DNA from: Planctomycetota bacterium | Lineage (GTDB): Bacteria > Planctomycetota > B15-G4 > JADJEK01 | Length of the DNA: 58,196 nt | Direction: 5' to 3' | NCBI GenBank assembly: GCA_016213895.1 | Contig: JACQZJ010000063.1 | Span: forward strand, 1 to 58,196 | Part shown: positions 1-58,196 of the stretch, one piece after another | Position numbering within the stretch: position 1 is the stretch's first letter | Layout: each line of letters starts with the position of its first letter | The notes under the pieces: generated by a model | The model's input: the letters and a program-made list of their open reading frames with translations, nothing else | Told to the model about the DNA's origin: nothing | Database searches by the model: none | Translations under genes and position numbers: made by a program

Positions 1-426
1 GCGGCCGCCGCGGGCACGCGCCTTTCCCTCGAGCACCTGACCGCCGCCCTGGAAGAGCACCGCGCGGCGCACCAGGGCGCCTGCCTCGTGGTCGAGCCCG
101 CGGGCGGGCTGCTCGTCCCGTACAGCGAGGAGAAGACGCTCGCCGACTGGCTCGCGCACGCGAACGCCTCGATCGTGCTCGTGGCGCGCTCCGGCCTCGG
201 CACGCTGAACCACACGCTGCTCACGCTCGAGGCGTTGCGCGCTCGCGGCCTCGAGCCGCGCGCGCTCTTCCTGGTCGGAGAGCCGCATCCCGCCAACTGC
301 GCGACCCTGCGCGCCCTGACCGGCATCGAACCGCTGGTCGAGTTGCCGCTCCTTCATCCCCTGGACGCGGCGAGCCTCGAGCGCTTCCTTGCGCAGCAAG
401 ACCTCGCCGGGATCTTCGCGCCATGA
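1..426 (+). CDS. bioD: Dethiobiotin synthetase, C-terminal part (cut by window edge)
   Basis: The reading frame is open from base 1 and lacks its N-terminus, including the P-loop, because the window begins inside the gene. The visible part has the typical BioD segment 'VVEPAGGLLVPY', then 'IVLVARSGLGTLNHTLLTLEAL', which forms the second half of the ATP-grasping fold. BioD closes the ureido ring of dethiobiotin from 7,8-diaminopelargonic acid, CO2 and ATP in the cytoplasm. The stop overlaps the start of bioA by four bases (ATGA), so the two are translationally coupled. BioA makes the BioD substrate, which supports the assignment. Confidence 0.9.
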   Translation, partial: AAAAGTRLSLEHLTAALEEHRAAHQGACLVVEPAGGLLVPYSEEKTLADWLAHANASIVLVARSGLGTLNHTLLTLEALRARGLEPRALFLVGEPHPANCATLRALTGIEPLVELPLLHPLDAASLERFLAQQDLAGIFAP

Positions 427-1706
427 GCGTGCCGGCCGACCGCGGCGCGGAGCTCGTGGCGCGCGACGCGCGCGTTCTCTGGCACCCGTACACGCAGCAC
501 GCCACCGAGGCCGCTCCCTTGCCGGTCGCGCGCGCGCAGGACGCCTCGCTCTTCCTGGCCGACGGCAGCGAGCTGATCGACGCCATCTCCTCGTGGTGGT
601 CCTGCCTGCACGGCCACGGCCGGCCGGAGCTGGTCGCGGCCCTGTCGCGCCAGGCCGCGGCGCTCGACCACGTGCTGTTTGCCGGCGCCACGCACGAGCC
701 GGCAGTCGCGCTTGCCGAGCGGCTCATCGAGGTCACGCCGGGCGGGCTCACGCGCGTCTTCTTCAGCGACAACGGCTCGACCGCGGTCGAGGTCGCGCTG
801 AAGATGGCCTATCAGGCGTGGGTGCACCGCGGAGAGCCGCAGCGCAAAGTGCTCGTGGCGCTCACAGGCGGCTACCACGGCGACACCTTCGGTGCGATGG
901 CGGTGGGCGACCCCGAGCCGTTCTTCCGGCCTTTTCAGCCCCTGCTCTTTCCGGTGCTGCGCGTGGCGCCAGAACAGGCCAGCCTGGAGGCCGGCCTCGA
1001 GGAACTCGGCGACAGGGCAGCCGGGGTGATCATCGAGCCGCTGGTGCAGGGCGCGGCCGGCATGGTCATGCACCCGCCCGCCTTCGTGGCCGCGGCGCGC
1101 GCGGCCTGCGATTGCGCCGGCGTGCCCTTGATCGCCGACGAGGTGCTGACCGGCTTCGGCCGAACCGGCAGCCTCTTCGCCTGCGGAAAGGCCGGCGTCC
1201 TGCCCGACCTCCTGTGCCTGGGCAAGGGGCTCTCCGGCGGCGTACTGCCGCTCGCGGCCACGCTCGCCACCGAGGAGATCTACCGCGCCTTCCTCTCCGC
1301 GGACCGCGGCCGCGCCTTCTTCCACGGCCACACGTTCACCGCCAACCCCATCGCCTGCGCCGCGGGCCTGGCCTCGCTCGAGATCGTGCTGCGGGAGGAC
1401 GTGCCGGGAAAGCTCGAGCGCATCGGCCGCACGATCGAGGAGGGGCTGGCGCCGGCGGCGCGCGCGCCCGGCGTACGCGAGCTGCGCCGCACCGGCGGCA
1501 TCGTCGCCCTCGAGCTGGAACCGCGTCCGGGCGAGGCCGCGGGCTACCTCGCCGCGCTCGGCCCGCGCCTCCGCGCCGCGGCCATCCAGCGCGGCGTGCT
1601 CTTGCGGCCGCTCGGCAACGTGCTCTACGCCATGCCGCCCGCGTGCACGACCGAGGAACAGTGCCGCCGCATCGCCGCGGTCATGGCCGAACTGGCGCTC
1701 TTCTGA
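423..1706 (+). CDS. bioA: Adenosylmethionine-8-amino-7-oxononanoate aminotransferase
   Basis: This 427-residue class III aminotransferase has the usual family length. It transfers an amino group from S-adenosylmethionine to KAPA (8-amino-7-oxononanoate), giving DAPA for biotin synthesis, with PLP as cofactor. Visible features are the N-terminal 'LWHPYTQH', the substrate and PLP region 'DNGSTAVEVALKMA', 'GGYHGDTFG', 'IADEVLTGFGRTG', and the PLP lysine in 'CLGKGLSGG'. 'HGHTFTANP' is also typical. Its ATG overlaps the bioD stop. A convergent LKR-family gene ends four bases after its stop. Confidence 0.95.
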   Translation: MSVPADRGAELVARDARVLWHPYTQHATEAAPLPVARAQDASLFLADGSELIDAISSWWSCLHGHGRPELVAALSRQAAALDHVLFAGATHEPAVALAERLIEVTPGGLTRVFFSDNGSTAVEVALKMAYQAWVHRGEPQRKVLVALTGGYHGDTFGAMAVGDPEPFFRPFQPLLFPVLRVAPEQASLEAGLEELGDRAAGVIIEPLVQGAAGMVMHPPAFVAAARAACDCAGVPLIADEVLTGFGRTGSLFACGKAGVLPDLLCLGKGLSGGVLPLAATLATEEIYRAFLSADRGRAFFHGHTFTANPIACAAGLASLEIVLREDVPGKLERIGRTIEEGLAPAARAPGVRELRRTGGIVALELEPRPGEAAGYLAALGPRLRAAAIQRGVLLRPLGNVLYAMPPACTTEEQCRRIAAVMAELALF

Positions 1707-1710
1707 CCGT

Positions 1711-3018
1711 TCAGCTCGGCAGGTACTGCTTCAGGTAGCGGTAGCGCTCGGTCAGCTCGCCGCGGTAGACGATGGTCGCGCGCGCCAGCTCGGGCGGCAG
1801 ACCGCACTTCTCGAAGGGCGCCTCGAGGTCGGCGTGCGCCAGGCCGGCCACGAGCGGCGCGAGCGCCCGGCTGAAGTGCTTCGAGGCGTCGACCGGCAAC
1901 TCGCTCGGCAGGAAGTCGATCGCCAGCACCACTGGACCGATGCCAGCCACGCCGTCCGCGGCCTGGCCGGTCGCCGGATCGTAGACGTAGACCGGGTTGT
2001 CCGGCGCCGTGGGCCGCACCGTGCACGCCACCGAGCCGTCGATGTCGCAGGAGATGTCGCCGATGACCTTGAGCCGGGGCGGGGCCGCGGGATCGCGGTA
2101 CAGCTCGGCGAGCTGCTCGCGCGCGAGCAGGCGCGGGTACTTCGACTCCCAGTAGATGCAGTTCATCAGCACCGTGAGGTGGTGCGCGTGCGGGAAGAAC
2201 GCGCCGCGGTACAGGTCCGGAAGGTCGTAGTACTCGCGCAGGTTGAAGGGCCGCGAGGCGTCGATGCGCTCGACCATGTGCCCCTCGCGGAAGACGACCT
2301 TGAAGCACTCGTTCGCAGACCTCGGCAGGCCGGGCAGCTCAGCGGGCGCGACCTCCTTGACCGGCAGCAGGTCGAAGATCTCCTGCGCGCCGGTCGAGAC
2401 CTTGCCGTAGCCGGTGAAGCCGCACACGAAGGGACGCAGGTTCTCGGGCAGGCCCTTCAAGCGGATGCGATCCGCCACGTCGCTCAGGGTGCGGCGCGCG
2501 TGCTCCAGGTCGCGGTAGCGCGGCGCCGGCAGGCAATCGGCGAAGGGCTGGTCCCTCTGCCCCTCGTGCAAGAGCCTGCGGCCCAGGGCCCACAGCGAGT
2601 CGATCATGCCGGCCAGTCCGGCGAAGCGGCCAAACGCCACGAGCCGCTGGCCCTGTTCGTCGGTGATCTTCTCGAAGTCGATGAGCGTGGCGCCCAGCTC
2701 GATGATTCGCGCCAGCGCCGGCATGTTCGCCGGCTGGCCCTTGATGACGTGGGAGAAGTAGGCGTAAGTCTTGCCCGGCTCGAGCTTCGCGGGAGGGATC
2801 TCCTTCACGCCTAGAATGACCCCGCAATCGGCGAGGTCGTCGCCGATCCGCGCCCCGGCTTTCACGAAGAGGTCTTCTCCCAGCGCTCGGATGGGCGAGC
2901 GCTGGACCGTGAACTCGATCCCATCGTTCTTCACCAGCCGCTCGACCTCGGCGGGCACGAGCGGCACCCGCCCCTCGAAGCGGCTCTTGTCCTCGCGGCG
3001 GATACCGATGCGCACCAC
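1711..3018 (-). CDS. Lysine-ketoglutarate reductase/saccharopine dehydrogenase family protein (LKR-like)
   Basis: This 435-residue protein opens with 'IGIRREDKSRFEGRVPLVP', the hallmark of the alanine dehydrogenase/PNT N-terminal fold found in LKR of bifunctional LKR/SDH. It continues with 'GVILGVKEIP', 'YAYFSHVIKGQPANM', 'LIDFEKI' and 'GFTGYGKVSTGAQEIFDLLP'. Family members couple lysine and 2-oxoglutarate to saccharopine, using NAD(P)H. No separate saccharopine dehydrogenase lies nearby, so the reaction actually catalysed is inferred. The frame is open upstream to 3318, but GTG at 3018 is preceded by a strong GGAGG at seven-base spacing and begins exactly where homology begins. Confidence 0.82.
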   Translation of the reverse strand: MVRIGIRREDKSRFEGRVPLVPAEVERLVKNDGIEFTVQRSPIRALGEDLFVKAGARIGDDLADCGVILGVKEIPPAKLEPGKTYAYFSHVIKGQPANMPALARIIELGATLIDFEKITDEQGQRLVAFGRFAGLAGMIDSLWALGRRLLHEGQRDQPFADCLPAPRYRDLEHARRTLSDVADRIRLKGLPENLRPFVCGFTGYGKVSTGAQEIFDLLPVKEVAPAELPGLPRSANECFKVVFREGHMVERIDASRPFNLREYYDLPDLYRGAFFPHAHHLTVLMNCIYWESKYPRLLAREQLAELYRDPAAPPRLKVIGDISCDIDGSVACTVRPTAPDNPVYVYDPATGQAADGVAGIGPVVLAIDFLPSELPVDASKHFSRALAPLVAGLAHADLEAPFEKCGLPPELARATIVYRGELTERYRYLKQYLPS

Positions 3019-3106
3019 GTTCGCTCCTCCAGAAGGGGCTTCGATCAGCAATGGTCGGTCGATCAACACCCGCGCCGCGCGCAGATAGGCGCTTGGCAGC
3101 GGCCGC

Positions 3107-4072
3107 ATGCAAAACCGCCATTCTACACCGCAGCCGAGGCAAGCGGAGCGAGGATGCGGGCAACGGAAGCAGGGCGGCGACACCTTCCTGCCGCGAGACA
3201 TTCGCGCCCAAATGGACACGAGCACCCTGCAGCTCGTGCCCGGCAGCTTCGTGGACGAGACGCTCAGGGAGACGATCTCCGACCTGCTCTTCACGGTCGA
3301 GCTGATGGGCGAGAGCACGCTCCTCTACCTGCTCTTCGAGCACCAGAGCACGCCCGACCGCACCATGCCCCTTCGCTTCCTGCTTTCCGAGGCGCGCATC
3401 TGGGATGCGTGGCAGCGCGAGAACCAGAAGGAGCGACTGCTACCTCCCATCCTGCCGCTCGTGCTCTATCACGGTGACGAGCCCTGGGATGTGCCGATCC
3501 GCTTCTCCGAGATGCTGCGGGGGAACGCGGCCTCTCGGCAGGCGCTCAGCCCGTATCTGCCGGAGTTCCGCTTCCTCCTCGCTGACCTGTCGGGCGTGAC
3601 GGACGCGGAGATCAAGGCGCGAGTCGTGGCAGGCGCGACCTTTGGGGCCGTGGCCCTGCTGCTGCTCAAAAACATCCACGCGCCCGACCTGCGCGAGCGC
3701 CTGTTCGGCTGGTCGGACCTGCTGCGGCGGGTGCTGGCCGAGAGCACGGGCCTGCGCGCGCTCCAGACCCTGCTACAATACGTGTACGACGCCGGCGGCG
3801 AGGAGATGTCGCAGGCGGACGTGAACGAGGTCCTGTCGCGCGCGAACGCCGGACGCGAGGCCGAGGAGACGGTTATGACCCTTGCCGACAAGCTCAGGAT
3901 GGAAGGGCGCGAGGCCGGAGCCAGGGAGAGCCTCCTCCGGCTGCTGCGGCTGCGCTTCCGCGTACTGGACAGCGCGGCGCTGGCCCGCATTGAGGGCGCG
4001 GACCTCCCCTTGCTCGAGCGCTGGCTGGATCGAGTCCTGGAGGCCCGGACGGTCGGGGACGTGTTCGAGTAG
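3107..4072 (+). CDS. Rpn/YhgA-like PD-(D/E)XK nuclease, N-terminally truncated
   Basis: From about base 3170 the product follows the Rpn (recombination-promoting nuclease, 'transposase_31') pattern: 'LVPGSFVDETLRE', then 'SDLLFTVEL' with the metal-binding Asp, then 'YLLFEHQS' with the E-x-Q catalytic pair, and 'PLVLYHGDEPW'. The helical C-terminus ends 'LLERWLDRVLEART'. Rpn proteins are RecA-independent recombination-promoting DNases linked to mobile DNA. About 35 residues expected at the N-terminus (the Asp-x-x-Phe-Lys helix) are missing, and residues 1-20 here resemble nothing in the family. The ATG at 3107 has no Shine-Dalgarno sequence, and ATG 3212 is another possible start. A stray copy of its C-terminus lies at 7109-7156. 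Confidence 0.7.
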   Translation: MQNRHSTPQPRQAERGCGQRKQGGDTFLPRDIRAQMDTSTLQLVPGSFVDETLRETISDLLFTVELMGESTLLYLLFEHQSTPDRTMPLRFLLSEARIWDAWQRENQKERLLPPILPLVLYHGDEPWDVPIRFSEMLRGNAASRQALSPYLPEFRFLLADLSGVTDAEIKARVVAGATFGAVALLLLKNIHAPDLRERLFGWSDLLRRVLAESTGLRALQTLLQYVYDAGGEEMSQADVNEVLSRANAGREAEETVMTLADKLRMEGREAGARESLLRLLRLRFRVLDSAALARIEGADLPLLERWLDRVLEARTVGDVFE

Positions 4073-4078
4073 CCCCGC

Positions 4079-5152
4079 TCAACCCAGAGCCTTCTCGATC
4101 GCCTTGCGAATGTCGCGCACGCGCTCGCTCCCGGCGAGGTCCCGCAGCCGCTCCTTCGTCGCCCGCAGGTGGTGTGGGTTCGCCTCGTAGGCCTCGACGG
4201 CGGCGCGACGCACCGCGGCCGAGTCATCACCCAGGCACTGGGCGAGCGGCTCGTCCGCCCGCGGCCCGAGCGCGACCAGGCCGCGCGCCACCAGCTCGCG
4301 CGCGCGCGCCGAGCCCTTCTTCAAGACGATCTCGAGCGTCTGCGCGCGGCGGTCGTACGTCAGGCCGAGCAGGATCTCGCGCAGGGCCTCGTCGCGCTTG
4401 CGGTCATCGCGCGACCCGAGGGCCTTCACCTGCTCCGCGATGTGGCGCGCGAAGTACGCCTCCGCCTGCCGCGGATCGAACGGGAAGGCCCGCCCCTCCT
4501 CGACGAAGCGCCGCAACTCTGCCGCCGTGACGTGGAACTCGTTCACGCGGAAGGGGCAGCCGCCGTGATCGGCCATGAGGTGCTGGGGGGCCACGACGTA
4601 GGGCCGGTCGACGAACCAGCGCTCGCGCCTCTCCTGCTCGATCGCCATGTGCTCTTCGCAGGTCACGCGCCCGAAGCGCGGGCACAGGCGCCGCCCCTGG
4701 CTGTCGGCCGTCACCTCGGTCGACGTGTGGCGGAACGCGCTCGCGATGAGCGGCACCGTGCCGCGCGTCATCGCGACCAGCTCTCGCTCGTGGTAGGCGC
4801 GCTGGGCGAGGTCGTCATTCACGTCTTCCCCGTCCATGTTCACGGCCACGAACAGCGGCTTGCCCGTGGCCCGCGCCAGGTCGAGCGCCTCGGCGAACGA
4901 CCCGACCCACTCGATCTGGCGCGCGTCCTCGGCCCTCGCGGCGCCCGGCAGGCTGCCCGCTGCCAGGGCCGCGGCCAGGAGGACCGCGCGCGTGCGCGCC
5001 GCGGCCGCGCTGATCTCGAGTTCGGCCGCAATCGCGGCCACCTCCAGCCGGCGTGTGTGCTTCAGCTCGAGGATGGCTCGTGAGTCCGCGGGCAGAGAAG
5101 CCAGGGCCAGGGCGACCTGCTGCGCCTCGCTCGCGTGCGCGATCCCCCTCAA
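4079..5152 (-). CDS. In-frame fusion: sigma-70 region 4 fragment + signal peptide + thioredoxin-like/HEAT-like protein
   Basis: The 357-residue frame has two unrelated parts. Residues 1-55 read like the region 4 helix-turn-helix of an ECF sigma factor ('LPADSRAILELKH', 'LEVAAIAAELEIS'). Residues 56-74 are a signal peptide ending 'AARA'. The rest has a thioredoxin-like N-terminal strand ('GKPLFVAVNMDGEDVN') without a CxxC pair, a Cys-containing middle ('RLCPRFGRVTCEEH'), and a C-terminal HEAT-like pair of helices ('AVRRAAVEAYEANPHH'). No ATG, GTG or TTG lies at the natural start of the signal peptide, so the secreted protein has lost its own start. The TTG at 5152 is only the start the open frame permits. 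The fusion looks like the product of a deletion or inversion. Function is unknown. Confidence 0.5.
   Translation of the reverse strand: MRGIAHASEAQQVALALASLPADSRAILELKHTRRLEVAAIAAELEISAAAARTRAVLLAAALAAGSLPGAARAEDARQIEWVGSFAEALDLARATGKPLFVAVNMDGEDVNDDLAQRAYHERELVAMTRGTVPLIASAFRHTSTEVTADSQGRRLCPRFGRVTCEEHMAIEQERRERWFVDRPYVVAPQHLMADHGGCPFRVNEFHVTAAELRRFVEEGRAFPFDPRQAEAYFARHIAEQVKALGSRDDRKRDEALREILLGLTYDRRAQTLEIVLKKGSARARELVARGLVALGPRADEPLAQCLGDDSAAVRRAAVEAYEANPHHLRATKERLRDLAGSERVRDIRKAIEKALG
4988..5152 (-). other. Sigma-70 region 4 (ECF-type) remnant
   Basis: These 55 codons match the helix-turn-helix that reads the -35 element in ECF sigma factors: a Leu-Pro turn, 'ILELKH' in place of the usual 'LLRHV', then 'VAAIAAELEIS'. 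The usual ending (VKSRLHRAR) stops at 'AARTR' and runs directly into a signal peptide. The same frame stays open upstream to at least about 5225, but no region 2 motif can be recognised there. In Planctomycetota-type genomes a sigma gene often precedes a Ser/Thr kinase on the same strand. Here the kinase tail at 5225 points the opposite way. Confidence 0.55.
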
Positions 5153-7009
5153 GCTTGTGCTCGCGGCGAGCGCTTCCTCTGGGGCCCGCGGCGAGAAGGC
5201 GTCAGCGAGTTCGTTTGCGCGGCGCTGGTGTCGATCTGCGAGAAGGCGATGGCGCGCAACATGACGGCGCGCTACCCGTCGATGCTCGACCTGGCGCAGG
5301 ACGTGCGGGCACTTCTCGAGAACCGGGTGGTTTCGGCCTACGAGTCCGGGCCGATCGCGGAGCTCAGGAAGTGGGTGAAGCGCAACAAGGCGCTGGCTGC
5401 GGTGGCGATGATCGCGGTTCTGGGCATCGCGGGGTTTGGGTCATGGGCTTTCGTGGCGCGGGGCGCGGCGCTGGCGGAGAGGGAGCGGGTGCTGCGCCTC
5501 TCGGACGCGAAGACGCTCGACGATCTGAAGGCGCGCATGGAGAGCCTCTGGCCCGCGCATCCGGAGAAGATCGCCACCATGGAAGAGTGGCTCGGGGAGG
5601 CGCGCAAGGTCGCAGACCGCCTGGCGCAGCACGAGGCCACGCTCGCGGAGCTACGCGCCCGCGGCACGCCGGCGCCGCACGCGCGCGAGCCGGAGCTGGC
5701 CGCGTTCAAGACGGAAGCCGCGGACCTCGCCCAGAAGCTCCAGGCCGCGGCGGAAGGGGACAAGCGCGAGGCGCTCAAGACCGCGCTGGCTGAGCAGGAG
5801 GCGCGCATCGCCTCGCTCGAGGCGGAGATCGAGCGCACGCGGCCGCACGAGTTTGCGGACGAGGCCGACGCCTGGTGGCACGAGACACTCGTTGCTCTGG
5901 TCTTGGACCTCGCCGCCTTCCTCGCGGACGACCGGTACGCGGAGACGGTGAAGAGCGTGGAGGAGCGCCTGGCCTTTGCGCGAACGATCGAGGCGCGCTC
6001 GATCGGGGACGAGCGCGCGGCGTGGGACCAGGCCATCGCTTCGATCGCGAACAAGGACAAGTGCCCGACGTACGGCGGACTGACCATCACGCCGCAGCTT
6101 GGCCTGGTGCCGATCGGCCGCGATCCGGACTCTGGGCTCTGGGAGTTCTGGCACGTGCAGACGGGCGAGAGGCCGGCACGCAACGACCAGGGAAAGCTCG
6201 TGCTCGAAGAAGCCACGGGGATCGTCTTCGTGCTGATCCCGGGAGGGACGTTCTGGATGGGCGCGCAGGCGAAGGACCCCGAGGGCCGGAACTACGATCC
6301 CCAGGCGCAGAGCGACGAATCGGGAAAGGGCGGCCAGCCCGTGGAGGTGACGCATGACGCCTTCTTCCTTTCGAAGTACGAGATGACGCAGGGCCAGTGG
6401 CGGCGGTTCGTGGGAGCAAATCCGAGCTGCTACCACCCCGGGAACTACCAGAGGGACTGGAGCCGGGAAGGGAGGCCGGGAGACCTGCTGCATCCGGTGG
6501 AGCAGGTGAGCTGGGACGACTGCGTGGAGGTGCTCGGGCGCCTGGGACTGGTCTTGCCGACCGAGGCGCAGTGGGAGTATGCGTGCCGGGCAGGGACGGA
6601 CACGCCTTGGTGGACTGGACGGGACAAGCTCGAGCTGGACGAGGCGGGGAACCTGAACGACGCCTACGCCAAGGCGCATGGCGGAGGCAACTGGGTGCCT
6701 TGCGAGATGGACTTGGATGACGCCCGTACGGGTTCCGCGCCGGCGGGCACGTACAGGGCGAACGGCTTCGGCCTGCACGACACGATTGGCAACCTGTGGG
6801 AGTGGTGCCGGGACGGGTACGGTTACTACGTTGCGCTGCGCCAAGGCGATGCCGAGAGGCAAGTGCAAGGCCCCCTGGGCCGGGTGTGCCGCGGCGGCTG
6901 CTTCGCCGGCGCGTCCGGCAGCGCGCGCTCGGCGCTCCGCTTCAACGACATGCCGGAGCGCCGCGTCTTCACCCTGGGCTGCCGCGCAGCCAGGGTAGTA
7001 GAAGACTGA
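5135..7009 (+). CDS. Ser/Thr kinase-FGE (SUMF1-type) fusion protein lacking its kinase lobe
   Basis: Homology begins abruptly near base 5225 with 'LVSICEKAMARN' and 'ARYPSMLDLAQDVRALLE', the last helices of a bacterial Ser/Thr kinase domain. The ATP-binding lobe and HRD/DFG motifs are absent. Next come a juxtamembrane stretch, a membrane helix at residues about 86-108, a long coiled coil rich in Glu/Arg/Ala (about 110-290), and an FGE-sulfatase/SUMF1 domain (about 360-622). The last begins 'TGIVFVLIPGGTFWMGAQ' and contains 'PTEAQWEYACRAGT', 'GLHDTIGNLWEWCRDG' and 'RVCRGGCF'. Intact relatives are full kinases. The GTG at 5135 is only the limit of the open frame; the first ATG in the homologous part is 5249. 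It is probably a truncated gene. Confidence 0.65.
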   Translation: MRDPPQACARGERFLWGPRREGVSEFVCAALVSICEKAMARNMTARYPSMLDLAQDVRALLENRVVSAYESGPIAELRKWVKRNKALAAVAMIAVLGIAGFGSWAFVARGAALAERERVLRLSDAKTLDDLKARMESLWPAHPEKIATMEEWLGEARKVADRLAQHEATLAELRARGTPAPHAREPELAAFKTEAADLAQKLQAAAEGDKREALKTALAEQEARIASLEAEIERTRPHEFADEADAWWHETLVALVLDLAAFLADDRYAETVKSVEERLAFARTIEARSIGDERAAWDQAIASIANKDKCPTYGGLTITPQLGLVPIGRDPDSGLWEFWHVQTGERPARNDQGKLVLEEATGIVFVLIPGGTFWMGAQAKDPEGRNYDPQAQSDESGKGGQPVEVTHDAFFLSKYEMTQGQWRRFVGANPSCYHPGNYQRDWSREGRPGDLLHPVEQVSWDDCVEVLGRLGLVLPTEAQWEYACRAGTDTPWWTGRDKLELDEAGNLNDAYAKAHGGGNWVPCEMDLDDARTGSAPAGTYRANGFGLHDTIGNLWEWCRDGYGYYVALRQGDAERQVQGPLGRVCRGGCFAGASGSARSALRFNDMPERRVFTLGCRAARVVED

Positions 7010-7016
7010 GTCACAA

Positions 7017-7051
7017 TGCGGCGGCAGCCGCAACCAAACCCGGCCGCCGCA
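7017..7051 (+). terminator. Candidate hairpin after the kinase-FGE gene
   Basis: A perfect 9-bp inverted repeat (7017-7025 with 7043-7051) with a 17-base loop lies eight bases after the stop of the FGE protein. There is no U tract, so Rho-independent termination is uncertain. Confidence 0.4.
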
Positions 7052-7108
7052 GTTCGTGCGAGATCGTCTCGTCCTACTCCGTTGCAGCGGGCCGGCGCCA
7101 CCGCGGCG

Positions 7109-7156
7109 GCGCTCGAGAGCTGGCTGGATCACGTGCTCGAGGCGCGGGCGCTCGGG
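7109..7156 (+). pseudogene. Stray C-terminal fragment of an Rpn/YhgA-like gene
   Basis: Translated on the plus strand this reads 'ALESWLDHVLEARALG'. That is nearly the same as the C-terminus of the Rpn-like protein upstream ('LLERWLDRVLEARTVG', about 4014-4060), and the DNA is also similar. No other part of an Rpn gene surrounds it, and the CCA-adding enzyme gene ends at 7175 on the other strand. It is a decayed remnant, not a gene. Confidence 0.6.
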
Positions 7157-7174
7157 CCGGAGGCGTTGCGCGCT

Positions 7175-8557
7175 TCACGCGCCGGGATCGGGCGCGTCTT
7201 CGGGGCTCTCGAGTGCACGGTCGAGGATCCGCTCCGGGTCATCCCAACCGGTCTCGTCCTGGATCTCGCGGCAGCGGCGCAGGATCGGGCCGAAGCCCGG
7301 GCCAGGCGCAAGCCCGCGGGCGATCAGGTGGCGGCCCAGGACCAGGTCGCGCGGCGCCTGAGCCGCGACCAGGAACTCGCGCGCGCGCCGCAGGAACTCG
7401 TCCCCCTCGGTGAAGAGCAGGGCGGTCGCGTCCACGGTCGTCCTGCCCAGGTGATCGGCGCGCGCCACGCGCTCGAGGAGTTCCAGCGTGACCCCGGCCT
7501 CGCCGAGCCGGCGCGCCAGCCGGCGGTAGGCGCGGGCCGAGGCATCGTCGCGCACGAAGAACGCGGGCGCGAGGTGGTGCGTGACGAGCGCCGCGACGCG
7601 GCGCACGAGTTCGCGCGGCGCGAGCATGCGGCCGAGGAAGCTCTCAGCGAGCGGCGCGCCCCGCACGTCGTGGCCGAGCGAGCGCAGCCGGCCCTGGTCC
7701 GCGGCCGTGGTCTCGGGCTTGCCCAGGTCGTGGCAGAGCGCCGCGAACAAGAGCGCCTCGTCATCCGGGCCGCCGTCCCTGAGGCGCGCCGCCTGGTCCA
7801 CGACCATGAGGGTGTGCGTCCAGACGTCGCCCTCGGGATGCCAGTCCGGCTCCTGCAGCACGCCGACCAGCGCGAGAAGCTCCGGGAAGAAGCGCAGGAG
7901 CCCGGTCTGGCGCAGCAACTCCAGGCCGAGCGAGGGCCGCGCGCCCAGGACGAGGAGCTTCCGGAACTCCTCGAGGAGCCGCTCGCCCGGCAGCTCGGCC
8001 AGGTCGAGCGCGGAGCACAGCCGCAGCAGGTCGGCGTCCGGCCGCATGAGGAAACGCGCGGCGAGCTGGGCCGCGCGCAGGCCGCGCAGCGGGTCCTCGG
8101 CGAAGGAGGCGGGGTCCGTGGCGCGCAGCAGCCTCGCCTCGAGGTCGGCCCTGCCGCCGTGCGGATCGAGGATCTCGCCCGTGACCAGGTCGAGCGCCAT
8201 GCTGTTGATCGTCAGGTCGCGGCGCCTGGACGCGGCCTCGAGACCGATGTGCGGCTCGACGGCAACGTCGAAGCCGCGGTGGCCCGGCCCGGCCTTGCTG
8301 TCCGTCCGGGGCAGGGAGAAGTCGGCGTCAAGCCCCTTCACGCGGAACACGCCGAAGGCCCGCCCCACGGCGATCACGTCGCCGAAGCGCGCGATGATCT
8401 CCTCGACGCGCGCGAGCGAAAGGCCGTGCACCTCGACGTCCAGGTCCTTCGAGTCGATGCCGAGCAGACGGTCGCGGACGTAGCCGCCCACGGCGAAGGC
8501 GCGGCCGCCCTCTGCCAGCACGGCGCGCGCGATCTCCTGGATTGTCTGGTCGATCAT
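7175..8557 (-). CDS. cca: CCA-adding tRNA nucleotidyltransferase with HD domain
   Basis: This 460-residue protein has the class II nucleotidyltransferase head: 'GGYVRDRLLG', the metal-binding 'DLDVEVHG', and the 'RRRDLTINSMALD' motif, followed by the tRNA-binding 'FAEDPLRGLRAAQLAARF'. A C-terminal HD phosphohydrolase domain contains 'ALCHDLGKP'. It adds or repairs the 3' CCA of tRNAs in the cytoplasm; family members with an HD domain may also act as phosphatase/phosphodiesterase. Poly(A) polymerase is the alternative, but the HD domain favours CCA addition. The frame is open upstream to 8731, but ATG 8557 is where the family's N-terminus begins. The SGNH hydrolase gene upstream ends 56 bases away on the same strand. 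Confidence 0.88.
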   Translation of the reverse strand: MIDQTIQEIARAVLAEGGRAFAVGGYVRDRLLGIDSKDLDVEVHGLSLARVEEIIARFGDVIAVGRAFGVFRVKGLDADFSLPRTDSKAGPGHRGFDVAVEPHIGLEAASRRRDLTINSMALDLVTGEILDPHGGRADLEARLLRATDPASFAEDPLRGLRAAQLAARFLMRPDADLLRLCSALDLAELPGERLLEEFRKLLVLGARPSLGLELLRQTGLLRFFPELLALVGVLQEPDWHPEGDVWTHTLMVVDQAARLRDGGPDDEALLFAALCHDLGKPETTAADQGRLRSLGHDVRGAPLAESFLGRMLAPRELVRRVAALVTHHLAPAFFVRDDASARAYRRLARRLGEAGVTLELLERVARADHLGRTTVDATALLFTEGDEFLRRAREFLVAAQAPRDLVLGRHLIARGLAPGPGFGPILRRCREIQDETGWDDPERILDRALESPEDAPDPGA

Positions 8558-8613
8558 CGGACTCGCGGCCGGCGCGGCCGGGCGTTCCTGAGCACTCCGC
8601 GCCGCCGCGCGTC

Positions 8614-9723
8614 TCATCCCTTGGTGTTTGTCTGCGCAGTCACCTGAGCCGGACCGAGCAGGCCGGCATTGTCGAGCGTCATGGCCACGGTCACGGCATA
8701 GACGCGGTGTCCCTTGGGAGTCGGATGCCACCCGTCGAGATAGAGGTCGGACTTCTGCGAACCCACGGCGTCGCCCGCGTCCGCTCCCAGGCTGGCGCGG
8801 TCGATGGCCAGGAACTCGTCCCGCACCTCGGCGAGCGGCAGGCCCTCAAGCTCGGCCACGCGGTGGATCGCCGCGGTGTAGGCCGCCGCCGCTTCCCCGA
8901 TGTGCTGCTCGCCGTCGTGCCGGCGGGGCGGGGAAACGAGCACCAGCCGGCCGCCGTCTCGCGCCACGTCCTGAGCCAACCCGCGGAGCGTGTCCTGGAA
9001 CACGTCCAGCGGAACCCGAGGCTGGGTAAGGGATCCCTGCGGCGCCTTCGGACTGCCCGGGTCTGCGGCGTCCGGCTTCTCGACGAGCAGCGCATCGAGC
9101 CAGCGGTAGAAGTCGTAGCGCTGCAGGAAGTCATGCACCCTGCGACCAGCTTTCGACAGCACCGCGATCTTCTCCAGGTCCGTCATTCCGGCCGGCACGT
9201 CCTGGATGTCGTTCACCGCGCCAAAGGCCGCCACCACGATGTCCGGCGCGTAGTCGCGCACCCTCCCTTCGTAGAGCTTCCGGCCCTGGACCGAGGTGAA
9301 GCCGATGACGCCGAAGTTCAACACCTCGACGTCGTAGCCATGCGCCCGGAGAACCTCCTCCAGCACCCTGGGCCAGGCGTTCTCCTCGGGCAGCTTGTAG
9401 CCGTAGGTGGTGGAGTCGCCCATGGTGGCGATGCGCAGCCGCACCCCCTTGCGTCTGGAATAGGACGGCCCCCGGTAGGCGCACTCGTTGATGGGCGCGC
9501 CGTGGACCTGGATCCCCGGCCGCGGCTCCCAAAGCCAGTATGGATGGAAGCGGAACTCCCCCTCCTCGGTGTACAGGACTCGATCCTGGGTCGGATCCCA
9601 GATGACGAGGGGGCTCTGCCTGCCAGGCGCCACGTCGAGAGTGGTCGTGGCGAACTCCGCCGCGGAGAAGAAGACAAGGCTTGAGGCGAGCGCGAGCAGC
9701 AATCGGGCAGGGAGCGAATGCAT
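8614..9723 (-). CDS. Secreted SGNH/GDSL-family hydrolase
   Basis: This 369-residue protein starts with a hydrophobic signal segment ('LLLALASSLVFFSAAEFA'). It carries the SGNH catalytic blocks: 'MGDSTTYGYKLP' (Ser nucleophile), the Asn block 'FGAVNDIQD', and 'DGWHPTPKGH' with the Asp and His of the triad. Members are lipases, esterases or carbohydrate deacetylases acting outside the membrane; the substrate cannot be told here. ATG 9723 is preceded by GGAG at seven-base spacing, which decides it against the more upstream open frame. Confidence 0.82.
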   Translation of the reverse strand: MHSLPARLLLALASSLVFFSAAEFATTTLDVAPGRQSPLVIWDPTQDRVLYTEEGEFRFHPYWLWEPRPGIQVHGAPINECAYRGPSYSRRKGVRLRIATMGDSTTYGYKLPEENAWPRVLEEVLRAHGYDVEVLNFGVIGFTSVQGRKLYEGRVRDYAPDIVVAAFGAVNDIQDVPAGMTDLEKIAVLSKAGRRVHDFLQRYDFYRWLDALLVEKPDAADPGSPKAPQGSLTQPRVPLDVFQDTLRGLAQDVARDGGRLVLVSPPRRHDGEQHIGEAAAAYTAAIHRVAELEGLPLAEVRDEFLAIDRASLGADAGDAVGSQKSDLYLDGWHPTPKGHRVYAVTVAMTLDNAGLLGPAQVTAQTNTKG

Positions 9724-9811
9724 GCGGCATCTCCGACCGCGGATTCCAAGCGGCATTGTATCGGCAGACGGATAGCACGCGCTGGAGAATCCGCCCGCGG
9801 GCGCGCGGCGC

Positions 9812-11227
9812 TCAGGGGGCGGGCTGCGGCTCGGAGACGCGCGAGAAGCCGTCCACGAGCACGGCGCCCGGCCCGAAGGCGCCGGGCCGCACGACCACCA
9901 CGTAGGAGTCGCGTCCCGCGGCCACGCGCAGTTCCGCGCTCAGTCCTGCGCCGAAGCTCAGGCAGTGGCAGCCCGCGGGCAGCTCCAGGCGCGCGGCCTG
10001 GATCTGCGCGGGCAGTGAAGCCCAATTGCGCGTGTCCGCGTTCTCCACGGCCGTGGCCGTGAGGTTGAAAAGCGCGGCGATGAGGAACGCGAGCGGATCA
10101 CGCTCTCTGCGCCGCGCCCGGTCCTCGATGACCACGGCCGCACCGGCCTTGAGCCCGCGCCGAATCAGGGCGCGCGCGATGATCCACGGCAGGTTCGCCT
10201 CGAGCTGCTGGACGGCCACCTCGTTGACGTCGAGCAGCGGCTCGGCGAAGACGCGCTCTCCGCCCTCGACCTCGACGCAGAGAAGCGCCGGCCGCGCGTC
10301 GTTGACCATGACCACCGGCACCTTGACCGGCGCCTGCACCAAGGCCGAAGGATGCCGCGTGAGGAGGGTGAGGACGACCGTGGCCAGGCGGTTCGCCAGG
10401 TCCGTGGGCGGATGGACGCCCTCCACGAGGTGCGGCCCGCGGCCGGCGAGGCAGAAGACGTGCACCACGCCGCTGCCGCCCGCGGTGTACCTGCCGAAGC
10501 GCGCCCGCGCATCTGCCCGCTCGATCAGCTCGCGCTTGCCCCCGTAGCGCCGGGCGCGCTCGTAGGCGCGCGCCGCCTCCGCGGGCGCGAGGCTCGCCTC
10601 GGCCAGCACGCCCTCGAGGTAGGCGCCAATCGCGACGCGCTGATAGGTCTGCCGCGGCGCGTAGCCTTGGCGCGCGCCGAAGTCGGAGCGCAGGATCTCC
10701 TCCTGCTTCTCGTTGACCTGGAGGGCGTAGGCCGTGGCGTCGCCCGCGCCGCACAAGAGGTCGCAAAGCGCCAGCATGACGCGCACCAGGACGTGCTCGT
10801 AGTCCGCGCCCGCGTACTCGATCCAGGTGTCGTCGAGCAGCGCGGACTGGACGTAGTCCGCGGCCGAGGTCTGCCACTGCCCGTCCAGCTCGTCGCGCGC
10901 GCGGCGCAACAGGTCAATGGCGCCGTCCGCATCCCCCTGGCAGAGGCGTGCCATCGCCTTCTCCAGGAGCATGAGCTCGCCGTCCCCGTCCGCGGCCTCG
11001 CCGTCGCGTGAGAGCAGCTTCGGCGCGGCGAGCAGCTCCGCGTCCACGCCGGTCTCATCCTCGAGCAGCTCGTCGATGGTCGCCTCGGCCGCGGCGAAGT
11101 CAGCGGCCGCGTACTGCTCGCGGAAGACCGCGACGCGCTCGGAATAGGACGTGCAGCCGCCGGCCCAGAAGAGCAGGGCCAGGAGGCACGGCAGGCAGAA
11201 GCGCCCCGCGACCGGCCCGCAAGACAC
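9812..11227 (-). CDS. COG3014-like lipoprotein with TPR-like helices
   Basis: This 471-residue predicted lipoprotein has the lipobox 'FWAGGC' and mostly alpha-helical, Ala/Glu-rich repeats ('AADFAAAEATIDELL', 'EAARAYERARRYGG'). A middle part has 'VHVFCLAGRGPHLVEG', and there is a C-terminal beta-rich end. The layout and partners fit the uncharacterised COG3014 group found beside LpoB-like lipoproteins in other bacteria (from memory). GTG 11227 follows GGGAGG. It is the last gene of a three-lipoprotein run with gaps of 11 and 16 bases. A role as envelope assembly scaffold is inferred only from context. Confidence 0.65.
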   Translation of the reverse strand: MSCGPVAGRFCLPCLLALLFWAGGCTSYSERVAVFREQYAAADFAAAEATIDELLEDETGVDAELLAAPKLLSRDGEAADGDGELMLLEKAMARLCQGDADGAIDLLRRARDELDGQWQTSAADYVQSALLDDTWIEYAGADYEHVLVRVMLALCDLLCGAGDATAYALQVNEKQEEILRSDFGARQGYAPRQTYQRVAIGAYLEGVLAEASLAPAEAARAYERARRYGGKRELIERADARARFGRYTAGGSGVVHVFCLAGRGPHLVEGVHPPTDLANRLATVVLTLLTRHPSALVQAPVKVPVVMVNDARPALLCVEVEGGERVFAEPLLDVNEVAVQQLEANLPWIIARALIRRGLKAGAAVVIEDRARRRERDPLAFLIAALFNLTATAVENADTRNWASLPAQIQAARLELPAGCHCLSFGAGLSAELRVAAGRDSYVVVVRPGAFGPGAVLVDGFSRVSEPQPAP

Positions 11228-11238
11228 CCAGGGCCTCC

Positions 11239-11841
11239 CTACTTGTTGAAGCCCTTGCGCACGCGATCCGTCTCCTTGGCGACGGTCACGCCGCTGTTCG
11301 CGTCCACCAGCTCGAGGGTGAGCTGGTAGTTGCGCTGGTCCTCGTCCACTCCCGTCGAGGTCATGGTGGTCACGACGGCGAAGAGCAGGTAGTCGGGGGC
11401 GACTCCCTCGCGCGACACCGCGGCCATGAACTCCTCGCGGCCGCTCTGCAGGAAGAGCGACTCGGGCCGCTGCCCGGTGGCGCGCATCGCCTCCTCGACG
11501 AAGCGCCGGTTGACCGGCACGTACGTCTGATCGTTGACCAGGATGGTGTCGATGACCTCGTAGAGCGCCTCGCGGATGTCGCGGATCTCCTCGGCGCTGC
11601 GGTTCTCCACGCCCACGAAGGCCACGTTCATCTTGCCCTGGGCGCGCGTCGCGGTCCTGTGGTTGGCGAGGAGCTTGTTCGTCACCAGCGTGAGCTGGTC
11701 GAACACGGGGATGTCGCCGCCGTCGGCGCCCACCAGGTCGGGCTCCTCCTCGCCCTTGATCCAGGCCGCCGGGCTGCAGGCGGAGAGCGCACAGAGCAGG
11801 AAGAAGAGCGACGCGAAGAGAATGGCGGGTGCGGGCTTCAT
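11239..11841 (-). CDS. LpoB-like penicillin-binding-protein activator lipoprotein
   Basis: This 200-residue lipoprotein (lipobox 'LSAC') has the COG3417/LpoB core: 'MNVAFVGVENRSAEEI', a helix of about 20 residues, 'ILVNDQTYVPVNRRFVEEAM', 'PDYLLFAVVTTMTS' and 'YQLTLELVDANSGVTVAKE'. In E. coli, LpoB spans the periplasm and activates PBP1b. Here a PBP partner is not in the window, so the molecular target is unknown. ATG 11841 has GGAGG upstream. It sits between two other lipoprotein genes in one apparent transcript. Confidence 0.75.
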   Translation of the reverse strand: MKPAPAILFASLFFLLCALSACSPAAWIKGEEEPDLVGADGGDIPVFDQLTLVTNKLLANHRTATRAQGKMNVAFVGVENRSAEEIRDIREALYEVIDTILVNDQTYVPVNRRFVEEAMRATGQRPESLFLQSGREEFMAAVSREGVAPDYLLFAVVTTMTSTGVDEDQRNYQLTLELVDANSGVTVAKETDRVRKGFNK

Positions 11842-11857
11842 TGCAGTCTCCTCCTGT

Positions 11858-12550
11858 TCAACGGCCTTCCGGGAGCCACAGGGACTCGCGCTGCGCCAGC
11901 TCGAAGAACGCGCGGTTCCCCGCGCGGTCGCTGGCCACTTCGAAGGTCACGCGCGCGAGAACGCTGCCGCTGCCCACGTCGAGCGCGGTGAGGTCGAGCG
12001 TGATCACGTCGCGCCCCGCGACGCCGAGGCTGTTCTCGCGCTTCAAGGTGCCGCAGGCGACCACTCCCAGGCCAAGACCGGCGCCGTGCTGCGTGACCGC
12101 CGTCACGTTGGCGAAGAGCGCCTTGTCCAGGCCGGAGCGCTGGATGCGGGCGTCCATCTCGGGCGTGTTCAGCACCTCGCCCGCGTAGCCCGCGGCCTTC
12201 AGGCGCTCCGCCACGTCGTCGGCGAGCCGCATGCCCAGCTCGGAGACCCAGGGGCCGACGCGCCGCAGGTCGTAGGTGACCACGGGCAGGCAGCCCACGC
12301 TCACGCCCTGGCCGCCCTTGGCGGCGATGCCCAGGCAGAAGTCGGAGAGGCGCTCCCCCACGGTCACGTCGCCGGCCTCGGTCAGCACGTAGGCCTCGCC
12401 GACCTGGTAGCCCGAATCGAAGGTGGCCGGCTGCTCCACGGTCACGTGGGGAATGGGCGTACGCTCCGCGGTCCGGTCGACCGTGCATGCGGAGAAGGCG
12501 AGGAGCGCCACGCCGAGCGCGGCCTGCGCGGCCTGCGAGAGTCTGATCAT
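11858..12550 (-). CDS. Lipoprotein of the LpoB-like operon
   Basis: First gene of the three-lipoprotein operon; 230 residues with signal peptide and lipobox 'AFSAC'. The middle ('LGMRLADDVAERLKAAGYAG') and the later part ('NSLGVAGRDVITLDLTALD') look like the LpoB/FlgO-type alpha/beta fold, in which 'SGSVLARVTFEVASD' would be the final strand pair. No family was recognised with certainty. ATG 12550. Membership of the operon suggests the three act together in the outer membrane or periplasm. Confidence 0.6.
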   Translation of the reverse strand: MIRLSQAAQAALGVALLAFSACTVDRTAERTPIPHVTVEQPATFDSGYQVGEAYVLTEAGDVTVGERLSDFCLGIAAKGGQGVSVGCLPVVTYDLRRVGPWVSELGMRLADDVAERLKAAGYAGEVLNTPEMDARIQRSGLDKALFANVTAVTQHGAGLGLGVVACGTLKRENSLGVAGRDVITLDLTALDVGSGSVLARVTFEVASDRAGNRAFFELAQRESLWLPEGR

Positions 12551-12649
12551 GTCGTCACCCCGGCGAAGAACGTGGAAGACTGTCAGGATACGACCCGGCC
12601 GCTTCCAGGCCTTGGGAAAACGCGTCTTCGCCGAGGAGCGCGGGCAGCG

Positions 12650-13186
12650 TCAGCTCTGGCGCCACCCCTTCTGAAACTCGGCGGTCTCCAGCACGGGCAG
12701 GCCTTCCGTGTCCTTCTCCAGAATGACCCCATCCGCTCTGATGGCGAAGGTGGTCCGGCCGGTGTAGGGGTAGAGGAGCGGGATCGCGCAAAGCACGTAG
12801 TCGGCCTCATGATCCATGCGCCGCGCGCCGTCCTTGAGGACGGGCTCGAAGTAGTAGCCGCAGTACCCTTCTGGCGCGAATACGCCGAGGTCGTTGAGCC
12901 GCGCGTGCTGGATGGCAGCGGGCAGATCCAGGTCGACCAGCTCCTTCGCGAAGCGGCCGTGTTCCGCCCGATATGCTTGCTGGGCAGAGTGATACAGCAG
13001 AAGCGCCGCGCGCGCGGCAGCTTCGTTCGTCGCGACGCGATCGGCGAGCCCTGGGCGGTTCGGCTGACTTGCCACCGCGCCCTCGTCCTGAGCGCCGTGC
13101 AGGTCTCCCAGGCAGTGGTCGATCGTGACCTTGGCCGCCCCGACCAGCACGACCGGAACCACCAGGCTGAGCACGACACGCTTCAT
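12650..13186 (-). CDS. Membrane-anchored hypothetical protein, pseudopilin-like
   Basis: This 178-residue protein has one N-terminal hydrophobic helix ('VVLSLVVPVVLVGAAKV'). A region follows that resembles pseudopilin-like or DUF2950-type proteins: 'AALLLYHSAQQAYRAEHGRFA', 'PEGYCGYYFEP', and a C-terminal 'FAIRADGVILEKD'. Such proteins lie on the periplasmic side. ATG 13186 has GGAGG at five-base spacing. It precedes the lipoprotein operon on the same strand by about 100 bases, so it might be co-transcribed with it. Function unknown. Confidence 0.65.
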   Translation of the reverse strand: MKRVVLSLVVPVVLVGAAKVTIDHCLGDLHGAQDEGAVASQPNRPGLADRVATNEAAARAALLLYHSAQQAYRAEHGRFAKELVDLDLPAAIQHARLNDLGVFAPEGYCGYYFEPVLKDGARRMDHEADYVLCAIPLLYPYTGRTTFAIRADGVILEKDTEGLPVLETAEFQKGWRQS

Positions 13187-13466
13187 CTGGACCTCCGAGC
13201 CGGCAAGGCCGGCCTGCGCCGCAGCTCTATCGGCGCTTTCCAGCCGAGGGGTGCAGTCCGGTTAGGGGAGGTCGCGAAGCCTGTTATCCGATGCTGACGG
13301 AGCGTCTTGCCGCGAGGCGCCATCGGCGCGCGGAACTCGGCGCAACTTCTTGTTCGGCCTGATGTTGCGCCTCAGTGCGCCAGCGTGCGATGGTCTGGCA
13401 TGGCGCGTGTTCACTCTTCCGTCGCCCGCGGGCCGATGAGCCCGCCGAAACCGACGGAGGACAGCC

Positions 13467-13892
13467 ATGAAGACCTCGATGAAGACCTTGACCCTCTTCG
13501 CCCTCGCCAGCCTGATCGTGGGCTTCGCGGGAGCGGAGCGCGCGACCGCGAAGGGCGGCGTGTCCTTCAGCGCCAGCGTCCACCTCGGTGGAGTCCACAT
13601 CGGCGCGAGCAGCGGCTACGGGGTGTACGGCCCGCCCATGTGGCCCGCGCGCCCGGTCTGCGTCGCGCCTGTCTGGCCGGCGTACCCGGTCTACGTCGCG
13701 CCCGTCCACGGCCACACCTACAGGATCGTGACCGAGCGCGTCTGGATCCAACCGGTCTATCGCCGCCAGCTCATCGGCTACGACTTCTGCGGCCGCCCCA
13801 TGTACAGGAGGGTCTGCGTCCAACCCGGACACTGGGGCTGCGCGAGGTACCAGGTCGGGTGCTGCGGCCAGAGGACCTTCCTCGGCTGGTGA
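13467..13892 (+). CDS. Small secreted protein rich in Tyr, Pro and Val
   Basis: This 141-residue protein has a clear signal peptide ('TLTLFALASLIVGFAGA'). Its low-complexity core is made of 'VYVAPV'-like repeats, then 'YRIVTERVWIQPVY' and a Cys-containing tail ('VCVQPGHWGCARYQVGCC'). It resembles small exported planctomycete or proteobacterial proteins with V-W-x-P-x-Y repeats; function is unknown. ATG 13467 follows GGAGG at six bases. A strong hairpin ends the transcript at 13929-13972. Confidence 0.72.
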   Translation: MKTSMKTLTLFALASLIVGFAGAERATAKGGVSFSASVHLGGVHIGASSGYGVYGPPMWPARPVCVAPVWPAYPVYVAPVHGHTYRIVTERVWIQPVYRRQLIGYDFCGRPMYRRVCVQPGHWGCARYQVGCCGQRTFLGW

Positions 13893-13928
13893 CGAACGCC
13901 TCGACCTGACGGAACGGGACAGCACACG

Positions 13929-13972
13929 CGGCTGCCCGGCACCGGGAACGAATCCCCGGAGCCGGGCAGCCG
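13929..13972 (+). terminator. Strong GC hairpin terminator candidate
   Basis: A perfect 12-bp inverted repeat (13929-13940 with 13961-13972), whose 20-base loop holds a further CCGGG/CCCGG pair. It lies 36 bases after the secreted-protein stop and is followed by 'CCTCTT' and not a true U run. It probably ends transcription or stabilises the 3' end. Confidence 0.6.
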
Positions 13973-14053
13973 GCCTCTTGGCGGCGCGGCACCTGGGCGG
14001 GAGCGGGCGCATTCAAGGAAGGACACCCACATCGCCCACCCAGGGAGGATCCG

Positions 14054-14713
14054 ATGAGACGCCTCGCTCTCGCCTTCTCGCTCGTCCTGCCGCTCGCGCT
14101 GCAGGGCGCCGGACAGTCCACCGTCCCGCCCAAGGTCTCCGCCAGCGGCGTGGTCCTGCCCGTCACGGGACCGACCGTGTGCATGGCCGGCGAGACGCAC
14201 TACCTCGCGTGCACCGAGGTGTACCTGAAGAGCACGTCGGGGATCGACCTGAAGTCCCTGGAAGGCAAGCTCGTCAAGGTCATCGGCACGCACACCGCGG
14301 TCACCTGCGACGTGATCGACGTGTCGGCGGTGGAGGATCCGCCCTCGACCCTCGCCTGGTGCGGCATGCCGTCCCCCACCTGCCCGGTGCGCTTCGTCAT
14401 CTGCCCCGGCGGCCTGTGCTACTACTGGCTGTTCGCGTCCACTGGTCCGGACTTCTACCCGGTCAGCGTGGAGACGGGTTCCTTCCTGCTCGACCCGCTG
14501 CACATGCTCCTGCTCTACGCGGGCCCCAATCCTGCCGCCGGCTGCCTCAAGATCGACGTCACCATCCCCTTCATCCCCGCGCTCATCGGCCTCGAGGTGC
14601 ACATGCAGGGCGCGCGCCAGGACATCGGCCCGGTCGGACCGATCACCCTGACCAACGCCATCTGCTTCACCATCACGCCCTTCATGCCGCCCTGCGCGCC
14701 GATCAACTGCTGA
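14054..14713 (+). CDS. Secreted hypothetical protein, cysteine-rich
   Basis: This 219-residue protein has a signal peptide ('LALAFSLVLPLALQGAG') and ten or more Cys spread over the mature part ('TVCMAGETHYLAC', 'WCGMPSPTCPV', 'ICPGGLCYYW', 'MPPCAPINC'), suggesting disulfides outside the cytoplasm. The C-terminal stretch 'IPALIGLEVHMQGA' followed by 'ITLTNAICFTI' resembles the beta-sandwich ending of many exported planctomycete proteins (recall). ATG 14054 follows GGGAGG. No function can be named. Confidence 0.68.
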   Translation: MRRLALAFSLVLPLALQGAGQSTVPPKVSASGVVLPVTGPTVCMAGETHYLACTEVYLKSTSGIDLKSLEGKLVKVIGTHTAVTCDVIDVSAVEDPPSTLAWCGMPSPTCPVRFVICPGGLCYYWLFASTGPDFYPVSVETGSFLLDPLHMLLLYAGPNPAAGCLKIDVTIPFIPALIGLEVHMQGARQDIGPVGPITLTNAICFTITPFMPPCAPINC

Positions 14714-14731
14714 GCGAGTGAGCTTGACAGC

Positions 14732-14769
14732 CAGCGGGCCCGGGTGCATCCTGCCGCCGGAGCCCGCTG
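14732..14769 (+). promoter_or_regulatory. Hairpin touching the hisS start site
   Basis: An 8-bp perfect inverted repeat (14732-14739 with 14762-14769) ends directly at the hisS ATG at 14770. The GGAG Shine-Dalgarno (14759-14762) lies at the edge of the right arm. It could end the upstream transcript, or fold the hisS ribosome site away. Which is correct cannot be decided from sequence. Confidence 0.35.
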
Positions 14770-16170
14770 ATGGCTGACTTCCTCAACACCGCACCGTACC
14801 GCGGCACCCGCGACTTCCTGCCGGAGGAGATGTCCGTCCGCCTGCAGGTCTTCGAGACGCTCTACCGCGTCATCGAGACCTTCGGCTTCCAGCGCTACGA
14901 CGGCCCGATCCTCGAGCCGGTGGAGATCTACGAGGCGAAGTCGGGCGTGGAGCTGGCGGAGAAGCAGCTCTACCAGCTCACCGACAAAGCGGGCCGCCGC
15001 CTGGCCCTGCGCCCGGAGATGACCCCGTCCGTGGCGCGCATGATCGCGGCCAACGCCGGCCGCCTGCACTTCCCGGTGCGCTGGTACTCGCACCCGAACT
15101 GCCATCGCTACGAGAAGCCGCAGCGCGGCCGGGTGCGCGAGCACTGGCAGATCAACGTGGACATCTTCGGCTCGGAGAGCGCCGAGGCCGAGGTCGAGAT
15201 CTTCGCGCTGATCCACGCCATGCTCGGGGCGCTCGGCGCTCCGCGCTCGGCCTACGAGCTGCGCGTCAACGACCGCGTGCTCATGCTGGGCGCGCTCACG
15301 CGCCACGCCAGCGTAGCGCCGGAGCTGCAAAAGGGCGTGCTCACCGTGCTCGACCGCTGGGAGAAGGCGCCCGAGGAGACGAGCTTGGGCCAACTCGCGG
15401 CGCTCGGGCTCACGCCCGCGCAGATCGACCGAGTGGCGAGCCTGACGCGCCTCGACCTGGACGGCTTCCTCGCGCTTCTCGGCGACGAGGAGGCGCGCGG
15501 CTCGCCCGTGCTCCGCATCATGCGCGAAGGGCTGCTCGACGGGCCGATCCGCTTCCATCCGCTCATCGTGCGCGGCCTCGACTACTACACCTCCACGGTG
15601 TTCGAGGTCTTCGACGTGTCGCCGGAGAACCGGCGCTCGATCTTCGGCGGCGGCCGCTACGACAACCTCACCGAGCTGTTCAGCAAGCAGCGCATCCCAG
15701 GGATCGGCTTCGGCATGGGCGACGTGACGCTCCTCGACTTCCTCGCCGGCCACGGGATCCTCCCCAAGCCGGACGTGGACCCGCAGGTGCTGGTCATCTC
15801 CCAGGACGAGGCGCTGCGCCGCGCCGCGCGCGAGACCGCGGCCGCCCTTCGTCGGCAAGGACGAGGAGGCGCGCGGGGCCGCGGCGCTGCGCGACCTCCA
15901 GCGCTCGGAGCAGAGCGAGGTGGCGCGGGGCGACCTGGCCGCGGCCATCCAGGCGGCGCTCGGGCGGCGCTGAGATCCCGCGGCCATGGCTGCGCCCACG
16001 GAGTAGCCGCAGAGCGCGGCAGGGGTGCAAGAAAGAGAACCGGCGCCGCGGATGGGGACGACCCGCGGCGCCGGCTCAGGCGTCACACGAGAGGCGGTCT
16101 CGTGCTGATCTTCAGGGAAGCAGAACCGTGGTGTCGCCGAGCTCCTGCTCGAGGACGACCTTCACCTTGA
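14770..16170 (+). CDS. hisS: Histidyl-tRNA synthetase with frameshifted, internally deleted C-terminus
   Basis: Residues 1-355 are a normal class II HisRS catalytic core: 'YRGTRDFLPEEM', motif 2 'RWYSHPNCHRYEKPQRGR', the HisA motifs 'VRGLDYYTSTVFEVFD' and 'FGGGRYDNLTELFSKQ', and 'GIGFGMGD'. The enzyme charges tRNA-His. The anticodon-binding domain starts ('VLVISQDEALRRAARETAAAL'), but after about base 15846 the frame becomes Arg/Gly-rich noise to 16170. The expected last strand and helix are present in another frame at 15848-15973. About 35-40 residues between the two are gone, so a deletion plus frameshift is the simplest reading. The shifted frame also overlaps the convergent gene, unlike the natural stop at 15973. 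GGAG precedes the ATG. Confidence 0.82.
   Translation: MADFLNTAPYRGTRDFLPEEMSVRLQVFETLYRVIETFGFQRYDGPILEPVEIYEAKSGVELAEKQLYQLTDKAGRRLALRPEMTPSVARMIAANAGRLHFPVRWYSHPNCHRYEKPQRGRVREHWQINVDIFGSESAEAEVEIFALIHAMLGALGAPRSAYELRVNDRVLMLGALTRHASVAPELQKGVLTVLDRWEKAPEETSLGQLAALGLTPAQIDRVASLTRLDLDGFLALLGDEEARGSPVLRIMREGLLDGPIRFHPLIVRGLDYYTSTVFEVFDVSPENRRSIFGGGRYDNLTELFSKQRIPGIGFGMGDVTLLDFLAGHGILPKPDVDPQVLVISQDEALRRAARETAAALRRQGRGGARGRGAARPPALGAERGGAGRPGRGHPGGARAALRSRGHGCAHGVAAERGRGARKRTGAADGDDPRRRLRRHTRGGLVLIFREAEPWCRRAPARGRPSP
15848..15973 (+). other. hisS: Out-of-frame end of the hisS anticodon-binding domain
   Basis: This frame, +1 to the main hisS frame, reads 'FVGKDEEARGAAALRDLQ' and ends 'AAIQAALGRR' before a TGA. 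It matches the final helix-strand unit of bacterial HisRS ('VVVGEDE..' region). Joining it to 'ETAAAL' at 15846 would restore a normal C-terminus but for the missing middle of the domain. Confidence 0.75.
16040..16074. terminator. Bidirectional GC hairpin between convergent genes
   Basis: A perfect 12-bp inverted repeat (16040-16051 with 16063-16074) with an 11-base loop lies between the natural hisS stop (15973) and the end of the CARDB-type gene (16112, minus). Its position and symmetry suit termination from both sides. No U tract. Confidence 0.6.
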
Positions 16171-17545
16171 CCTTCTCGTCGTCGCCGCCGAAGCCGGTGA
16201 TGCTCAGGACGTACTCGCCGGCCGCGTTCAGCGTGAGGCCGGTCGCGCTCACGCCGCCGTTTTCGAGCCGGATCTCGTGTCCGGTCATGTCCAGAGGCGC
16301 TCCGCCGGGCGCGGCCACGGTCAGGTCGACCTCGGCGCCGCTGAACTTCTTGGCGGGCGTGGCTTTGACGTCCAGCAGGCCGTCCGCGAGGCTGAGGAGC
16401 GTCACGGCCGCCGACCCGGTCCCGGCCTCGGGCTTCACCGTCTCGGTGAAGGACTTGGCGCGGCTTGGGAGGATGGCCTTGGTGACGATGCGGTACGAGC
16501 CGATGCTGTCGTCAGCGCCCGCCACGCGCAGGCGGTAGACGCCGGTCGCGGGCAGCTTCACCGTCTTCTTCACCTGCTTCTCGCTGTGCTTGAAGCTCCA
16601 CGACCTGATGAGCGCACCGCCCTCGTCGAGGATCGAAACCACGGGCTTCAGGTTGCCGGTGTCGGAGGAGACCTTGATCCTGAGCTTCATGCCCTCGACC
16701 GCGCTGAAGAGGGCCTCGCTGGTCTTGCCCAGGGAGTCGATCTCGCCGAGAAGCTCGTCACCGGGGAGGAAGGTGACCTCGCCGATGGTGAGCGTCACGG
16801 GGATGACCGCGTAGTCCGTGGGGTCCTGGAAGTTGAGGAAGATGAGCTGCGTGGCGTACTCGCCCGCCGCCAGGCCGGTGATGTCGAACGACAGGGTGAC
16901 GCGCTGCGCCGAGCCGCCCGCGACCGCGAAGCTCGTGCTCGGATTCACCGCCAGCCAGGAGGCCTCCGGATACTCGGTGACCGTGAAGATGAGGATGCCG
17001 TCCGCGCTGCCGGCATTCGAGACATCGAGCGCGAAGGAGTTCGGGTTGTCGCCGCCGACCAGCGCCGCGGCGTTCACCGCCGAAGCGCCGGAGACCTGCA
17101 GGTCGATGACGAAGACCTCGACCTGGCCGCCAAGGATGGAGTTGTTGTGCGTCTCGGTCTCGCCTGAGAGCGGCTCGATGCGCATGGCCCAGTTGTAGGT
17201 GCCGGGGGTCAGGTCGGCGGGAATGGCGCAGGCCACGGTCAGCGAGCCGAGCACCGCGCTGCTCACCGAGGCGGTGACGATGTCGCCCGCGTCGACCGTC
17301 GTGTCCGTGGAGAGGAGCACGTCGAAGGCGTAGTCGCCCGAGAAGGCGCCGCCCAGGTTGATGACGATGGTGTTGACCGAGACCGTGGTGCCGACCAGCG
17401 CCTGGGTCGGGCCCTGGACGCTGAGCGCCAGCACGTCCGGCGCGGCGTCGGCCGCCTCGGCCCCCTGGGCCGCGGAGAGGAGCGCCGCGCCAAGCAGCGC
17501 GCGCAGCAGGATGGTGGTGAGAGAGCGCCTGGTGTCGAGTCTCAT
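16112..17545 (-). CDS. Secreted CARDB/PPC-type adhesin-like protein
   Basis: This 477-residue exported protein has a signal peptide ('TTILLRALLGAALLSAAQGAEA'). A CARDB-like Ig domain follows ('VNTIVINLGGAFSGDYAF' ... 'GTYNWAMRIEPL'), then a BACON-like domain ('ASWLAVNPSTSFAVAGG'). Two pre-peptidase C-terminal (PPC)-like sandwiches come last ('GMKLRIKVSSDTGNLKP' with 'GVYRLRVAGADDSIGSYRI', and 'GEYVLSITGFGGDDEKVKV'). PPC and CARDB modules usually accompany secreted enzymes, but none is present, so binding or a structural role is inferred. ATG 17545 has GGGGA upstream and starts the signal peptide. Confidence 0.7.
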   Translation of the reverse strand: MRLDTRRSLTTILLRALLGAALLSAAQGAEAADAAPDVLALSVQGPTQALVGTTVSVNTIVINLGGAFSGDYAFDVLLSTDTTVDAGDIVTASVSSAVLGSLTVACAIPADLTPGTYNWAMRIEPLSGETETHNNSILGGQVEVFVIDLQVSGASAVNAAALVGGDNPNSFALDVSNAGSADGILIFTVTEYPEASWLAVNPSTSFAVAGGSAQRVTLSFDITGLAAGEYATQLIFLNFQDPTDYAVIPVTLTIGEVTFLPGDELLGEIDSLGKTSEALFSAVEGMKLRIKVSSDTGNLKPVVSILDEGGALIRSWSFKHSEKQVKKTVKLPATGVYRLRVAGADDSIGSYRIVTKAILPSRAKSFTETVKPEAGTGSAAVTLLSLADGLLDVKATPAKKFSGAEVDLTVAAPGGAPLDMTGHEIRLENGGVSATGLTLNAAGEYVLSITGFGGDDEKVKVKVVLEQELGDTTVLLP

Positions 17546-17907
17546 GGGTGTCCCCGATTCTCTCCGGGATGGAGTCGCGTGACTTGGAACCGCCTTGTGA
17601 ACCGCCTGGCCGCCGGGCGCCGGCCGAGCGAAGGATGGCCCGAGATTGCGCGCGCGCCAGGGCTTTCTTCTCAAGCCGCGGCGCGGGGCATCGGCCTGCG
17701 GGCTGCGAAAAGCGCCTTCAGACGGTGGTGGCGACGCCCACGCGGAAGCAGTAACTGGCTGTGTCCGAGCGCGTTATGCCGTGAGCCACGGCGGCGCCAG
17801 GGCAGTCGCGGAAGGCCCAGAATGGAACGACGGCAGCAGCACACAAAAAGTTCGAAGTGCTTGCTGATGATCGCTGATTTTGGTAATGGCCCGCGCCCCG
17901 CGAGCAC
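17546..17907. other. Intergenic stretch, no gene seen
   Basis: These 362 bases lie upstream of the CARDB-type gene and downstream of the SDR-DnaJ-CbpM run, so they should hold one promoter and one terminator. Apart from a weak 5-bp hairpin near 17661 and an AT-richer block at about 17845-17890, I see no RNA gene, repeat or convincing promoter. The short frames here have no family features. Confidence 0.5.
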
Positions 17908-18162
17908 TCACCCCATCTCGTCGAGCAGCACCTCGACGAGCGCGAGGTCCGCGGCGCCGAGAAGGGACAGGCGCCGGATCACCGCCATGCGCTCGAGCAT
18001 GGCCGCAGCCACGACGATCGTGCCGCCCACGTCCTCGCCGCGCCCGAGCAGGCCATGCTCGTACACCTGCCACACCCACGCCGCCTCGACCTGATAGCAC
18101 TCGGCCACGGCCTCGAGCGACAGATAGCGCTCGCCCCGGATGGTGAAGCGCCCGCGGTTCAT
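17908..18162 (-). CDS. CbpM-like chaperone modulator (MerR-type HTH)
   Basis: This 84-residue protein has the CbpM/MerR-like layout: '[19 protein letters not shown]', then 'VYEHGLL', '[19 protein letters not shown]' and an acidic C-terminus. CbpM binds the J-domain of CbpA and tunes it. The ATG at 18162 overlaps the stop of the DnaJ-like gene (ATGA), as in cbpA-cbpM operons, which strongly supports the call. It is the 3' end of a three-gene unit SDR-DnaJ-CbpM. Confidence 0.75.
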
Positions 18163-19190
18163 CGCGACCCCTCCTCCCGCGCCCCGCCCGCGACGCGGCC
18201 CGAGCCGCTCGCGCGGAGCTCGCGGATCAGCTCCTCCTGGCGGCCGCTGAGCGGCTCGGGCAGGGCGCAGCGCAGCACCACCAGGAAGTCGCCGCGGCCG
18301 CCGCGGCCGTCGTCGAGCCCCTTGCCGCGCAGCCTGAGCCTGCCCCCTTCGCGCGATGCGGGCGGAACCGTGACGACGAGCACGCCGTCGAGCGTGCGCA
18401 CGTCGACCCGACAGCCGTCGAGCAGCTCCCAGGGCGCGAGCGGCACGTCCGCCTCGACGTCTGCTCCGCGGCGGCGGTAGACCTCGTCCGACTCCAGCCG
18501 GATGGTCAGGTAGAGGTCGCCGGTCTCGCCCCCCTCCGCGCCCGGCTCGCCCAGGCCCTTCAGGCGCAGCGCCATGCCGTCGCGCACCGGCTGCGGAATG
18601 GCGACATCCACCGCGCGCACGCTGCGCGTCTGGCCCACGCCGCCGCACGCCGGGCAGACGTGGCGCTCGAGAAAGCCGACGCCGCCGCAACGCTGGCAGG
18701 CCATCGTGGCCGGGATCTCGCAGCGCCTGCGTCCGCCCTGCAGCGCCTCTCCCAGCGGCAGGGAGAGCTCCGCGCGCACGTCCGCGCCGCGGTGGCGGAA
18801 GCGCGCATGCCGCGCGCCGCGGCCGGCGAAGCCGCGGAACTGGTCGCCGAAGAACGAGGTGAAGAACTCGGAGAAGCCGCCCGCGTCGCCGAACATGGCG
18901 GCGAACTCCTCGGGCGTCATGGTGCGCCCGCCGGGCGGCGGGTGGAACTCCTGGCCGTGCTGCCAGTTCTCGCCGAGGCGGTCGTACTTGGCGCGCTTCT
19001 CCGCGTCGGAGAGTACCTCGTGCGCCTCGCTGATCTGCTTGAAGCGGCGCTCCGCCTCCGCCTTCTCCTCCCCCTTGTGCCGGTCGGGGTGCCACTTGAG
19101 GGCCAGCTTGCGGTAGGCCTTCTTGATGGTCTCCGCCTCCGCGTCGCGCGGCACGCCGAGGATCTCGTAGTAGTCCTGGTACTTCACCAA
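18159..19190 (-). CDS. DnaJ/CbpA-family co-chaperone with a half zinc finger
   Basis: This 343-residue protein has an N-terminal J-domain ('[20 protein letters not shown]', with 'HPD' in 'LKWHPDRH'), a Phe-rich linker ('[16 protein letters not shown]'), and a C-terminal peptide-binding domain ('[20 protein letters not shown]'). Between these are only two CxxCxGxG units, 'CQRCGGVG' and 'CPACGGVG', where DnaJ has four and CbpA has none. J-proteins stimulate DnaK ATPase. The start is TTG 19190 or GTG 19187; no strong Shine-Dalgarno is seen, and it follows the SDR stop by nine bases. It is probably a CbpA-like protein, not the main DnaJ. Confidence 0.82.
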
Positions 19191-19199
19191 CGCGAGACC

Positions 19200-19901
19200 T
19201 CAGAACGGATTGGTCGCGAACACGGACAGCTCGGGGATGAAGCCCCGGTCGTCGATGCGCAGGGCGCCCAGCACGGCATCCGCGATCTCCTTGGGACGGA
19301 GCTTCTTCGCCGACGCCTGCTGCCGCCCGCCGGCCTTGGCGGAGAAGCCGGTCAAGACCTCGCTCGGGTTGACGAGCATGACGCGCACGTCGTGGCGCCT
19401 GAGCTCGGCGCGCCAGCACTCGGTCATGCCGCGCAGAGCGAACTTGGAGGCCGCGTAGGCGGTGGCGCCCGCGTCGCCCTTGAGCCCCGAGGTGGACGAG
19501 ATGTTCACCAGGTGGCCCGAACGCTGGCGGATGAAGTGCCGCGCCGCCTCGCGCGCCATGAGCATCGCCCCGGTCACGTTGACGGCGAGGAGCGCGTCGA
19601 AGCGCGCTCGCTCGACGTCCACGAGCGGGGCGTGATAGCCCACGCCGGCGTTGTTCACCAGGATGTCGATGCGCCCGAAGCGCGCCACGAAGGCGCGCAC
19701 GCAGGCGATCGCGTCCGCCTCCACGCTCACGTCGCCAGGGAGGGCGAGGGCGCCGATGGCCGCGGCCGTCTCGTCCAGCACGTCGCGGCGGCGCGCGTTG
19801 ATCGCGACCTCCGCGCCCGCTGCAACCAGCGCCTCGGCGATCGCCCGGCCGATCCCCTCGCTGCCTCCGGTCACCAGCGCTTTGGCGCCCGAGATTTCCA
19901 T
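19200..19901 (-). CDS. Short-chain dehydrogenase/reductase
   Basis: This 233-residue classical SDR has the NAD(P) motif 'VTGGSEGIGRAIA', 'NNAG' in 'DILVNNAGVGY', the catalytic Ser in 'NISSTSG', and the catalytic Tyr-x-x-x-Lys in 'AYAASKFAL'. 'INARRRD' after strand 2 suggests NADP. The substrate is unknown. ATG 19901 is preceded by GGAGG at six bases. It is the first gene of the SDR-DnaJ-CbpM set. It lies far from the lipid cluster at 35-49 kb and on the other strand, so it need not supply that pathway's ketoreductase. Confidence 0.85.
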   Translation of the reverse strand: MEISGAKALVTGGSEGIGRAIAEALVAAGAEVAINARRRDVLDETAAAIGALALPGDVSVEADAIACVRAFVARFGRIDILVNNAGVGYHAPLVDVERARFDALLAVNVTGAMLMAREAARHFIRQRSGHLVNISSTSGLKGDAGATAYAASKFALRGMTECWRAELRRHDVRVMLVNPSEVLTGFSAKAGGRQQASAKKLRPKEIADAVLGALRIDDRGFIPELSVFATNPF

Positions 19902-19929
19902 CTTGCACCTCCGCGGCCGCAAGCGGCCG

Positions 19930-21873
19930 TCACGCCCCGACCGTTTCCTCGAGAAGCGGCGGCATGGGGCAGTCGATGCTCTCCACGACAGCGCGCAACA
20001 GCTCCGCCTCGCGCGCCGTCACCTTGCCGTCCACGGACACGGTCGCGGCGCACGCGGCCACGAAGCGGCCCTTGGCCTGGGGCGCGGCGCGGTCGATCTC
20101 GTCGAGCGCGGGCGAGAGCCGCTCCGGGGAGCACTCCCCGGCCGGCAGGAGCGCCGGAGCGCCTCTCGTGCCAGCCCATTCGATGCGCGCGCTGCCGTGA
20201 TCGTAGGCGGTCTCGACCGCGGCTGCCTCCCCCGCGCCCGCGTGCGCCAGGGCGGAGAGGACCGTGCGGCACTCCGCGGAGAGCGTGCGCAGGTCGCGGT
20301 GCTTGACGCGCCGCGGCGGCGGCGCCTCGAACGCGGCGCGCAGGTGCCGGAAGAGCACGCGCTCGAGCGCGTACTCGAAGAGCGTGACCTGCTGGTCGGC
20401 GCCGATCAATGCCGTGACGACCCGGCGCAGCGTGTGGTACGCCTCCGCTCCGCCGCTCTTCAAGGCCGGCAGCGCCAGGTCGAGGAGCGGCAGGCGGTCA
20501 GCGCGGTCGAGCAAGGCGAAGGCACGCGCCGCGCGGCGCGCCAGGTCCGCGGCGGGCGCGTCCTCGCGTTCGACGAGCGCGAGCTGGCGCGCGTGCACGT
20601 CGGGGCGCTCGTCGAGCAGCAGGGCGTAGGCCGTCGCGCGCGCCCCCGCCCCGTCACGGACCATCTCGGCGAGCGCTGGGTCGAGGTTGGCGATGAGGGC
20701 CGCGGCGTACGAGAGGTGCGCCGGGCCGGGCTGGCCCACGCTGCCGGCCACGGCCTCGGGCGTGACCGCGAGCGCCGCGCCTCCGCGCAGGCTGGAGAAC
20801 GCCGCGGCCGACGCGCGCCGCGGCGCCTCTGCCTCCGCACCCGTCTCGGCCTCGGCCGCGCGCCGCTCGCGGCGCGGATCGAAGCTCGGATCGATGGCGC
20901 GGATGCGCTCCTCGAGCGGCGGGTGCGTGGCGAACAGGTTCATGAAGGAGCGGTGCAGCGCGCTGCCGAAGAACATGTGACTGCAGTCCGCGGCGTGCGC
21001 GCTCCGCAGCAGGGAGCGCGTCGGGAAGCCGGCGATCTTGCGCAACGCGCCGCCGATCCCGTCCGGCAGGCGCGTGAACTGCACCGCCGAGGCGTCGGCC
21101 AGGAACTCGCGCTGGCGCGAGACCGCGGCGCGGATCATGCTGGCGAAGAGGCTGCCGATCCAGCCGATCACCAGCAGTCCCAGGCCGAACAGGGCGATGC
21201 CGCCGGCGCCGCCCTTGCCGGAGCGCGAGCGGCCGAAGGTGCGCAGTAGCACGTAGCCCGCTGTGCTGATGCACGTGATGCCGAAGAGCACGCCGATCAG
21301 GCGGATGTTGAGGCGCATGTCGCCGTTCAGGATGTGGCTGAACTCGTGCGCCACCACCCCCTGCAGCTCGTCGCGGTTGAGCTGCTCGAGCGTGCCGCGC
21401 GTCACCGCCACCACCGCGTCCGTCGGACCGTAGCCGGCGGCGAACGCGTTGATCGAGCCTTCGCCCTCCAGCACGTACACCGGCGGCACGGCCACGCCCG
21501 AGGCGATGGCCACCTCCTCGACCACGTTCAGGAGCTGCTTCTCCCTGGGGTCGGTCGTGGCCGGAGCCACCTCGCGGCCGCCGAGCTGCTCGGCGATGCG
21601 CCGGCCGCCGCCGCGCAGCGCCGCGATCTTGAAGAGCGCCGCGCCCGCGACCACGAGCGCCGTGACGAAGGCCACGCCGGCGAGAACGTCGAGCTGCCAC
21701 CACGAGAAGGGCTGGGCGACGCCGGCGCGGACTTGCGTCGCCTCGGCGCCGGCGAACAGCGCCACCACCAGGAAGTGGATGGCGAGGATGATGCACACCA
21801 CCGCGAGCAGGAACAGGACGACGAGGCGTCCCGACCTCCTGCGCGCGCGCTCCTGCTGTCCGAAGAAGTCCAC
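19930..21873 (-). CDS. M48-family membrane metallopeptidase with TerB-like C-terminal domain
   Basis: This 647-residue protein begins 'DFFGQQERAR' as in related M48 proteins, with two N-terminal membrane helices (about 18-42 and 62-86). The zinc site is HEFSH (H176-E177-H180), with the third ligand Glu in 'SRQREFLADASA'. Two more membrane helices lie between them. The C-terminal 300 residues are an Ala-rich helical extension ending in a TerB-like segment ('VSVDGKVTAREAELLRAV'). HtpX-type M48 enzymes cut misfolded membrane proteins; the extension is unusual for HtpX (about 290 residues). The GTG at 21873 follows GGGAG. The kinase gene upstream ends 40 bases away. Confidence 0.8.
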   Translation of the reverse strand: MDFFGQQERARRRSGRLVVLFLLAVVCIILAIHFLVVALFAGAEATQVRAGVAQPFSWWQLDVLAGVAFVTALVVAGAALFKIAALRGGGRRIAEQLGGREVAPATTDPREKQLLNVVEEVAIASGVAVPPVYVLEGEGSINAFAAGYGPTDAVVAVTRGTLEQLNRDELQGVVAHEFSHILNGDMRLNIRLIGVLFGITCISTAGYVLLRTFGRSRSGKGGAGGIALFGLGLLVIGWIGSLFASMIRAAVSRQREFLADASAVQFTRLPDGIGGALRKIAGFPTRSLLRSAHAADCSHMFFGSALHRSFMNLFATHPPLEERIRAIDPSFDPRRERRAAEAETGAEAEAPRRASAAAFSSLRGGAALAVTPEAVAGSVGQPGPAHLSYAAALIANLDPALAEMVRDGAGARATAYALLLDERPDVHARQLALVEREDAPAADLARRAARAFALLDRADRLPLLDLALPALKSGGAEAYHTLRRVVTALIGADQQVTLFEYALERVLFRHLRAAFEAPPPRRVKHRDLRTLSAECRTVLSALAHAGAGEAAAVETAYDHGSARIEWAGTRGAPALLPAGECSPERLSPALDEIDRAAPQAKGRFVAACAATVSVDGKVTAREAELLRAVVESIDCPMPPLLEETVGA

Positions 21874-21913
21874 GGCTCGCTCCCGTGCGGTTCCGTCCGT
21901 CGTGCAGCTCCCT

Positions 21914-23314
21914 CTACCGCGCGCGCGACTCGCCATTCTCCGCGCCGCCGGAGACGGTCAGACGCGCGCCCGGGATCTTCTCCGCCTCCTTCCGCACCTT
22001 GCGCAGGAAGGCGTCGACGCGGCGCGGCTCGGCCGCGTCGCAGGTGAGCGTAAGGGTGACGCGTCGCGTGCGCGCCGTTTCTCCGGGCGCGGCGCGGTGC
22101 GGTTCGAGGAAAGCCACGATCTCGCGCGCGCGCTGGAAGCGGTTGGCCGGGTCGCGCTCGGTGGCGCGGAGCACCAGCTCGTCCAGGTCCTGGGGAATGC
22201 GCGGGTCGATGGCGCGCGGCGGCGGCACGGTCGGCAGCTCCGGGTCGCGCAGCACCGCGAGCGCCTCCTCCGTGCCGTAGGGCCGCTGGCCGGTGAGCAG
22301 CTCGAAGGCCAGCACGCCGAGCGAGAAGATGTCGGAGCGGCCGTCGGTGGCGCGCCCCATGGCCTGCTCCGGGGACATGTAGATCGGCGTGCCGAGGATG
22401 ACCTGCTCGGCAGAGCCCGCCCCCTCGGCGTGCGACGAGGCGATGCCGAAGTCCATGAGCTTGACGCGGCCGCCTTCCTCGATGAGCACGTTGCCCGGCT
22501 TGACGTCGCGATGCACGATGCCGCGCTCGTGCGCGTGGTCCAGCGCCTTGGCGATCTGGCTGATGATCGAGCGCGCCGCGGCCGCGCTCGGCACGCCGCG
22601 GCTCAAGAGCAGGCGCTTCAGGTCGGTGCCGGCCACCTTCTCCATGACGATGAAGAAGGTGGCGTACGCCTCCTCGTAGTCGAAGACGCGCACGATGTTC
22701 TCGTGGCGCAGCATCGCCATGATGCGCGACTCGGCCTTGAAGCGCTCGACGAAGCCCGCCTCGTAGATCAGCTCGTGGGAGAGCATCTTGATCGCCACGG
22801 TATGCCCGAGCGTCTCGTGGCGTCCCTCGAAGACGAAGGCCTGCCCGCCCGCGCCCAGCTCGCCGGCGATGCGGTAGCGCCCGACGCTGCGGATGTTCTC
22901 CCCCTCGAGCAGGCGCTGGCCGAGGATGTTGGTGAGGAAGGCGGCGACCGCGGTGTGCTCCTTCAAGAGGAGCTGCAGGGGCTCGCGCCGGATCCTCAGG
23001 CAGCGCACGTCGCTCTCGGCGAAGACGTCGGCGTTGCGCGGCTCGCCGGTCAAGAGCGCCATCTCGCCGAAGAAGTCGTGCGGCCCGAGGCGCACGGTGA
23101 GCATCTCGCGGCCGTCCGGGTTCTGAATGGGAATCCGCACGCCGCCCTCGGCGATGATGAACATGGCGTCGCCCGGGTCGCCGCGGCGGATGATCTGCTC
23201 GCCGGCAGCGAAGCGCGTCTCCTCGCACTGGGAGGAGAGGTGCTGGCAGGCGCTGTCGCTGAGCGAGCGAAACGCCGGCACCGTCTTCAAGAAGGCGGCG
23301 TGAGACATGGTCAT
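21914..23314 (-). CDS. Ser/Thr protein kinase with N-terminal cyclic-nucleotide-binding domain
   Basis: Residues about 10-130 form a cNMP-binding (CAP_ED) domain: 'GEQIIRRGDPGDAMFIIAEG' and the phosphate-binding cassette 'FGEMALLTGEPRNADV', which keeps the Glu and Arg that contact the nucleotide. Residues about 145-400 form a Hanks-type kinase: 'GELGAGGQAFVF', 'VAIKML', 'HRDVKPGNVL', 'LMDFGIA', 'GTPIYMSPEQ' and 'SDIFSLGVLAFELL'. A short alpha/beta tail follows. No membrane helix is seen, so it is probably cytosolic. ATG 23314 is chosen; GTG 23317 and ATG 23308 are nearby alternatives. The arrangement mimics eukaryotic PKG. It shares a strand and a short gap with the M48 gene. Confidence 0.85.
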   Translation of the reverse strand: MTMSHAAFLKTVPAFRSLSDSACQHLSSQCEETRFAAGEQIIRRGDPGDAMFIIAEGGVRIPIQNPDGREMLTVRLGPHDFFGEMALLTGEPRNADVFAESDVRCLRIRREPLQLLLKEHTAVAAFLTNILGQRLLEGENIRSVGRYRIAGELGAGGQAFVFEGRHETLGHTVAIKMLSHELIYEAGFVERFKAESRIMAMLRHENIVRVFDYEEAYATFFIVMEKVAGTDLKRLLLSRGVPSAAAARSIISQIAKALDHAHERGIVHRDVKPGNVLIEEGGRVKLMDFGIASSHAEGAGSAEQVILGTPIYMSPEQAMGRATDGRSDIFSLGVLAFELLTGQRPYGTEEALAVLRDPELPTVPPPRAIDPRIPQDLDELVLRATERDPANRFQRAREIVAFLEPHRAAPGETARTRRVTLTLTCDAAEPRRVDAFLRKVRKEAEKIPGARLTVSGGAENGESRAR

Positions 23315-23391
23315 CACCCAGGGTCCGCGCGGGAGTCCTGGAACAGACTAGCAACCTCGCGCGCGGGCGCGCCCGGATTCGCCCGGCCCGG

Positions 23392-25632
23392 TCACGGCGC
23401 GATCGAGAACTTGACCACGTTGCTCACGTAGTCGATCTGCGTGCCCGTCACCACCGCGAACTGGTGGTGGAAGGTCCGGCCCGCGAGATAGGAGATGCCC
23501 GGCGGCAGAAGGAACGCGGCGCTCGCGTGGCCCGAGCCGTCCAGCACCCCCTGGTAAGTCGAGAAGGGCGCCTGATTGGGCTGCGTGACCGTCAGAGTGA
23601 AGAAGAAGTCCGGGTTGACGGAGAAGTGGTAGCCGAGGGCGTCGAAGCCCGGGGCGGTGCCGTTCCCCGTGCCGATCAGGGCGTAGAACGCACCCGCGTG
23701 GCTCACCCCGGGGTCGAGGGAGAAGGCCACCGTGCCGCCGGCCGCGGCCGAGAGCACGGCCGGCGCGGCGGTGAGCGTCACCGGCGAGGAGAGCGCCACG
23801 TCGTCGATGGCGTGCCCGTCCGTGGGGATGTCGTAGTTGTCGCGCTGGCGGAAGACGAGGCGCAGCGGCGCGCCCGGGGAGAAGCCGGCCGCCGCGGCCG
23901 CGGCGCCGAGGTCGGCGGTCTTCAACATCCAATTGGTCGCGCTGGTGACGTGCGACAGGAGCTTCACCTCGGTGATCCCGTTCGAGAGGAACAGGCCGTC
24001 CTCGGCGTCGTCCTCGTCGCCGATGTCCTTGAAGGAGTACTGGACCAGCGCCTCGCCGTTTTGATCGAGCTGGAACAGCAGGACGGCGTCGTTGGTCACG
24101 TAGCTGCCGGCGCTCTGCGCCGCGAGCAAGAGCTCCGGATGGCCCGACTTGGGGGAGCCCGTGCCGTGGCTGCCGGCGGTGATGGAGCCGTACAGGCTGG
24201 AGCTCTGGAACAGCCAGTGCCCGTCCGCCGGCAGGCCGTTGGTGAAGTCCTCGGAGTAAGGCGGCGTGACCGGCGCGATCGGGTTGATCGTGACGTAGTC
24301 CAGCACCGTGATCGTGCTCGTGCCGAGCGCGTTGGCCACGGTCAGGCGCACGTCGTAGTTCCCGGCCTGGCTATAGGCGTGGGTTGGGTTCCTGAGGACG
24401 CTGTCCGTGATGCCGTCCTCGTCGAAGTCCCAGTCCCACGACGCCGGCACGCCGCTCGACGTGTCGATGAAGTGGATCGCCTGGGTCACGACGGCCACCG
24501 TGACGTCGCTGGTGAAGGAAGCCACCGGCGGCGCGGGCGGGCCGGAGGCGCAGTTCTGCGTCCAGGCGTTCTGCAGGCCGGTGTTGTTCACCGAGGTGCC
24601 GGCGTTCGACCCGCCCGAGCCGGAACAGCCGCCGTTGGTGTGCACCGCGACGGCGTTGCCCGTGGCCTCGTGGATCACGACCGAACCCGAGTTGCCTCCC
24701 TCCGTGTCCACCGTGTAGTTGAGCACCGTGCCGCTCGTGTAGGCGTAGGGTCCGGTGTTCGTCTGGTTGGTCTGGTTGCTCGTGCCCGTGTCCGACCCGT
24801 AGCCGGTGATGCGGATGGTCTCGCCCGGGCTCGGGAAGAAGAAGCCGAGGTTGAACCAGCCGTGCAGGGTCGCGGCCGACTGCCCGAGCGAGTTGGTGTT
24901 CAGGCGGCAGAGCGCCCAGTCGTCCCCCAGGCCGCTGTAGTTGATGATGAGCGAGGACGGGTCGATGGGGAACTGGTCCTGCACCGGCGGGTGCTTCAAG
25001 GAGCCGTCCGTGCCGGACAGGGGCACGTTGACCTCGGCCACGCTGGCGTAGGTGGGGAAACAGTGGCCGGCCGAGAAGGCGCAGTCGTCGGCGCTCGCCA
25101 GCCAGCCGGAGCAAGCCGCCGTGCCCGAGCTGTTCAGCATGCGCAGCGAGCGGTTGTCGCTCGAGGGGATGCGGTCATCCGTCGGACCGCAGATCGACTT
25201 CTCCGCCACGTGCGGCAGGCCGACCAGCAGGTGGTCGACCTCATACGACCCGCGCGCGCCCGGCGCGAGATAGAGCTCGAGCAGCAGCGTGTCGCCGTTC
25301 ATGAACGCGGAGCTGCTCCCCCACTTCACGACCTCCGCCTCCGTGATGAAGTGCTGGCTGCCGTCCTGGAGCGAACTCACCAGCAGTCCCGAACCCTGGC
25401 CGACGTCCACCTCCTTGAAGAAGACGCGCAGCGACGGCGCGCCGCGCACGTGGATCCACTGCGCGTTGACGAAGCGCGCGTAAGGGACGAGGTTGGTGAG
25501 CGTGTCGCAGCGGAGCGTGCAGGACACGGGCATGGCGTAGGGAGGCGGCGGGGCCGGCTGGGCGAGAAGCGGCGGTGCGGCCCAGGCGAGAACAACGAGG
25601 GCGGCGCTGGAGATGGTCGGCAGGGTGCGCAT
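23392..25632 (-). CDS. Secreted trypsin-like serine protease with PKD domain
   Basis: This 746-residue exported protein has a signal peptide ending near 'PPLLAQ'. A trypsin-fold domain (about 140-385) has the triad in 'AFSAGHCF' (His), 'GDDWALCRL' (Asp) and 'TEGGNSGSVV' (Ser). A PKD domain follows (about 400-470, 'SWDWDFDEDGIT' ... 'YSQAGNYDVRLTV'), then a jelly-roll-like sandwich ('YSEDFTNGLPADGHW' ... 'IDDVALSS'). The C-terminal domain resembles many planctomycete secreted proteins. It probably degrades extracellular protein. ATG 25632 has GGAGG upstream. Confidence 0.85.
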   Translation of the reverse strand: MRTLPTISSAALVVLAWAAPPLLAQPAPPPPYAMPVSCTLRCDTLTNLVPYARFVNAQWIHVRGAPSLRVFFKEVDVGQGSGLLVSSLQDGSQHFITEAEVVKWGSSSAFMNGDTLLLELYLAPGARGSYEVDHLLVGLPHVAEKSICGPTDDRIPSSDNRSLRMLNSSGTAACSGWLASADDCAFSAGHCFPTYASVAEVNVPLSGTDGSLKHPPVQDQFPIDPSSLIINYSGLGDDWALCRLNTNSLGQSAATLHGWFNLGFFFPSPGETIRITGYGSDTGTSNQTNQTNTGPYAYTSGTVLNYTVDTEGGNSGSVVIHEATGNAVAVHTNGGCSGSGGSNAGTSVNNTGLQNAWTQNCASGPPAPPVASFTSDVTVAVVTQAIHFIDTSSGVPASWDWDFDEDGITDSVLRNPTHAYSQAGNYDVRLTVANALGTSTITVLDYVTINPIAPVTPPYSEDFTNGLPADGHWLFQSSSLYGSITAGSHGTGSPKSGHPELLLAAQSAGSYVTNDAVLLFQLDQNGEALVQYSFKDIGDEDDAEDGLFLSNGITEVKLLSHVTSATNWMLKTADLGAAAAAAGFSPGAPLRLVFRQRDNYDIPTDGHAIDDVALSSPVTLTAAPAVLSAAAGGTVAFSLDPGVSHAGAFYALIGTGNGTAPGFDALGYHFSVNPDFFFTLTVTQPNQAPFSTYQGVLDGSGHASAAFLLPPGISYLAGRTFHHQFAVVTGTQIDYVSNVVKFSIAP

Positions 25633-25722
25633 GGGCTTCGTCCTCCGGGACGCGGGACCGGGGCTACGCCCACCATCATGCCCCGCGCGCCGGCCGCGCC
25701 GCAAGCGCGTGGCGAACCGAGG

Positions 25723-26868
25723 TCACCGTTGCGCCTCGGGATCCGCGAAGAGCGCCGCGTGGCGCCCCAACAAAGCCCTGGCTGCCTGCGCTCCGCGCGC
25801 CGGATGGCGCAGGAGATCGATGTAGCACTGCACGGCGTCGGTGACCGGCCAGCCGCGCTCGCCGATCAGGACCCCGCGCCACAGCGCCTCGGGGAAAAGG
25901 GGACGCACGAACTCCACGGCGCTCGCTCGGGCGGCGCGAGGAATCAGGTCGATGCCGAGGATCTCCGCCACGCCGGCGGGATCACCGTCCACGTAGAAGG
26001 TGAGCGCGGCGTGCGCAACCTCGTGCGCGCCGTGCTCGGCGGCCGCGAAGTGCAGCCCGAGCGCCAGGCGGCAGGGGACCTTCGCCAGCTCCGCGGGCGC
26101 GCGGCGCTGCCACCGATCGAAGACCGCGCTCGAGACGACGCCGAGAAGCGGCCTCTCGAACTGCCGCGTGACGCGCAGCGCCCAGGCCTCGAACAGTGCG
26201 GCGCGGCGCACCAGGCGCATGCCCGCGCGGTCCCGTTCGAGAAAGCCCATACGCTCGTACGCGCGCAGGAAGCGGTAGACGTGCGGCAGGGACACGCCCG
26301 CTCGCGCCGCGAGCCTCTCCAGGTCCGAGGCCGAACCGGCCGGCGAGGACGAGTAGGCGGAAGCGCCCGCGGCCGGATCGTCCGAGAGCGCGAGCGCCTT
26401 CACGCAGGCCAGGAAGCGGTCCGAGAAGCCGCCCGCCGCCGGCGCTCGCGCGGCGAAGCGCGAGTCGCGGTCCCCTCCTCTCAGGCCCCGGCCCGATCCG
26501 CTTGCGCCCGGCCCGAGCAGCCGCTGCCCATCGGTCACGAACCATTCCACGCCCCGGCTGGCCGCCTTCACGAACCTCTCGAGCGCCTGCTCTGTCGCCA
26601 CGGACAGGGATGGAGCCACGATCACCACGGCGAGGCGCCGCGCGTCTGGAATCGAGAACTCCTGCAGGGCGACCTGGCAGCGCAGCAGCCCGCGCGCGAA
26701 CCTCGCCTCGAGGTTCTCCCGGCCGCCGGCGGGAGCGCGCTCGACCGCCACGAACCACCGCCGGCCGCTCCGCATCACTACCCACAGAGGCGACGATCCC
26801 GGCCCCAGGGGCCTGACGTCCTCGAAGCCAAGCCGAGACAGGATGAGATCGTCTGAGTCTCTTCTCAT
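25723..26868 (-). CDS. AbiEi-like/COG4861-type HTH protein
   Basis: This 381-residue protein has an alpha/beta N-terminal part ('RRLAVVIVAPSLSVAT'), a winged-helix motif in the middle ('LERLAARAGVSLPHVYRFLR' then 'MGFLERDRAGMRLV'), and a C-terminal part like AbiEi-type regulators ('WPVTDAVQCYIDLLRHPARG'). AbiEi proteins are often antitoxins repressing their own promoter, but no AbiEii nucleotidyltransferase toxin is adjacent. The function is therefore uncertain. ATG 26868 is the first ATG in frame; it has no Shine-Dalgarno. The upstream AT-rich stretch contains a 16-bp palindrome at 26909-26924. Confidence 0.6.
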   Translation of the reverse strand: MRRDSDDLILSRLGFEDVRPLGPGSSPLWVVMRSGRRWFVAVERAPAGGRENLEARFARGLLRCQVALQEFSIPDARRLAVVIVAPSLSVATEQALERFVKAASRGVEWFVTDGQRLLGPGASGSGRGLRGGDRDSRFAARAPAAGGFSDRFLACVKALALSDDPAAGASAYSSSPAGSASDLERLAARAGVSLPHVYRFLRAYERMGFLERDRAGMRLVRRAALFEAWALRVTRQFERPLLGVVSSAVFDRWQRRAPAELAKVPCRLALGLHFAAAEHGAHEVAHAALTFYVDGDPAGVAEILGIDLIPRAARASAVEFVRPLFPEALWRGVLIGERGWPVTDAVQCYIDLLRHPARGAQAARALLGRHAALFADPEAQR

Positions 26869-26908
26869 GGTTGCGATTATGATCAAATACACGGTATCGG
26901 TCAAGATG

Positions 26909-26924
26909 GCACAGAGACCTGTGC
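26909..26924. promoter_or_regulatory. Candidate operator palindrome
   Basis: GCACAG-AGAC-CTGTGC has perfect 6-bp arms and a 4-base spacer. It lies 41 bases upstream of the HTH gene within the only clearly AT-rich intergenic stretch nearby (26869-26950). It could be the HTH protein's own operator. I could not fit convincing -35 and -10 boxes around it. Confidence 0.4.
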
Positions 26925-26965
26925 AACTCTTTATTCGACAAAGACTTGATCCAGGACTCGCGCGC

Positions 26966-29011
26966 TCAGAGCTTCTGGAGCCGCACCAACGCCTCGTCCT
27001 GGCCCACCACGACCAGGCGGTCTCCGCGGCCGATCGCCTCGTCCGCCACCGGCACGACTTCCCGCGCGCGTAAGGCCTGCGTCCCCGGGGCCTTGCGGAT
27101 CAGCAGGATCTCGACCCCGTAGCGCCGCCGCACGTCGAGCTCTCGGATGGTCAGGCCGATGAACTCGCCGGGGGCGTCCATCTCGACCATCGCGAAACCG
27201 TCCCCCAGGCGCATCGCCTGACCCGATTTCGCCGCGGCCTGCACGCTGGTGCCGATTCCCGAGACCATGTCACGCTTCATCAGCTCGCGGTTGTAGCCCT
27301 CCACCAGGTGGCGGCGGCTGATCACGCCCAGCAACCGGCCGCTCCCCTCGTCCACCACGGGCAGCTCCTCGCGGTCCAGGCCGTCGAAGATGCGCATCAC
27401 CGTGTCGAGGTCGTCGTCCATGTTCACCGTGGGTACGTCGTCCCGGGCGATGTCCTCGGCGAGCAGCAGGTTGGTCAAGAGCCCCGCGTCCGGAATGCTC
27501 GCGCTGACGTCGGACAGGCCGATGACGCCCCGCAACTGGCCCCCGTCCGTCACCACGTAGTAGTAGGCCGCGGGCTCGTCGGCGATCCTCGACAGCAGGC
27601 GGCCGAAGGTCTCGGCCGGCGGCACCCTGGCCGCGCGCTCGGTCATCGCGTCCCGCACCCGCAGCGACCGCAGGACGTTGACCTCCCGGCCGCGGCGGAT
27701 GTCCACCCCGCGGCGGATCAGCTTCATGGTGTAGATGGTCTCCGGCTTGAGGGACTGCGCCACGAGCGTGGCGATGATGCACGAGGCCATCAGCGGCAGG
27801 ATGAGCTGGTAGCTGGAGGTCAGCTCGAAGATGATGAGGATGGCGGTGATCGGCGCCTGCGTGGCCGCGGCCACCACGGCCCCCATGCCCACCAGCGCGT
27901 AGGCGCTGGATACCGCGGTGATGGAGGGGAAGAAGTGGTGGGCGATGCTGCCCACGGCTCCACCGGTCATGGAGCCGAGGAACAGCGAGGGCGCGAAGAT
28001 GCCGCCGGAGAAGCCGACGGCGATGGTCAGGCTCGTGGCCAGGAGCTTGACGCAGAGCAGGGTGACCAGCAGACCGAGCACCATCTCGCCGCGCAAGGCG
28101 TGTTCGATGGCCTCGTAGCCGACACCGAAGATCTGCGGGTAGGCCAAGCCGATGACGCCGATGACCGCCCCGCCGATGGGAGTGAGCAGCCACGGCCGGA
28201 CAGGGACCTTGTTCGCCAGATCCTCCATGCCGTAGAGCACCCGGATGAAGGCCACCGCCACCAGCGCCGCCACGACCCCCAGCGCCAGGTAGAACAACAG
28301 CTCCCAGGGGCTGGCCATCAGCACCTGCGGGATCGCGAAGGCCGGGGAGTCGCCGAGGAAATGCCGCGAGACCACGGTTGCCGTCACCGACGAGATGACG
28401 ATCGGGGAGAACTTGGAGACAGCGAAGTCGCCGAGGATGATCTCGACGGCAAAGAGAGCGCCCGCGATCGGCGCGTTGAACGTGGCCGCGATCCCCGCCG
28501 CCGCGCCGCAGCCCACGAACGTCCGCAGGCGGATGCCGGAGACCCGCAGCACCTGACCAGAGACCGACCCAATGGCCGAGCCGATCTGAACGATCGGACC
28601 CTCCCGGCCCACCGACCCGCCGCTGGCGATGGAGATGGCCGAGGCCAGGCTCTTGATGACGACCAACCGCGCGCGCATGTACCCGGAGCGCAGGGCCACC
28701 GCTTCCATCACCTCGGGCACGCCGTGCCCCTTCGCCTCGCGGGCCAGGAAGTGGACCAGCGGCCCGACCAGGGCGCCGCCCGCGGCGGGCACCAGGATGA
28801 TCCACCAGGCCGAGTGCGAGCTGACGACCTCGAGGCTGTACTCCCACGAGCCCCAGCCCAGACGCTGGATCGCGGAGATGAGCCAGCGGAAGCCGACCGC
28901 GCCGAAGCCGCCCAAGCAGCCGATCAGGATCGCGACAACCACCATGAAGAGGTGCTCGTGCGCCTTGGCCGAGACGAGAAGTCGCGCAATCAACTGAACG
29001 AATCTGGGCAT
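26966..29011 (-). CDS. ClC-type chloride channel/antiporter with CBS and RCK-C domains
   Basis: This 681-residue protein has the ClC membrane core (about 20-430): 'KGHGVPEVMEAV' (the GSGIP selectivity loop, with His in place of Ser), 'GGSVGREGPIVQIGSA' holding the gating Glu, and 'GFSGGIFAPSLFLG'. Two CBS motifs follow ('AMTERAARVPPAETFGRLL' and 'PTVNMDDDLDTVMRIFDGL' ... 'LLGVISRRHLVE'), then a TrkA-C/RCK-C end ('FIGLTIRELDVRRRYGVEI'). It should move Cl- (with or without H+) across the inner membrane, gated by ligand binding to CBS. ATG 29011 is chosen by homology; the open frame further upstream overlaps broken ileS sequence. Confidence 0.87.
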   Translation of the reverse strand: MPRFVQLIARLLVSAKAHEHLFMVVVAILIGCLGGFGAVGFRWLISAIQRLGWGSWEYSLEVVSSHSAWWIILVPAAGGALVGPLVHFLAREAKGHGVPEVMEAVALRSGYMRARLVVIKSLASAISIASGGSVGREGPIVQIGSAIGSVSGQVLRVSGIRLRTFVGCGAAAGIAATFNAPIAGALFAVEIILGDFAVSKFSPIVISSVTATVVSRHFLGDSPAFAIPQVLMASPWELLFYLALGVVAALVAVAFIRVLYGMEDLANKVPVRPWLLTPIGGAVIGVIGLAYPQIFGVGYEAIEHALRGEMVLGLLVTLLCVKLLATSLTIAVGFSGGIFAPSLFLGSMTGGAVGSIAHHFFPSITAVSSAYALVGMGAVVAAATQAPITAILIIFELTSSYQLILPLMASCIIATLVAQSLKPETIYTMKLIRRGVDIRRGREVNVLRSLRVRDAMTERAARVPPAETFGRLLSRIADEPAAYYYVVTDGGQLRGVIGLSDVSASIPDAGLLTNLLLAEDIARDDVPTVNMDDDLDTVMRIFDGLDREELPVVDEGSGRLLGVISRRHLVEGYNRELMKRDMVSGIGTSVQAAAKSGQAMRLGDGFAMVEMDAPGEFIGLTIRELDVRRRYGVEILLIRKAPGTQALRAREVVPVADEAIGRGDRLVVVGQDEALVRLQKL

Positions 29012-29189
29012 CGTGCTGGTCGAGACTGAGTCGAGTTGCGCCAGGATAACCGGATCGCAGCCGCGTTGGCGGAGGAACGGGCCGCCCTCCGGGAACTGAC
29101 CCGGGTCTCCGCGCGCCCCGTCTTGCGCCGCGCTCGCGCCTTGCGCCGGCAGGCCGGCGCGCGTAACGTCCGGCAGGCGCTCGCCCGGG

Positions 29190-29285
29190 TGCCGGAAGAC
29201 ATCCCCCGCGGAACGGAAGGACGCGCCCCGCTTCACCTTCTATGAGGGGCCGCCGACCGCCAACGGCCGGCCGGGCATCCACCAC
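29190..29285 (+). pseudogene. ileS: 5' part of ileS without a start codon (contains the HIGH motif)
   Basis: In the same frame as ileS, bases 29190-29285 read 'CRKTSPAERKDAPRFTF', then 'YEGPPTANGRPGIHH', the normal IleRS lead-in and HIGH signature. No ATG, GTG or TTG occurs in this frame back to an in-frame TGA at 29097. The sequence upstream of about 29190 does not look like IleRS in any frame. About 40 N-terminal residues and the true start are missing, so a break, deletion or misassembly lies near 29190. Confidence 0.65.
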
Positions 29286-32200
29286 GTGCTGGCGCGCACG
29301 CTGAAGGACGTGATCTGCCGCTACCACGACCTCGCCGGGAAGCAGGTCGAGCGCAAGGCGGGCTGGGACACGCACGGCCTGCCCGTGGAGGTCGAGGTCG
29401 AGAAGGCGCTCGGCATCCACGGCAAGGAGGAGATCCGCCGCTACGGCGTCGAGTCGTTCACGCGCCGCTGCGTCGAGTCGGTCTTCAAGTACGTCGAGGA
29501 GTGGGAGAACCTCACTGAACGCATCGGCTACTGGCTCGACCTCGAGAACGCTTACGTCACGTACCACGAGGACTACGTCGAGTCGGTGTGGTGGTCGCTG
29601 GCCGAGCTCTACAAGAAGGGCCTGCTCTACCAGAGCCACAAGGTGGTCTGGTGGTGGCCGCAGGGCGGCACGGCGCTCTCCGCGGGCGAGGTGGGCCTCG
29701 GCTACCGCGAGGTCGAGGATCCCTCGATCACGGTGCGCTTCCGCTGGCCGGACGAGCGCATCGCCGGCAAGCCGACCTCGTTCCTGGCCTGGACCACCAC
29801 GCCCTGGACCCTGCCGAGCAACGTGGCGCTCGCGGTCGGCGCGGACCTCGACTACGTGGCGGCCGACCTTGGCGAGGAAGTGGTGATCGTCGCGGCCGCG
29901 CTGCAGGACGCGGTCCTGAAGGGCAAGGAGGCGCGCATCGCCGCGACGTTCCAGGGCGCCGAGCTGGCCGGCAGGAAGTACGAGCCGCTGTTTCGCTTCA
30001 AGGCGCCGGAGAACGGGCGCGCCTATGAGGTGGTCGCGACCGACTTCGTGGCCACGGACACGGGCACGGGCATCGTGCACCTCGCGCCGGCGTTCGGCGA
30101 GGACGACTTCCGCGCGGCGCGCGAGCACGGGCTCGGCTTCCTGCAGCTCGTCGAGCCGGACGGCACGTTCAGCGCTGAGGCGGGCGCCTACGCCGGCCGC
30201 CCGATCAAGGACTGCGACAAGGAGCTGATCCGCGACCTGAAGGAGCGCGGGCTGCTCTTCTCGCGCGAGACGGTGAAACACGAGTACCCCTTCTGCTGGC
30301 GCAAGCCGAGCGACGCGCTCATCCAGTACGCGCGCGAGTCCTGGTTCGTGAAGACGACTGCGCTCAAGGAGCGCATGCTCGAGCTGAACGCCACGATCAA
30401 CTGGTTCCCGGAGCACATCCGGGACGGGCGCTTCGGCAACTTCCTGGAGGACAACGTCGACTGGGCCCTCTCCCGCGAGCGCTTCTGGGGCACGCCGCTG
30501 CCGCTCTGGATCAACGACGCGAGCGGCGCGATCGACTGCGTGGGTTCGATCGCCGAGATCCTGGAGCGCAATCCAGAGGCGTTTCGCGCCTTCGAAGAGG
30601 CGCGCGCCCGCGATCCCGCGCTCTCGCCGCACCTGCGCGTGCACAAGCCGTGGATCGACGAGGTCACCTGGACCAAGCCGGGCGAGCCCGGGGTCTACCG
30701 CCGCGTGCCCGAGGTCATCGACTGCTGGTACGACTCCGGGGCCATGCCCTTCGCCCAGCGCCACTACCCCTTCGAGAACGCCGAGCTGTTCCGGCGCTCC
30801 TTCCCGGCCGACTTCATCTGCGAGGGGCTCGACCAGACGCGAGGCTGGTTCTACACGCTGCTCGCGATCTCGACGCTCTGCTTCGACCGGCCGGCGTTTC
30901 AGAACGTCATCGTCAACGGCCTGGTGAACGACAAGCACGGCAAGAAGATGTCGAAGTCGCTCGGCAACACCGTGGACCCGTGGCAGGTGATCGACGCCCA
31001 CGGCGCCGACGCGCTGCGCTGGTACCTGCTCGCCGGCTCCCCGCCCTGGCTCTCCAAGTCGTTCGACCAGGAGGGCGCCGGCGAGGTGGGACGCCGCATC
31101 TTCGGCACGCTCTGGCCCTCGTTCAGCTTCTTCGCGCGCTACGCGGCGCTGGACGGCTGGACGCCGGAAGCCCCGGCCCCGCCGGCGGCGGAGCGCTGCG
31201 TGATGGACCGCTGGCTCATCTCGCGCACGCACTCGCTGATCCGCGAGTACCGCGAGCAGATGGAGGCCTACGACCCGATGCGCGCCACGCGCGCGCTCGG
31301 CCGCTTCATCACCGACGAGCTCAGCAACTGGTACATCCGCCGCAACCGCGCGCGCTTCTGGAAGTCGCAGGACTCCGCGGACAAGGCGGCCGCCTACGCC
31401 ACGCTCTGGCAAGCGCTTGAGACCGCCGCCTTCCTGCTCGCGCCCGTGGCGCCGATGAGCGCGGACGCCCTCTACCTCGCGCTCCACCCGCGCGCGGACG
31501 GGCTCGACTCGGTGCACCTCGGCGATCTGCCGCGGGCCGACTTGCGCCTCATCGACGAGACCGTCGAGCGGCGCATGGCGGCGATCCTCGAGGTGGTGAG
31601 CCTCGGCCGCGCGGCGCGCAAGGAGGCGAACCTCAAGGTGCGCCAGCCGCTGCCGCGCCTAGTGTGCGCCGGCCCGGACCGCGAGGCTCTCTCCGGCCTG
31701 CAGGACCCGGAGCTGGCCCAAGCGGTCAAGGACGAGCTGAACGTCAAGGACCTGGTCGTGGCCGAGCAGGCCGGCGAGTACTGCAGCGTGACGATCAAGC
31801 CGAACCTCAAGGTGCTCGGCCCGCGGCTCGGAAAGCGACTGCCCGCCCTGCGCCAGGCGCTCGCCGCGCTCGACGACGCCGCGCGCGCACGCTTCGAGCA
31901 GAGCGGCCGCGTGGCGCTTCTCGTCGAGGGCGAGGAAGTGAGCCTCGAGATGGGCGACCTGCTGGTGGAGCGCAGCGGCCGCCCAGGCTACGCCATCGCC
32001 AGCGCGGGCGGCTACCTCGCCGCCCTGGACACGACCCTCACGCCCGAGCTGATCGCCGAGGGCAGGAGCCGCGAGTTCATCAGCCGCGTGCAGCGCCAGC
32101 GCAAGGACACGGGCCTCGAGGTGACCACGCGCATCCGCCTGCGCTGCGCCGGCGCTCCCGAGATCATCGCCGCGGTGGCGGCGTGCCGCGAGCGCATCGC

Positions 32201-32321
32201 CGGCGAGGTGCTGGCGCTGTCCATCGAGACCGTGGCCGAGCGGGCCGCCCTCTCCGCCGGCGCCGTGGACTGGGAGATCGACGGCCTGCCGATCGCGGTC
32301 GAGATCGACCCGCTCCCGTAA
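29286..32321 (+). CDS. ileS: Isoleucyl-tRNA synthetase (eukaryote-like type), 5'-damaged
   Basis: The largest enzyme in the window, 1011 residues from the first usable GTG. It charges tRNA-Ile. Visible features are 'RKAGWDTHGLPVEVEVEK', the CP1 editing site 'AWTTTPWTLPSN', 'DTGTGIVHLAPAFGEDD', 'EGLDQTRGWFYTL', the KMSKS loop 'KHGKKMSKSLGNTVDP', and an anticodon-binding C-terminus ending with 'VKDELNVKDL' and a long tail. The type resembles the mupirocin-resistant, eukaryote-like IleRS. The predicted start lies just after the HIGH motif, so translation from 29286 would give a protein unable to bind ATP properly. The damage upstream is listed separately. Confidence 0.85.
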   Translation: MLARTLKDVICRYHDLAGKQVERKAGWDTHGLPVEVEVEKALGIHGKEEIRRYGVESFTRRCVESVFKYVEEWENLTERIGYWLDLENAYVTYHEDYVESVWWSLAELYKKGLLYQSHKVVWWWPQGGTALSAGEVGLGYREVEDPSITVRFRWPDERIAGKPTSFLAWTTTPWTLPSNVALAVGADLDYVAADLGEEVVIVAAALQDAVLKGKEARIAATFQGAELAGRKYEPLFRFKAPENGRAYEVVATDFVATDTGTGIVHLAPAFGEDDFRAAREHGLGFLQLVEPDGTFSAEAGAYAGRPIKDCDKELIRDLKERGLLFSRETVKHEYPFCWRKPSDALIQYARESWFVKTTALKERMLELNATINWFPEHIRDGRFGNFLEDNVDWALSRERFWGTPLPLWINDASGAIDCVGSIAEILERNPEAFRAFEEARARDPALSPHLRVHKPWIDEVTWTKPGEPGVYRRVPEVIDCWYDSGAMPFAQRHYPFENAELFRRSFPADFICEGLDQTRGWFYTLLAISTLCFDRPAFQNVIVNGLVNDKHGKKMSKSLGNTVDPWQVIDAHGADALRWYLLAGSPPWLSKSFDQEGAGEVGRRIFGTLWPSFSFFARYAALDGWTPEAPAPPAAERCVMDRWLISRTHSLIREYREQMEAYDPMRATRALGRFITDELSNWYIRRNRARFWKSQDSADKAAAYATLWQALETAAFLLAPVAPMSADALYLALHPRADGLDSVHLGDLPRADLRLIDETVERRMAAILEVVSLGRAARKEANLKVRQPLPRLVCAGPDREALSGLQDPELAQAVKDELNVKDLVVAEQAGEYCSVTIKPNLKVLGPRLGKRLPALRQALAALDDAARARFEQSGRVALLVEGEEVSLEMGDLLVERSGRPGYAIASAGGYLAALDTTLTPELIAEGRSREFISRVQRQRKDTGLEVTTRIRLRCAGAPEIIAAVAACRERIAGEVLALSIETVAERAALSAGAVDWEIDGLPIAVEIDPLP

Positions 32322-32354
32322 GCGGCTGCGCGCCGAAGGGGCGGCCTCCCGACA

Positions 32355-32379
32355 CCGCGGCCATTCTACTCGGCCGCGG
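32355..32379. terminator. GC hairpin between convergent ileS and metallophosphoesterase
   Basis: A perfect 8-bp inverted repeat (32355-32362 with 32372-32379) with a 9-base loop lies between the stop of ileS and the stop of the convergent gene. No U tract. It is plausible as a two-way terminator. Confidence 0.5.
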
Positions 32380-32394
32380 AGAGGCCCCCGCGAA

Positions 32395-33441
32395 TCACTG
32401 TGCGCGCGCCGGTCGCGGCGCGGCCCTCCCGCCCCTGCGAGCCCGGAAAATGAGCGCCACAAAAGCCGCGAACACGCCGAGCGCGACCACGTTCAAGACG
32501 AAGCTCGCGGCCTTGTGGCTCGCGAACCACGGGTACGCGCGCACGATTGCGTACCTCTCCAGCGCGTCCTCGAAGTCGTGCTCCCGCTCCACGAAGACGA
32601 TGCTCTCGGAAACCGCGCCGGCGGCCACGCGCAGCACGAGCGCGTGGTGGAACTGCCTGCCGCGTTTTTCGTCGAGTCGCGCCCCGCCGCCGCCCGTCAC
32701 CAGGTAGTGCGCGCCTCCCCTGTCCACCCGCGCATAGCCGTGATAGTCGCCGGCAAACACGTAGTCGACCTCGAGATCCTCTAGGAGGCGCATGATCTCG
32801 CCGCCCTCCGCGTACGACTTCCCGCCGACGTCTAAAGAGATAGGCGGCGGAACATGCATGAACGCGACCACGTGGCGGTAACGGGCCAGGCTCTCTTTCT
32901 CCAGCTCGCCCAGGAAGCGCACCGTGTCCTCGTTGGAGTACGGGGCAGGCAGGGTCCGCAGGAAGAGGAACAGGCACCCCTGGTACTCCATGGAGAACAG
33001 GGTCGGCCCGTACATCTCCTCGAAGCGTGCAAGGGGCAGGTCATCGAGGCTCACGTCGTGGTTGCCGACCACGTAGAACACCGGAAACGGCAAGGAGTAC
33101 TCGCGGCACTCGGCGCGGAAGAAGGCGTGCTCCTCCGGTTTGCCGTCGTAGACGCAGTCCCCGAGCAGCACGGCGAAGTCCAGGTCGGCCTGCCGCAGCT
33201 CCTCCACGATCTTCTCGAAGGTCCCGGTGCTCTTGGTGTCGCCGGCCACCGCGAAGGCGAACGACTCCTTCTGGGGCGCGCTCTCCAGCAGGGCGCGCAC
33301 GCGCGGGAAGTTCCCGAAGCGCTCGGGCAGGGGCGCCTCCGCCTCGCGATGCACGATGAGCGCGTACGCCTGGAACCCGCACACGCCGAGCAGGAGCAGG
33401 CAGCCGGCAAGACTCGAGACAACGACGAGACCGCGCTTCAC
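32395..33441 (-). CDS. Membrane-anchored metallophosphoesterase
   Basis: This 348-residue protein has an N-terminal membrane helix ('LVVVSSLAGCLLLLGVCGF') and a calcineurin-like phosphoesterase domain with the metal motifs 'AVAGDTKSTG', 'LLGDCVYDG', 'VGNHDVSLDD', 'FMHVPP' and 'FAGDYHGY'. A C-terminal membrane helix ('VLNVVALGVFAAFVALIF') follows. The catalytic part is probably in the periplasm, held by both ends. The substrate is unknown. GTG 33441 has GGAGG at seven-base spacing. Confidence 0.83.
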   Translation of the reverse strand: MKRGLVVVSSLAGCLLLLGVCGFQAYALIVHREAEAPLPERFGNFPRVRALLESAPQKESFAFAVAGDTKSTGTFEKIVEELRQADLDFAVLLGDCVYDGKPEEHAFFRAECREYSLPFPVFYVVGNHDVSLDDLPLARFEEMYGPTLFSMEYQGCLFLFLRTLPAPYSNEDTVRFLGELEKESLARYRHVVAFMHVPPPISLDVGGKSYAEGGEIMRLLEDLEVDYVFAGDYHGYARVDRGGAHYLVTGGGGARLDEKRGRQFHHALVLRVAAGAVSESIVFVEREHDFEDALERYAIVRAYPWFASHKAASFVLNVVALGVFAAFVALIFRARRGGRAAPRPARAQ

Positions 33442-33499
33442 GATCGGTCCTCCGATTGCAGGAGCTGGCGCGCGGGTACGGGCGCCGGCGCGGCGGATT

Positions 33500-34306
33500 C
33501 TAACCGGACCGCGGCGCGCGCAGGCGGTCCAGGCGCAGCCGGTGGCGCGCATCCGTGAGGCGCAGCACGCCGCCCAGGACGGCGGCGAGCGCGCCGAGCG
33601 TGGTGCCGCCGGCGATGAGGAACATGATCAGCATCTGGTAGCGCACGGCCTGCGCGGGATCGGCGCCAGCCAGGATCTGACCGGTCATCATCCCGGGCAG
33701 CGAAACCAGGCCGGTGGCGGCCATGGCGTTGATGATCGGCATGAGGGCGCTCAAGAGAGCCGCGCGCGCCACCGGCCGCGTCGCCTGCCAGCGCGTCGCG
33801 CCGAGAGCGATTTGCGCCTCGACCGCCGTGCGCCGCGTGTGCAGGCCGCTGCTCAGCGCGTGCAGTCCGAGGCTGACTCCGGTCATGGTGTTGCCGAGGA
33901 TCATGCCGAGCAGCGGCAGCGCGTAGCGCGGGTCGTACCAGGGATCGGGCCGCACCTGGGTGGAGAGGGCGAAGACCGTGACCAGCACGGCCGCGAGCAG
34001 CATGGACGACGTGCCCAGGCCGTAGGCCCAGACGCCCTTCAGGCGCCTCTCCTGGCGCGCCATGACCTCGCGGCCGGCGAACAGGACCATGGCCAGTGCA
34101 GCAACGCCGGTCCAAAGGGGCGAAACCGCGGCAAACAGCGCCTTCAGCACGGCCCCGACCAGCAGGAGCTGGACCACCATGCGCGCCGTGGCGAGGAGCA
34201 TGCGCCGCTCGAGCCCGAGGGCGAAGGCGAGCGACAGGGCCGCGTTCACCAGCACCAGGAGCGCGGCGAGCGACAGGTCGGCGATGTCGAGCTGGACGGC
34301 GTTCAC
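33500..34306 (-). CDS. fetB: FetB-type ABC transporter permease
   Basis: This 268-residue UPF0014/FetB protein has about seven membrane helices. It contains the family signature around '[15 protein letters not shown]' and '[19 protein letters not shown]', '[20 protein letters not shown]' and '[16 protein letters not shown]'. In E. coli, FetAB is reported to export iron and protect from oxidative stress. Its GTG start overlaps the stop of the ATPase gene (GTGA), so the two are translated together. Confidence 0.88.
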
Positions 34307-34902
34307 GCGCCCTGCTCCGTCACGCGGCCGCCCTCGACCCAGAGGCGCCGCCGCGCCAGCCGCCGCGCCTGGGCCTCGTCGTGCGTGACCCAGAGCGCAG
34401 AGGCCCCGGCCGCGAGCCGCTCGCGCACCAGATCCTCGGCCGCCAGGCGGGCCGCGTCATCCAGGCCGGAGGTCGGCTCGTCCAGGAGCAGCACGCGCGG
34501 ACCGCGCAGCAGGGCGCGCGCCAGGGCGAGGCGCTGGCGCTCGCCGGTGGAAAGGCGCGGCACTTCCCAGCCGAGCGCGCCGGCCGGCAAGAGGAGCCTC
34601 TCGAGAAGAGGCGCCGCGCCGCCGCCCTGCCCGCCGAAGTGGTCGCTGACCCGGTCCGTCCACCAGCCCGATTCGGCCGGCACGTAGCACACCCTGCGGC
34701 GCCACTCCGGCCCGGAAAACGTGCCGCGCTCCACGCCGTCGAGGCTCACCCGTCCCGCGCTCGGATCGAGGTCGGCAAGCGCCCGCAGGAGCAGCGTCTT
34801 CCCCGCGCCCGAAGGTCCGGCCACGACCACGCACTCGCCGGCCAGCAGCTCGAAGGAGGTCTGCTCCAGGCCAGGGCGCGTCAGCTCACGCACCGAGAAC
34901 AT
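34303..34902 (-). CDS. fetA: FetA-type ABC transporter ATP-binding protein
   Basis: This 199-residue ATPase has Walker A 'GPSGAGKT', the signature '[15 protein letters not shown]', Walker B '[13 protein letters not shown]' and the switch His in '[12 protein letters not shown]'. A short single-domain ATPase coupled to FetB is typical for the system. ATG 34902 is chosen because homology starts there, though no good Shine-Dalgarno is seen. It is transcribed away from the lipid cluster; 115 bases separate the two divergent starts. Confidence 0.85.
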
Positions 34903-35017
34903 GTCGCCATCATGAACGCCACGGCTCGCGGCGAGAAGAGCAGCGCGGCGCGATCCGCGAGAAAGCCGGGCGCGAGGCTGGAGGCTCGGCGCGGAAGTGG
35001 GCAGACTGGAAGCCCGC

Positions 35018-36139
35018 ATGTCCGAGCACGGAGACGCGAGCGGCGAGCAGGCCCGCGGCGGAAAGCTGCCGCTCCGCGGCATCGCCGTCGCGCTGCTCGT
35101 GCTCCTGGCGCTCCTCGCGCTCGACCGCTGGCGCGCCTCCAGCGGGCGCCTCCTTGACGAGGAGGACGTCATCCGCGCCGCGCGGCCGCTCATGGGGACG
35201 ATCTTCTCGGTCGAGGTCTTTCCCGGCGGCCGGGAGCGCGCCGAGGCGCAGCGCGCCGCGTTCGCGGCCCTCGACCTGGCGGAGCGCCTGGAGGAGCGCA
35301 TCAGCGAGTGGATCGAAGGGAGCGAGACCTCGGCCCTCAACCGCGCCGCGGGAGGGGCGCCGCTCGCTTTGAGCGCGGAGCTGCTCGAACTGATCACCGC
35401 TTCCCTCGACTGGGCGCGGCGCACGAACGGAGCGTTCGACGTCACCGGCGGCCCGCTCTACGAGCTGTGGGAAAGGGCGCGCGAAGACGGGCGCGTGCCG
35501 GGCGCGGACGAGGTGCGCGCGCTGCTCGACCTCACCGGCTTCTCCAAGGTCCGCGTCGCGGGCAACAGCGTGCGCCTGGAGCGGCCGGGCATGAAGCTCG
35601 GCTTCGGCGCGATCGGCAAGGGATTCGCCGCGGATCGCATGGCGGCATTCCTGCGCTCCGCCGGCTGGCGCGACTTCATCGTCGACGCCGGCGGCAACCT
35701 GGTGCTCTCCGGCGCGCGCGGCGCGCGGCCCTGGAACATCGCCGTGCGCCATCCGCGCCAGGACGGGCCCTTCGCCACGTGCCGCGCCACGGACTGCGCC
35801 GTTGCGACCTCGGGCGACTACGAGCGCTTCTTCGAGGTGGACGGCGTGCGTTACAGCCACGTCATCGATCCGCGCACCGGCTGGCCGGTGCGGGGGCTCT
35901 CCGGCGTGACGGTGTTCGCGAGCAGCGGGACCGACGCCGACGCGCTCTCGACCGCGCTCTTCGTCATGGGCATGGACCAGGGCCTGGCCTTCGCCGAGTC
36001 CCAGGAGGGCGTCGAGGCCCTGTTCATCGGCGACGACGGCGCGGCGCGCCTCACTTCCGGCCTAAGGCTCGAGGACGGCGGCATCCTGCTGCTCTCCCCT
36101 CTGCGCGCGGCGCCGCCCGAGGCCGGCCGGCCGAGATGA
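35018..36139 (+). CDS. apbE: FAD:protein FMN transferase (ApbE-like)
   Basis: This 373-residue protein has an N-terminal membrane helix ('[17 protein letters not shown]'), then the ApbE fold: '[16 protein letters not shown]', '[17 protein letters not shown]', '[15 protein letters not shown]', '[14 protein letters not shown]', '[13 protein letters not shown]', '[13 protein letters not shown]' and '[16 protein letters not shown]'. ApbE attaches FMN to Thr/Ser of target proteins outside the membrane, with Mg2+. It opens the lipid-type operon; its stop overlaps the first KS gene (ATGA). I saw no clear flavinylation motif in the neighbours, so the target may lie elsewhere. ATG 35018 is preferred to GTG 34997. 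Confidence 0.87.
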
Positions 36140-37287
36140 CCGGCAAAGCGCGAGCCGTCATCCTGGCCGACGCCGCGGCAATGACCGCGCTCGGCGCCTC
36201 GTTGGACGAGACCTGGGAAGGACTGCTCGCCGGCCGCTCCGCCGTTTCTTCGGTCACGCGCTTCTCGACCGAGCACGTGGCGCACCACGTTGCGGCGTGC
36301 ATCGCCGATCTCGACGGGCTGCGCCGAGCGGGAGAGAACCGCACCCTGGCCCTGGCGCGCGCCGCCGCCTTGCAGCTCCGCGCGCTTCCCGCCGGCACCT
36401 TCCTCATCTGGACCGGCCTGAAGGGGAACGCCGAGCCGCTCGACGAAGCGCAGGGCGGCGCGGCGCAAGCGCTCGCGGAACCGTGGCGCGCGCGCCACTA
36501 CCGCGAGCGCCTCGCGGCCGCGCTCGGGCTCGACCCGGAGAACGGCATGGAGGTGAGCGCGGCCTGCGCCTCCTCCACCGTCGGCCTCGCGCTCGGCGCG
36601 GGCATGATCAGGAGCGGCGAGCGCGACAGCGTGCTCGTCTGCGCCGCGGACATCGTGAGCCGCTTCGCCTTCCTCGGCTTCTCCGCGCTGCAGGCGCTCA
36701 GCTCGAGCGCCTGCCGCCCCTTCGACGTGGCGCGTGACGGGCTCTGCCTCGGGGACGGCGCCGCGGCCGTGCTGCTCGCGAGCGAGGAGACGGCGAAGAG
36801 GCACGGTCTCGAGCGCGACATCCGCCTCGCGGGCTTCGGCGTGGCGAACGACGCCACGCACATCACCGGGCCGGCGGCCGACGGCCGCGGCCTGGCGCGC
36901 GCCATGCGCGCGGCGCTCCTGCGCGCTGGCGTCCTGCCCGACGTGGTCGAGGCGTTCTGCGCCCACGGCACGGGCACGCCCTACAACGATTCCATGGAGT
37001 TGTCGGCGCTCGAGGACGTCTTCGGCGCGCGGCGCTTCCCGGTCTTCTCGATCAAGGGAGCGCTCGGCCACGCGCTCGGCGCCACGGGCGCGCTCGAGGC
37101 CGCGCTCTCGGCATGGGCGCTGCGCCGCGGCCTGGCGCCGCCCACCGCGGGCTTGCTGACTCCGGAGACGCGCGCCGCCGGCCGCGCGGCCGCGGCGCCG
37201 CAGCGCTTCGCCGGCCGGAACCTCCTCACGGTCAACTCGGGCTTCGGCGGCGTGAACGCCGCGCTCCTCCTGGAGAGGTGCGCATGA
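36136..37287 (+). CDS. Beta-ketoacyl synthase (first KS of the cluster)
   Basis: This 383-residue FabF/type II KS-like protein has the catalytic Cys144 in 'VSAACASSTVGLAL', His277 in 'CAHGTGTPYND', Lys307 and His312 in 'KGALGHALGATGALEA', and the Gly-rich end 'VNSGFGGVNAALLL'. It would extend an acyl chain on ACP by decarboxylative condensation. ATGA overlaps occur at both ends, with apbE before and the CLF-like gene after, so it should be made in step with its probable partner. The N-terminus is somewhat shortened against FabF (about 410 residues). Confidence 0.83.
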   Translation: MTGKARAVILADAAAMTALGASLDETWEGLLAGRSAVSSVTRFSTEHVAHHVAACIADLDGLRRAGENRTLALARAAALQLRALPAGTFLIWTGLKGNAEPLDEAQGGAAQALAEPWRARHYRERLAAALGLDPENGMEVSAACASSTVGLALGAGMIRSGERDSVLVCAADIVSRFAFLGFSALQALSSSACRPFDVARDGLCLGDGAAAVLLASEETAKRHGLERDIRLAGFGVANDATHITGPAADGRGLARAMRAALLRAGVLPDVVEAFCAHGTGTPYNDSMELSALEDVFGARRFPVFSIKGALGHALGATGALEAALSAWALRRGLAPPTAGLLTPETRAAGRAAAAPQRFAGRNLLTVNSGFGGVNAALLLERCA

Positions 37288-37979
37288 GCGGCGGCGCGGT
37301 GGTGAGCGGCGGCGGCTTCGTCACGGCCGGCGGCCACGGCCGGCTGGGCGAGGGCAGGCCGCTCCTCTTCCCGCCCGGGGCGCCGCTCCTGCCGCGGAAG
37401 GGCGAGATCTTCGCGGTGCCGCCGGCTCGCTACGGCCGCTTCGACGACTACACCAGGCTCGGCTGCGCGGCCGTCGCGCTCGCGCTCAGGGACGCCGGGC
37501 TCGAAGGAGGGGCCGCGGCGATGAACGCCGGCGTCGTGTGCGCCAGCGGCCGGGAGTGCCTCGCCACCGACCTTGCCTTCCAGGCGAGCACGCTCGCGGA
37601 GGACGGCCGGCTCGCCAGCCCCAACCTCTTCACCTACACGCTGCCGACCATCGTGCTCGGCGAGTGCGCGGTCGCTTTCGGCCTCACCGGCCCCACTTTC
37701 TGCACGGGCGAGGACGGCCGCATGGGAATGACCGCCCTGCTCGCCGCCCTGCGCCTGCTGGAAGGGGGCGAGGCCGGCGCCATGCTCGCCGGCTGGATCG
37801 AGAGCGTCCCGGCCGCGGGCGCGGACTCGCCGCTCGGGGCGCTGTTCGTGGTGGTCGAGCCCGCCCCGCGGCCAGGCGCGCGCGTCTTCTGGAAGCTGCG
37901 GCGCCAGGGAGACGCGGTGCTGCTCGAGAACGGCGCGCGGCTCCGCTCCCTTCCCCGGCTTTTCGCCGCGCGCGAGTAG
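37284..37979 (+). CDS. KS-like chain-length-factor candidate (first CLF)
   Basis: This 231-residue thiolase-fold protein matches the short 'beta-ketoacyl synthase, N-terminal' type (Ketoacyl-synt_2) used as chain-length factor in aryl-polyene clusters. Visible parts are 'DYTRLGCAAVALALRDAG', 'LASPNLFTYTLPTIVLGE', 'FGLTGPTFCTGEDGR' and 'GGEAGAMLAGWIES'. The normal TACxSS nucleophile box is altered, and no C-terminal His half exists, so it is unlikely to condense on its own. It should pair with the upstream KS, whose stop it overlaps (ATGA). The role is inferred from family and position. Confidence 0.65.
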   Translation: MSGGAVVSGGGFVTAGGHGRLGEGRPLLFPPGAPLLPRKGEIFAVPPARYGRFDDYTRLGCAAVALALRDAGLEGGAAAMNAGVVCASGRECLATDLAFQASTLAEDGRLASPNLFTYTLPTIVLGECAVAFGLTGPTFCTGEDGRMGMTALLAALRLLEGGEAGAMLAGWIESVPAAGADSPLGALFVVVEPAPRPGARVFWKLRRQGDAVLLENGARLRSLPRLFAARE

Positions 37980-37990
37980 GATCAGCCGGC

Positions 37991-39208
37991 ATGAAGTGGA
38001 AGCTGGTCTATCCGAAGTGGCGGAAGCTCGAGCGCCAGACCGAGTTCCACCTGCCGCCGCACGGCCCCGTGGTCATGGCCGCGGAGGTCCCGGAGGAGGT
38101 CGAGCTGGAGTTCGTGGACGACAACGTCTCCGCGCTCGACCTGGACGACTCTCCCGATCTCGTGGCGCTCTCGGTCATGCTCACGGCGCAGTTGCCTCGC
38201 GCCTTCGAAATCGCGGGCGCCTACCGCGCGCGCGGCGTGCCCGTGCTCGCGGGCGGAATCGCCACGATGCTGCACGAGGGCGAGGTGGCCCGCCACGCCG
38301 ACAGCGTCTTCCTCGGCGAGGTGGAGGGCGGGCGCTTGCAGGCGGTCCTGGCCGACCTGCGCCGCGGCAGCCTGCGGCCGGTCTACGACTTCATGCACGA
38401 CCCGCCCCCCATCGAGCTGGTCGGCACGGCGCGCCGCGGCATCCTCGACCGCGCGCGCTACGTGTACCGCGGCGTGCGCATGCTCGACCTGGTCCACGCC
38501 TCGCGCGGCTGCCGCTTCAACTGCTTCCCGTGCTGCTCCGCGTTCCTCGGCGGCAAGACCATCCGGCCGCGCCCCATCGACAAGGTGGTCGCGGAGGTCG
38601 AATCGATCGAGAACGGGCGCCTCTTCCTGGTGGACAACTCGCTGGCGCAGGACGCGCGCTGGGAGGAAGAGCTCTTCCGCGCGCTCGTTCCGCTGAAGAA
38701 GAGCTGGGTCAGCCATCCCATCGAGGAGGACGACCGCCTTCTCGACCTCGCCCGCCAGGCGGGCTGCTGGTACGTCTACCAGGCGATCTTCGACACCTCG
38801 GACGTCATCCGCGAGCGCGTGCGCCGCTACAAGAAGCACGGCATCGCCGTCGAGGGCACGGTCATCCTCGGCACGGACGAGCACGATCGGGACGCCATCC
38901 GCCGGCTGGTCGACTTCCTGCTGGAGATCGACCTCGACCTCGCCGAGTTCACCATCATGACGCCCTACGCGCACAGCCCGCTGCGCGAACGCCTCGAGCA
39001 GGAAGGGCGCATCCTCACGCGCGACCCGGCCGAGTACACCTGCGACCGTGTCACGTTCCGGCCGCGGCGCATGAGCCCGGCCGAGCTGCAGGAGATGTAC
39101 CACTACGCGTGGGACACGTTCTACGCCGAGAAGCCTCAGGAGCTGAGGATGGCCGACCTGTTCCTGAAGGTGATGCAGCAGGAGAGCGCGGGCGGAGAGC
39201 GCGGCTAG
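37991..39208 (+). CDS. B12-binding-type radical SAM protein (first)
   Basis: This 405-residue protein has an N-terminal Rossmann-like B12-type domain (about 1-140: 'EEVELEFVDDNVSALDLDD', 'GIATMLHEGEVARHADSVFLG'). It lacks the DxHxxG cobalamin signature, as is common for the base-off type. The radical SAM TIM barrel has Cys174, Cys178 and Cys181 in 'RGCRFNCFPCCSAF' for the 4Fe-4S cluster, and a C-terminal elongator-like part ('EFTIMTPYAHSPLRERLEQE'). Such enzymes do radical C-methylation, ring formation or similar steps. It resembles the B12/radical SAM group reported in ladderane lipid gene regions (recall). ATG 37991. Confidence 0.77.
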   Translation: MKWKLVYPKWRKLERQTEFHLPPHGPVVMAAEVPEEVELEFVDDNVSALDLDDSPDLVALSVMLTAQLPRAFEIAGAYRARGVPVLAGGIATMLHEGEVARHADSVFLGEVEGGRLQAVLADLRRGSLRPVYDFMHDPPPIELVGTARRGILDRARYVYRGVRMLDLVHASRGCRFNCFPCCSAFLGGKTIRPRPIDKVVAEVESIENGRLFLVDNSLAQDARWEEELFRALVPLKKSWVSHPIEEDDRLLDLARQAGCWYVYQAIFDTSDVIRERVRRYKKHGIAVEGTVILGTDEHDRDAIRRLVDFLLEIDLDLAEFTIMTPYAHSPLRERLEQEGRILTRDPAEYTCDRVTFRPRRMSPAELQEMYHYAWDTFYAEKPQELRMADLFLKVMQQESAGGERG

Positions 39209-39212
39209 CGAC

Positions 39213-40565
39213 ATGGCCAAGATCCTCCTCGTGGTCGCCAACGCCACGCGCGCGCCCTACCCGGTCTTCCCGCTTGGCCCGTCGCTGGTGGCGGCCGCGG
39301 CGCGCGCGCGCGGGCACGAGGTCCTCCTCTGGGACTTCCTCTTCGAGGCGCGGCGCGGCGGAGCGCTCGCCGCCGCCGTGGCCGCGCACGCGCCCGACGT
39401 GATCGGCGTCTCGCTCCGGAACATCGACAACGTCGACTCGATCGATCTCGAGTCGTACACCGCCTGGCAGCGCGCGCTCGTCCAGGAGGCGCGCGGCCTG
39501 AGCGCCGCTCCCATCGTGCTGGGCGGCGCCGGCTTCTCCCTCATGCCCGAGCGCCTGCTCGACGAGATGCAGGCCGATTACGGCGTGGCCGGCGAGGGGG
39601 AAGAGGCCTTCTGCAACCTGGTGGCGCGCCTGGAGCGGGGCGAGCGGCCCGCCGAACGCGTCGTCCTGCCGCCTTCTCCCCTGCCCCCCGAGCGCATCGG
39701 CGGCGCGCCGCCCGACCCGGATCTCGCGCGCTTCTACTTGGGCGAGGGCGGCATGCTCAACCTGCAGGCGAAGCGCGGCTGCCCCTACCGCTGCGCCTAC
39801 TGCACCTACCCCCTGCTCGAGGGACGGAGCTGCCGCAGCCGCGCGGCGCAGGACGTGGTCGACGAGATGGAGATGCTGCGCGACCGCTGCGCGGCCGACT
39901 ACCTGGCCTTCACCGACTCGACCTTCAACGACGCAGAGGGCTCCTACCTGGAGATCGCCGAGGAGCTTGTGCGCCGCGACCTGCACCTGTCCTGGATGGC
40001 CTTCTTCCGCCCGGACCGCTTCCGCCCGGAAGACGTGCGGCTCTTGCAGCGCGCCGGCCTGCGCAGCGTGGAGTGGGGCACGGACGCCGCGAGCGACGCC
40101 ACGCTTCAAGGCCTGAACAAGGGCTTCTCCTGGGAGGCGGTGGAGGAGAGCAGCCGCCTCTTCGCCGCGGCCGGGATCAGCGGCGCGCACTTCATCATCT
40201 TCGGCGGGCCCGGCGAGACGCCGGACACGGTACGCCAGGGCCTGGAGAACGTCGCGCGCCTCGCGGGCGCGGTCGTCTTCGCCTTTCGCGGGATCCGCGT
40301 GCTGCCCGGCACCGCCATGCAGCGTCTGGCCGTGGAACAGGGCCTGATGCGCGCCGACCAGGACATGCTGCCGCCCGTCTTCTACCACTCGCCCGAGGTG
40401 GACGGAGAGTTCCTGCACGCGGCGCTCGCCGGGTCGTTCCAGGGGCGGCCCGATCGCGTCTATCCGCCCGGCAGCGCCAGCGTCATGGCGCGCGCCTTCC
40501 ACCGCCTCGGCTACCGCGGGCCGCTCTGGGACCTCTTGCTGCGCAACGCGAGGTCGGGCCGATGA
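39213..40565 (+). CDS. B12-binding radical SAM protein (second, ladderane-type)
   Basis: This 450-residue protein has the B12-type N-terminus: 'MAKILLVVANATRAPYPVFPLGP', the surface loop 'GVSLRNIDNVDSI', and 'VLGGAGFSLMPERLLDEM' with 'YGVAGEGEEAF'. A radical SAM barrel has Cys190, Cys194 and Cys197 in 'RGCPYRCAYCTYP', and later 'FGGPGETPDTVRQGLENV'. The phrase 'SLRNIDN' and the layout recall the lipid-biosynthesis B12/radical SAM family seen in anammox ladderane regions (memory, unverified). It starts four bases after the first radical SAM gene and its stop overlaps the next gene (ATGA). Substrate probably ACP-bound acyl chain, by inference. Confidence 0.78.
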   Translation: MAKILLVVANATRAPYPVFPLGPSLVAAAARARGHEVLLWDFLFEARRGGALAAAVAAHAPDVIGVSLRNIDNVDSIDLESYTAWQRALVQEARGLSAAPIVLGGAGFSLMPERLLDEMQADYGVAGEGEEAFCNLVARLERGERPAERVVLPPSPLPPERIGGAPPDPDLARFYLGEGGMLNLQAKRGCPYRCAYCTYPLLEGRSCRSRAAQDVVDEMEMLRDRCAADYLAFTDSTFNDAEGSYLEIAEELVRRDLHLSWMAFFRPDRFRPEDVRLLQRAGLRSVEWGTDAASDATLQGLNKGFSWEAVEESSRLFAAAGISGAHFIIFGGPGETPDTVRQGLENVARLAGAVVFAFRGIRVLPGTAMQRLAVEQGLMRADQDMLPPVFYHSPEVDGEFLHAALAGSFQGRPDRVYPPGSASVMARAFHRLGYRGPLWDLLLRNARSGR

Positions 40566-42670
40566 TGGACCAGGCCTCGCCGGCGGCGCAGGAACCGGCG
40601 GCCGTGCGCGCGGCGCTCGTCCTCGTCGCGCGCGGCGCGGGCCGGGAGGCGCAGGCCAGGGAGCTGCGCGCGGCGCTCGGTCTCCCGCTCGTGCCTCTCG
40701 CACTTGGAGAAGGCGCAGGCAAGGACGAACTGCTGGCGGCCGCCGCGCGCTGGGCGCTGGAACGGGGCTTCACCCACATCATCGCGCTCGACGGCGACGG
40801 GCGCCAGGCGGCCGCCGAGGCCCAGGCTTTCCTCGCCGCGCTCGCGAGAAGTCCCTGCTCGATCGTCGTGGGCCGGCCGGCGCCTGGCACCAGGACGACG
40901 CGGAGCTTCAGCGCCCGCCTCGAGCGCCTGCTCCTGCGCGTGGCCTGCGGCGCGGACCTCGTCGCCGCCTGCTGCACGTCTTGCGCCTTCCCGGCCGCCG
41001 CGCTCGCACGCGTGCGCTGCTCGAGCGGTGCGCGCGAGCGCGACGTCGAGTTCGTGGTGCGCTCGCTGTGGGCCGGCCTGGAGCTCGCCACGGTCGAGGT
41101 CTCGGAGGCGCCGCGCGCCGCGCCCGCGCCGCGCTTCCTGGACCGCGCGCGCACCCTTCTCACCTGGCTCTGGCTCGCCGCGCGCAACATCAACCCGTGG
41201 CCGCACCGGCGGCGGTTCTATCCCGACCCGCACGCCGTGGCCTTCTCCTGGCGGCGGCCGCTCCGCTACTGGAAGTACCTGCACCACAACGTGGTCTACA
41301 GGAAGCTCGAGGCCGGAGAGGAGAAGCTCTCGCTGCGCCATCCGTTCCGCTCGCTGAGAATCCTGCACCTGGAGAGCACCTCTCCCCGCGAGATCAGCCT
41401 GGCGTGCATGCTCGGCATCTTCCTCGGCGCGCTCCCGCTCATCGCCCTGCACACCGTGGCGATCGTGTTCTACGCCACGCGCTTCCGCTTGAACCGCGCC
41501 ATCGCCTTCTACGCCAGCAACCTGTGCGCGCCCTGGGTGCCGCCCTTCGTGCCGGCGCTCGACATCGAGGCGGGCCACTTCCTGCTGCATGGCCGCTTCA
41601 TCACCGCGGCCGATCTCGGCACGCGCGAGGCGCTCTTCCAGACGCTCTGCGCCGAGGCGCACCTGCGCCTCTTCGAGTACCTGCTCGGCTCGCTGCTGGT
41701 CGGGCCCGCGTTCGCGCTCCTGGTCGGCGCGCTCGTCTACGCGCTGGCCGCGCGCCGCGCGGCGCGGCGCGCGGCGCCGGACTACGGCGGCCGCTCCGGC
41801 CACGCCATCTTCCACTTCCTCATCCGCCGCTGCGGCGTGACGCCGGCCTACGTCCTGCTCGCCCTGCTCGTGCCCTACTACGTGCTGCTCAGGCCGAGCG
41901 CGCGGCGCGCGGCAGCCCACTACCTGAAGCGCCGCTTCCCCGGCCGCGGGGCCTGCTGGCGCCTGGCCGCGACCATGCGCCACTTCCACTGCTTCGGCCG
42001 CGTGCTCATCGACCAGACCGCGCTCGGCATCCTCGGCGCCGAGAGCGCGCGCATCGACTTCCCGCAGCGTAGCAGGCTCAGGAGGATCGCTGGGAGGAAG
42101 CGCGGCCTCGTTCTCCTCACCAGCCACTTCGGCGGCTGGCAGGCGGCAATGGCCGCAATCGGCGACCTCGGCCGCCCCGTGCACTTCCAGCTGCGGCGCG
42201 AGGCGCGCACCGCGGGCCGGCAGCTCTTCGACCTGTGGGAGAAGCGCGCCAGCCTGCGCATGGTCTCGCCGGACGGCTTCCTCGGCGGGATGATCGAGCT
42301 GACCAGCGCGCTCCAGGGCGGCGGCTGCGCGGCCGTCATGGGAGACCGCGCCTTTGGCGCGCGCACCGCGCGCGCGGAGTTCCTGGGCGCGCCCGCGTCC
42401 TTCCCCGTAGCGCCCTATCGCCTGGCGTTGGCGACCGGCTCGGACCTGGTCGTGCTGCTCGCCGCGCGCACCGGCAGGCTGTCGTTCCGCCTGCGCTTCG
42501 TGCGCATCGCCAGCGGCCGGCCGCGCGCGGGCCAGGCGCACCCCGCGCGCGCCGCCCTGCTGCTCGGCCGCTACGTGCGCTGCCTGGAGCGCGGCCTGCG
42601 GGATTCGCCCTTCATGTGGTTCAATTTCTTTGACTTCTGGAACGGTGCCCAACACACTCGAAAATCCTGA
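40562..42670 (+). CDS. Glycosyltransferase-DUF2062-acyltransferase fusion
   Basis: This 702-residue three-part protein starts with a GT2-like domain (about 15-205) with 'THIIALDGDGRQ', the DxD-like site. A DUF2062 region with membrane helices follows (about 245-400: 'SPREISLACMLGIFLGALPL' ... 'NRAIAFYASNLCAPW'). Last is an LpxL/HtrB-like acyltransferase (about 415-700) with 'LLTSHFGGWQ' and 'AVMGDRAFGARTARAEFLG'. In LpxL the motif is H-x4-E/D; here it is His522 with Gln527. Relatives occur in aryl-polyene clusters. It should build and acylate the lipid head at the inner membrane. It starts inside the previous stop (ATGA). Confidence 0.75.
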   Translation: MMDQASPAAQEPAAVRAALVLVARGAGREAQARELRAALGLPLVPLALGEGAGKDELLAAAARWALERGFTHIIALDGDGRQAAAEAQAFLAALARSPCSIVVGRPAPGTRTTRSFSARLERLLLRVACGADLVAACCTSCAFPAAALARVRCSSGARERDVEFVVRSLWAGLELATVEVSEAPRAAPAPRFLDRARTLLTWLWLAARNINPWPHRRRFYPDPHAVAFSWRRPLRYWKYLHHNVVYRKLEAGEEKLSLRHPFRSLRILHLESTSPREISLACMLGIFLGALPLIALHTVAIVFYATRFRLNRAIAFYASNLCAPWVPPFVPALDIEAGHFLLHGRFITAADLGTREALFQTLCAEAHLRLFEYLLGSLLVGPAFALLVGALVYALAARRAARRAAPDYGGRSGHAIFHFLIRRCGVTPAYVLLALLVPYYVLLRPSARRAAAHYLKRRFPGRGACWRLAATMRHFHCFGRVLIDQTALGILGAESARIDFPQRSRLRRIAGRKRGLVLLTSHFGGWQAAMAAIGDLGRPVHFQLRREARTAGRQLFDLWEKRASLRMVSPDGFLGGMIELTSALQGGGCAAVMGDRAFGARTARAEFLGAPASFPVAPYRLALATGSDLVVLLAARTGRLSFRLRFVRIASGRPRAGQAHPARAALLLGRYVRCLERGLRDSPFMWFNFFDFWNGAQHTRKS

Positions 42671-42740
42671 CGGCCGGCTCGTTCCTGCCCTCCCGCCCCA
42701 TTCCGCGCCCGGCCTTTCCGCGGCGCGCAAGAGGTCAACC

Positions 42741-42998
42741 GTGTCCCTGGAAGACGAACTGAAGAGCATGATCGTGCGCGAGCTGAAGATCGAGGACGTC
42801 GATCCAGCGAGCATCGCGGACGAGGAACCGCTCTTCGGCGACGGCCTGGGACTCGACTCCCTGGACGCGGTCGAGCTCGTCGTCCTGCTGCAGAAGCACT
42901 ATCAGGTGGAAGTCAAGGACATGGACCAGGGACGCACGGTGCTCGCGTCGATCCGCGCGCTCGCCGACTTCGTGCGCTCCGAACGACCGGGGAGGTGA
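42741..42998 (+). CDS. Acyl carrier protein
   Basis: This 85-residue ACP has the phosphopantetheine attachment Ser40 in 'GLGLDSLDAVELVVLL'. It carries the growing chain for the two KS-CLF pairs. The frame opens at 42630, but GTG 42741, after 'AGAGG', starts where ACP helix 1 starts. It follows the fusion protein by 70 bases, the widest gap in the operon. Only one ACP is present. Confidence 0.9.
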   Translation: MSLEDELKSMIVRELKIEDVDPASIADEEPLFGDGLGLDSLDAVELVVLLQKHYQVEVKDMDQGRTVLASIRALADFVRSERPGR

Positions 42999-43000
42999 CG

Positions 43001-44224
43001 GTGGCGGAGATCGTCGCCACCGGTCTCGGCTGCATCTCTGCCGCCGGAGGGAGCGTGGATGCCGCAACGGCGGCGATGCTCGCCGGCGAGCGCGCGCCGC
43101 GGCCGCCGCTCCGCTTCGCGCTCGACCTGGGCCGCGATTTGCCGGTGTTCGAGATCGACTCCGACCTGGCCGCGGCGACGGCCGCGCGCATGCAGAGCGC
43201 CGGAGTCGCGTGCGTGGCTCCGCCGTCCGATTGGTTCCGCACCTCGCGCCTGGCGGCGCTCGCCGCGTGCGAGGCGATCGAACAGGCCGGGCTCGACGCC
43301 GGCGCGCTGCGCGGCGCGCGCGCCGGCGTCGCGGTCGGCACCACGGTCGGGTGCACCCTCAACGATGAGGCCTTCTACCGCGCCTGGCGCCAGGGCAGCC
43401 GGCCCGAGCCCGGTCCCGCTCTGCGCCGCCTCGCCAACAACCCCGCCCTGCACCTCGCTGACCTGCTCGGCCTCGACGGGCCCGCGGCCACGATCGCCAA
43501 CGCCTGCTCCTCGGGCGCGGACGCGATCGGCTTAGGGATGGCCTGGCTCGAGTCCGGGCGCTGCGACGTCGTGCTCGCCGGCGGCAGCGACGAGCTGTCG
43601 CGCCTCACCTGCCTCGGCTTCGCCTCGCTCATGATCGCCTCGGAGCGGCCGTGCCGGCCGTTCGACCTGAAGCGCGACGGCCTCAACCTGGGAGAGGGCG
43701 CGGGCATGATCGTGCTCGAGACGCGCGCCGCCCTCGAGCGGCGCAGGGGGCCGCGCCCGCTGGCGCGCCTCCTCGGCTTCGGCACGGCCGCGGACGCGCA
43801 CCACGCGACCGCGCCCCACCCTGAGGGTCGCGGGCTGGCGCGCGCCATCCAGAAGGCCCTCGCCCAGGCCGGTTGCGCGGCCGCGCGCATCGGCTTCGTC
43901 AACGCGCACGGTACGTCCACCCGCGACAACGACCGCGTGGAGGGCAGGGTCATGAAGGACGTCCTGGCCGCGGGCACGCCGGTGGTCTCGACCAAGGCGT
44001 ACACCGGCCATACGCTCGGCGCGGCCGGCGCCATCGAGGCGGTCTTCACCATCCGCGCGCTCCAGGACGGCCGCCTGCCCGCGACCGCCGGCTTCGCGAC
44101 GCCCGACCCGGAGTGCGCCATCGTCCCGACCACGCGCGCGCTGGAGGTCGAGGCCGAGGTCGCGCTGTCCAACTCGCTCGCCTTCGGCGGCAACAACTCG
44201 GTCCTGCTCTTCGGGAGGGCGTGA
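43001..44224 (+). CDS. Beta-ketoacyl synthase (second KS)
   Basis: This 407-residue FabF-like enzyme has Cys169 in 'IANACSSGADAIGLG', His303 in 'NAHGTSTRDND', Lys332 and His337 in 'KAYTGHTLGAAGAIEA', and a proper end 'LSNSLAFGGNNSVLLFG'. The full catalytic set suggests an active condensing enzyme. GTG 43001 is chosen because GGAGG lies five bases before; GTG 42995 would bury this Shine-Dalgarno. It follows ACP almost directly and is followed by its likely CLF partner after three bases. Confidence 0.87.
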   Translation: MAEIVATGLGCISAAGGSVDAATAAMLAGERAPRPPLRFALDLGRDLPVFEIDSDLAAATAARMQSAGVACVAPPSDWFRTSRLAALAACEAIEQAGLDAGALRGARAGVAVGTTVGCTLNDEAFYRAWRQGSRPEPGPALRRLANNPALHLADLLGLDGPAATIANACSSGADAIGLGMAWLESGRCDVVLAGGSDELSRLTCLGFASLMIASERPCRPFDLKRDGLNLGEGAGMIVLETRAALERRRGPRPLARLLGFGTAADAHHATAPHPEGRGLARAIQKALAQAGCAAARIGFVNAHGTSTRDNDRVEGRVMKDVLAAGTPVVSTKAYTGHTLGAAGAIEAVFTIRALQDGRLPATAGFATPDPECAIVPTTRALEVEAEVALSNSLAFGGNNSVLLFGRA

Positions 44225-44227
44225 GGG

Positions 44228-45199
44228 ATGGCGCTCGCCGTGCTCGGCGTGGGAGCGGTCTCGGCCCTGGGGCAAGGAGCGGGCACCCTTGAGGACGGGC
44301 TGGCCGGACGGCGCCTGCCAGCCGCCGAGCACGAGACCATCGCCACTGTCTCGGGCGAGGCGACGCTCGCGGTCTTTCGCGCACGAAGCGACGGGCTCGA
44401 GCGCTACGTCCAGGCGCGCGCCCTGCGGCGCCTCGACCGCCTCTCGCGCATGGCCCTCCTCGCCTCGCACCTCGCGCTCGAGGACGCGGGCGTTCACATC
44501 GCGGACCGCTCCCGGCTCGGCCTCGCCTTCGGCTCGGCCTTCGGACCGCAGTCCGCGTCCGACGCGTTCAACGACAGCCTGATCGAGGGCGGCGACCGCT
44601 GCGCCTCCCCCACCGCGTTCGCGGGCTCGGTGCACAACGCCCTGGGCTCGCAGGCATCCATCGCGCTCGGCATCGAGGGTCCTTGCCAGACCGTCACCGC
44701 CCTCGGCCAGACCCTGGGAGGCGTCCTCGCCTGGGCCGAGGCGTGGCTCGCGCGCGGCGAGGTGGACTACGTGCTGGCCGGCGCCGGCGAGGAGGTCACG
44801 CCCTTCGCCGCGTTCTGCGCCGCGTCCGCCGGCGGCCGCGCCGTGCTGAGCGAGGGCTTCACCGCCTTCCTGCTCGGCGCGGGCGCGCAAGCGCAGCGCC
44901 GCGCCCGCGTCGAAAGGACCCTGTCGGGACACCTCACGGCGCACGACGCGCGCCGCCTCGACTTCCTCCCCGACCTCGAGACGCTCATCCTTTCGCACGA
45001 TGGCGGCCTGGGCGCGGAGGCCGCGGCGCGCCTTGCGCGCTCCCCAGTCCCCGCGTGCACGCCGCTCCCGGATTGCCTGCCGCCTTGCGCGGGCTTCGAC
45101 CTGGCCCTGGCCGCGCTCTGGTCTCGAGCAGCCGGCCAGACCGCCTGCCTCTCGTTCGATCGCGCGGCCCGCTACACTCTCGTGGTGCTGGCGCGATGA
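44228..45199 (+). CDS. Chain-length-factor-like KS without catalytic Cys (second CLF)
   Basis: This 323-residue KS-fold protein keeps 'CASPTAFAGSVHNALGSQAS', the pattern of aryl-polyene CLFs. The catalytic box reads 'GPCQTVTALGQTLGG', with no Cys in the TACSS position. The His motifs are absent as well. CLFs form heterodimers with KS and set the chain length. It is adjacent to the second KS, and its stop overlaps the next ATG (ATGA). Confidence 0.72.
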   Translation: MALAVLGVGAVSALGQGAGTLEDGLAGRRLPAAEHETIATVSGEATLAVFRARSDGLERYVQARALRRLDRLSRMALLASHLALEDAGVHIADRSRLGLAFGSAFGPQSASDAFNDSLIEGGDRCASPTAFAGSVHNALGSQASIALGIEGPCQTVTALGQTLGGVLAWAEAWLARGEVDYVLAGAGEEVTPFAAFCAASAGGRAVLSEGFTAFLLGAGAQAQRRARVERTLSGHLTAHDARRLDFLPDLETLILSHDGGLGAEAAARLARSPVPACTPLPDCLPPCAGFDLALAALWSRAAGQTACLSFDRAARYTLVVLAR

Positions 45200-45966
45200 A
45201 GACCAAGCCGACGCGAATCCGCCCTGCGCGACCGCCCGCCCCTGCCCGGACGGGCGCCTTTTCGTGCGCCCTTTTCGGCCTGCTCCTCCTCTTCCCCGGC
45301 CCGCCGCGCGCGGCCCAGCAGGAGGAAGAGAAGCCAGCGCCCGCGCCGCCCCTCTGGAGCCCGCTCACTCCCGAGGAAGAGGACGCTTTCCTGAAGAAGA
45401 TGGCCGAGACCCTGCGCGAGATGCAGACGCTGCGCGCGGAGTTCGTCCAGGAGCGGCACATCGCCTTGTTCCTCGCGCCGCTCGAGGCCAAGGGCGTGTG
45501 CTGCTTCGCCAAGCCGGCCTCACTGCGCTGGGAATTGACCGAGCCCTACGTCTCCATCCTGATCTTGAAGGAGGGCAAGGTCGCGAAGTTCGACCTGGTC
45601 GAGGGCAAGCTGCGCCGCATGAGCCTCGGCGCCGAGGACCTGCTGCGCGAGGTTCTCGGGCAGATCGTCGAGTGGATCAAGGGCGACTTCTCGCGCGCGC
45701 GCGAGCTGTACGACCTCGAGTTCCAGAAGGGAGAGGGCTTCCGCGTCGTCATGCAGCCGCGCTCCGCGGAGCTGAAGAAGGCGATCACCGCGGTCGAGCT
45801 GACCATCGACGCCGCCACCTGTCGCGCCACCAAGGTGGTGGTGCGCGAGCCGGGCGAGGACTTCCTCGAGATCCGCTTCTCCAAGGACGAGGTCAACGTC
45901 CGCCTCGACGAGAAGCTCTTCGACCTGGAGGAGCCCGGGGCGGCGACTCCCCCCGCGAACGGATGA
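45196..45966 (+). CDS. LolA-like outer-membrane lipid/lipoprotein carrier
   Basis: This 256-residue exported protein has a signal segment ('SCALFGLLLLFPGPPRAA') and the LolA fold: 'MQTLRAEFVQERHIALF', 'KGVCCFAKPASLRWELTEP', 'DAATCRATKVVVREPGED' and 'RFSKDEVNVRLDEKLF'. LolA proteins shuttle hydrophobic cargo through the periplasm. In aryl-polyene clusters a LolA paralogue is thought to help move the lipid pigment. Its ATG overlaps the upstream CLF stop. Confidence 0.78.
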   Translation: MKTKPTRIRPARPPAPARTGAFSCALFGLLLLFPGPPRAAQQEEEKPAPAPPLWSPLTPEEEDAFLKKMAETLREMQTLRAEFVQERHIALFLAPLEAKGVCCFAKPASLRWELTEPYVSILILKEGKVAKFDLVEGKLRRMSLGAEDLLREVLGQIVEWIKGDFSRARELYDLEFQKGEGFRVVMQPRSAELKKAITAVELTIDAATCRATKVVVREPGEDFLEIRFSKDEVNVRLDEKLFDLEEPGAATPPANG

Positions 45967-46670
45967 GCAGCGGGCGCACGCTCCTGGCGATCCTGCTCGC
46001 GGCCGCGCTCGCCGCGTGCCGCGGCGTGCCCTACGCGCCGGCGGCGGCCGCGGGCGAGGACGACCTGCCGCTCCGCGCCGCGCTGACCGGCGCGCTCGAG
46101 TCCGGCCTGCCCGCGTCCTTCCGCATGGCGCACCGCGTGGTGATCGTCGCCGGGGAGCGGCAGTTCGACTGCCTGGGCGTGCTCGTGATGCGCCGCGGCG
46201 CGGCGCTGCGCGCGCTCGCCGTGGGCGAGATGGGCGGGCGGCTCTTCGACTTCCTGGCGCGCGGCGCGGAGCAGCGCGTCCTCTTGCGGCCAGAGGGCAT
46301 GCCCGAGGAGCCGCTCTGCGAGGGCGTCCTCGCCGATCTGCTGCACCTCTTCGACCCGCGCGCTGGCCCGCGCGCGCGCGCGGCGCGCGCCGCGAACGGC
46401 CGCCTCGCGCTCCTCGTCGAGGAGGGCGAGAGCACGCGCGAGTACCTCTTCGATGCGGCGGGAGAGACGCTCGTTTCCTCCCTCGAGGCGCGGGACGGGG
46501 AAGTGGTGCGCCGCGCCTCCTACTCGGCCCACCGCCTCTTCCCGGGCGCGGGGCGGTCGCTGCCGGCGCGGATCGTGCTCGAGAACCTGCGCTTCAGCTA
46601 CCGCCTGGAGATCGACCTGCTCGAGTTCAGCGCCGACTCCGACCCGGACGCGGCGTTCGCGGTGCCGTGA
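45963..46670 (+). CDS. DUF3261-like outer-membrane lipoprotein
   Basis: This 235-residue lipoprotein (lipobox 'ALAAC') has a LolB-like beta fold: 'FRMAHRVVIVAGERQFDCLG', 'LRALAVGEMGGRLFDFLA', 'EYLFDAAGETLVSSLEA' and 'PARIVLENLRFSYRLEIDLLEF'. DUF3261 proteins occur beside LolA and an MMPL exporter in aryl-polyene clusters and may receive the cargo at the outer membrane. It overlaps the LolA stop (ATGA), and its stop shares one base with the exporter start. Confidence 0.75.
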   Translation: MSSGRTLLAILLAAALAACRGVPYAPAAAAGEDDLPLRAALTGALESGLPASFRMAHRVVIVAGERQFDCLGVLVMRRGAALRALAVGEMGGRLFDFLARGAEQRVLLRPEGMPEEPLCEGVLADLLHLFDPRAGPRARAARAANGRLALLVEEGESTREYLFDAAGETLVSSLEARDGEVVRRASYSAHRLFPGAGRSLPARIVLENLRFSYRLEIDLLEFSADSDPDAAFAVP

Positions 46671-49138
46671 TGGAGCGGTTCCTCGCCGCGCTGCGCGCGC
46701 GCCGGGGGCTGGTGCTGGCGCTCACGGCGCTCCTCACCGCCCTGCTGCTCCTTTCGGCGAGCGGGCTCTCCTTGCGCGAGGACGTGCTCGAGCTGCTCCC
46801 TGACCGCGACCCGGTGGTGTGGAGCTACCGCAGGCTGCTGGAGGTCTTCCGGCCGGCGGAGTATGCCTACTTCGACGTCGGACCGCGGGAAGGGAGCGCG
46901 GCGGCCGGCGAGGAGGAGCTGCTCGCCGCGGCCGACGCGCTGGCCGCCGGGCTCGAGCAGGCGCGCGGCGCGGCCGCGCCGCTCTTCGACCGGGTGATCT
47001 ACCGCCGCGATCCAGCGGATCTCCTCTCCGCGGTCGAGTTCCTCGGCGAGCACCGCGCCTCCCTGTTCAGCGCGGCGGACGCGGCGCGTTTCGCGGAGAG
47101 AGTCCAGCCCGAGGCGATCAGCGACGCCCTCGCGGCCTGGAAGAAGCTCCTCACCCTGTCGCCGGCGCCCCTGCTCGCGCCGGCCCTGGCGCGCGATCCC
47201 CTCGGCTTCGATCAGGCGCTCCTCGAGCGCCTCCAATCCCTCGAGCCCGCGGCCGGCGCCCTCACGCTGCACCGCGGCCGCCTGTTCAGCGCCGACCTCA
47301 GGCACGTGCTGGTGATCGCCCGGCCCGCGACGCGCTCGACCGACGGCCAAAGCGCCCGGGAGCTGGTCGACCTGGTCCTGGAGCTGCTGCCGCGCGCGCA
47401 AGCGCAAGGAGAGGGCGTCGCCATCGCCTGGCTCTCCGGGCACCGCTTCAGCCTGGAAAACGCCGAGCGCATCAAGGGCGATCTGGCGCGCGTGGTGACC
47501 CTGTCGCTCATCGGCATCGTCCTTCTGGCGCTGCTGGCGTTCCGGCGTTTCTTCTTCGTGGTGCTGGCGCTCCTCCCGGCCGCCTTCGGCGCGGCCTTCG
47601 CCGCCGGGATGATCCGCTGGCTCGCGCCCGGCGTGTCTGCCATCGCCATCGGCTGCGGCTCGATGCTCGTCGGCGTGAGCGTGGACTACGGCATCCACAT
47701 CCTCTTCCACGCGGACCACGCGTCCGCGGGCGAGAGGGTCGAGCCGCTGGTCCTACGCCTCTTCGCCCCGCTCTCGCTCAGCGCCGCGACCACGCTCGCC
47801 GCCTTCGCCGCGCTCTCTTTCTCGGTGATGCCCGGGTTCCGCCAGCTCGGCCTCTTCGCCGACCTCGGCATCCTCGGCGCCGCTGGCTTCGCCCTGCTCG
47901 TGCTGCCGCTCTTGATCTCGAACGCGCGCCCGGCGCGGCCGCCGCTTCTGGACGTGGCCGCCTTCTTCCCGCGCTGGTTCGCCTGGGCGCGCGCGCGCCG
48001 CGTCCTGGCCGCGGCGCTCCTCGCCCTCTTCACGCTCGGAGCGGCGCTCGGCCTGCCGCGCCTGGCCTTCGACGGCGACTACCGCCGGCTCAACGCCGCG
48101 TCGCCCGAGGCGCTCGCGGACTGGCAGAGGCTCGCCGCCACCTTCGGCGAGGCCATGGAAACCACCTCGGTGACGGTTGCGTCGCAGGACTCGGACGAGG
48201 CGCTGAGGCAGAACGAGGCGCTGTGCGCCGAGCTGGAGCGCCTCAAGGCCGAGGGCATGGTGAGCGACTTCCGCTCCCTCGCGCCGCTTCTGCCGAGCCG
48301 CGCCACGCAGGAGGAGAACCGCCGGCGCTGGCGGGAGTTCTTCAGCGAGGAGCGCAGGAACGCGCTCGCCGAGCGGCTGGCGGCCGCGGCGCAACAGCAC
48401 GGCATGCGGGAAGGGGCGTTTCTGCCGTTTCTCGCCTCTCTCGAGCGGGAGACCGCGCCGCTCACGCTCGAGGACTGGAACGTGGGCCTGCTCGGCGACC
48501 TCGGTGAGACCCACGTGGCGCGCGCGGACGGAGCTTCGTTCCTCCTCACCGGCCTGCGCCTGGCGCCGGGCGCGCGCTTCACGCAGGTGGTCGAGCGGCT
48601 CGAGCGCGCCGCGCCCGGCCTCCTCGCCGCGGACGGAAAGAGCTTCATGGAGCACCTCGTGGCGCTGATCCACGGCGAGATGGGCCGCGTCGGGGCGATC
48701 GGGCTCGCTCTCGTCGCCCTGCTCGTGCTCGGCGCGGTGCGGCGCCCGCTCTACGCCCTGGCCCTGCTTCTGCCGCCCGCTCTCGCCCTGCTCTGGTCAT
48801 TCGGCCTGATGGGCTGGCTCGGCCTGCGCCTCAACTTGATGAACTGCATCGTCTTCGTGTTCGTGGCCGGCCTCGCCGTGGACTACAGCGTCTTCCTGTT
48901 CGCGGCGTGGCGCTCCGCCCGGTCCGAGCGGGACGAGCATCTCTCGCGCTCCGGCGGGTCGGTCGCGCTTTCGGCGCTGACCACGCTCATCGCCGTGGGC
49001 TCGCTCGCGGCCGCGAGCCATCCAGCGCTGAAGAGCGTCGGCCAGACCGCCCTCTTCGGCATCGCCGGCGGCTGGCTCGCGGCCCTGCTCGCGGTCCCAC
49101 TCGCGCCGCGCGCCGGCGCCCGTCCCGAACGCGAGTGA
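46670..49138 (+). CDS. MMPL/RND-family lipid exporter
   Basis: This 822-residue inner-membrane protein has 11-12 membrane helices in two halves: 'RGLVLALTALLTALLLL', 'VVTLSLIGIVLLALLAF', 'IAIGCGSMLVGVSVDYGIHI', and later 'NLMNCIVFVFVAGLAVDYSVF'. The repeated Asp-Tyr signature in helix 4 ('VDYGIH', 'VDYSVF') is the proton-relay Asp of MMPL transporters. Large periplasmic loops lie after helix 1 and in the second half. It ends the operon and probably exports the finished lipid. A convergent lipoprotein gene ends nine bases downstream. Confidence 0.84.
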   Translation: MERFLAALRARRGLVLALTALLTALLLLSASGLSLREDVLELLPDRDPVVWSYRRLLEVFRPAEYAYFDVGPREGSAAAGEEELLAAADALAAGLEQARGAAAPLFDRVIYRRDPADLLSAVEFLGEHRASLFSAADAARFAERVQPEAISDALAAWKKLLTLSPAPLLAPALARDPLGFDQALLERLQSLEPAAGALTLHRGRLFSADLRHVLVIARPATRSTDGQSARELVDLVLELLPRAQAQGEGVAIAWLSGHRFSLENAERIKGDLARVVTLSLIGIVLLALLAFRRFFFVVLALLPAAFGAAFAAGMIRWLAPGVSAIAIGCGSMLVGVSVDYGIHILFHADHASAGERVEPLVLRLFAPLSLSAATTLAAFAALSFSVMPGFRQLGLFADLGILGAAGFALLVLPLLISNARPARPPLLDVAAFFPRWFAWARARRVLAAALLALFTLGAALGLPRLAFDGDYRRLNAASPEALADWQRLAATFGEAMETTSVTVASQDSDEALRQNEALCAELERLKAEGMVSDFRSLAPLLPSRATQEENRRRWREFFSEERRNALAERLAAAAQQHGMREGAFLPFLASLERETAPLTLEDWNVGLLGDLGETHVARADGASFLLTGLRLAPGARFTQVVERLERAAPGLLAADGKSFMEHLVALIHGEMGRVGAIGLALVALLVLGAVRRPLYALALLLPPALALLWSFGLMGWLGLRLNLMNCIVFVFVAGLAVDYSVFLFAAWRSARSERDEHLSRSGGSVALSALTTLIAVGSLAAASHPALKSVGQTALFGIAGGWLAALLAVPLAPRAGARPERE

Positions 49139-49147
49139 AGCCGGTCG

Positions 49148-49750
49148 CTACGTCCCGGGCATGCCCTCAGGCGCCGCGGTCACCTTGCCGGCCTCGTCGA
49201 AGAAGACCGTGACCTTCTTGAAACGCGTCTTCCAGTACAGCCACTGATTGGCGACATCGGGCGAAGGATTACTGTGCTCCGGAGGCTTGCCCCAGGACAC
49301 GCGCACCGCCTCCTTGCTCATGCCCGGCAGGATGACGCCCTTCTTGATCGCCTCGATCTCGCTCTCGGTGAAGCCGGCCGTCAGCTCGTCGAAGTTCTTG
49401 GGCGAGAACATGACCTGGCAGAAGCTGTCGGCCGTCATGCCGGGATGGTGGCTCGCGGTGAAGAGCGCGGTATACGTGGCCCCATCCGCAGTCGTGAAGG
49501 AGATGCGGTCGCCGCGGTGCCAGGCGCGCTGCTGCGGCTGGACCATGATGTTGCGCACCGCCGTGCCAGCCGGGATCATTGGCCCGACCTTGTAGTTGAC
49601 GGTGTCGAGCGTGTCGGCGCGCTCGTACCACATGTTGTAGGCCGTGAAGCCCTCGCTGATCGGCCCGGGATGTGGCGGCACGCTGCGGCAGCCGGTGAAC
49701 GAAACGCCCACGACGGCGAGGATCGACAAGAGACTGATCTTCGACTTCAA
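49148..49750 (-). CDS. SmpA/BamE-like lipoprotein
   Basis: This 200-residue lipoprotein has the signal peptide 'ISLLSILAVVGVSFTGC'. A middle part follows with 'GPMIPAGTAVRNIM' and 'GDRISFTTADGATYTALF'. The C-terminal SmpA-like motif is 'KKGVILPGMSKEAVRVSWGK' followed by 'NQWLYWKTRFKKVTVFFD'. The first part would bind or sense small molecules or act in the envelope; the second resembles BamE. TTG 49750 gives a normal signal peptide; TTG 49768 is the open-frame limit. Function unclear. Confidence 0.68.
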   Translation of the reverse strand: MKSKISLLSILAVVGVSFTGCRSVPPHPGPISEGFTAYNMWYERADTLDTVNYKVGPMIPAGTAVRNIMVQPQQRAWHRGDRISFTTADGATYTALFTASHHPGMTADSFCQVMFSPKNFDELTAGFTESEIEAIKKGVILPGMSKEAVRVSWGKPPEHSNPSPDVANQWLYWKTRFKKVTVFFDEAGKVTAAPEGMPGT

Positions 49751-50050
49751 GGTCCTGCGCTCCCTCAAGAGGACGGACTCCTGCCGCGGTTTGGACGCTC
49801 CGGCGCTCGAGCCGGATGGCGGTGCGACCGCGGCTCAACCAGCGGGGATCCTCGCGAGACCGCTGCCGTCGCCGGCCGCGGCCCCGCCCCCGCCCGCACA
49901 TCCTGCCGAACACCGCGCGCGATTGCCACGGTCGAGGCGCGCCGCGCTGTACGCTCCCCGCCGCCCCCAGTAGGATGCTCGCCGGCGTCGCGGGAAGCGC
50001 CGTTGCCACCGCGACCGCCGCTCGAGTAACGACCGCGGCCAGCCAGAGCG

Positions 50051-52723
50051 ATGGACGGACCACTCTTCGACTCTCCGACCCGCATCCCCGGCGCGGGGCG
50101 CCGCCTCGGGCGCTACCTGCTCCAGGAGACGCTGGGCAAGGGGGGCATGGGAGTGGTCTGGCGCGCGCGCGACACCGAGCTGAACGACCGTCCGGTCGCG
50201 CTGAAGTTCCTGCCGGACATCCTGGCCGAGGACGACCTGGCGCTCGTGCGCCTGAAGCACGAGGCGGAGGCCATGCTGGTGCTGACGCATCCGGGCATCG
50301 TCCGCCTCTACAACTTCGAGCGGCAGGAAGGGCTCGCCTTCCTGGCCATGGAATGCCTGGACGGACCCACGCTGCGCTCCATCCTGGCGCGGCGCGCGGA
50401 GGCGGCGCGCTTTCTGAGCGCCGCCGAGGCCCTCTGGGTGCTGGAGCAGGCCGCGGCCGCGCTCGACCACGCGCACGCCGCGGGCGTGCTGCATCGCGAC
50501 ATCAAGCCCTCCAACATCATGCTCGATCGCAAGGTCGAGGGGCCGCTCGACCGCTCCGGTGCCCGGGTCAAGGTCGCGGACTTCGGCATCGCCTACGTGG
50601 CATCGAGCAGCGTGACGCAGCTCACGGGAGGGACCGACCCGGCCGGCACGCCGGCCTACATGGCGCCCGAGCTGCTCGCCGGCGACCCCCCCTCGCGCGC
50701 CTCGGACATCTACGCCCTGGGGGCGACGCTCTTCGAGCTGGTGCGCGGCCGCCTGCCCTTCCACTACGCCGCGGGCAGCGAGCGCGACCGGCCTACCCCG
50801 CCCGCGGACTCTGGCGACCCGAACCTGGACAGAGCCGTGGCGCTGGCGCTGTGCGGCGACCCCGGCGGTAGGCCGGCCACGGCCAGCGAACTGCTCCGCA
50901 TCGCCGCGGGACAGCGCGCCCGCGGCCGCGGCGCGCCCGGAGCGCCCCGGCGCAAGAAGGCCCCGCTCCTCGCCGTGGCCCTCTGCGCCGTGGCCCTCGG
51001 CGGCGGCGGCGTGCTGGGCTGGAAGCTGCTCGGCGAGGCGACGCCCCCCGCGCCGCCCGCGCCGGAAGCGTCCGATGCGCCGGAGGTCGGAGCGGCACGG
51101 AGCGAGACCCAGATCGAGCCCGCCGCGCCGCGCGACGCGGCCGGGCCGCTCCTCGCGCGCGCGTCGCCCCCGTCCGGGCAGGAGATCGCGGACGGCGCCA
51201 GCGGCCGCTTCGAGCTCTCTTTCGACGAGCCGCTGCAGCGCTGCGTCCTCGCCGAGCAGGACCTCCAGCTCTCGGCCGACGGCCGCACGGCCGCGGGCGA
51301 GCTGCCCCTGCCGGGAGAGCACGGGGAGTGGCTGCTGTCGTGGCGCGCGGTGGACCTGGCCGGAAACGAGAGCTTCGGCAGCGTGGCCTATCGCCGCATC
51401 GACACCTCGGCGCCCACGTTCCAGGTCGTCGAGCCGGCCGCGGGCCAGGCGATCGCCGCGCACGTCGCGACCGTCTCGGTCGTTGCCGCGGACCTGGACA
51501 TCGCCCGCGTGCGGCTGGGAGAGCGCGACCTCGAGCCCGCCGGTCCGGGAAACTGGTCGCTCTCCGGCGTGCCGCTCCCCAGCGAGGGCGAGAACCTCCT
51601 CGAGGTCGAAGCGCTGGACGCCGCCGGAAACCGCTCTGCGCTCTCCCTCACGGTGGTCCGCGACACGCGCGGTCCGAGGCTCGCGGCGGAAGGGGCAGTA
51701 ACGGCACAGAGCGGGGTGTTGCAGCGCCAGGAGGTCGAGCTCGTGCTCCGCTTCGACGAGACGCTGCGCGGCCTCGCCGTGGAGGGCATTGCCTTCGCGG
51801 TCGCGCCGGATGGGACCGCTGGCAGCGGCAGCATCCAAGCTCCGGCCGGCTTGGGCCCGTGGACGCCGCGCTGGACCGCGGTCGACCTGGCCGGCAACGA
51901 GAGCGAGGGCTCCCTCGCGTTCGAGGTGCTGCGCGATCCCTGGGGAGACGCCCCGGCATCCCTGCGAGCCGGCTTCGAGGTCCTCGAGCCGGCCAAGGCG
52001 CAGCCAGACGGCAGGAACCTGCCGGCCTCGATGCGCCACCAGAAGACCGGCCTCGAGTTCGTGTTCGCCTGCGCCGGGGAGTTCGAGCTGGGCAGCCCGG
52101 CCGGCGAGGCCTTGAGGTACGAGCACGAAGGTCCCTGCCGCACGGTGCGGGTGAGCGGCTTCTACATCGCCAGGACCGAGACGACGAGGGAAGCCTGGCG
52201 CAGGGGCCAGGGCGACGCGGGGCCCGCCCAGCCAGGCGATGAGGAGCCGGTCACCGGCGTGTCCTGGACCGAGGCGCGCGCCTGGTGCGCGCGAAACGGC
52301 CTCGAGCTGCCGGCCGAGGCCCAGTGGGAGTACGCCGCGTCCGGTCCGGAGAACCGGGTGTTCCCCTGGGGCGACGTCTGGGACGCGGGGCGCCTGAACG
52401 CCTCGGGAACGCACGGAGACGACCGCTTCCCCAAGGTCGCGCCCGCCGGCTTGTTTCCGCGCGGCGCGTCGTGGTGCGGCGCGCTGGACCTGGCCGGCAA
52501 CGTGATGGAATGGTGCCTGGACGAGTGGGCGCCGAGCCACGCGGCAGCCGGCGAGGGCCAAGTCGATCCGGGGCGTACGGGAGCGAGCGGACTGTACGTG
52601 CTGCGCGGCGGCGCCTGGGACTGCCAGGAGAGGAAGTGCCGCACCGCCCATCGGGGCTTCGACTCGGCCGAGAGCCGCATCAAGGACAAGGCCGGCTTCC
52701 GGGCGGTGAAGAACCTGGAGTGA
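50051..52723 (+). CDS. Ser/Thr kinase with Ig-like and FGE (SUMF1-type) domains
   Basis: This 890-residue protein has a complete kinase domain (about 20-290): 'GKGGMGVVWRAR', 'VALKFLP', 'LHRDIKPSNIML', 'VADFGIAYV', 'GTPAYMAPE' and 'SDIYALGATLFEL'. A membrane helix follows (about 312-330). Three Ig-like repeats outside the membrane ('AVDLAGNESFGSVAYRRID', 'ALDAAGNRSALSLTVV', 'AVDLAGNESEGSLAFEVL') precede an FGE-sulfatase/SUMF1 domain (about 665-888: 'FACAGEFELGSPAG', 'EAQWEYAASG', 'WCGALDLAGNVMEWC', 'RGGAWDCQERKC'). Only one Cys lies near the usual FGE pair, so oxidase activity is doubtful and sensing or binding is likely. It is the intact relative of the broken gene at 5135-7009. ATG 50051. 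Confidence 0.86.
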   Translation: MDGPLFDSPTRIPGAGRRLGRYLLQETLGKGGMGVVWRARDTELNDRPVALKFLPDILAEDDLALVRLKHEAEAMLVLTHPGIVRLYNFERQEGLAFLAMECLDGPTLRSILARRAEAARFLSAAEALWVLEQAAAALDHAHAAGVLHRDIKPSNIMLDRKVEGPLDRSGARVKVADFGIAYVASSSVTQLTGGTDPAGTPAYMAPELLAGDPPSRASDIYALGATLFELVRGRLPFHYAAGSERDRPTPPADSGDPNLDRAVALALCGDPGGRPATASELLRIAAGQRARGRGAPGAPRRKKAPLLAVALCAVALGGGGVLGWKLLGEATPPAPPAPEASDAPEVGAARSETQIEPAAPRDAAGPLLARASPPSGQEIADGASGRFELSFDEPLQRCVLAEQDLQLSADGRTAAGELPLPGEHGEWLLSWRAVDLAGNESFGSVAYRRIDTSAPTFQVVEPAAGQAIAAHVATVSVVAADLDIARVRLGERDLEPAGPGNWSLSGVPLPSEGENLLEVEALDAAGNRSALSLTVVRDTRGPRLAAEGAVTAQSGVLQRQEVELVLRFDETLRGLAVEGIAFAVAPDGTAGSGSIQAPAGLGPWTPRWTAVDLAGNESEGSLAFEVLRDPWGDAPASLRAGFEVLEPAKAQPDGRNLPASMRHQKTGLEFVFACAGEFELGSPAGEALRYEHEGPCRTVRVSGFYIARTETTREAWRRGQGDAGPAQPGDEEPVTGVSWTEARAWCARNGLELPAEAQWEYAASGPENRVFPWGDVWDAGRLNASGTHGDDRFPKVAPAGLFPRGASWCGALDLAGNVMEWCLDEWAPSHAAAGEGQVDPGRTGASGLYVLRGGAWDCQERKCRTAHRGFDSAESRIKDKAGFRAVKNLE

Positions 52724-52752
52724 CCGGCCCGGGCGAAGGCCGGATCAGCCCC

Positions 52753-53859
52753 TCACTTCCTCGCGGCCGCGCCGGCCGCGCCGGCCGCGCCGGCCGCAGC
52801 GGAAGACTGCGCGGGCACCAGGTCCTTCTCGACCGCGGTGCCGATGAAGACGTTGAACGGGTCCTTGTCGGTCCCCATGTGCTGGACGTCGTAGTCCTTG
52901 CCCGCGCGGCGGTTGTTCTCGGCCCACTGCTTCGGGCAGGTCTCGAGCAGGCAGAACGTCTTCATGCCCTTGAACCGCTCGTACATGCGCCGCCAGATCG
53001 GCTCCAGGGGCTCGGTGTGGATGTTGCCGAAGGAGCCGTGGATGCGGTCGCAGGTCATGACGTCGCCGTCGTTGGTCACGTAGATCTTGGTGTTGCCCGC
53101 CGGGCAGCGGTCCTTCCCCGACCAGAAGAGGTTGTCCTCGCGCACGTACGGCTCGTAGCGGTACTGCCAGTACACCTCCGAGTCGAGCCCCTCGTTCTTG
53201 TAGCGCATCGGGTAGTTGAAGAGCACCGAGAAGCCCTCGCGCGGCGCCATCTCCAGCGCCTCGAGCACCCACTTGCGCTCCTTGCGGATGTTGACGACCG
53301 AGAGCGTGACGCTCAGGCCGCGCCGAACGGCGTGGCGCGCGATATCCAGCTTGAAGTGCCGGTCGTAGTTCTCTCCGTAGGACATCTGAATTGTGCTCAC
53401 CCCCGCCTCCTTCAGGCGGTCGACGCGCTCCTCGGTGAGCAGGATGCTGTTGGTCACGATCGAGACCACGACGTCCTTGGGCACGGCGTCGATCAGCTCG
53501 AAGATGTCCTTGCGCGTCAAGGGCTCGCCGCCGGTGACGTTGACGTGGATCAGGCCGAGGGCGCGCGCCTGGCGCAGCAGCTCGCGCACCGTCTCGATCG
53601 CGATGGCCGGCGGCTTCTGCCGCGCGCTCATCAAGTCCTCGGCGTAGCAGAACTCGCACTTCAGGTTGCACACCCAAGTGGAGGCAAGCTCGAGGCTGCG
53701 CAGCGTGGGCAGGCCCATGCGCATCTTGGCTTCGGAGGCCATGGTGCGCGCGAGCTGCTCCGGCGTCTTGACGCCCTGGCGGAGCTGGGCCAGTCCTTTG
53801 CGGATCATCATCGGTGGCGGCTCGAGGGAATCGAGTGGAACGGTCAGGGCGTCCGGCAC
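52753..53859 (-). CDS. Radical SAM/SPASM-type protein
   Basis: This 368-residue enzyme has Cys64, Cys68 and Cys71 in 'WVCNLKCEFCYAEDLM', 'NVTGGEPLTRKDIF', 'VTNSILLTEERVDRL', and C-terminal Cys residues ('DRCPAGNTKIYVTNDGDV', 'MTCDRIHGSFGN', 'FCLLETCPKQW') typical for SPASM auxiliary clusters. These proteins modify peptides or small molecules. No precursor peptide is visible nearby. GTG 53859 is the frame limit; ATG 53811 is a second candidate, and neither has a good Shine-Dalgarno. The C-terminus is an Ala/Gly repeat coded by a 9-bp tandem. Confidence 0.78.
   Translation of the reverse strand: MPDALTVPLDSLEPPPMMIRKGLAQLRQGVKTPEQLARTMASEAKMRMGLPTLRSLELASTWVCNLKCEFCYAEDLMSARQKPPAIAIETVRELLRQARALGLIHVNVTGGEPLTRKDIFELIDAVPKDVVVSIVTNSILLTEERVDRLKEAGVSTIQMSYGENYDRHFKLDIARHAVRRGLSVTLSVVNIRKERKWVLEALEMAPREGFSVLFNYPMRYKNEGLDSEVYWQYRYEPYVREDNLFWSGKDRCPAGNTKIYVTNDGDVMTCDRIHGSFGNIHTEPLEPIWRRMYERFKGMKTFCLLETCPKQWAENNRRAGKDYDVQHMGTDKDPFNVFIGTAVEKDLVPAQSSAAAGAAGAAGAAARK
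52771..52797. repeat. Three perfect 9-bp tandem copies (GCCGGCCGC)
   Basis: The units lie inside the 3' end of the SPASM gene and encode its Gly-Ala-Ala repeat. They are likely prone to slippage, which would lengthen or shorten the tail without a frameshift. Confidence 0.7.
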
Positions 53860-53951
53860 GCGCCGGCCGAGACACTCATTCTAGCCCACGTTTCGGCGCT
53901 TGCCGCGCCGCGGCTTGATGCGCGGCGCTCGCGCCGCGCCGCGCGCGCTCC

Positions 53952-54992
53952 TCACGCCCGGGGCCGGGAGCGCGCCCGCGCCCGGAGCTGGCCGCAGGCG
54001 GCCAGCTCGCCCGAGCCCATGGTCTTGCGCACCGTGGCGAAGGCGCCGTGCCGGCGCACGATGTCGACGAAGCGCCGGGCGTGCTCCGCCGAGACCGGCT
54101 CGAAGGGTGCGCCCTCCACGCGGTTGTAGGGAATGACGTTGAGGTAGACGCCGCGGCCGCGCAGCAGCTCGCCGGTGGCGCGCGCGTGCTCGTCCCGGTC
54201 ATTGACGCCCCGCAGCAGGGTGTAGGCGGCGATCGCCTTGTTGCGCGTGCGCGCGGCGAACGCCTCCACCTCGCCGATGAGGTCGGCGACGCGCGCCGTG
54301 GCGAGCGCGGGGATGAGCCGGCCGCGCAGCTCGTCGTCCGGCGCGTGCAGGGACAGGGCAAGCGAGACCTTGCGGCCCCAGGCGGCAAGCCGCTCGATGC
54401 CCCCTTTCACGCCGATGGTCGAGACGACCATGCGCCGCGGGCCGATGCCGCTCTCCTCGCGCAGGATGTCGAGCGCCCTGAGCAGCCGCTCCGCGTTCAA
54501 AAGCGGCTCGCCGATGCCCATGACCACGAGGCGGTCGACCTCCGGGTCGACGCGCCGCGCGTGCACCACCTGCTCCACGATCTCGTGCGCCTCGAGGTTG
54601 CGCACCAGGCCGTCCCGGCCGCTCGCGCAGAAGCAGCAGCCGATGGGGCACCCGACCTGGCTCGAGAGGCAGACCGAGACCCCGTGGCCGGTGCGCAAGA
54701 CCACGGATTCGATCGCGTGGCCGTCCCTGAGGCCGATCAGGAGCTTGGTGGACCCGTCTCCCGCCGGCGTGCGCGCGAGGAGCTCCGTCTCCAGCAGCCG
54801 GCGCGAGGCGAAGGCGCGCTCCCACTGGCGCGGCATTTCGCGGCGCAGGCCGTCGAGCGGCCGCCCGGCGAGAAGCAGGTGACGGAAGCGGCGCAGCCAC
54901 TCGGCGCGCACGCCGCGCAGCCCAGCCTCGGCCGCAGCCTCGGCGAGAGTCAGCGCGAACTGGGAATCGGCTGGAGCGCTCACCGCGACCAT
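53952..54992 (-). CDS. RlmN-like radical SAM methyltransferase
   Basis: This 346-residue protein has an N-terminal helical domain, then Cys115, Cys119 and Cys122 in 'SQVGCPIGCCFCASG', 'VVMGIGEPLLN', 'VSTIGVKGGIERLA', 'LALSLHAPDDELRGRLIP', 'YTLLRGVNDRDEHA' and 'NVIPYNRVEG'. The C-terminal 'SGELAACGQL' holds the methyl-carrying Cys. RlmN makes C2-methyl-A2503 in 23S rRNA and A37 in some tRNAs. Cfr-type C8 methylation is the alternative. ATG 54992 with 'GGGCAGG' upstream. Confidence 0.82.
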   Translation of the reverse strand: MVAVSAPADSQFALTLAEAAAEAGLRGVRAEWLRRFRHLLLAGRPLDGLRREMPRQWERAFASRRLLETELLARTPAGDGSTKLLIGLRDGHAIESVVLRTGHGVSVCLSSQVGCPIGCCFCASGRDGLVRNLEAHEIVEQVVHARRVDPEVDRLVVMGIGEPLLNAERLLRALDILREESGIGPRRMVVSTIGVKGGIERLAAWGRKVSLALSLHAPDDELRGRLIPALATARVADLIGEVEAFAARTRNKAIAAYTLLRGVNDRDEHARATGELLRGRGVYLNVIPYNRVEGAPFEPVSAEHARRFVDIVRRHGAFATVRKTMGSGELAACGQLRARARSRPRA

Positions 54993-55130
54993 CCTGCCCG
55001 GCGGAAGCGCCGCAGCGCAACCGTCTCGGCCCGGGGAATCGCGCGCGCGGCCGATCCGGCCGGCCGCCCTGCCGCGCGCTATACTCCGGCGTACGTTGCG
55101 CCGCCTTCCGGCCGGGAGCCAGAACACGCG

Positions 55131-56513
55131 ATGACGCTCCGCCTCGCCGCCGTGCTCTCTGCCGCGCTCTTGCCGCTGCCGGCCTGCGGCCGCGGCGCGG
55201 CCGTTCGCCCGAACGTGGTCCTCGTCTCGATCGACACCCTCAGGGCGGACCGCCTCGGCGCGTACGGGCACGACCGCCCGACCAGCCCCTTCATCGACTC
55301 CCTGGCCGAACGCTCCGTCTTGTTCGAGCAGGCCTTCAGCCAGTCGCCCAAGACCGCGCCCTCGCACATGTCGCTCCTCACCGGCCTCTACCCCGAGGCC
55401 CACGGCGTGGAGAACTACGGCGAGAGCGGCAACGCGCGCCTCAGCGCGAGCGTGCCGACGCTGGCCTCCGTGTTCCGCGAGCACGGCTATCGCACGGCCG
55501 CGCACACGGCCGGCGGCAACGTGCGCGGCGAGCTGGGCTTCGACCAGGGCTTCCTCGTCTACGAGGACCGCGGCACCGAGGAGGCCATCTTCGCCCGCGC
55601 GCGGGCCGCGATCGCCGAGTACGCGGACGCTCCCTTCTTCCTCTTCGTCCACACCTACGCGGTGCACGATCCCTACCTGCCGCCGGAGCGCTACCGCGAG
55701 CAGTTCGTCTCCCCCTCGTATCGCGGCGGAGTGAAGAGCACCGAGCGGGACCTGTTCCGCGCCGGGGCGAAGTCGTTCGCCGACCTGCACCGCGAGTTCT
55801 GGGAGAACGTCGATCGGGACTCAGCCGAGGACCTGCAGCACCTCAAGAACCTCTACGACGCCTCGATCCGCTGGGCCGACGACCTGGTAGCCGGACTCTG
55901 GCAGGAGATCGAGGCCAGAAGCCTGGGCGAGCGCACGCTCTTCATCCTGACCTCGGACCACGGCGAGGAGTTCCTGGAGCACGACCGCTTCCAGCACGAC
56001 TCGCTTTACCAGGAAGTGCTGCACGTCCCGCTCATCTTCCGCCTGCCGCCGGGAAGCGGCATCGCGCCGCGCCGCATCCGCGAGGTGGTCAGCCAGATCG
56101 ACTTCATGCCCACCGTGCTCGACCTCGCGGGCATCGCGCCGCCGCCGCTCATCCAGGGCCGTTCGCTCGCGCCGCTCATGCGCGGCGAGGCGCCGGCTGA
56201 CTCGCTGGTCTGGAGCCAGTGGCCGCAGAGCCAGCAGCACGCGCTGCGCCTCGAGCGCTGGAAGTACATCCAGCGCACCGCGACGCAGCCGGCGCAGGAG
56301 GAGCTCTACGACCTGCAGGACGACCCGGGCGAGACGCAGGACCTCGCCACCGCGGAGCCGGCCGTGCGCGAACGCGTGTTGAAACGCGTGGCCAAGCTCA
56401 AAGCCGCCTCCGCGGGAGTCAGCCGCGCCTACGGCCACGGGGGCGAGGCCGCGCTCGATCCCGAGGTCAGGGAGCGGTTGAAGGCGCTCGGCTACCTGGG
56501 CGGCGGCCAGTGA
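55131..56513 (+). CDS. Sulfatase-fold lipoprotein with Thr at the formylglycine position
   Basis: This 460-residue alkaline-phosphatase/sulfatase-superfamily protein has a lipobox-like 'LPLPAC', the metal Asp35 in 'VVLVSIDTLRADRLGAYG', 'VHTYAVHDPYLPP', 'LTSDHGEEFLEHDRF' and 'LYDLQDDPGETQDLA'. The catalytic site, C/S-x-P-x-R in sulfatases, reads Thr75-Ala-Pro-Ser-His in 'SPKTAPSHMSLLTGLYP'. Thr nucleophiles are used by phosphotransferases such as LtaS and EptA, so phosphoester or phosphoglycerol chemistry is more likely than sulfate removal. It cannot be activated by FGE. ATG 55131 with 'GGGAG' upstream. Confidence 0.8.
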   Translation: MTLRLAAVLSAALLPLPACGRGAAVRPNVVLVSIDTLRADRLGAYGHDRPTSPFIDSLAERSVLFEQAFSQSPKTAPSHMSLLTGLYPEAHGVENYGESGNARLSASVPTLASVFREHGYRTAAHTAGGNVRGELGFDQGFLVYEDRGTEEAIFARARAAIAEYADAPFFLFVHTYAVHDPYLPPERYREQFVSPSYRGGVKSTERDLFRAGAKSFADLHREFWENVDRDSAEDLQHLKNLYDASIRWADDLVAGLWQEIEARSLGERTLFILTSDHGEEFLEHDRFQHDSLYQEVLHVPLIFRLPPGSGIAPRRIREVVSQIDFMPTVLDLAGIAPPPLIQGRSLAPLMRGEAPADSLVWSQWPQSQQHALRLERWKYIQRTATQPAQEELYDLQDDPGETQDLATAEPAVRERVLKRVAKLKAASAGVSRAYGHGGEAALDPEVRERLKALGYLGGGQ

Positions 56514-56591
56514 GGGCGCGGCAAGGACCTTCCGCGCGCGGCGCTGCGGTGGTGTAATCTCCATGCCCGGCGCGCGAACGCGGGCCAGCGT

Positions 56592-56676
56592 GCGAGGGTG
56601 GCGGAACAGGCAGACGCTACAGACTTAGGATCTGTTGCCTTCGGGCGTGGGGGTTCGAGTCCCCCCCCTCGCACCA
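56592..56676 (+). tRNA. tRNA-Leu (anticodon TAG)
   Basis: An 85-base tRNA with encoded CCA. The acceptor stem GCGAGGG (56592-56598) pairs with CCCTCGC (56666-56672). The anticodon stem ACAGA/TCTGT has the loop CT-TAG-GA, with the anticodon at 56626-56628. The variable arm holds TGCCTTCGGGCG, as in class II tRNAs. The T arm is GGGGG-TTCGAGT-CCCCC. The discriminator is A, followed by CCA. It reads CUA/CUN codons. A TGTAAT element near 56551 could be its -10 box. Confidence 0.95.
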
Positions 56677-56713
56677 GCGCGCCCTGCCGCGCAGCGCGGC
56701 GCGGCCGCCTGGG

Positions 56714-57496
56714 ATGCACGACATGCCAACGCTCATGACCGAGGAGGAGATCAGGACCGAGGTCCAGCGCCTCGCGCCCTTCCACCACAAGGTGGACCTT
56801 CCCCACGGGCTCAGCACTTGCCTCCCCGGCGCGCCGCGCCGGCGCGCGGCGGGCACGCGCGTCCAGAGCCTCGTGCGCCACGCCTTTCCCGCGCTGCTCG
56901 AGGCGTGCGGCGGCTCGCTCGCCGGGAAGCGCGTGCTCGACGTGGCGTGCAACTGCGGCGGCTTCTCGCTCGAGGCCGCGCGCCTCGGGGCCGAGCACGT
57001 GCTCGGCTTCGACAGCGTGCCGCGCTACATCGAGCAGGCCGAGTTCCTGAAGCGCGCCTTGAACGCCGAGCAGGTGGAGTTTCGGCGCCTGGACGTCGAG
57101 GAGCTCGACGAGGCGGACGTCGGCGCGTTCGACGTGACCTTCTGCTTCGGCATCCTCTATCACTTGGAGAACCCGGTCCTGGCGATGAAGCGCATCGCGG
57201 CCGTGACGCGGCAGGTGCTGCTGGTGGACACGCACGTGATGATCGTGCCCTTCACGCGCAAGCCCTTGTGGCTGATGAACATGCCTCCTCCGGCCGACCC
57301 GGACTCCATGAAGGCGAGCGCCAGCCTGTGGCGCGGCGCATCCGGGGTCGTGCAGTTTCGCCCGAACGAGAGCGCCGTGGTCCAGCTCCTCCAGTACCTG
57401 GGCTTCCGGCGCGTGGCGAAGATCAAGCCGGCGAGCAAAGGCGTGGAGGATCGCTACCGCGAGGGCAAGCGCGCGGCCTTCCTGGCGCAGCGGTAG
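56714..57496 (+). CDS. CmoB-like SAM-dependent methyltransferase
   Basis: This 260-residue class I methyltransferase has 'KRVLDVACNCGGFSLEAARL', where Cys replaces the usual Gly in DxGxG, then 'VLGFDSVPRYIEQAEFLKRA', 'VTFCFGILYHLENPVLAMK' and 'VDTHVMIVPFTR'. This pattern is found in CmoB/DUF1698-type and related small-molecule methyltransferases. CmoB carboxymethylates the wobble uridine of tRNAs, but the protein is short for CmoB (about 320 residues) and could act on other molecules. ATG 56714 follows tRNA-Leu by 37 bases. Confidence 0.73.
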   Translation: MHDMPTLMTEEEIRTEVQRLAPFHHKVDLPHGLSTCLPGAPRRRAAGTRVQSLVRHAFPALLEACGGSLAGKRVLDVACNCGGFSLEAARLGAEHVLGFDSVPRYIEQAEFLKRALNAEQVEFRRLDVEELDEADVGAFDVTFCFGILYHLENPVLAMKRIAAVTRQVLLVDTHVMIVPFTRKPLWLMNMPPPADPDSMKASASLWRGASGVVQFRPNESAVVQLLQYLGFRRVAKIKPASKGVEDRYREGKRAAFLAQR

Positions 57497-57615
57497 CCTC
57501 GTATTCCGAGCCGCCGCGGACCTGGGCGGCAACTCGGCCAGGTGCTCCACGAGAGTCCTGCGGATTCTCTGCCGGCGAATCGTCCTCACCGGGAGAATGG
57601 ACAAGAGCCCACGAC

Positions 57616-58074
57616 TCAGTCATCTGCAACGAACCGCCCGGAGGCGCGGTCCCACACGTAGTCGCGGCTCAGGACCTCGCGGAGGGCGGCGACGTCCACC
57701 CCCCCACACGGCTCGCTCAAGAAGTGGTCCGCGTGGAATGCCGCGCCCGCCGGTCCCATCACACGAGCCAGGTAGGTCGCGTAGTGGCACACCAAGTATG
57801 TCTCGTTCAGGCGCTCCTCCCAGTCCACCGCTGCGGCGATCTCCAGCTCTCTCGGGCATCGCGCCTCGATTCGCCACCCGGCGCAGGTCGTCAGGAAGTA
57901 GAACGCCTCGTCCTTCGTCATCTCTCGGTCAATCCAGTCGTCATAGAGCTCCTGGCTAGCCTTGGGCTCGGCCGTGAGCGGATTCCCTAGCACGCGCCAG
58001 AACGCCTTTCGCTCGGCCGGGGACCCCGACTCCAACACCGCCTCCGATACACCAACTAGCCCCGGAACAAGCAC
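57616..58074 (-). CDS. Orphan hypothetical protein
   Basis: This 152-residue protein shows no recognised family: 'KASQELYDDWIDREMTKDEA', 'FYFLTTCAGWRIEARCPREL', 'LVCHYATYLARVMG' and 'ADHFLSEPCGGVDVAALREV'. It has no signal peptide or membrane helix. The base composition is visibly less GC-rich than its neighbours, and it lies alone between a methyltransferase gene and a long inverted repeat, which hints at recent arrival. The first in-frame start is at 58074. Confidence 0.5.
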   Translation of the reverse strand: MLVPGLVGVSEAVLESGSPAERKAFWRVLGNPLTAEPKASQELYDDWIDREMTKDEAFYFLTTCAGWRIEARCPRELEIAAAVDWEERLNETYLVCHYATYLARVMGPAGAAFHADHFLSEPCGGVDVAALREVLSRDYVWDRASGRFVADD

Positions 58075-58107
58075 GTCCCCCCACCAGCTCTTTCTGAGAA
58101 TGAGGGA

Positions 58108-58177
58108 GAAAAGCCCGTTCCCATTACGTCTAAGCGGTTGAACGACATCCGACCGAGACGTCGTGGGAGGGCTTTTC
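58108..58177. repeat. Long imperfect inverted repeat at the window end
   Basis: The arms 58108-58131 and 58156-58177 pair over about 20 bp: GAAAAGCCC with GGGCTTTTC, TCCCA with TGGGA, and ACGTCT with AGACGT, with a 2-base bulge and a 2-base mismatch. The loop is 24 bases. It could be a transposon or cassette end, or a terminator (a 'CTTTTC' follows on the plus strand). Confidence 0.6.
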
Positions 58178-58196
58178 AGGTGAACAAGAGCATGCA

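Follow-up and report, generated by a model that had tools for sequence, protein, structure and literature searches.

A putative aryl-polyene-type lipid system with two radical SAM enzymes, split over two loci in a Planctomycetota genome

What kind of lipid would be made by an operon that joins aryl-polyene-type elongation and export genes to a pair of radical SAM genes linked to ladderane-type clusters? This question is raised by a 58,196-nucleotide stretch of Planctomycetota DNA (hereafter, the window), which is contig G000:C100 of a 5.5-Mb genome bin (G000) with 95.5% completeness. Positions 35018-49138 of the window (locus A) hold twelve plus-strand frames, all open and contiguous. In our main reading, to which we give a probability of roughly 0.7, locus A is one half of a split aryl-polyene/flexirubin-type lipid system that includes two radical SAM tailoring enzymes, with a second locus (locus B) supplying the other half. 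The genes of locus A are as follows.

35018-36139, +, ApbE, FAD:protein FMN transferase; first gene (PF02424, 284 bits)
36136-37287, +, KS1 ketosynthase; Cys-His-His intact (Pfam KS match)
37284-37979, +, CLF1, short chain-length factor of 231 aa; active Cys absent
37991-39208, +, rSAM1, radical SAM enzyme; B12-type N-domain reduced, CX3CX2C motif intact
39213-40565, +, rSAM2, B12-binding radical SAM enzyme (TIGR04072; Pfam B12-binding/radical SAM)
40565-42670, +, fusion of degenerate GT2-like domain, DUF2062 and LpxL-type acyltransferase (Pfam for DUF2062 and acyltransferase)
42741-42998, +, acyl carrier protein (ACP) with GLDSL motif (PF00550, 43 bits; PRK09184 above cut-off)
42995-44224, +, KS2 ketosynthase; Cys-His-His intact (Pfam/NCBIfam)
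44228-45199, +, CLF2, chain-length factor of 323 aa; active Cys absent (PF13723)
45196-45966, +, LolA-like periplasmic lipid carrier (PF03548)
45963-46670, +, DUF3261 (ApeN/LolB-like) outer-membrane protein (PF11659, 25.2 bits vs. cut-off 22.3)
46670-49138, +, MMPL/RND lipid exporter, ApeM-like (PF03176)

Open frames and Pfam/NCBIfam profile searches bear out the twelve plus-strand genes and the order proposed by an initial annotation of this sequence, and the gene families likewise agree with its view that the export half and the KS-CLF pairs are of aryl-polyene type. Five of the eleven gene junctions, including ApbE/KS1, are 4-base overlaps; two others overlap by 1 or 4 bases depending on the choice of start codon, and at the remaining junctions the genes are 3-70 bases apart. 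CLF1 has relatives of similar length (226-244 aa) and, among solved KS structures, only FabF-type relatives. The best NCBIfam profile for KS1 is that of the cispentacin ketosynthase AmcF (of the AmcF/AmcG pair), which it matches at 220.6 bits, below the cut-off of 325, and we therefore rejected a cispentacin-like pathway; no other cispentacin gene was recognized above cut-off. Downstream of the operon lie a Ser/Thr kinase-FGE-sulfatase fusion (50051-52723) and a radical SAM-SPASM protein (52753-53859).

Compared with the ape cluster of E. coli CFT073 and Xenorhabdus (PMC8253772), locus A shares the KS, the KS:CLF, the ACPs, the glycosyltransferase/acyltransferase (ApeJ), LolA (ApeL), the RND/MMPL exporter (ApeM) and DUF3261 (ApeN), but differs by its apbE, its two radical SAM genes and the presence of two KS-CLF pairs within a single operon. 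Ketoreductase (KR), dehydratase (DH) and thioesterase genes, which the initial annotation had listed as missing, are absent from the window but present elsewhere in the genome, on contig G000:C112 at about 33.6-38.5 kb. This is locus B (L048), whose genes are listed here in L048 coordinates.

5595-6314, KR ketoreductase; best NCBIfam profile FlxB flexirubin SDR (302 bits vs. cut-off 340)
6353-6604, second ACP
about 6592-6888, DH1, FabZ-like hot-dog dehydratase (weak NCBIfam FabZ match only, 24.6 bits)
6922-7317, 4HBT thioesterase
7314-7730, DH2, FabA-like hot-dog dehydratase
7774-9006, KS3 ketosynthase
9023-10501, phytoene-desaturase-like oxidase

Once locus B is added, the likeness to ape extends to KR, DH and thioesterase, and 13 of the 18 E. 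coli ape functions listed in Table 1 of PMC8253772 have a counterpart in one or other locus; unlike ape, the genes are divided between two loci, and no acyl-activating ligase was found among them. A comparable likeness to the flexirubin flx cluster is seen in the LolA-like protein (LolA2_flexi, 99 bits vs. a cut-off of 125), in the FlxB-like KR and in the FlxY-like ligase of relatives, all of them best profiles and all under their cut-offs, while the radical SAM pair, and the lack of any tyrosine ammonia-lyase or aryl ligase found in the source genome, set the present system apart from flx.

Loci A and B sit on different contigs, and we infer that they act together from the linkage seen in relatives. 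Within the clusters of L116 and L157, both of which have rSAM1 and rSAM2, there is a ketosynthase closer to KS3 (447 and 424 bits, respectively) than to the housekeeping FabF (214 and 203 bits), and the L157 cluster also holds a KR relative that outscores the housekeeping FabG. Three loci of the same phylum (L097, L112 and L107) likewise carry KS3/KR relatives inside the cluster that outscore the housekeeping FabF/FabG. Locus B is kept in a same-genus genome (G007:C442) at 88-90% nucleotide identity, with KS3 at 95%. Both loci are present in just a single genus of the order, so their co-occurrence there counts as one event.

The claim that starter genes are also missing held up at the level of the genome: we detected no match to a FlxY-like AMP ligase in G000 at E<=1e-5, and no Tyr/Phe-type ammonia lyase (such as the FlxA-type tyrosine ammonia-lyase). 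The only lyase above the Pfam cut-off in G000, on contig C58, is of histidine ammonia-lyase type (PRK09367, 540 bits vs. 524), and we rejected it as an aryl supplier because of its histidine-type QED motif and its lack of linkage to these genes; the lyases of related clusters mostly carry an NQD motif. The gene run of relatives also holds ApeI/ApeP-like dehydratases, a 4HBT thioesterase, an AMP ligase and an aromatic lyase—L116, for instance, has an AMP ligase and an aromatic amino-acid lyase after CLF2, and the best NCBIfam profile for the L129 AMP ligase is FlxY (441 bits vs. a cut-off of 520). With KR, DH and thioesterase at a second locus here but in-cluster in relatives, and with no starter-loading genes found, the pathway looks split, with genes present for chain building and a starter-loading step that appears to be missing or substituted. 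Since neither a FlxY-like aryl ligase nor a Tyr/Phe-type lyase was found, the starter may be non-aromatic.

This same evidence bears on the possibility that the product is a complete aryl polyene bearing an aromatic head, whose aryl starter is provided from elsewhere in the genome or by an unrecognized ligase, the radical SAM pair performing minor tailoring. The 13 of 18 ape functions and the ligase and lyase of close relatives speak for it, but with no FlxY-like ligase match and a sole above-cut-off lyase that is of histidine type and away from these genes, we consider it doubtful.

Turning to the radical SAM enzymes, rSAM2 belongs to TIGR04072 (rSAM_ladder_B12, "lipid biosynthesis B12-binding/radical SAM protein"), with 542 bits against a cut-off of 360 over positions 1-442 of 443, and its nearest solved relative is TsrM. 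The AlphaFold model of rSAM1 (pLDDT 91.7) is nearest in fold to AprD4 (6fd2), a radical SAM dehydratase, and its Pfam match to the B12 domain is sub-threshold, two observations suggesting that rSAM1 may not need cobalamin. Identity of rSAM1 across phyla is 53-67% (sister species set aside), yet of 392 genomes of the source phylum just 3 were found to have it, suggesting lateral acquisition.

We then compared locus A with 80 named loci from a GTDB genome scan, picked by rSAM2 similarity. The KS/CLF and radical SAM genes keep together in other genomes, as the initial annotation had supposed, with rSAM1 directly before rSAM2 in all 49 named loci that have a strong rSAM1, and most such loci with enough sequence also hold KS1, CLF1, ACP, KS2, CLF2, GT/AT, LolA and MMPL. 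The closest arrangement is that of L129 (Proteobacteria bacterium C1.bin.17), which has the same 11-gene order (KS1-CLF1-rSAM1-rSAM2-GT/AT-ACP-KS2-CLF2-LolA-DUF3261-MMPL), except that GT-DUF2062 and the acyltransferase, fused in locus A, are two genes there; PlsC, a FlxY-like ligase, a dehydratase and a thioesterase precede this set, and no apbE was seen. The core is common to clusters in Desulfobacterota, Nitrospirota, Omnitrophota, Kiritimatiellota, Lentisphaerota and others, and many anaerobes carry it with both radical SAM genes. In the same-genus genome G007, CLF1 to MMPL and part of KS1 lie on C345, and ApbE and part of KS1 on C327, each piece being cut by a contig end. In two Elusimicrobia loci (L127 and L162), a plus-strand rSAM1 (in L127 also rSAM2) stands amid opposite-strand aryl-polyene-like genes that include a lyase, a further tie of these radical SAM genes to aryl polyenes.

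The novelty claimed by the initial annotation, which knew of no described cluster with this content, was overstated, given the recurrence of the 11-gene order in L129 and of the core in several phyla. Radical-SAM FASII-type clusters were described in 2009 in anammox bacteria, Desulfotalea, Geobacter and Pelobacter (Rattray et al., PMC2649909), TIGR04072 is a named family, and "ladderane" clusters have been reported in nine phyla from one anoxic basin (Cariaco), their function being unknown outside the anammox genus Scalindua (PMC9902471). In the literature we searched, we found no described, experimentally shown product of such clusters.

Could the product then be a true ladderane-type lipid, formed when radical SAM enzymes close a KS-CLF polyene into fused rings, the route proposed for anammox bacteria? 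The score of rSAM2 above the rSAM_ladder_B12 cut-off is in keeping with this, as are the KS-CLF pairs, rSAM2 family, ACP, MMPL and phytoene-desaturase-like protein shared with the anammox candidate clusters, the last having its counterpart in locus B. In a tree of 112 rSAM2 proteins (built by a quick method, with SH-aLRT support only), however, the window groups with L129 and L113 in a clade of 64 rows (support 100) made up mostly of rSAM1+rSAM2 clusters, and the rSAM2s of anammox genomes—which we take to be family f43 of the source phylum, judging from its duplicated HzsA-type genes—form a separate clade. The window's rSAM2 groups instead with clusters carrying flexirubin/aryl-polyene genes, often including Tyr/Phe-type lyases, and rSAM1 has no match in any anammox genome of the phylum sample. 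The likening of the radical SAM pair to ladderane regions of anammox planctomycetes therefore stands for the link to ladderane-type clusters and is weak for anammox itself, from whose clusters the present relatives also differ in resembling aryl-polyene clusters. An anammox host was likewise rejected: the hydrazine-synthase-alpha hit in G000 spans 58 residues at 36% identity inside a 1347-aa FGE-domain protein and is not HzsA. With no ladderanes found in Desulfotalea despite its syntenic cluster (PMC2649909), and with the role of the anammox cluster itself a proposal, a ladderane product appears quite unlikely.

What Desulfotalea does contain is C31:8 and C31:9 hydrocarbons (PMC2649909), and a pathway that makes polyunsaturated fatty acids or hydrocarbons anaerobically, an idea put forward for Desulfotalea psychrophila, would fit an organism with syntenic radical-SAM FASII clusters that makes such hydrocarbons without other polyunsaturated fatty acid genes (PMC2649909). 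The clusters of Desulfotalea, Geobacter and Pelobacter resemble the present system in being FASII-type with radical SAM and phytoene-desaturase-like genes, the latter again recalling locus B; for Desulfotalea, whose cluster is known here by description, this likeness follows the published account. The presence of an acyltransferase and of a dedicated export set (MMPL-LolA-DUF3261) indicates instead an exported lipid, and many relatives carry an aromatic lyase or an AMP ligase, so that we hold this alternative to be very unlikely.

Under the favored reading of a split aryl-polyene/flexirubin-type system, the pathway would be of highly reducing type II polyketide/FASII-like type. By homology to the ape and flexirubin enzymes, the two KS:CLF pairs would elongate the chain on ACPs, with the KR and DH of locus B leaving conjugated double bonds. 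The cobalamin-type, TsrM-like rSAM2 and the AprD4-like, probably cobalamin-free rSAM1 would then alter the chain, for which desaturation, methylation and the forming of a C-C bond are candidate reactions. Transfer of the chain onto a lipid acceptor would fall to the thioesterase and the DUF2062-acyltransferase fusion, and MMPL, LolA and DUF3261, as counterparts of ApeM/L/N, would deliver it to the outer membrane.

Several features also raise the question of whether the pathway is still functional. The GT domain of the fusion (40565-41350) has no Pfam hit, has lost its conserved stretches (N-terminal and DDGS) in G000 and G007 alike, and is 59% identical to that of the sister species with 20 gap positions, compared with 87-92% for DUF2062/AT; it looks dead. 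At the DH1/thioesterase junction, a palindromic repeat, CCCCTCTCCCCTTGGGGAGAGGGCCAGGGTGAGGGG (L048:6838-6935, G000:C112 at about 34.84-34.93 kb), stands in place of about 160-210 bases of G007 and cuts about 45 residues off the C-terminus of DH1, which is intact in the sister species; this may reflect a genuine lesion or an error in the assembly. Between G000 and G007, dN/dS is 0.10-0.50 for most genes of both loci and 0.65 for CLF2: most genes are under purifying selection, while CLF2 and the GT domain are relaxed. Given a GT domain that looks dead, a fast CLF2 and a DH1 cut in the assembly, the pathway may be undergoing erosion. That it is a decaying remnant without function, for which these same features and the lost starter genes might be cited, is nonetheless highly improbable in light of the twelve intact frames in the window, the kept catalytic residues and dN/dS well below 1 for most genes. 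With the gene order kept in the sister species and in other phyla, and with mostly purifying selection, a chance assembly of the gene set is ruled out.

If the favored reading is correct, the radical SAM pair is a marker for a widespread, uncharacterized branch of the aryl-polyene superfamily, to which the window adds a Planctomycetota case with a split pathway and an apparently lost aryl-loading step. Members in named strains (L154, L158 and L188) make the product of a non-anammox "ladderane-type" cluster testable directly, without anammox enrichment. A bolder and unlikely proposal is that rSAM1 and rSAM2 work only as a pair and build new carbocycles from polyene chains, by closing or coupling them; the outcome would be exported ring-bearing lipids in many non-anammox phyla. 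Such a class, ladderane-like or otherwise, would extend to named strains such as Geothermobacter hydrogeniphilus (HR-1 in L158), Halodesulfovibrio spirochaetisodalis (JC271 in L154) and Victivallis vadensis.

Finally, we note some observations on individual genes. ApbE adjoins KS1 also in the same-genus G007:C327 (86% nucleotide identity), and scanning of the other related loci did not detect it; among these loci, it heads the operon in the source genus only. A third B12 radical SAM gene, a weak rSAM2 homologue, directly follows rSAM2 in L116, L117, L118, L122, L158 and others. The G000 genome is rich in B12-type radical SAM enzymes, with 25 TIGR04072 matches at E<=0.001, 24 of them under the cut-off.

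Follow-up and report, generated by a model that had tools for sequence, protein, structure and literature searches.

Two adjacent radical SAM genes in an aryl-polyene-like lipid operon of a Planctomycetota bacterium

Gene content of the operon

We analyzed a 58,196-nt stretch of contig JACQZJ010000063.1 from a Planctomycetota bacterium (assembly GCA_016213895.1; forward strand), referred to below as the window. It carries two different radical SAM genes, rSAM1 and rSAM2, separated by 4 bases on the plus strand, in an operon with the following features.

34997..36139, +, ApbE (FAD:protein FMN transferase; PF02424, 283.9 bits)
36136..37287, +, KS1, ketosynthase with Cys/His/His (PF00109/PF02801)
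37284..37979, +, CLF1, short partner resembling a KS but lacking the active-site Cys (PF00109, 35.6 bits)
37991..39208, +, rSAM1, radical SAM protein of an unnamed family, carrying a Rossmann domain of the B12 type
38510..38533, +, rSAM1 CxxxCxxC motif, residues 174-181 (CRFNCFPC); the three Cys invariant in 56/56
39213..40565, +, rSAM2, member of TIGR04072 (rSAM_ladder_B12) with a predicted TsrM-like fold
39417..39419, +, codon of rSAM2 Arg69, aligned with TsrM Arg69; Arg in 58/58
39780..39803, +, rSAM2 CxxxCxxC motif, residues 190-197 (CPYRCAYC); 58/58
40562..42670, +, glycosyltransferase-like N-terminus, DUF2062 and LpxL-type acyltransferase, ApeJ-like (PF09835, PF03279)
42741..42998, +, acyl carrier protein (ACP), start codon uncertain (PF00550; NF006617, 75.4 bits, cut-off 70)
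42995..44224, +, KS3, second ketosynthase with Cys/His/His (profile matches, active-site alignment)
44228..45199, +, CLF3, second KS-like partner (PF00109/PF13723); the window copy lacks the active-site Cys
45196..45966, +, LolA-like carrier, ApeL-like (PF03548, 43.7 bits)
45963..46670, +, DUF3261 lipoprotein, ApeN-like (PF11659, 25.2 bits, cut-off 22.3)
46670..49138, +, MMPL/RND exporter, ApeM-like (PF03176, 47.9 bits; TIGR00921, 118.6 bits, below cut-off)

An earlier note on this DNA had described two distinct radical SAM proteins with CxxxCxxC motifs, back to back between condensing enzymes. Both points were borne out: the motifs lie at the residues claimed, KS1/CLF1 is encoded upstream, and ACP and KS3/CLF3 are encoded downstream, past the glycosyltransferase/acyltransferase gene. 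The pair, with its motifs and invariant cysteines, is real and far beyond chance. The ApbE stop codon overlaps the KS1 start by 4 bases, and ApbE is probably an operon member. The column of the active-site Cys in CLF1 held Cys in none of 57 aligned members, and the GT2 domain of the 40562..42670 protein was named solely through a relative at another locus (L127).

The operon has the architecture of an aryl polyene (APE) cluster and, judging from its genes, seems to make an unusual outer-membrane lipid and to export it. Like the APE clusters of E. coli, Xenorhabdus and Acinetobacter, it contains KS and CLF, ACP, an ApeJ-type protein, LolA, DUF3261 and an RND exporter. Compared with the APE gene table of PMC8253772, the window operon matched APE genes C, E/F, J, L, M, N and O, while K, P/I, Q and R (KR, TE, DH and KS) were matched by a second operon in the same genome, on contig C112, which additionally has a gene for a phytoene-desaturase-like flavoenzyme. 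DH and KR were absent from the window operon itself and located on C112. Co-location in other genomes links the two operons, which may serve one pathway, although FabG and the desaturase occur there in only 5 each of the 31 loci with full flanks. No aryl/aromatic starter gene was found in the window operon, and we therefore do not claim "aryl" for the product; nor was an AMP-binding match (ApeH-type ligase) detected among the operon proteins searched. Unlike APE clusters, the window operon has two KS/CLF pairs and two radical SAM enzymes. A further likeness is to cispentacin AmcF-AmcG, a KS with a short "cyclization factor", CLF1 being likewise a shortened, inactive KS-like partner. AmcF was the best NCBIfam match of KS1 by E-value, with scores of 220.6 bits for KS1 and 219.1 for KS3, both below the cut-off of 325; with AmcG, CLF3 scored only 20 (cut-off 80) and CLF1 gave no match.

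Families and predicted folds of rSAM1 and rSAM2

rSAM2 passed the NCBIfam family TIGR04072, to which the radical SAM enzyme of the anammox ladderane locus belongs, with 542.2 bits (cut-off 360), its residues 3-443 covering profile positions 1-442 of 443. It contains a B12-binding domain followed by a radical SAM domain (PF02310, 66.8 bits; PF04055, 59.4 bits; both above cut-off). Among the matches listed for the predicted structure of rSAM2, the nearest fold was TsrM (6wtf_A, Z 37.1, rmsd 2.6, 445 aligned residues), a cobalamin-dependent tryptophan C2-methyltransferase, and the next other enzyme was OxsB (Z 27.0). Profile comparison also joined rSAM2 to TsrM (E 1.8e-54), although rSAM2 failed the TsrM family itself (TIGR04428, tryptophan 2-C-methyltransferase; 147.6 bits vs cut-off 500) and the gene contexts differ. 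In TsrM, Arg69 sits below the cobalt; its counterpart by sequence alignment appears to be rSAM2 Arg69, conserved in all 58 sequences (alignment A5, 58 rows). By contrast, TsrM Glu273, which occupies the unique iron and blocks SAM, is replaced in rSAM2 (V in 40, I in 12, T in 4 and L in 2 of 58). At the position of TsrM Tyr308, a residue with a role in that enzyme, rSAM2 sequences have Phe (43/58) or Tyr (15/58). Because Glu273 is part of the unusual TsrM mechanism and is missing in rSAM2, that mechanism is not simply transferable; likewise, the predicted fold does not imply methylation, since the ring-contracting OxsB has the same scaffold.

rSAM1 matched no named NCBIfam profile near its cut-off. 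The window copy scored 25.2 bits for Pfam B12-binding, below the cut-off of 32.1, and gave no Radical_SAM match in the Pfam search; across 56 orthologues including the window copy, PF02310 was found in all 56 and Radical_SAM in 49 (E<=0.001). The predicted structure resembled AprD4, a radical SAM 1,2-diol dehydratase, over nearly its full length (6fd2_B, Z 32.1, rmsd 2.6, 373 aligned residues; nearest solved fold among the listed matches), followed by MgmA (Z 26.6). Profile comparison agreed (E 4.2e-9), but identity to AprD4 is just 21% and rSAM1 failed the AprD4 family NF033070 (34.3 bits vs cut-off 500). AprD4 is a radical dehydratase and is not known as a cobalamin enzyme. rSAM1 also lacks a segment of about 14 residues after the GCWYVYQA strand that is present in its paralogues. 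The position equivalent to Arg69 is M/L in 61 of 64 rSAM1 sequences and a gap in 3; 20 neighboring B12rSAM3 proteins have T, Y or V there, or a gap.

The claim that both proteins are B12-type enzymes has good support for rSAM2 only, with domains over their cut-offs and, by structure prediction, a TsrM-like fold; rSAM1, with B12-binding below cut-off in the window copy and a predicted fold closest to AprD4, is at most a putative one.

Recurrence of the pair

To describe the prevalence of the pair, we used the loci of 80 out of 497 confirmed relatives close to a five-row alignment (A3); anammox records are not among these 80. Co-occurrence was counted in 78 of them, L145 and L163 falling outside the clustered rSAM2 family, although direct search located both rSAM1 and rSAM2 in L145. 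Antisense ORF families, also produced by ORF clustering, were ignored. In this set, rSAM1 adjoined rSAM2 in 62 of the 78 loci with an rSAM2 relative, and in 50 of the 59 whose upstream flank measured 2.5 kb or more; it was not detected in 16 of the 78, 9 of which had room for it. The two genes shared a strand in all 63 pairs, the window included. Many bacteria that are unrelated to one another, most of them uncultured, share the pair; the record not marked as a MAG is that of Pontiellaceae bacterium B12227 (L139). Where at least 9 kb was available on both sides (31 loci), the neighbors were KS (30), LpxL (29), rSAM1 (27), MMPL (26), DH (24), TE (23) and LolA (23), with FabG and desaturase in 5 each. 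The proposed tie to lipid-type KS/ACP operons was thereby seen across many phyla. A third B12-radical SAM gene followed rSAM2 in 15 of the 78 loci, and genes for PCL or AMP-ligase and SPASM radical SAM proteins were present in many.

Alignments comprised the window and 55 of the 63 loci sequences for rSAM1 (A6; three incomplete and five further sequences left out), and the window and 49 of the 78 for rSAM2 (A7). Pairwise identities of rSAM1 and rSAM2 correlated with r=0.87 over 42 shared rows, a value reached in 0 of 2000 permutations, which is what joint inheritance predicts. Identity of rSAM1 between phyla was 57-74%; that it never falls below 57% against the window copy, even in other phyla, suggests a substrate under strict constraint.

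Possible pathway and alternatives

From gene content, conservation, linkage, predicted folds and key residues by alignment, which were established directly, we infer a polyene-type product, an ACP-bound substrate, a methylation and a reaction for rSAM1. In this pathway, to which we give about even credence, an envelope-anchored polyene-type lipid is made by the APE-like operon, its ACP-bound chain being C-methylated by rSAM2 and remodeled by rSAM1. The two KS/CLF pairs would build the acyl chain on ACP, with reductase, dehydratase, thioesterase and phytoene-desaturase-like flavoenzyme supplied by the second operon of the genome. rSAM2, with its TsrM-like scaffold, Arg below the cobalt and an open cluster site that would allow SAM cleavage too, would most likely methylate a carbon of the unsaturated or beta-keto chain, with cobalamin as the methyl donor. 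rSAM1, on its AprD4-like scaffold, would most likely act on this chain too, in a further radical reaction, e.g. dehydration, double-bond shift or ring closure. The glycosyltransferase/LpxL protein would then attach the chain to an envelope lipid, and the RND exporter, LolA and DUF3261 proteins would carry it to the outer membrane.

That both enzymes are instead cobalamin methylases, rSAM1 also binding cobalamin, and introduce one or several methyl groups into a methyl-branched chain is possible, if unlikely. The B12-type Rossmann domain retained by all 56 aligned rSAM1 orthologues and the third B12-radical SAM gene of some loci would fit, as would the hydrophobic Met/Leu where cobalt would face, a position at which TokK has Trp according to PMC13331322; the sub-threshold B12-binding score of the window copy argues against it, as does the predicted fold, for which AprD4 stands well above the cobalamin enzymes (Z 26.6 and less among the listed matches). 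It is also unlikely that the enzymes tailor not the growing chain but a starter unit or glycolipid anchor: the PCL or AMP-ligase and SPASM radical SAM genes of many loci and the glycosyltransferase-like gene directly after rSAM2 are consistent with this, but the tightest linkage is to KS/CLF1 and the acyltransferase, and the window operon proteins searched include no ligase. It is scarcely credible that both are housekeeping enzymes (tRNA methylthiotransferase or hopanoid type) whose genes happen to be next to those for lipids. Profiles for HpnJ, BchE and MiaB/RimO did give weak matches, all far under their curated cut-offs, so that a tRNA- or hopanoid-type identity was rejected for both proteins; moreover, the KS/CLF linkage is kept over many phyla and rSAM2 belongs to TIGR04072.

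The earlier note had also stated that ladderane regions contain related enzymes, which raises the question of whether the pair, with the desaturase-like flavoenzyme, builds fused small rings from a polyene on ACP, giving ladderane-like lipids outside anammox bacteria. We consider this improbable. In its favor, rSAM2 and its homologues in the anammox-type genomes G088 (440 bits) and G168 (417.6 bits) are all above the TIGR04072 cut-off; the homologues neighbor KS/CLF pairs, PCL, SPASM radical SAM, ACP, MMPL and phytoene-desaturase-like genes, and in the window genome, too, a desaturase-like gene accompanies KS, DH, TE and KR. The Kuenenia ladderane-candidate locus (kuste3335-3352), whose rSAM2 homologue is, by gene order, probably kuste3342, shares KS/CLF pairs, ACP, MMPL, LolA and LpxL with the window. 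However, its rSAM2 is only ~33% identical to that of the window, and the anammox locus itself has extra methyltransferases, SPASM radical SAM and desaturase. The upstream B12-radical SAM protein of G088 and G168 is 29-31% identical to rSAM1 and keeps the segment missing from it, and was rejected as an orthologue. In a quickly built tree (SH-aLRT only; 25 inner branches open, and a single outgroup join that carries a long-branch risk), anammox-type rSAM2 branched outside the 79-row clade containing the window, and the pair was discarded as a marker of ladderane makers. The statement of the note is supported for rSAM2 by its ladderane-named family, though not by its clade, and is not supported for rSAM1 in these two loci. 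PMC2649909 describes Desulfotalea, with a related cluster, as making no ladderanes, and PMC4790861 describes Kuenenia genes expressed in E. coli as yielding no new fatty acids, although kuste3342 and 3343 proteins were not detected in that expression. Taken together, the evidence does not support ladderane formation.

"Ladderane" clusters have already been published for many phyla. In the literature searched, judged mostly from titles and abstract openings, we found no description of the rSAM1-rSAM2 pair, and searches by TIGR04072 or the family name returned no paper. One speculative view, which we hold to be quite unlikely, is that rSAM1 represents a radical SAM family of its own, new to science, and that in numerous anaerobic phyla it works together with rSAM2 and two KS/CLF pairs as a machine forming rings or branches on ACP-bound polyenes. 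The ladderane locus of anammox bacteria would then be one divergent branch of this wider pathway family, and its other members would lead to unknown carbocyclic outer-membrane lipids. Ladderane biosynthesis is unsolved, and the argument over it rests mostly on anammox genomes that resist manipulation. With the pair and its operon, related but simpler gene sets become available from other phyla; a few come from cultured groups or their vicinity, which may allow the function of TIGR04072 enzymes to be tested without anammox cells.

Two radical SAM genes within a ketosynthase operon

Both radical SAM genes and their CxxxCxxC motifs (residues 174–181 and 190–197) lie exactly where the earlier note had placed them. 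The plus-strand operon runs ApbE, KS1, CLF1, rSAM1, rSAM2, glycosyltransferase-like/DUF2062/LpxL, ACP, KS3, CLF3, LolA, a DUF3261 lipoprotein and an MMPL exporter, with neighboring genes mostly overlapping by a few bases:

36136–37287 (+), ketosynthase KS1
37284–37979 (+), KS-like partner CLF1
37991–39208 (+), rSAM1
39213–40565 (+), rSAM2
42741–42998 (+), ACP
42995–44224 (+), ketosynthase KS3
44228–45199 (+), KS-like partner CLF3

KS1 and KS3 retain Cys/His/His and CLF1 and CLF3 do not retain the Cys, so the operon holds two KS/CLF-type pairs. ApbE is counted as a probable member, overlap being the sole ground. The minus strand of the window carries further frames:

33500–34306 (−), FetB-like iron ABC permease (129.9 bits, cut-off 410), upstream of the operon
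49148–49768 (−), small frame with a lipoprotein-like product, pointing toward the operon end; no match to its product in an NCBIfam search; frames clustering with it in 17 of 81 loci, window counted
52753–53859 (−), 368-aa MoaA/PqqE-like radical SAM protein, adjoining the next frame
53952–55790 (−), 612-aa frame matching RlmN at residues 334–607 (252.5 bits, cut-off 290) and carrying about 330 additional N-terminal residues

Family, fold and key residues of the pair

rSAM2 matched TIGR04072 (rSAM_ladder_B12, an NCBIfam family named after the ladderane locus) with 542 bits against a cut-off of 360, the next models, TsrM and BzaD, each scoring far under their own cut-offs. rSAM1 had no NCBIfam match close to any cut-off, and 55 aligned orthologues matched the same general models and no others. 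The predicted model of rSAM2 (mean pLDDT 91.9) was nearest to TsrM (Z 37.1, rmsd 2.6, 445 residues, 29% identity), followed by OxsB and AprD4 (Z about 27), and that of rSAM1 (mean pLDDT 92.2) to AprD4 (Z 32.1, 373 residues), followed by MgmA (Z 26.6). The earlier note had taken both proteins as B12-type; this is well supported for rSAM2, nearest to a cobalamin enzyme, and less well for rSAM1. AprD4 is not known to need cobalamin. PMC5461906 describes it as a radical SAM diol dehydratase. About 14 residues that its paralogues have are missing from rSAM1, and a further Cys follows the rSAM1 Cys motif in 52 of 56 sequences.

In TsrM, Arg69 is reported to block the lower face of cobalamin (PMC13331322, PMC8992657), and Glu273 to occupy the unique iron of the cluster (PMC8992657). 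Because the Arg is kept and Glu273 is replaced by V, I, T or L in 58 of 58 aligned rSAM2 sequences, rSAM2 is predicted to resemble TsrM on the cobalt side while its cluster site is free. This covers the two anammox-type rSAM2 sequences. The control groups differed at the Arg69 position: the 20 sequences of B12rSAM3, a third B12 radical SAM encoded after rSAM2 in some loci, had T, Y, V or a gap there, and 61 of 64 rSAM1 sequences had Met or Leu.

Occurrence, linkage and the ladderane connection

Among 199 genomes of the phylum searched, 12 had a TIGR04072 match over cut-off, and only three an rSAM1 match above 300 bits. These three are the genome of the window, that of the genus-mate G179 (89% identity; contig DYIW01000027.1) and G033 (47%). 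The G033 relative lies at L071:10739–11917 (+) on a 14-kb contig, where no other operon families were detected. The rSAM2 sequences of the window and G179 grouped with one Sumerlaeota and two other MAG sequences (five rows, SH-aLRT 100), which makes transfer between phyla likely.

A scan of named genomes with a five-row alignment yielded 497 relatives, of which 80 were kept, from Thermodesulfobacteriota, Omnitrophota, Nitrospirota, Lentisphaerota, Kiritimatiellota, Verrucomicrobiota, Elusimicrobiota, Acidobacteriota, Sumerlaeota and others. The most frequent order was PCL, SPASM rSAM, LolA, MMPL, DUF3261, DH, TE, KS, CLF1, rSAM1, rSAM2, GT, LpxL, ACP, KS, CLF3. rSAM1 was present in 62 of 78 rSAM2 loci (50 of 59 where at least 2.5 kb upstream exists), on the same strand in all 63 pairs, window counted, and within 300 bases (ORF ends) in 59 of them. 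Outside the genus, identity to the window copies was 57–74% for rSAM1 and 38–56% for rSAM2. The third B12 radical SAM gene directly followed rSAM2 in 15 of 78 loci, including that of the genus-mate, where it separates rSAM2 from the glycosyltransferase gene (L070:6274–7698 (−)); no orthologue was found in the window's genome (best match 33% identical). A family of about 440 aa adjoining a second ACP in 28 of 81 loci (e.g. L096:16989–18335 (+)) had no match in Pfam or NCBIfam.

Genomes G088 and G168 each contain one region with LpxL, LolA, an rSAM1-like gene, KS/CLF pairs, PCL, SPASM rSAM, rSAM2, ACP, MMPL and a desaturase. Both were read as anammox genomes because a G088 methyltransferase matches 8HD2 (E 1.2e-81), described as AmxMT1 of Brocadia fulgida (PMC9821293). 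Their gene order appears to fit kuste3352 to kuste3335, with rSAM2 as the probable kuste3342. Synteny with Desulfotalea was noted earlier by Rattray et al., and Desulfotalea reportedly made no ladderanes (PMC2649909); published 'ladderane' clusters include those of Desulfobacterota, Omnitrophota, Verrucomicrobiota and others (PMC9902471). The relatedness to ladderane-region enzymes given in the earlier note holds for rSAM2, a TIGR04072 member; the connection lies in a shared family rather than in a demonstrated product. No description of the rSAM1 family, the fixed pair or the TsrM/AprD4 assignment was found in the open-access literature searched.

A second operon and the proposed chemistry

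Ketoreductase and dehydratase genes were absent from the window operon. Contig C112 of the same genome encodes, at about 33594–38500, a short-chain reductase, a 4HBT thioesterase, a FabA/ApeI-like dehydratase, a KS and a phytoene-desaturase-like flavoenzyme; genus-mate contig C442 carries the same set plus a SPASM fragment. In 31 full-flank loci of other genomes, DH adjoined the pair in 24 and TE in 23, but FabG and the desaturase were near it in only five each; we therefore only infer that both operons belong to a single pathway.

In aryl polyene (APE) clusters, the polyene is described as built on an ACP, with attachment by ApeD/ApeJ and export by ApeL, M and N proposed (PMC8253772); the window operon fits this scheme but lacks the aryl-starter genes. 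In cispentacin synthesis, the ring is reported to be closed by a KS that works with a short and inactive partner (PMC10698177). This sets a precedent for KS1/CLF1 forming a ring, although KS1 scores under the AmcF cut-off. Given this fit and precedent, we favor a role of rSAM2 in C-methylating the ACP-bound chain, at somewhat better than an even chance, together with a dehydration, isomerization or ring-forming step that rSAM1 might carry out, a tentative and rather doubtful assignment. That both enzymes act within a lipid or polyene pathway is highly probable; these gradings are our judgements. rSAM1 and rSAM2 form a real and conserved pair of uncharacterized enzymes, and the cluster around them is of a known kind.
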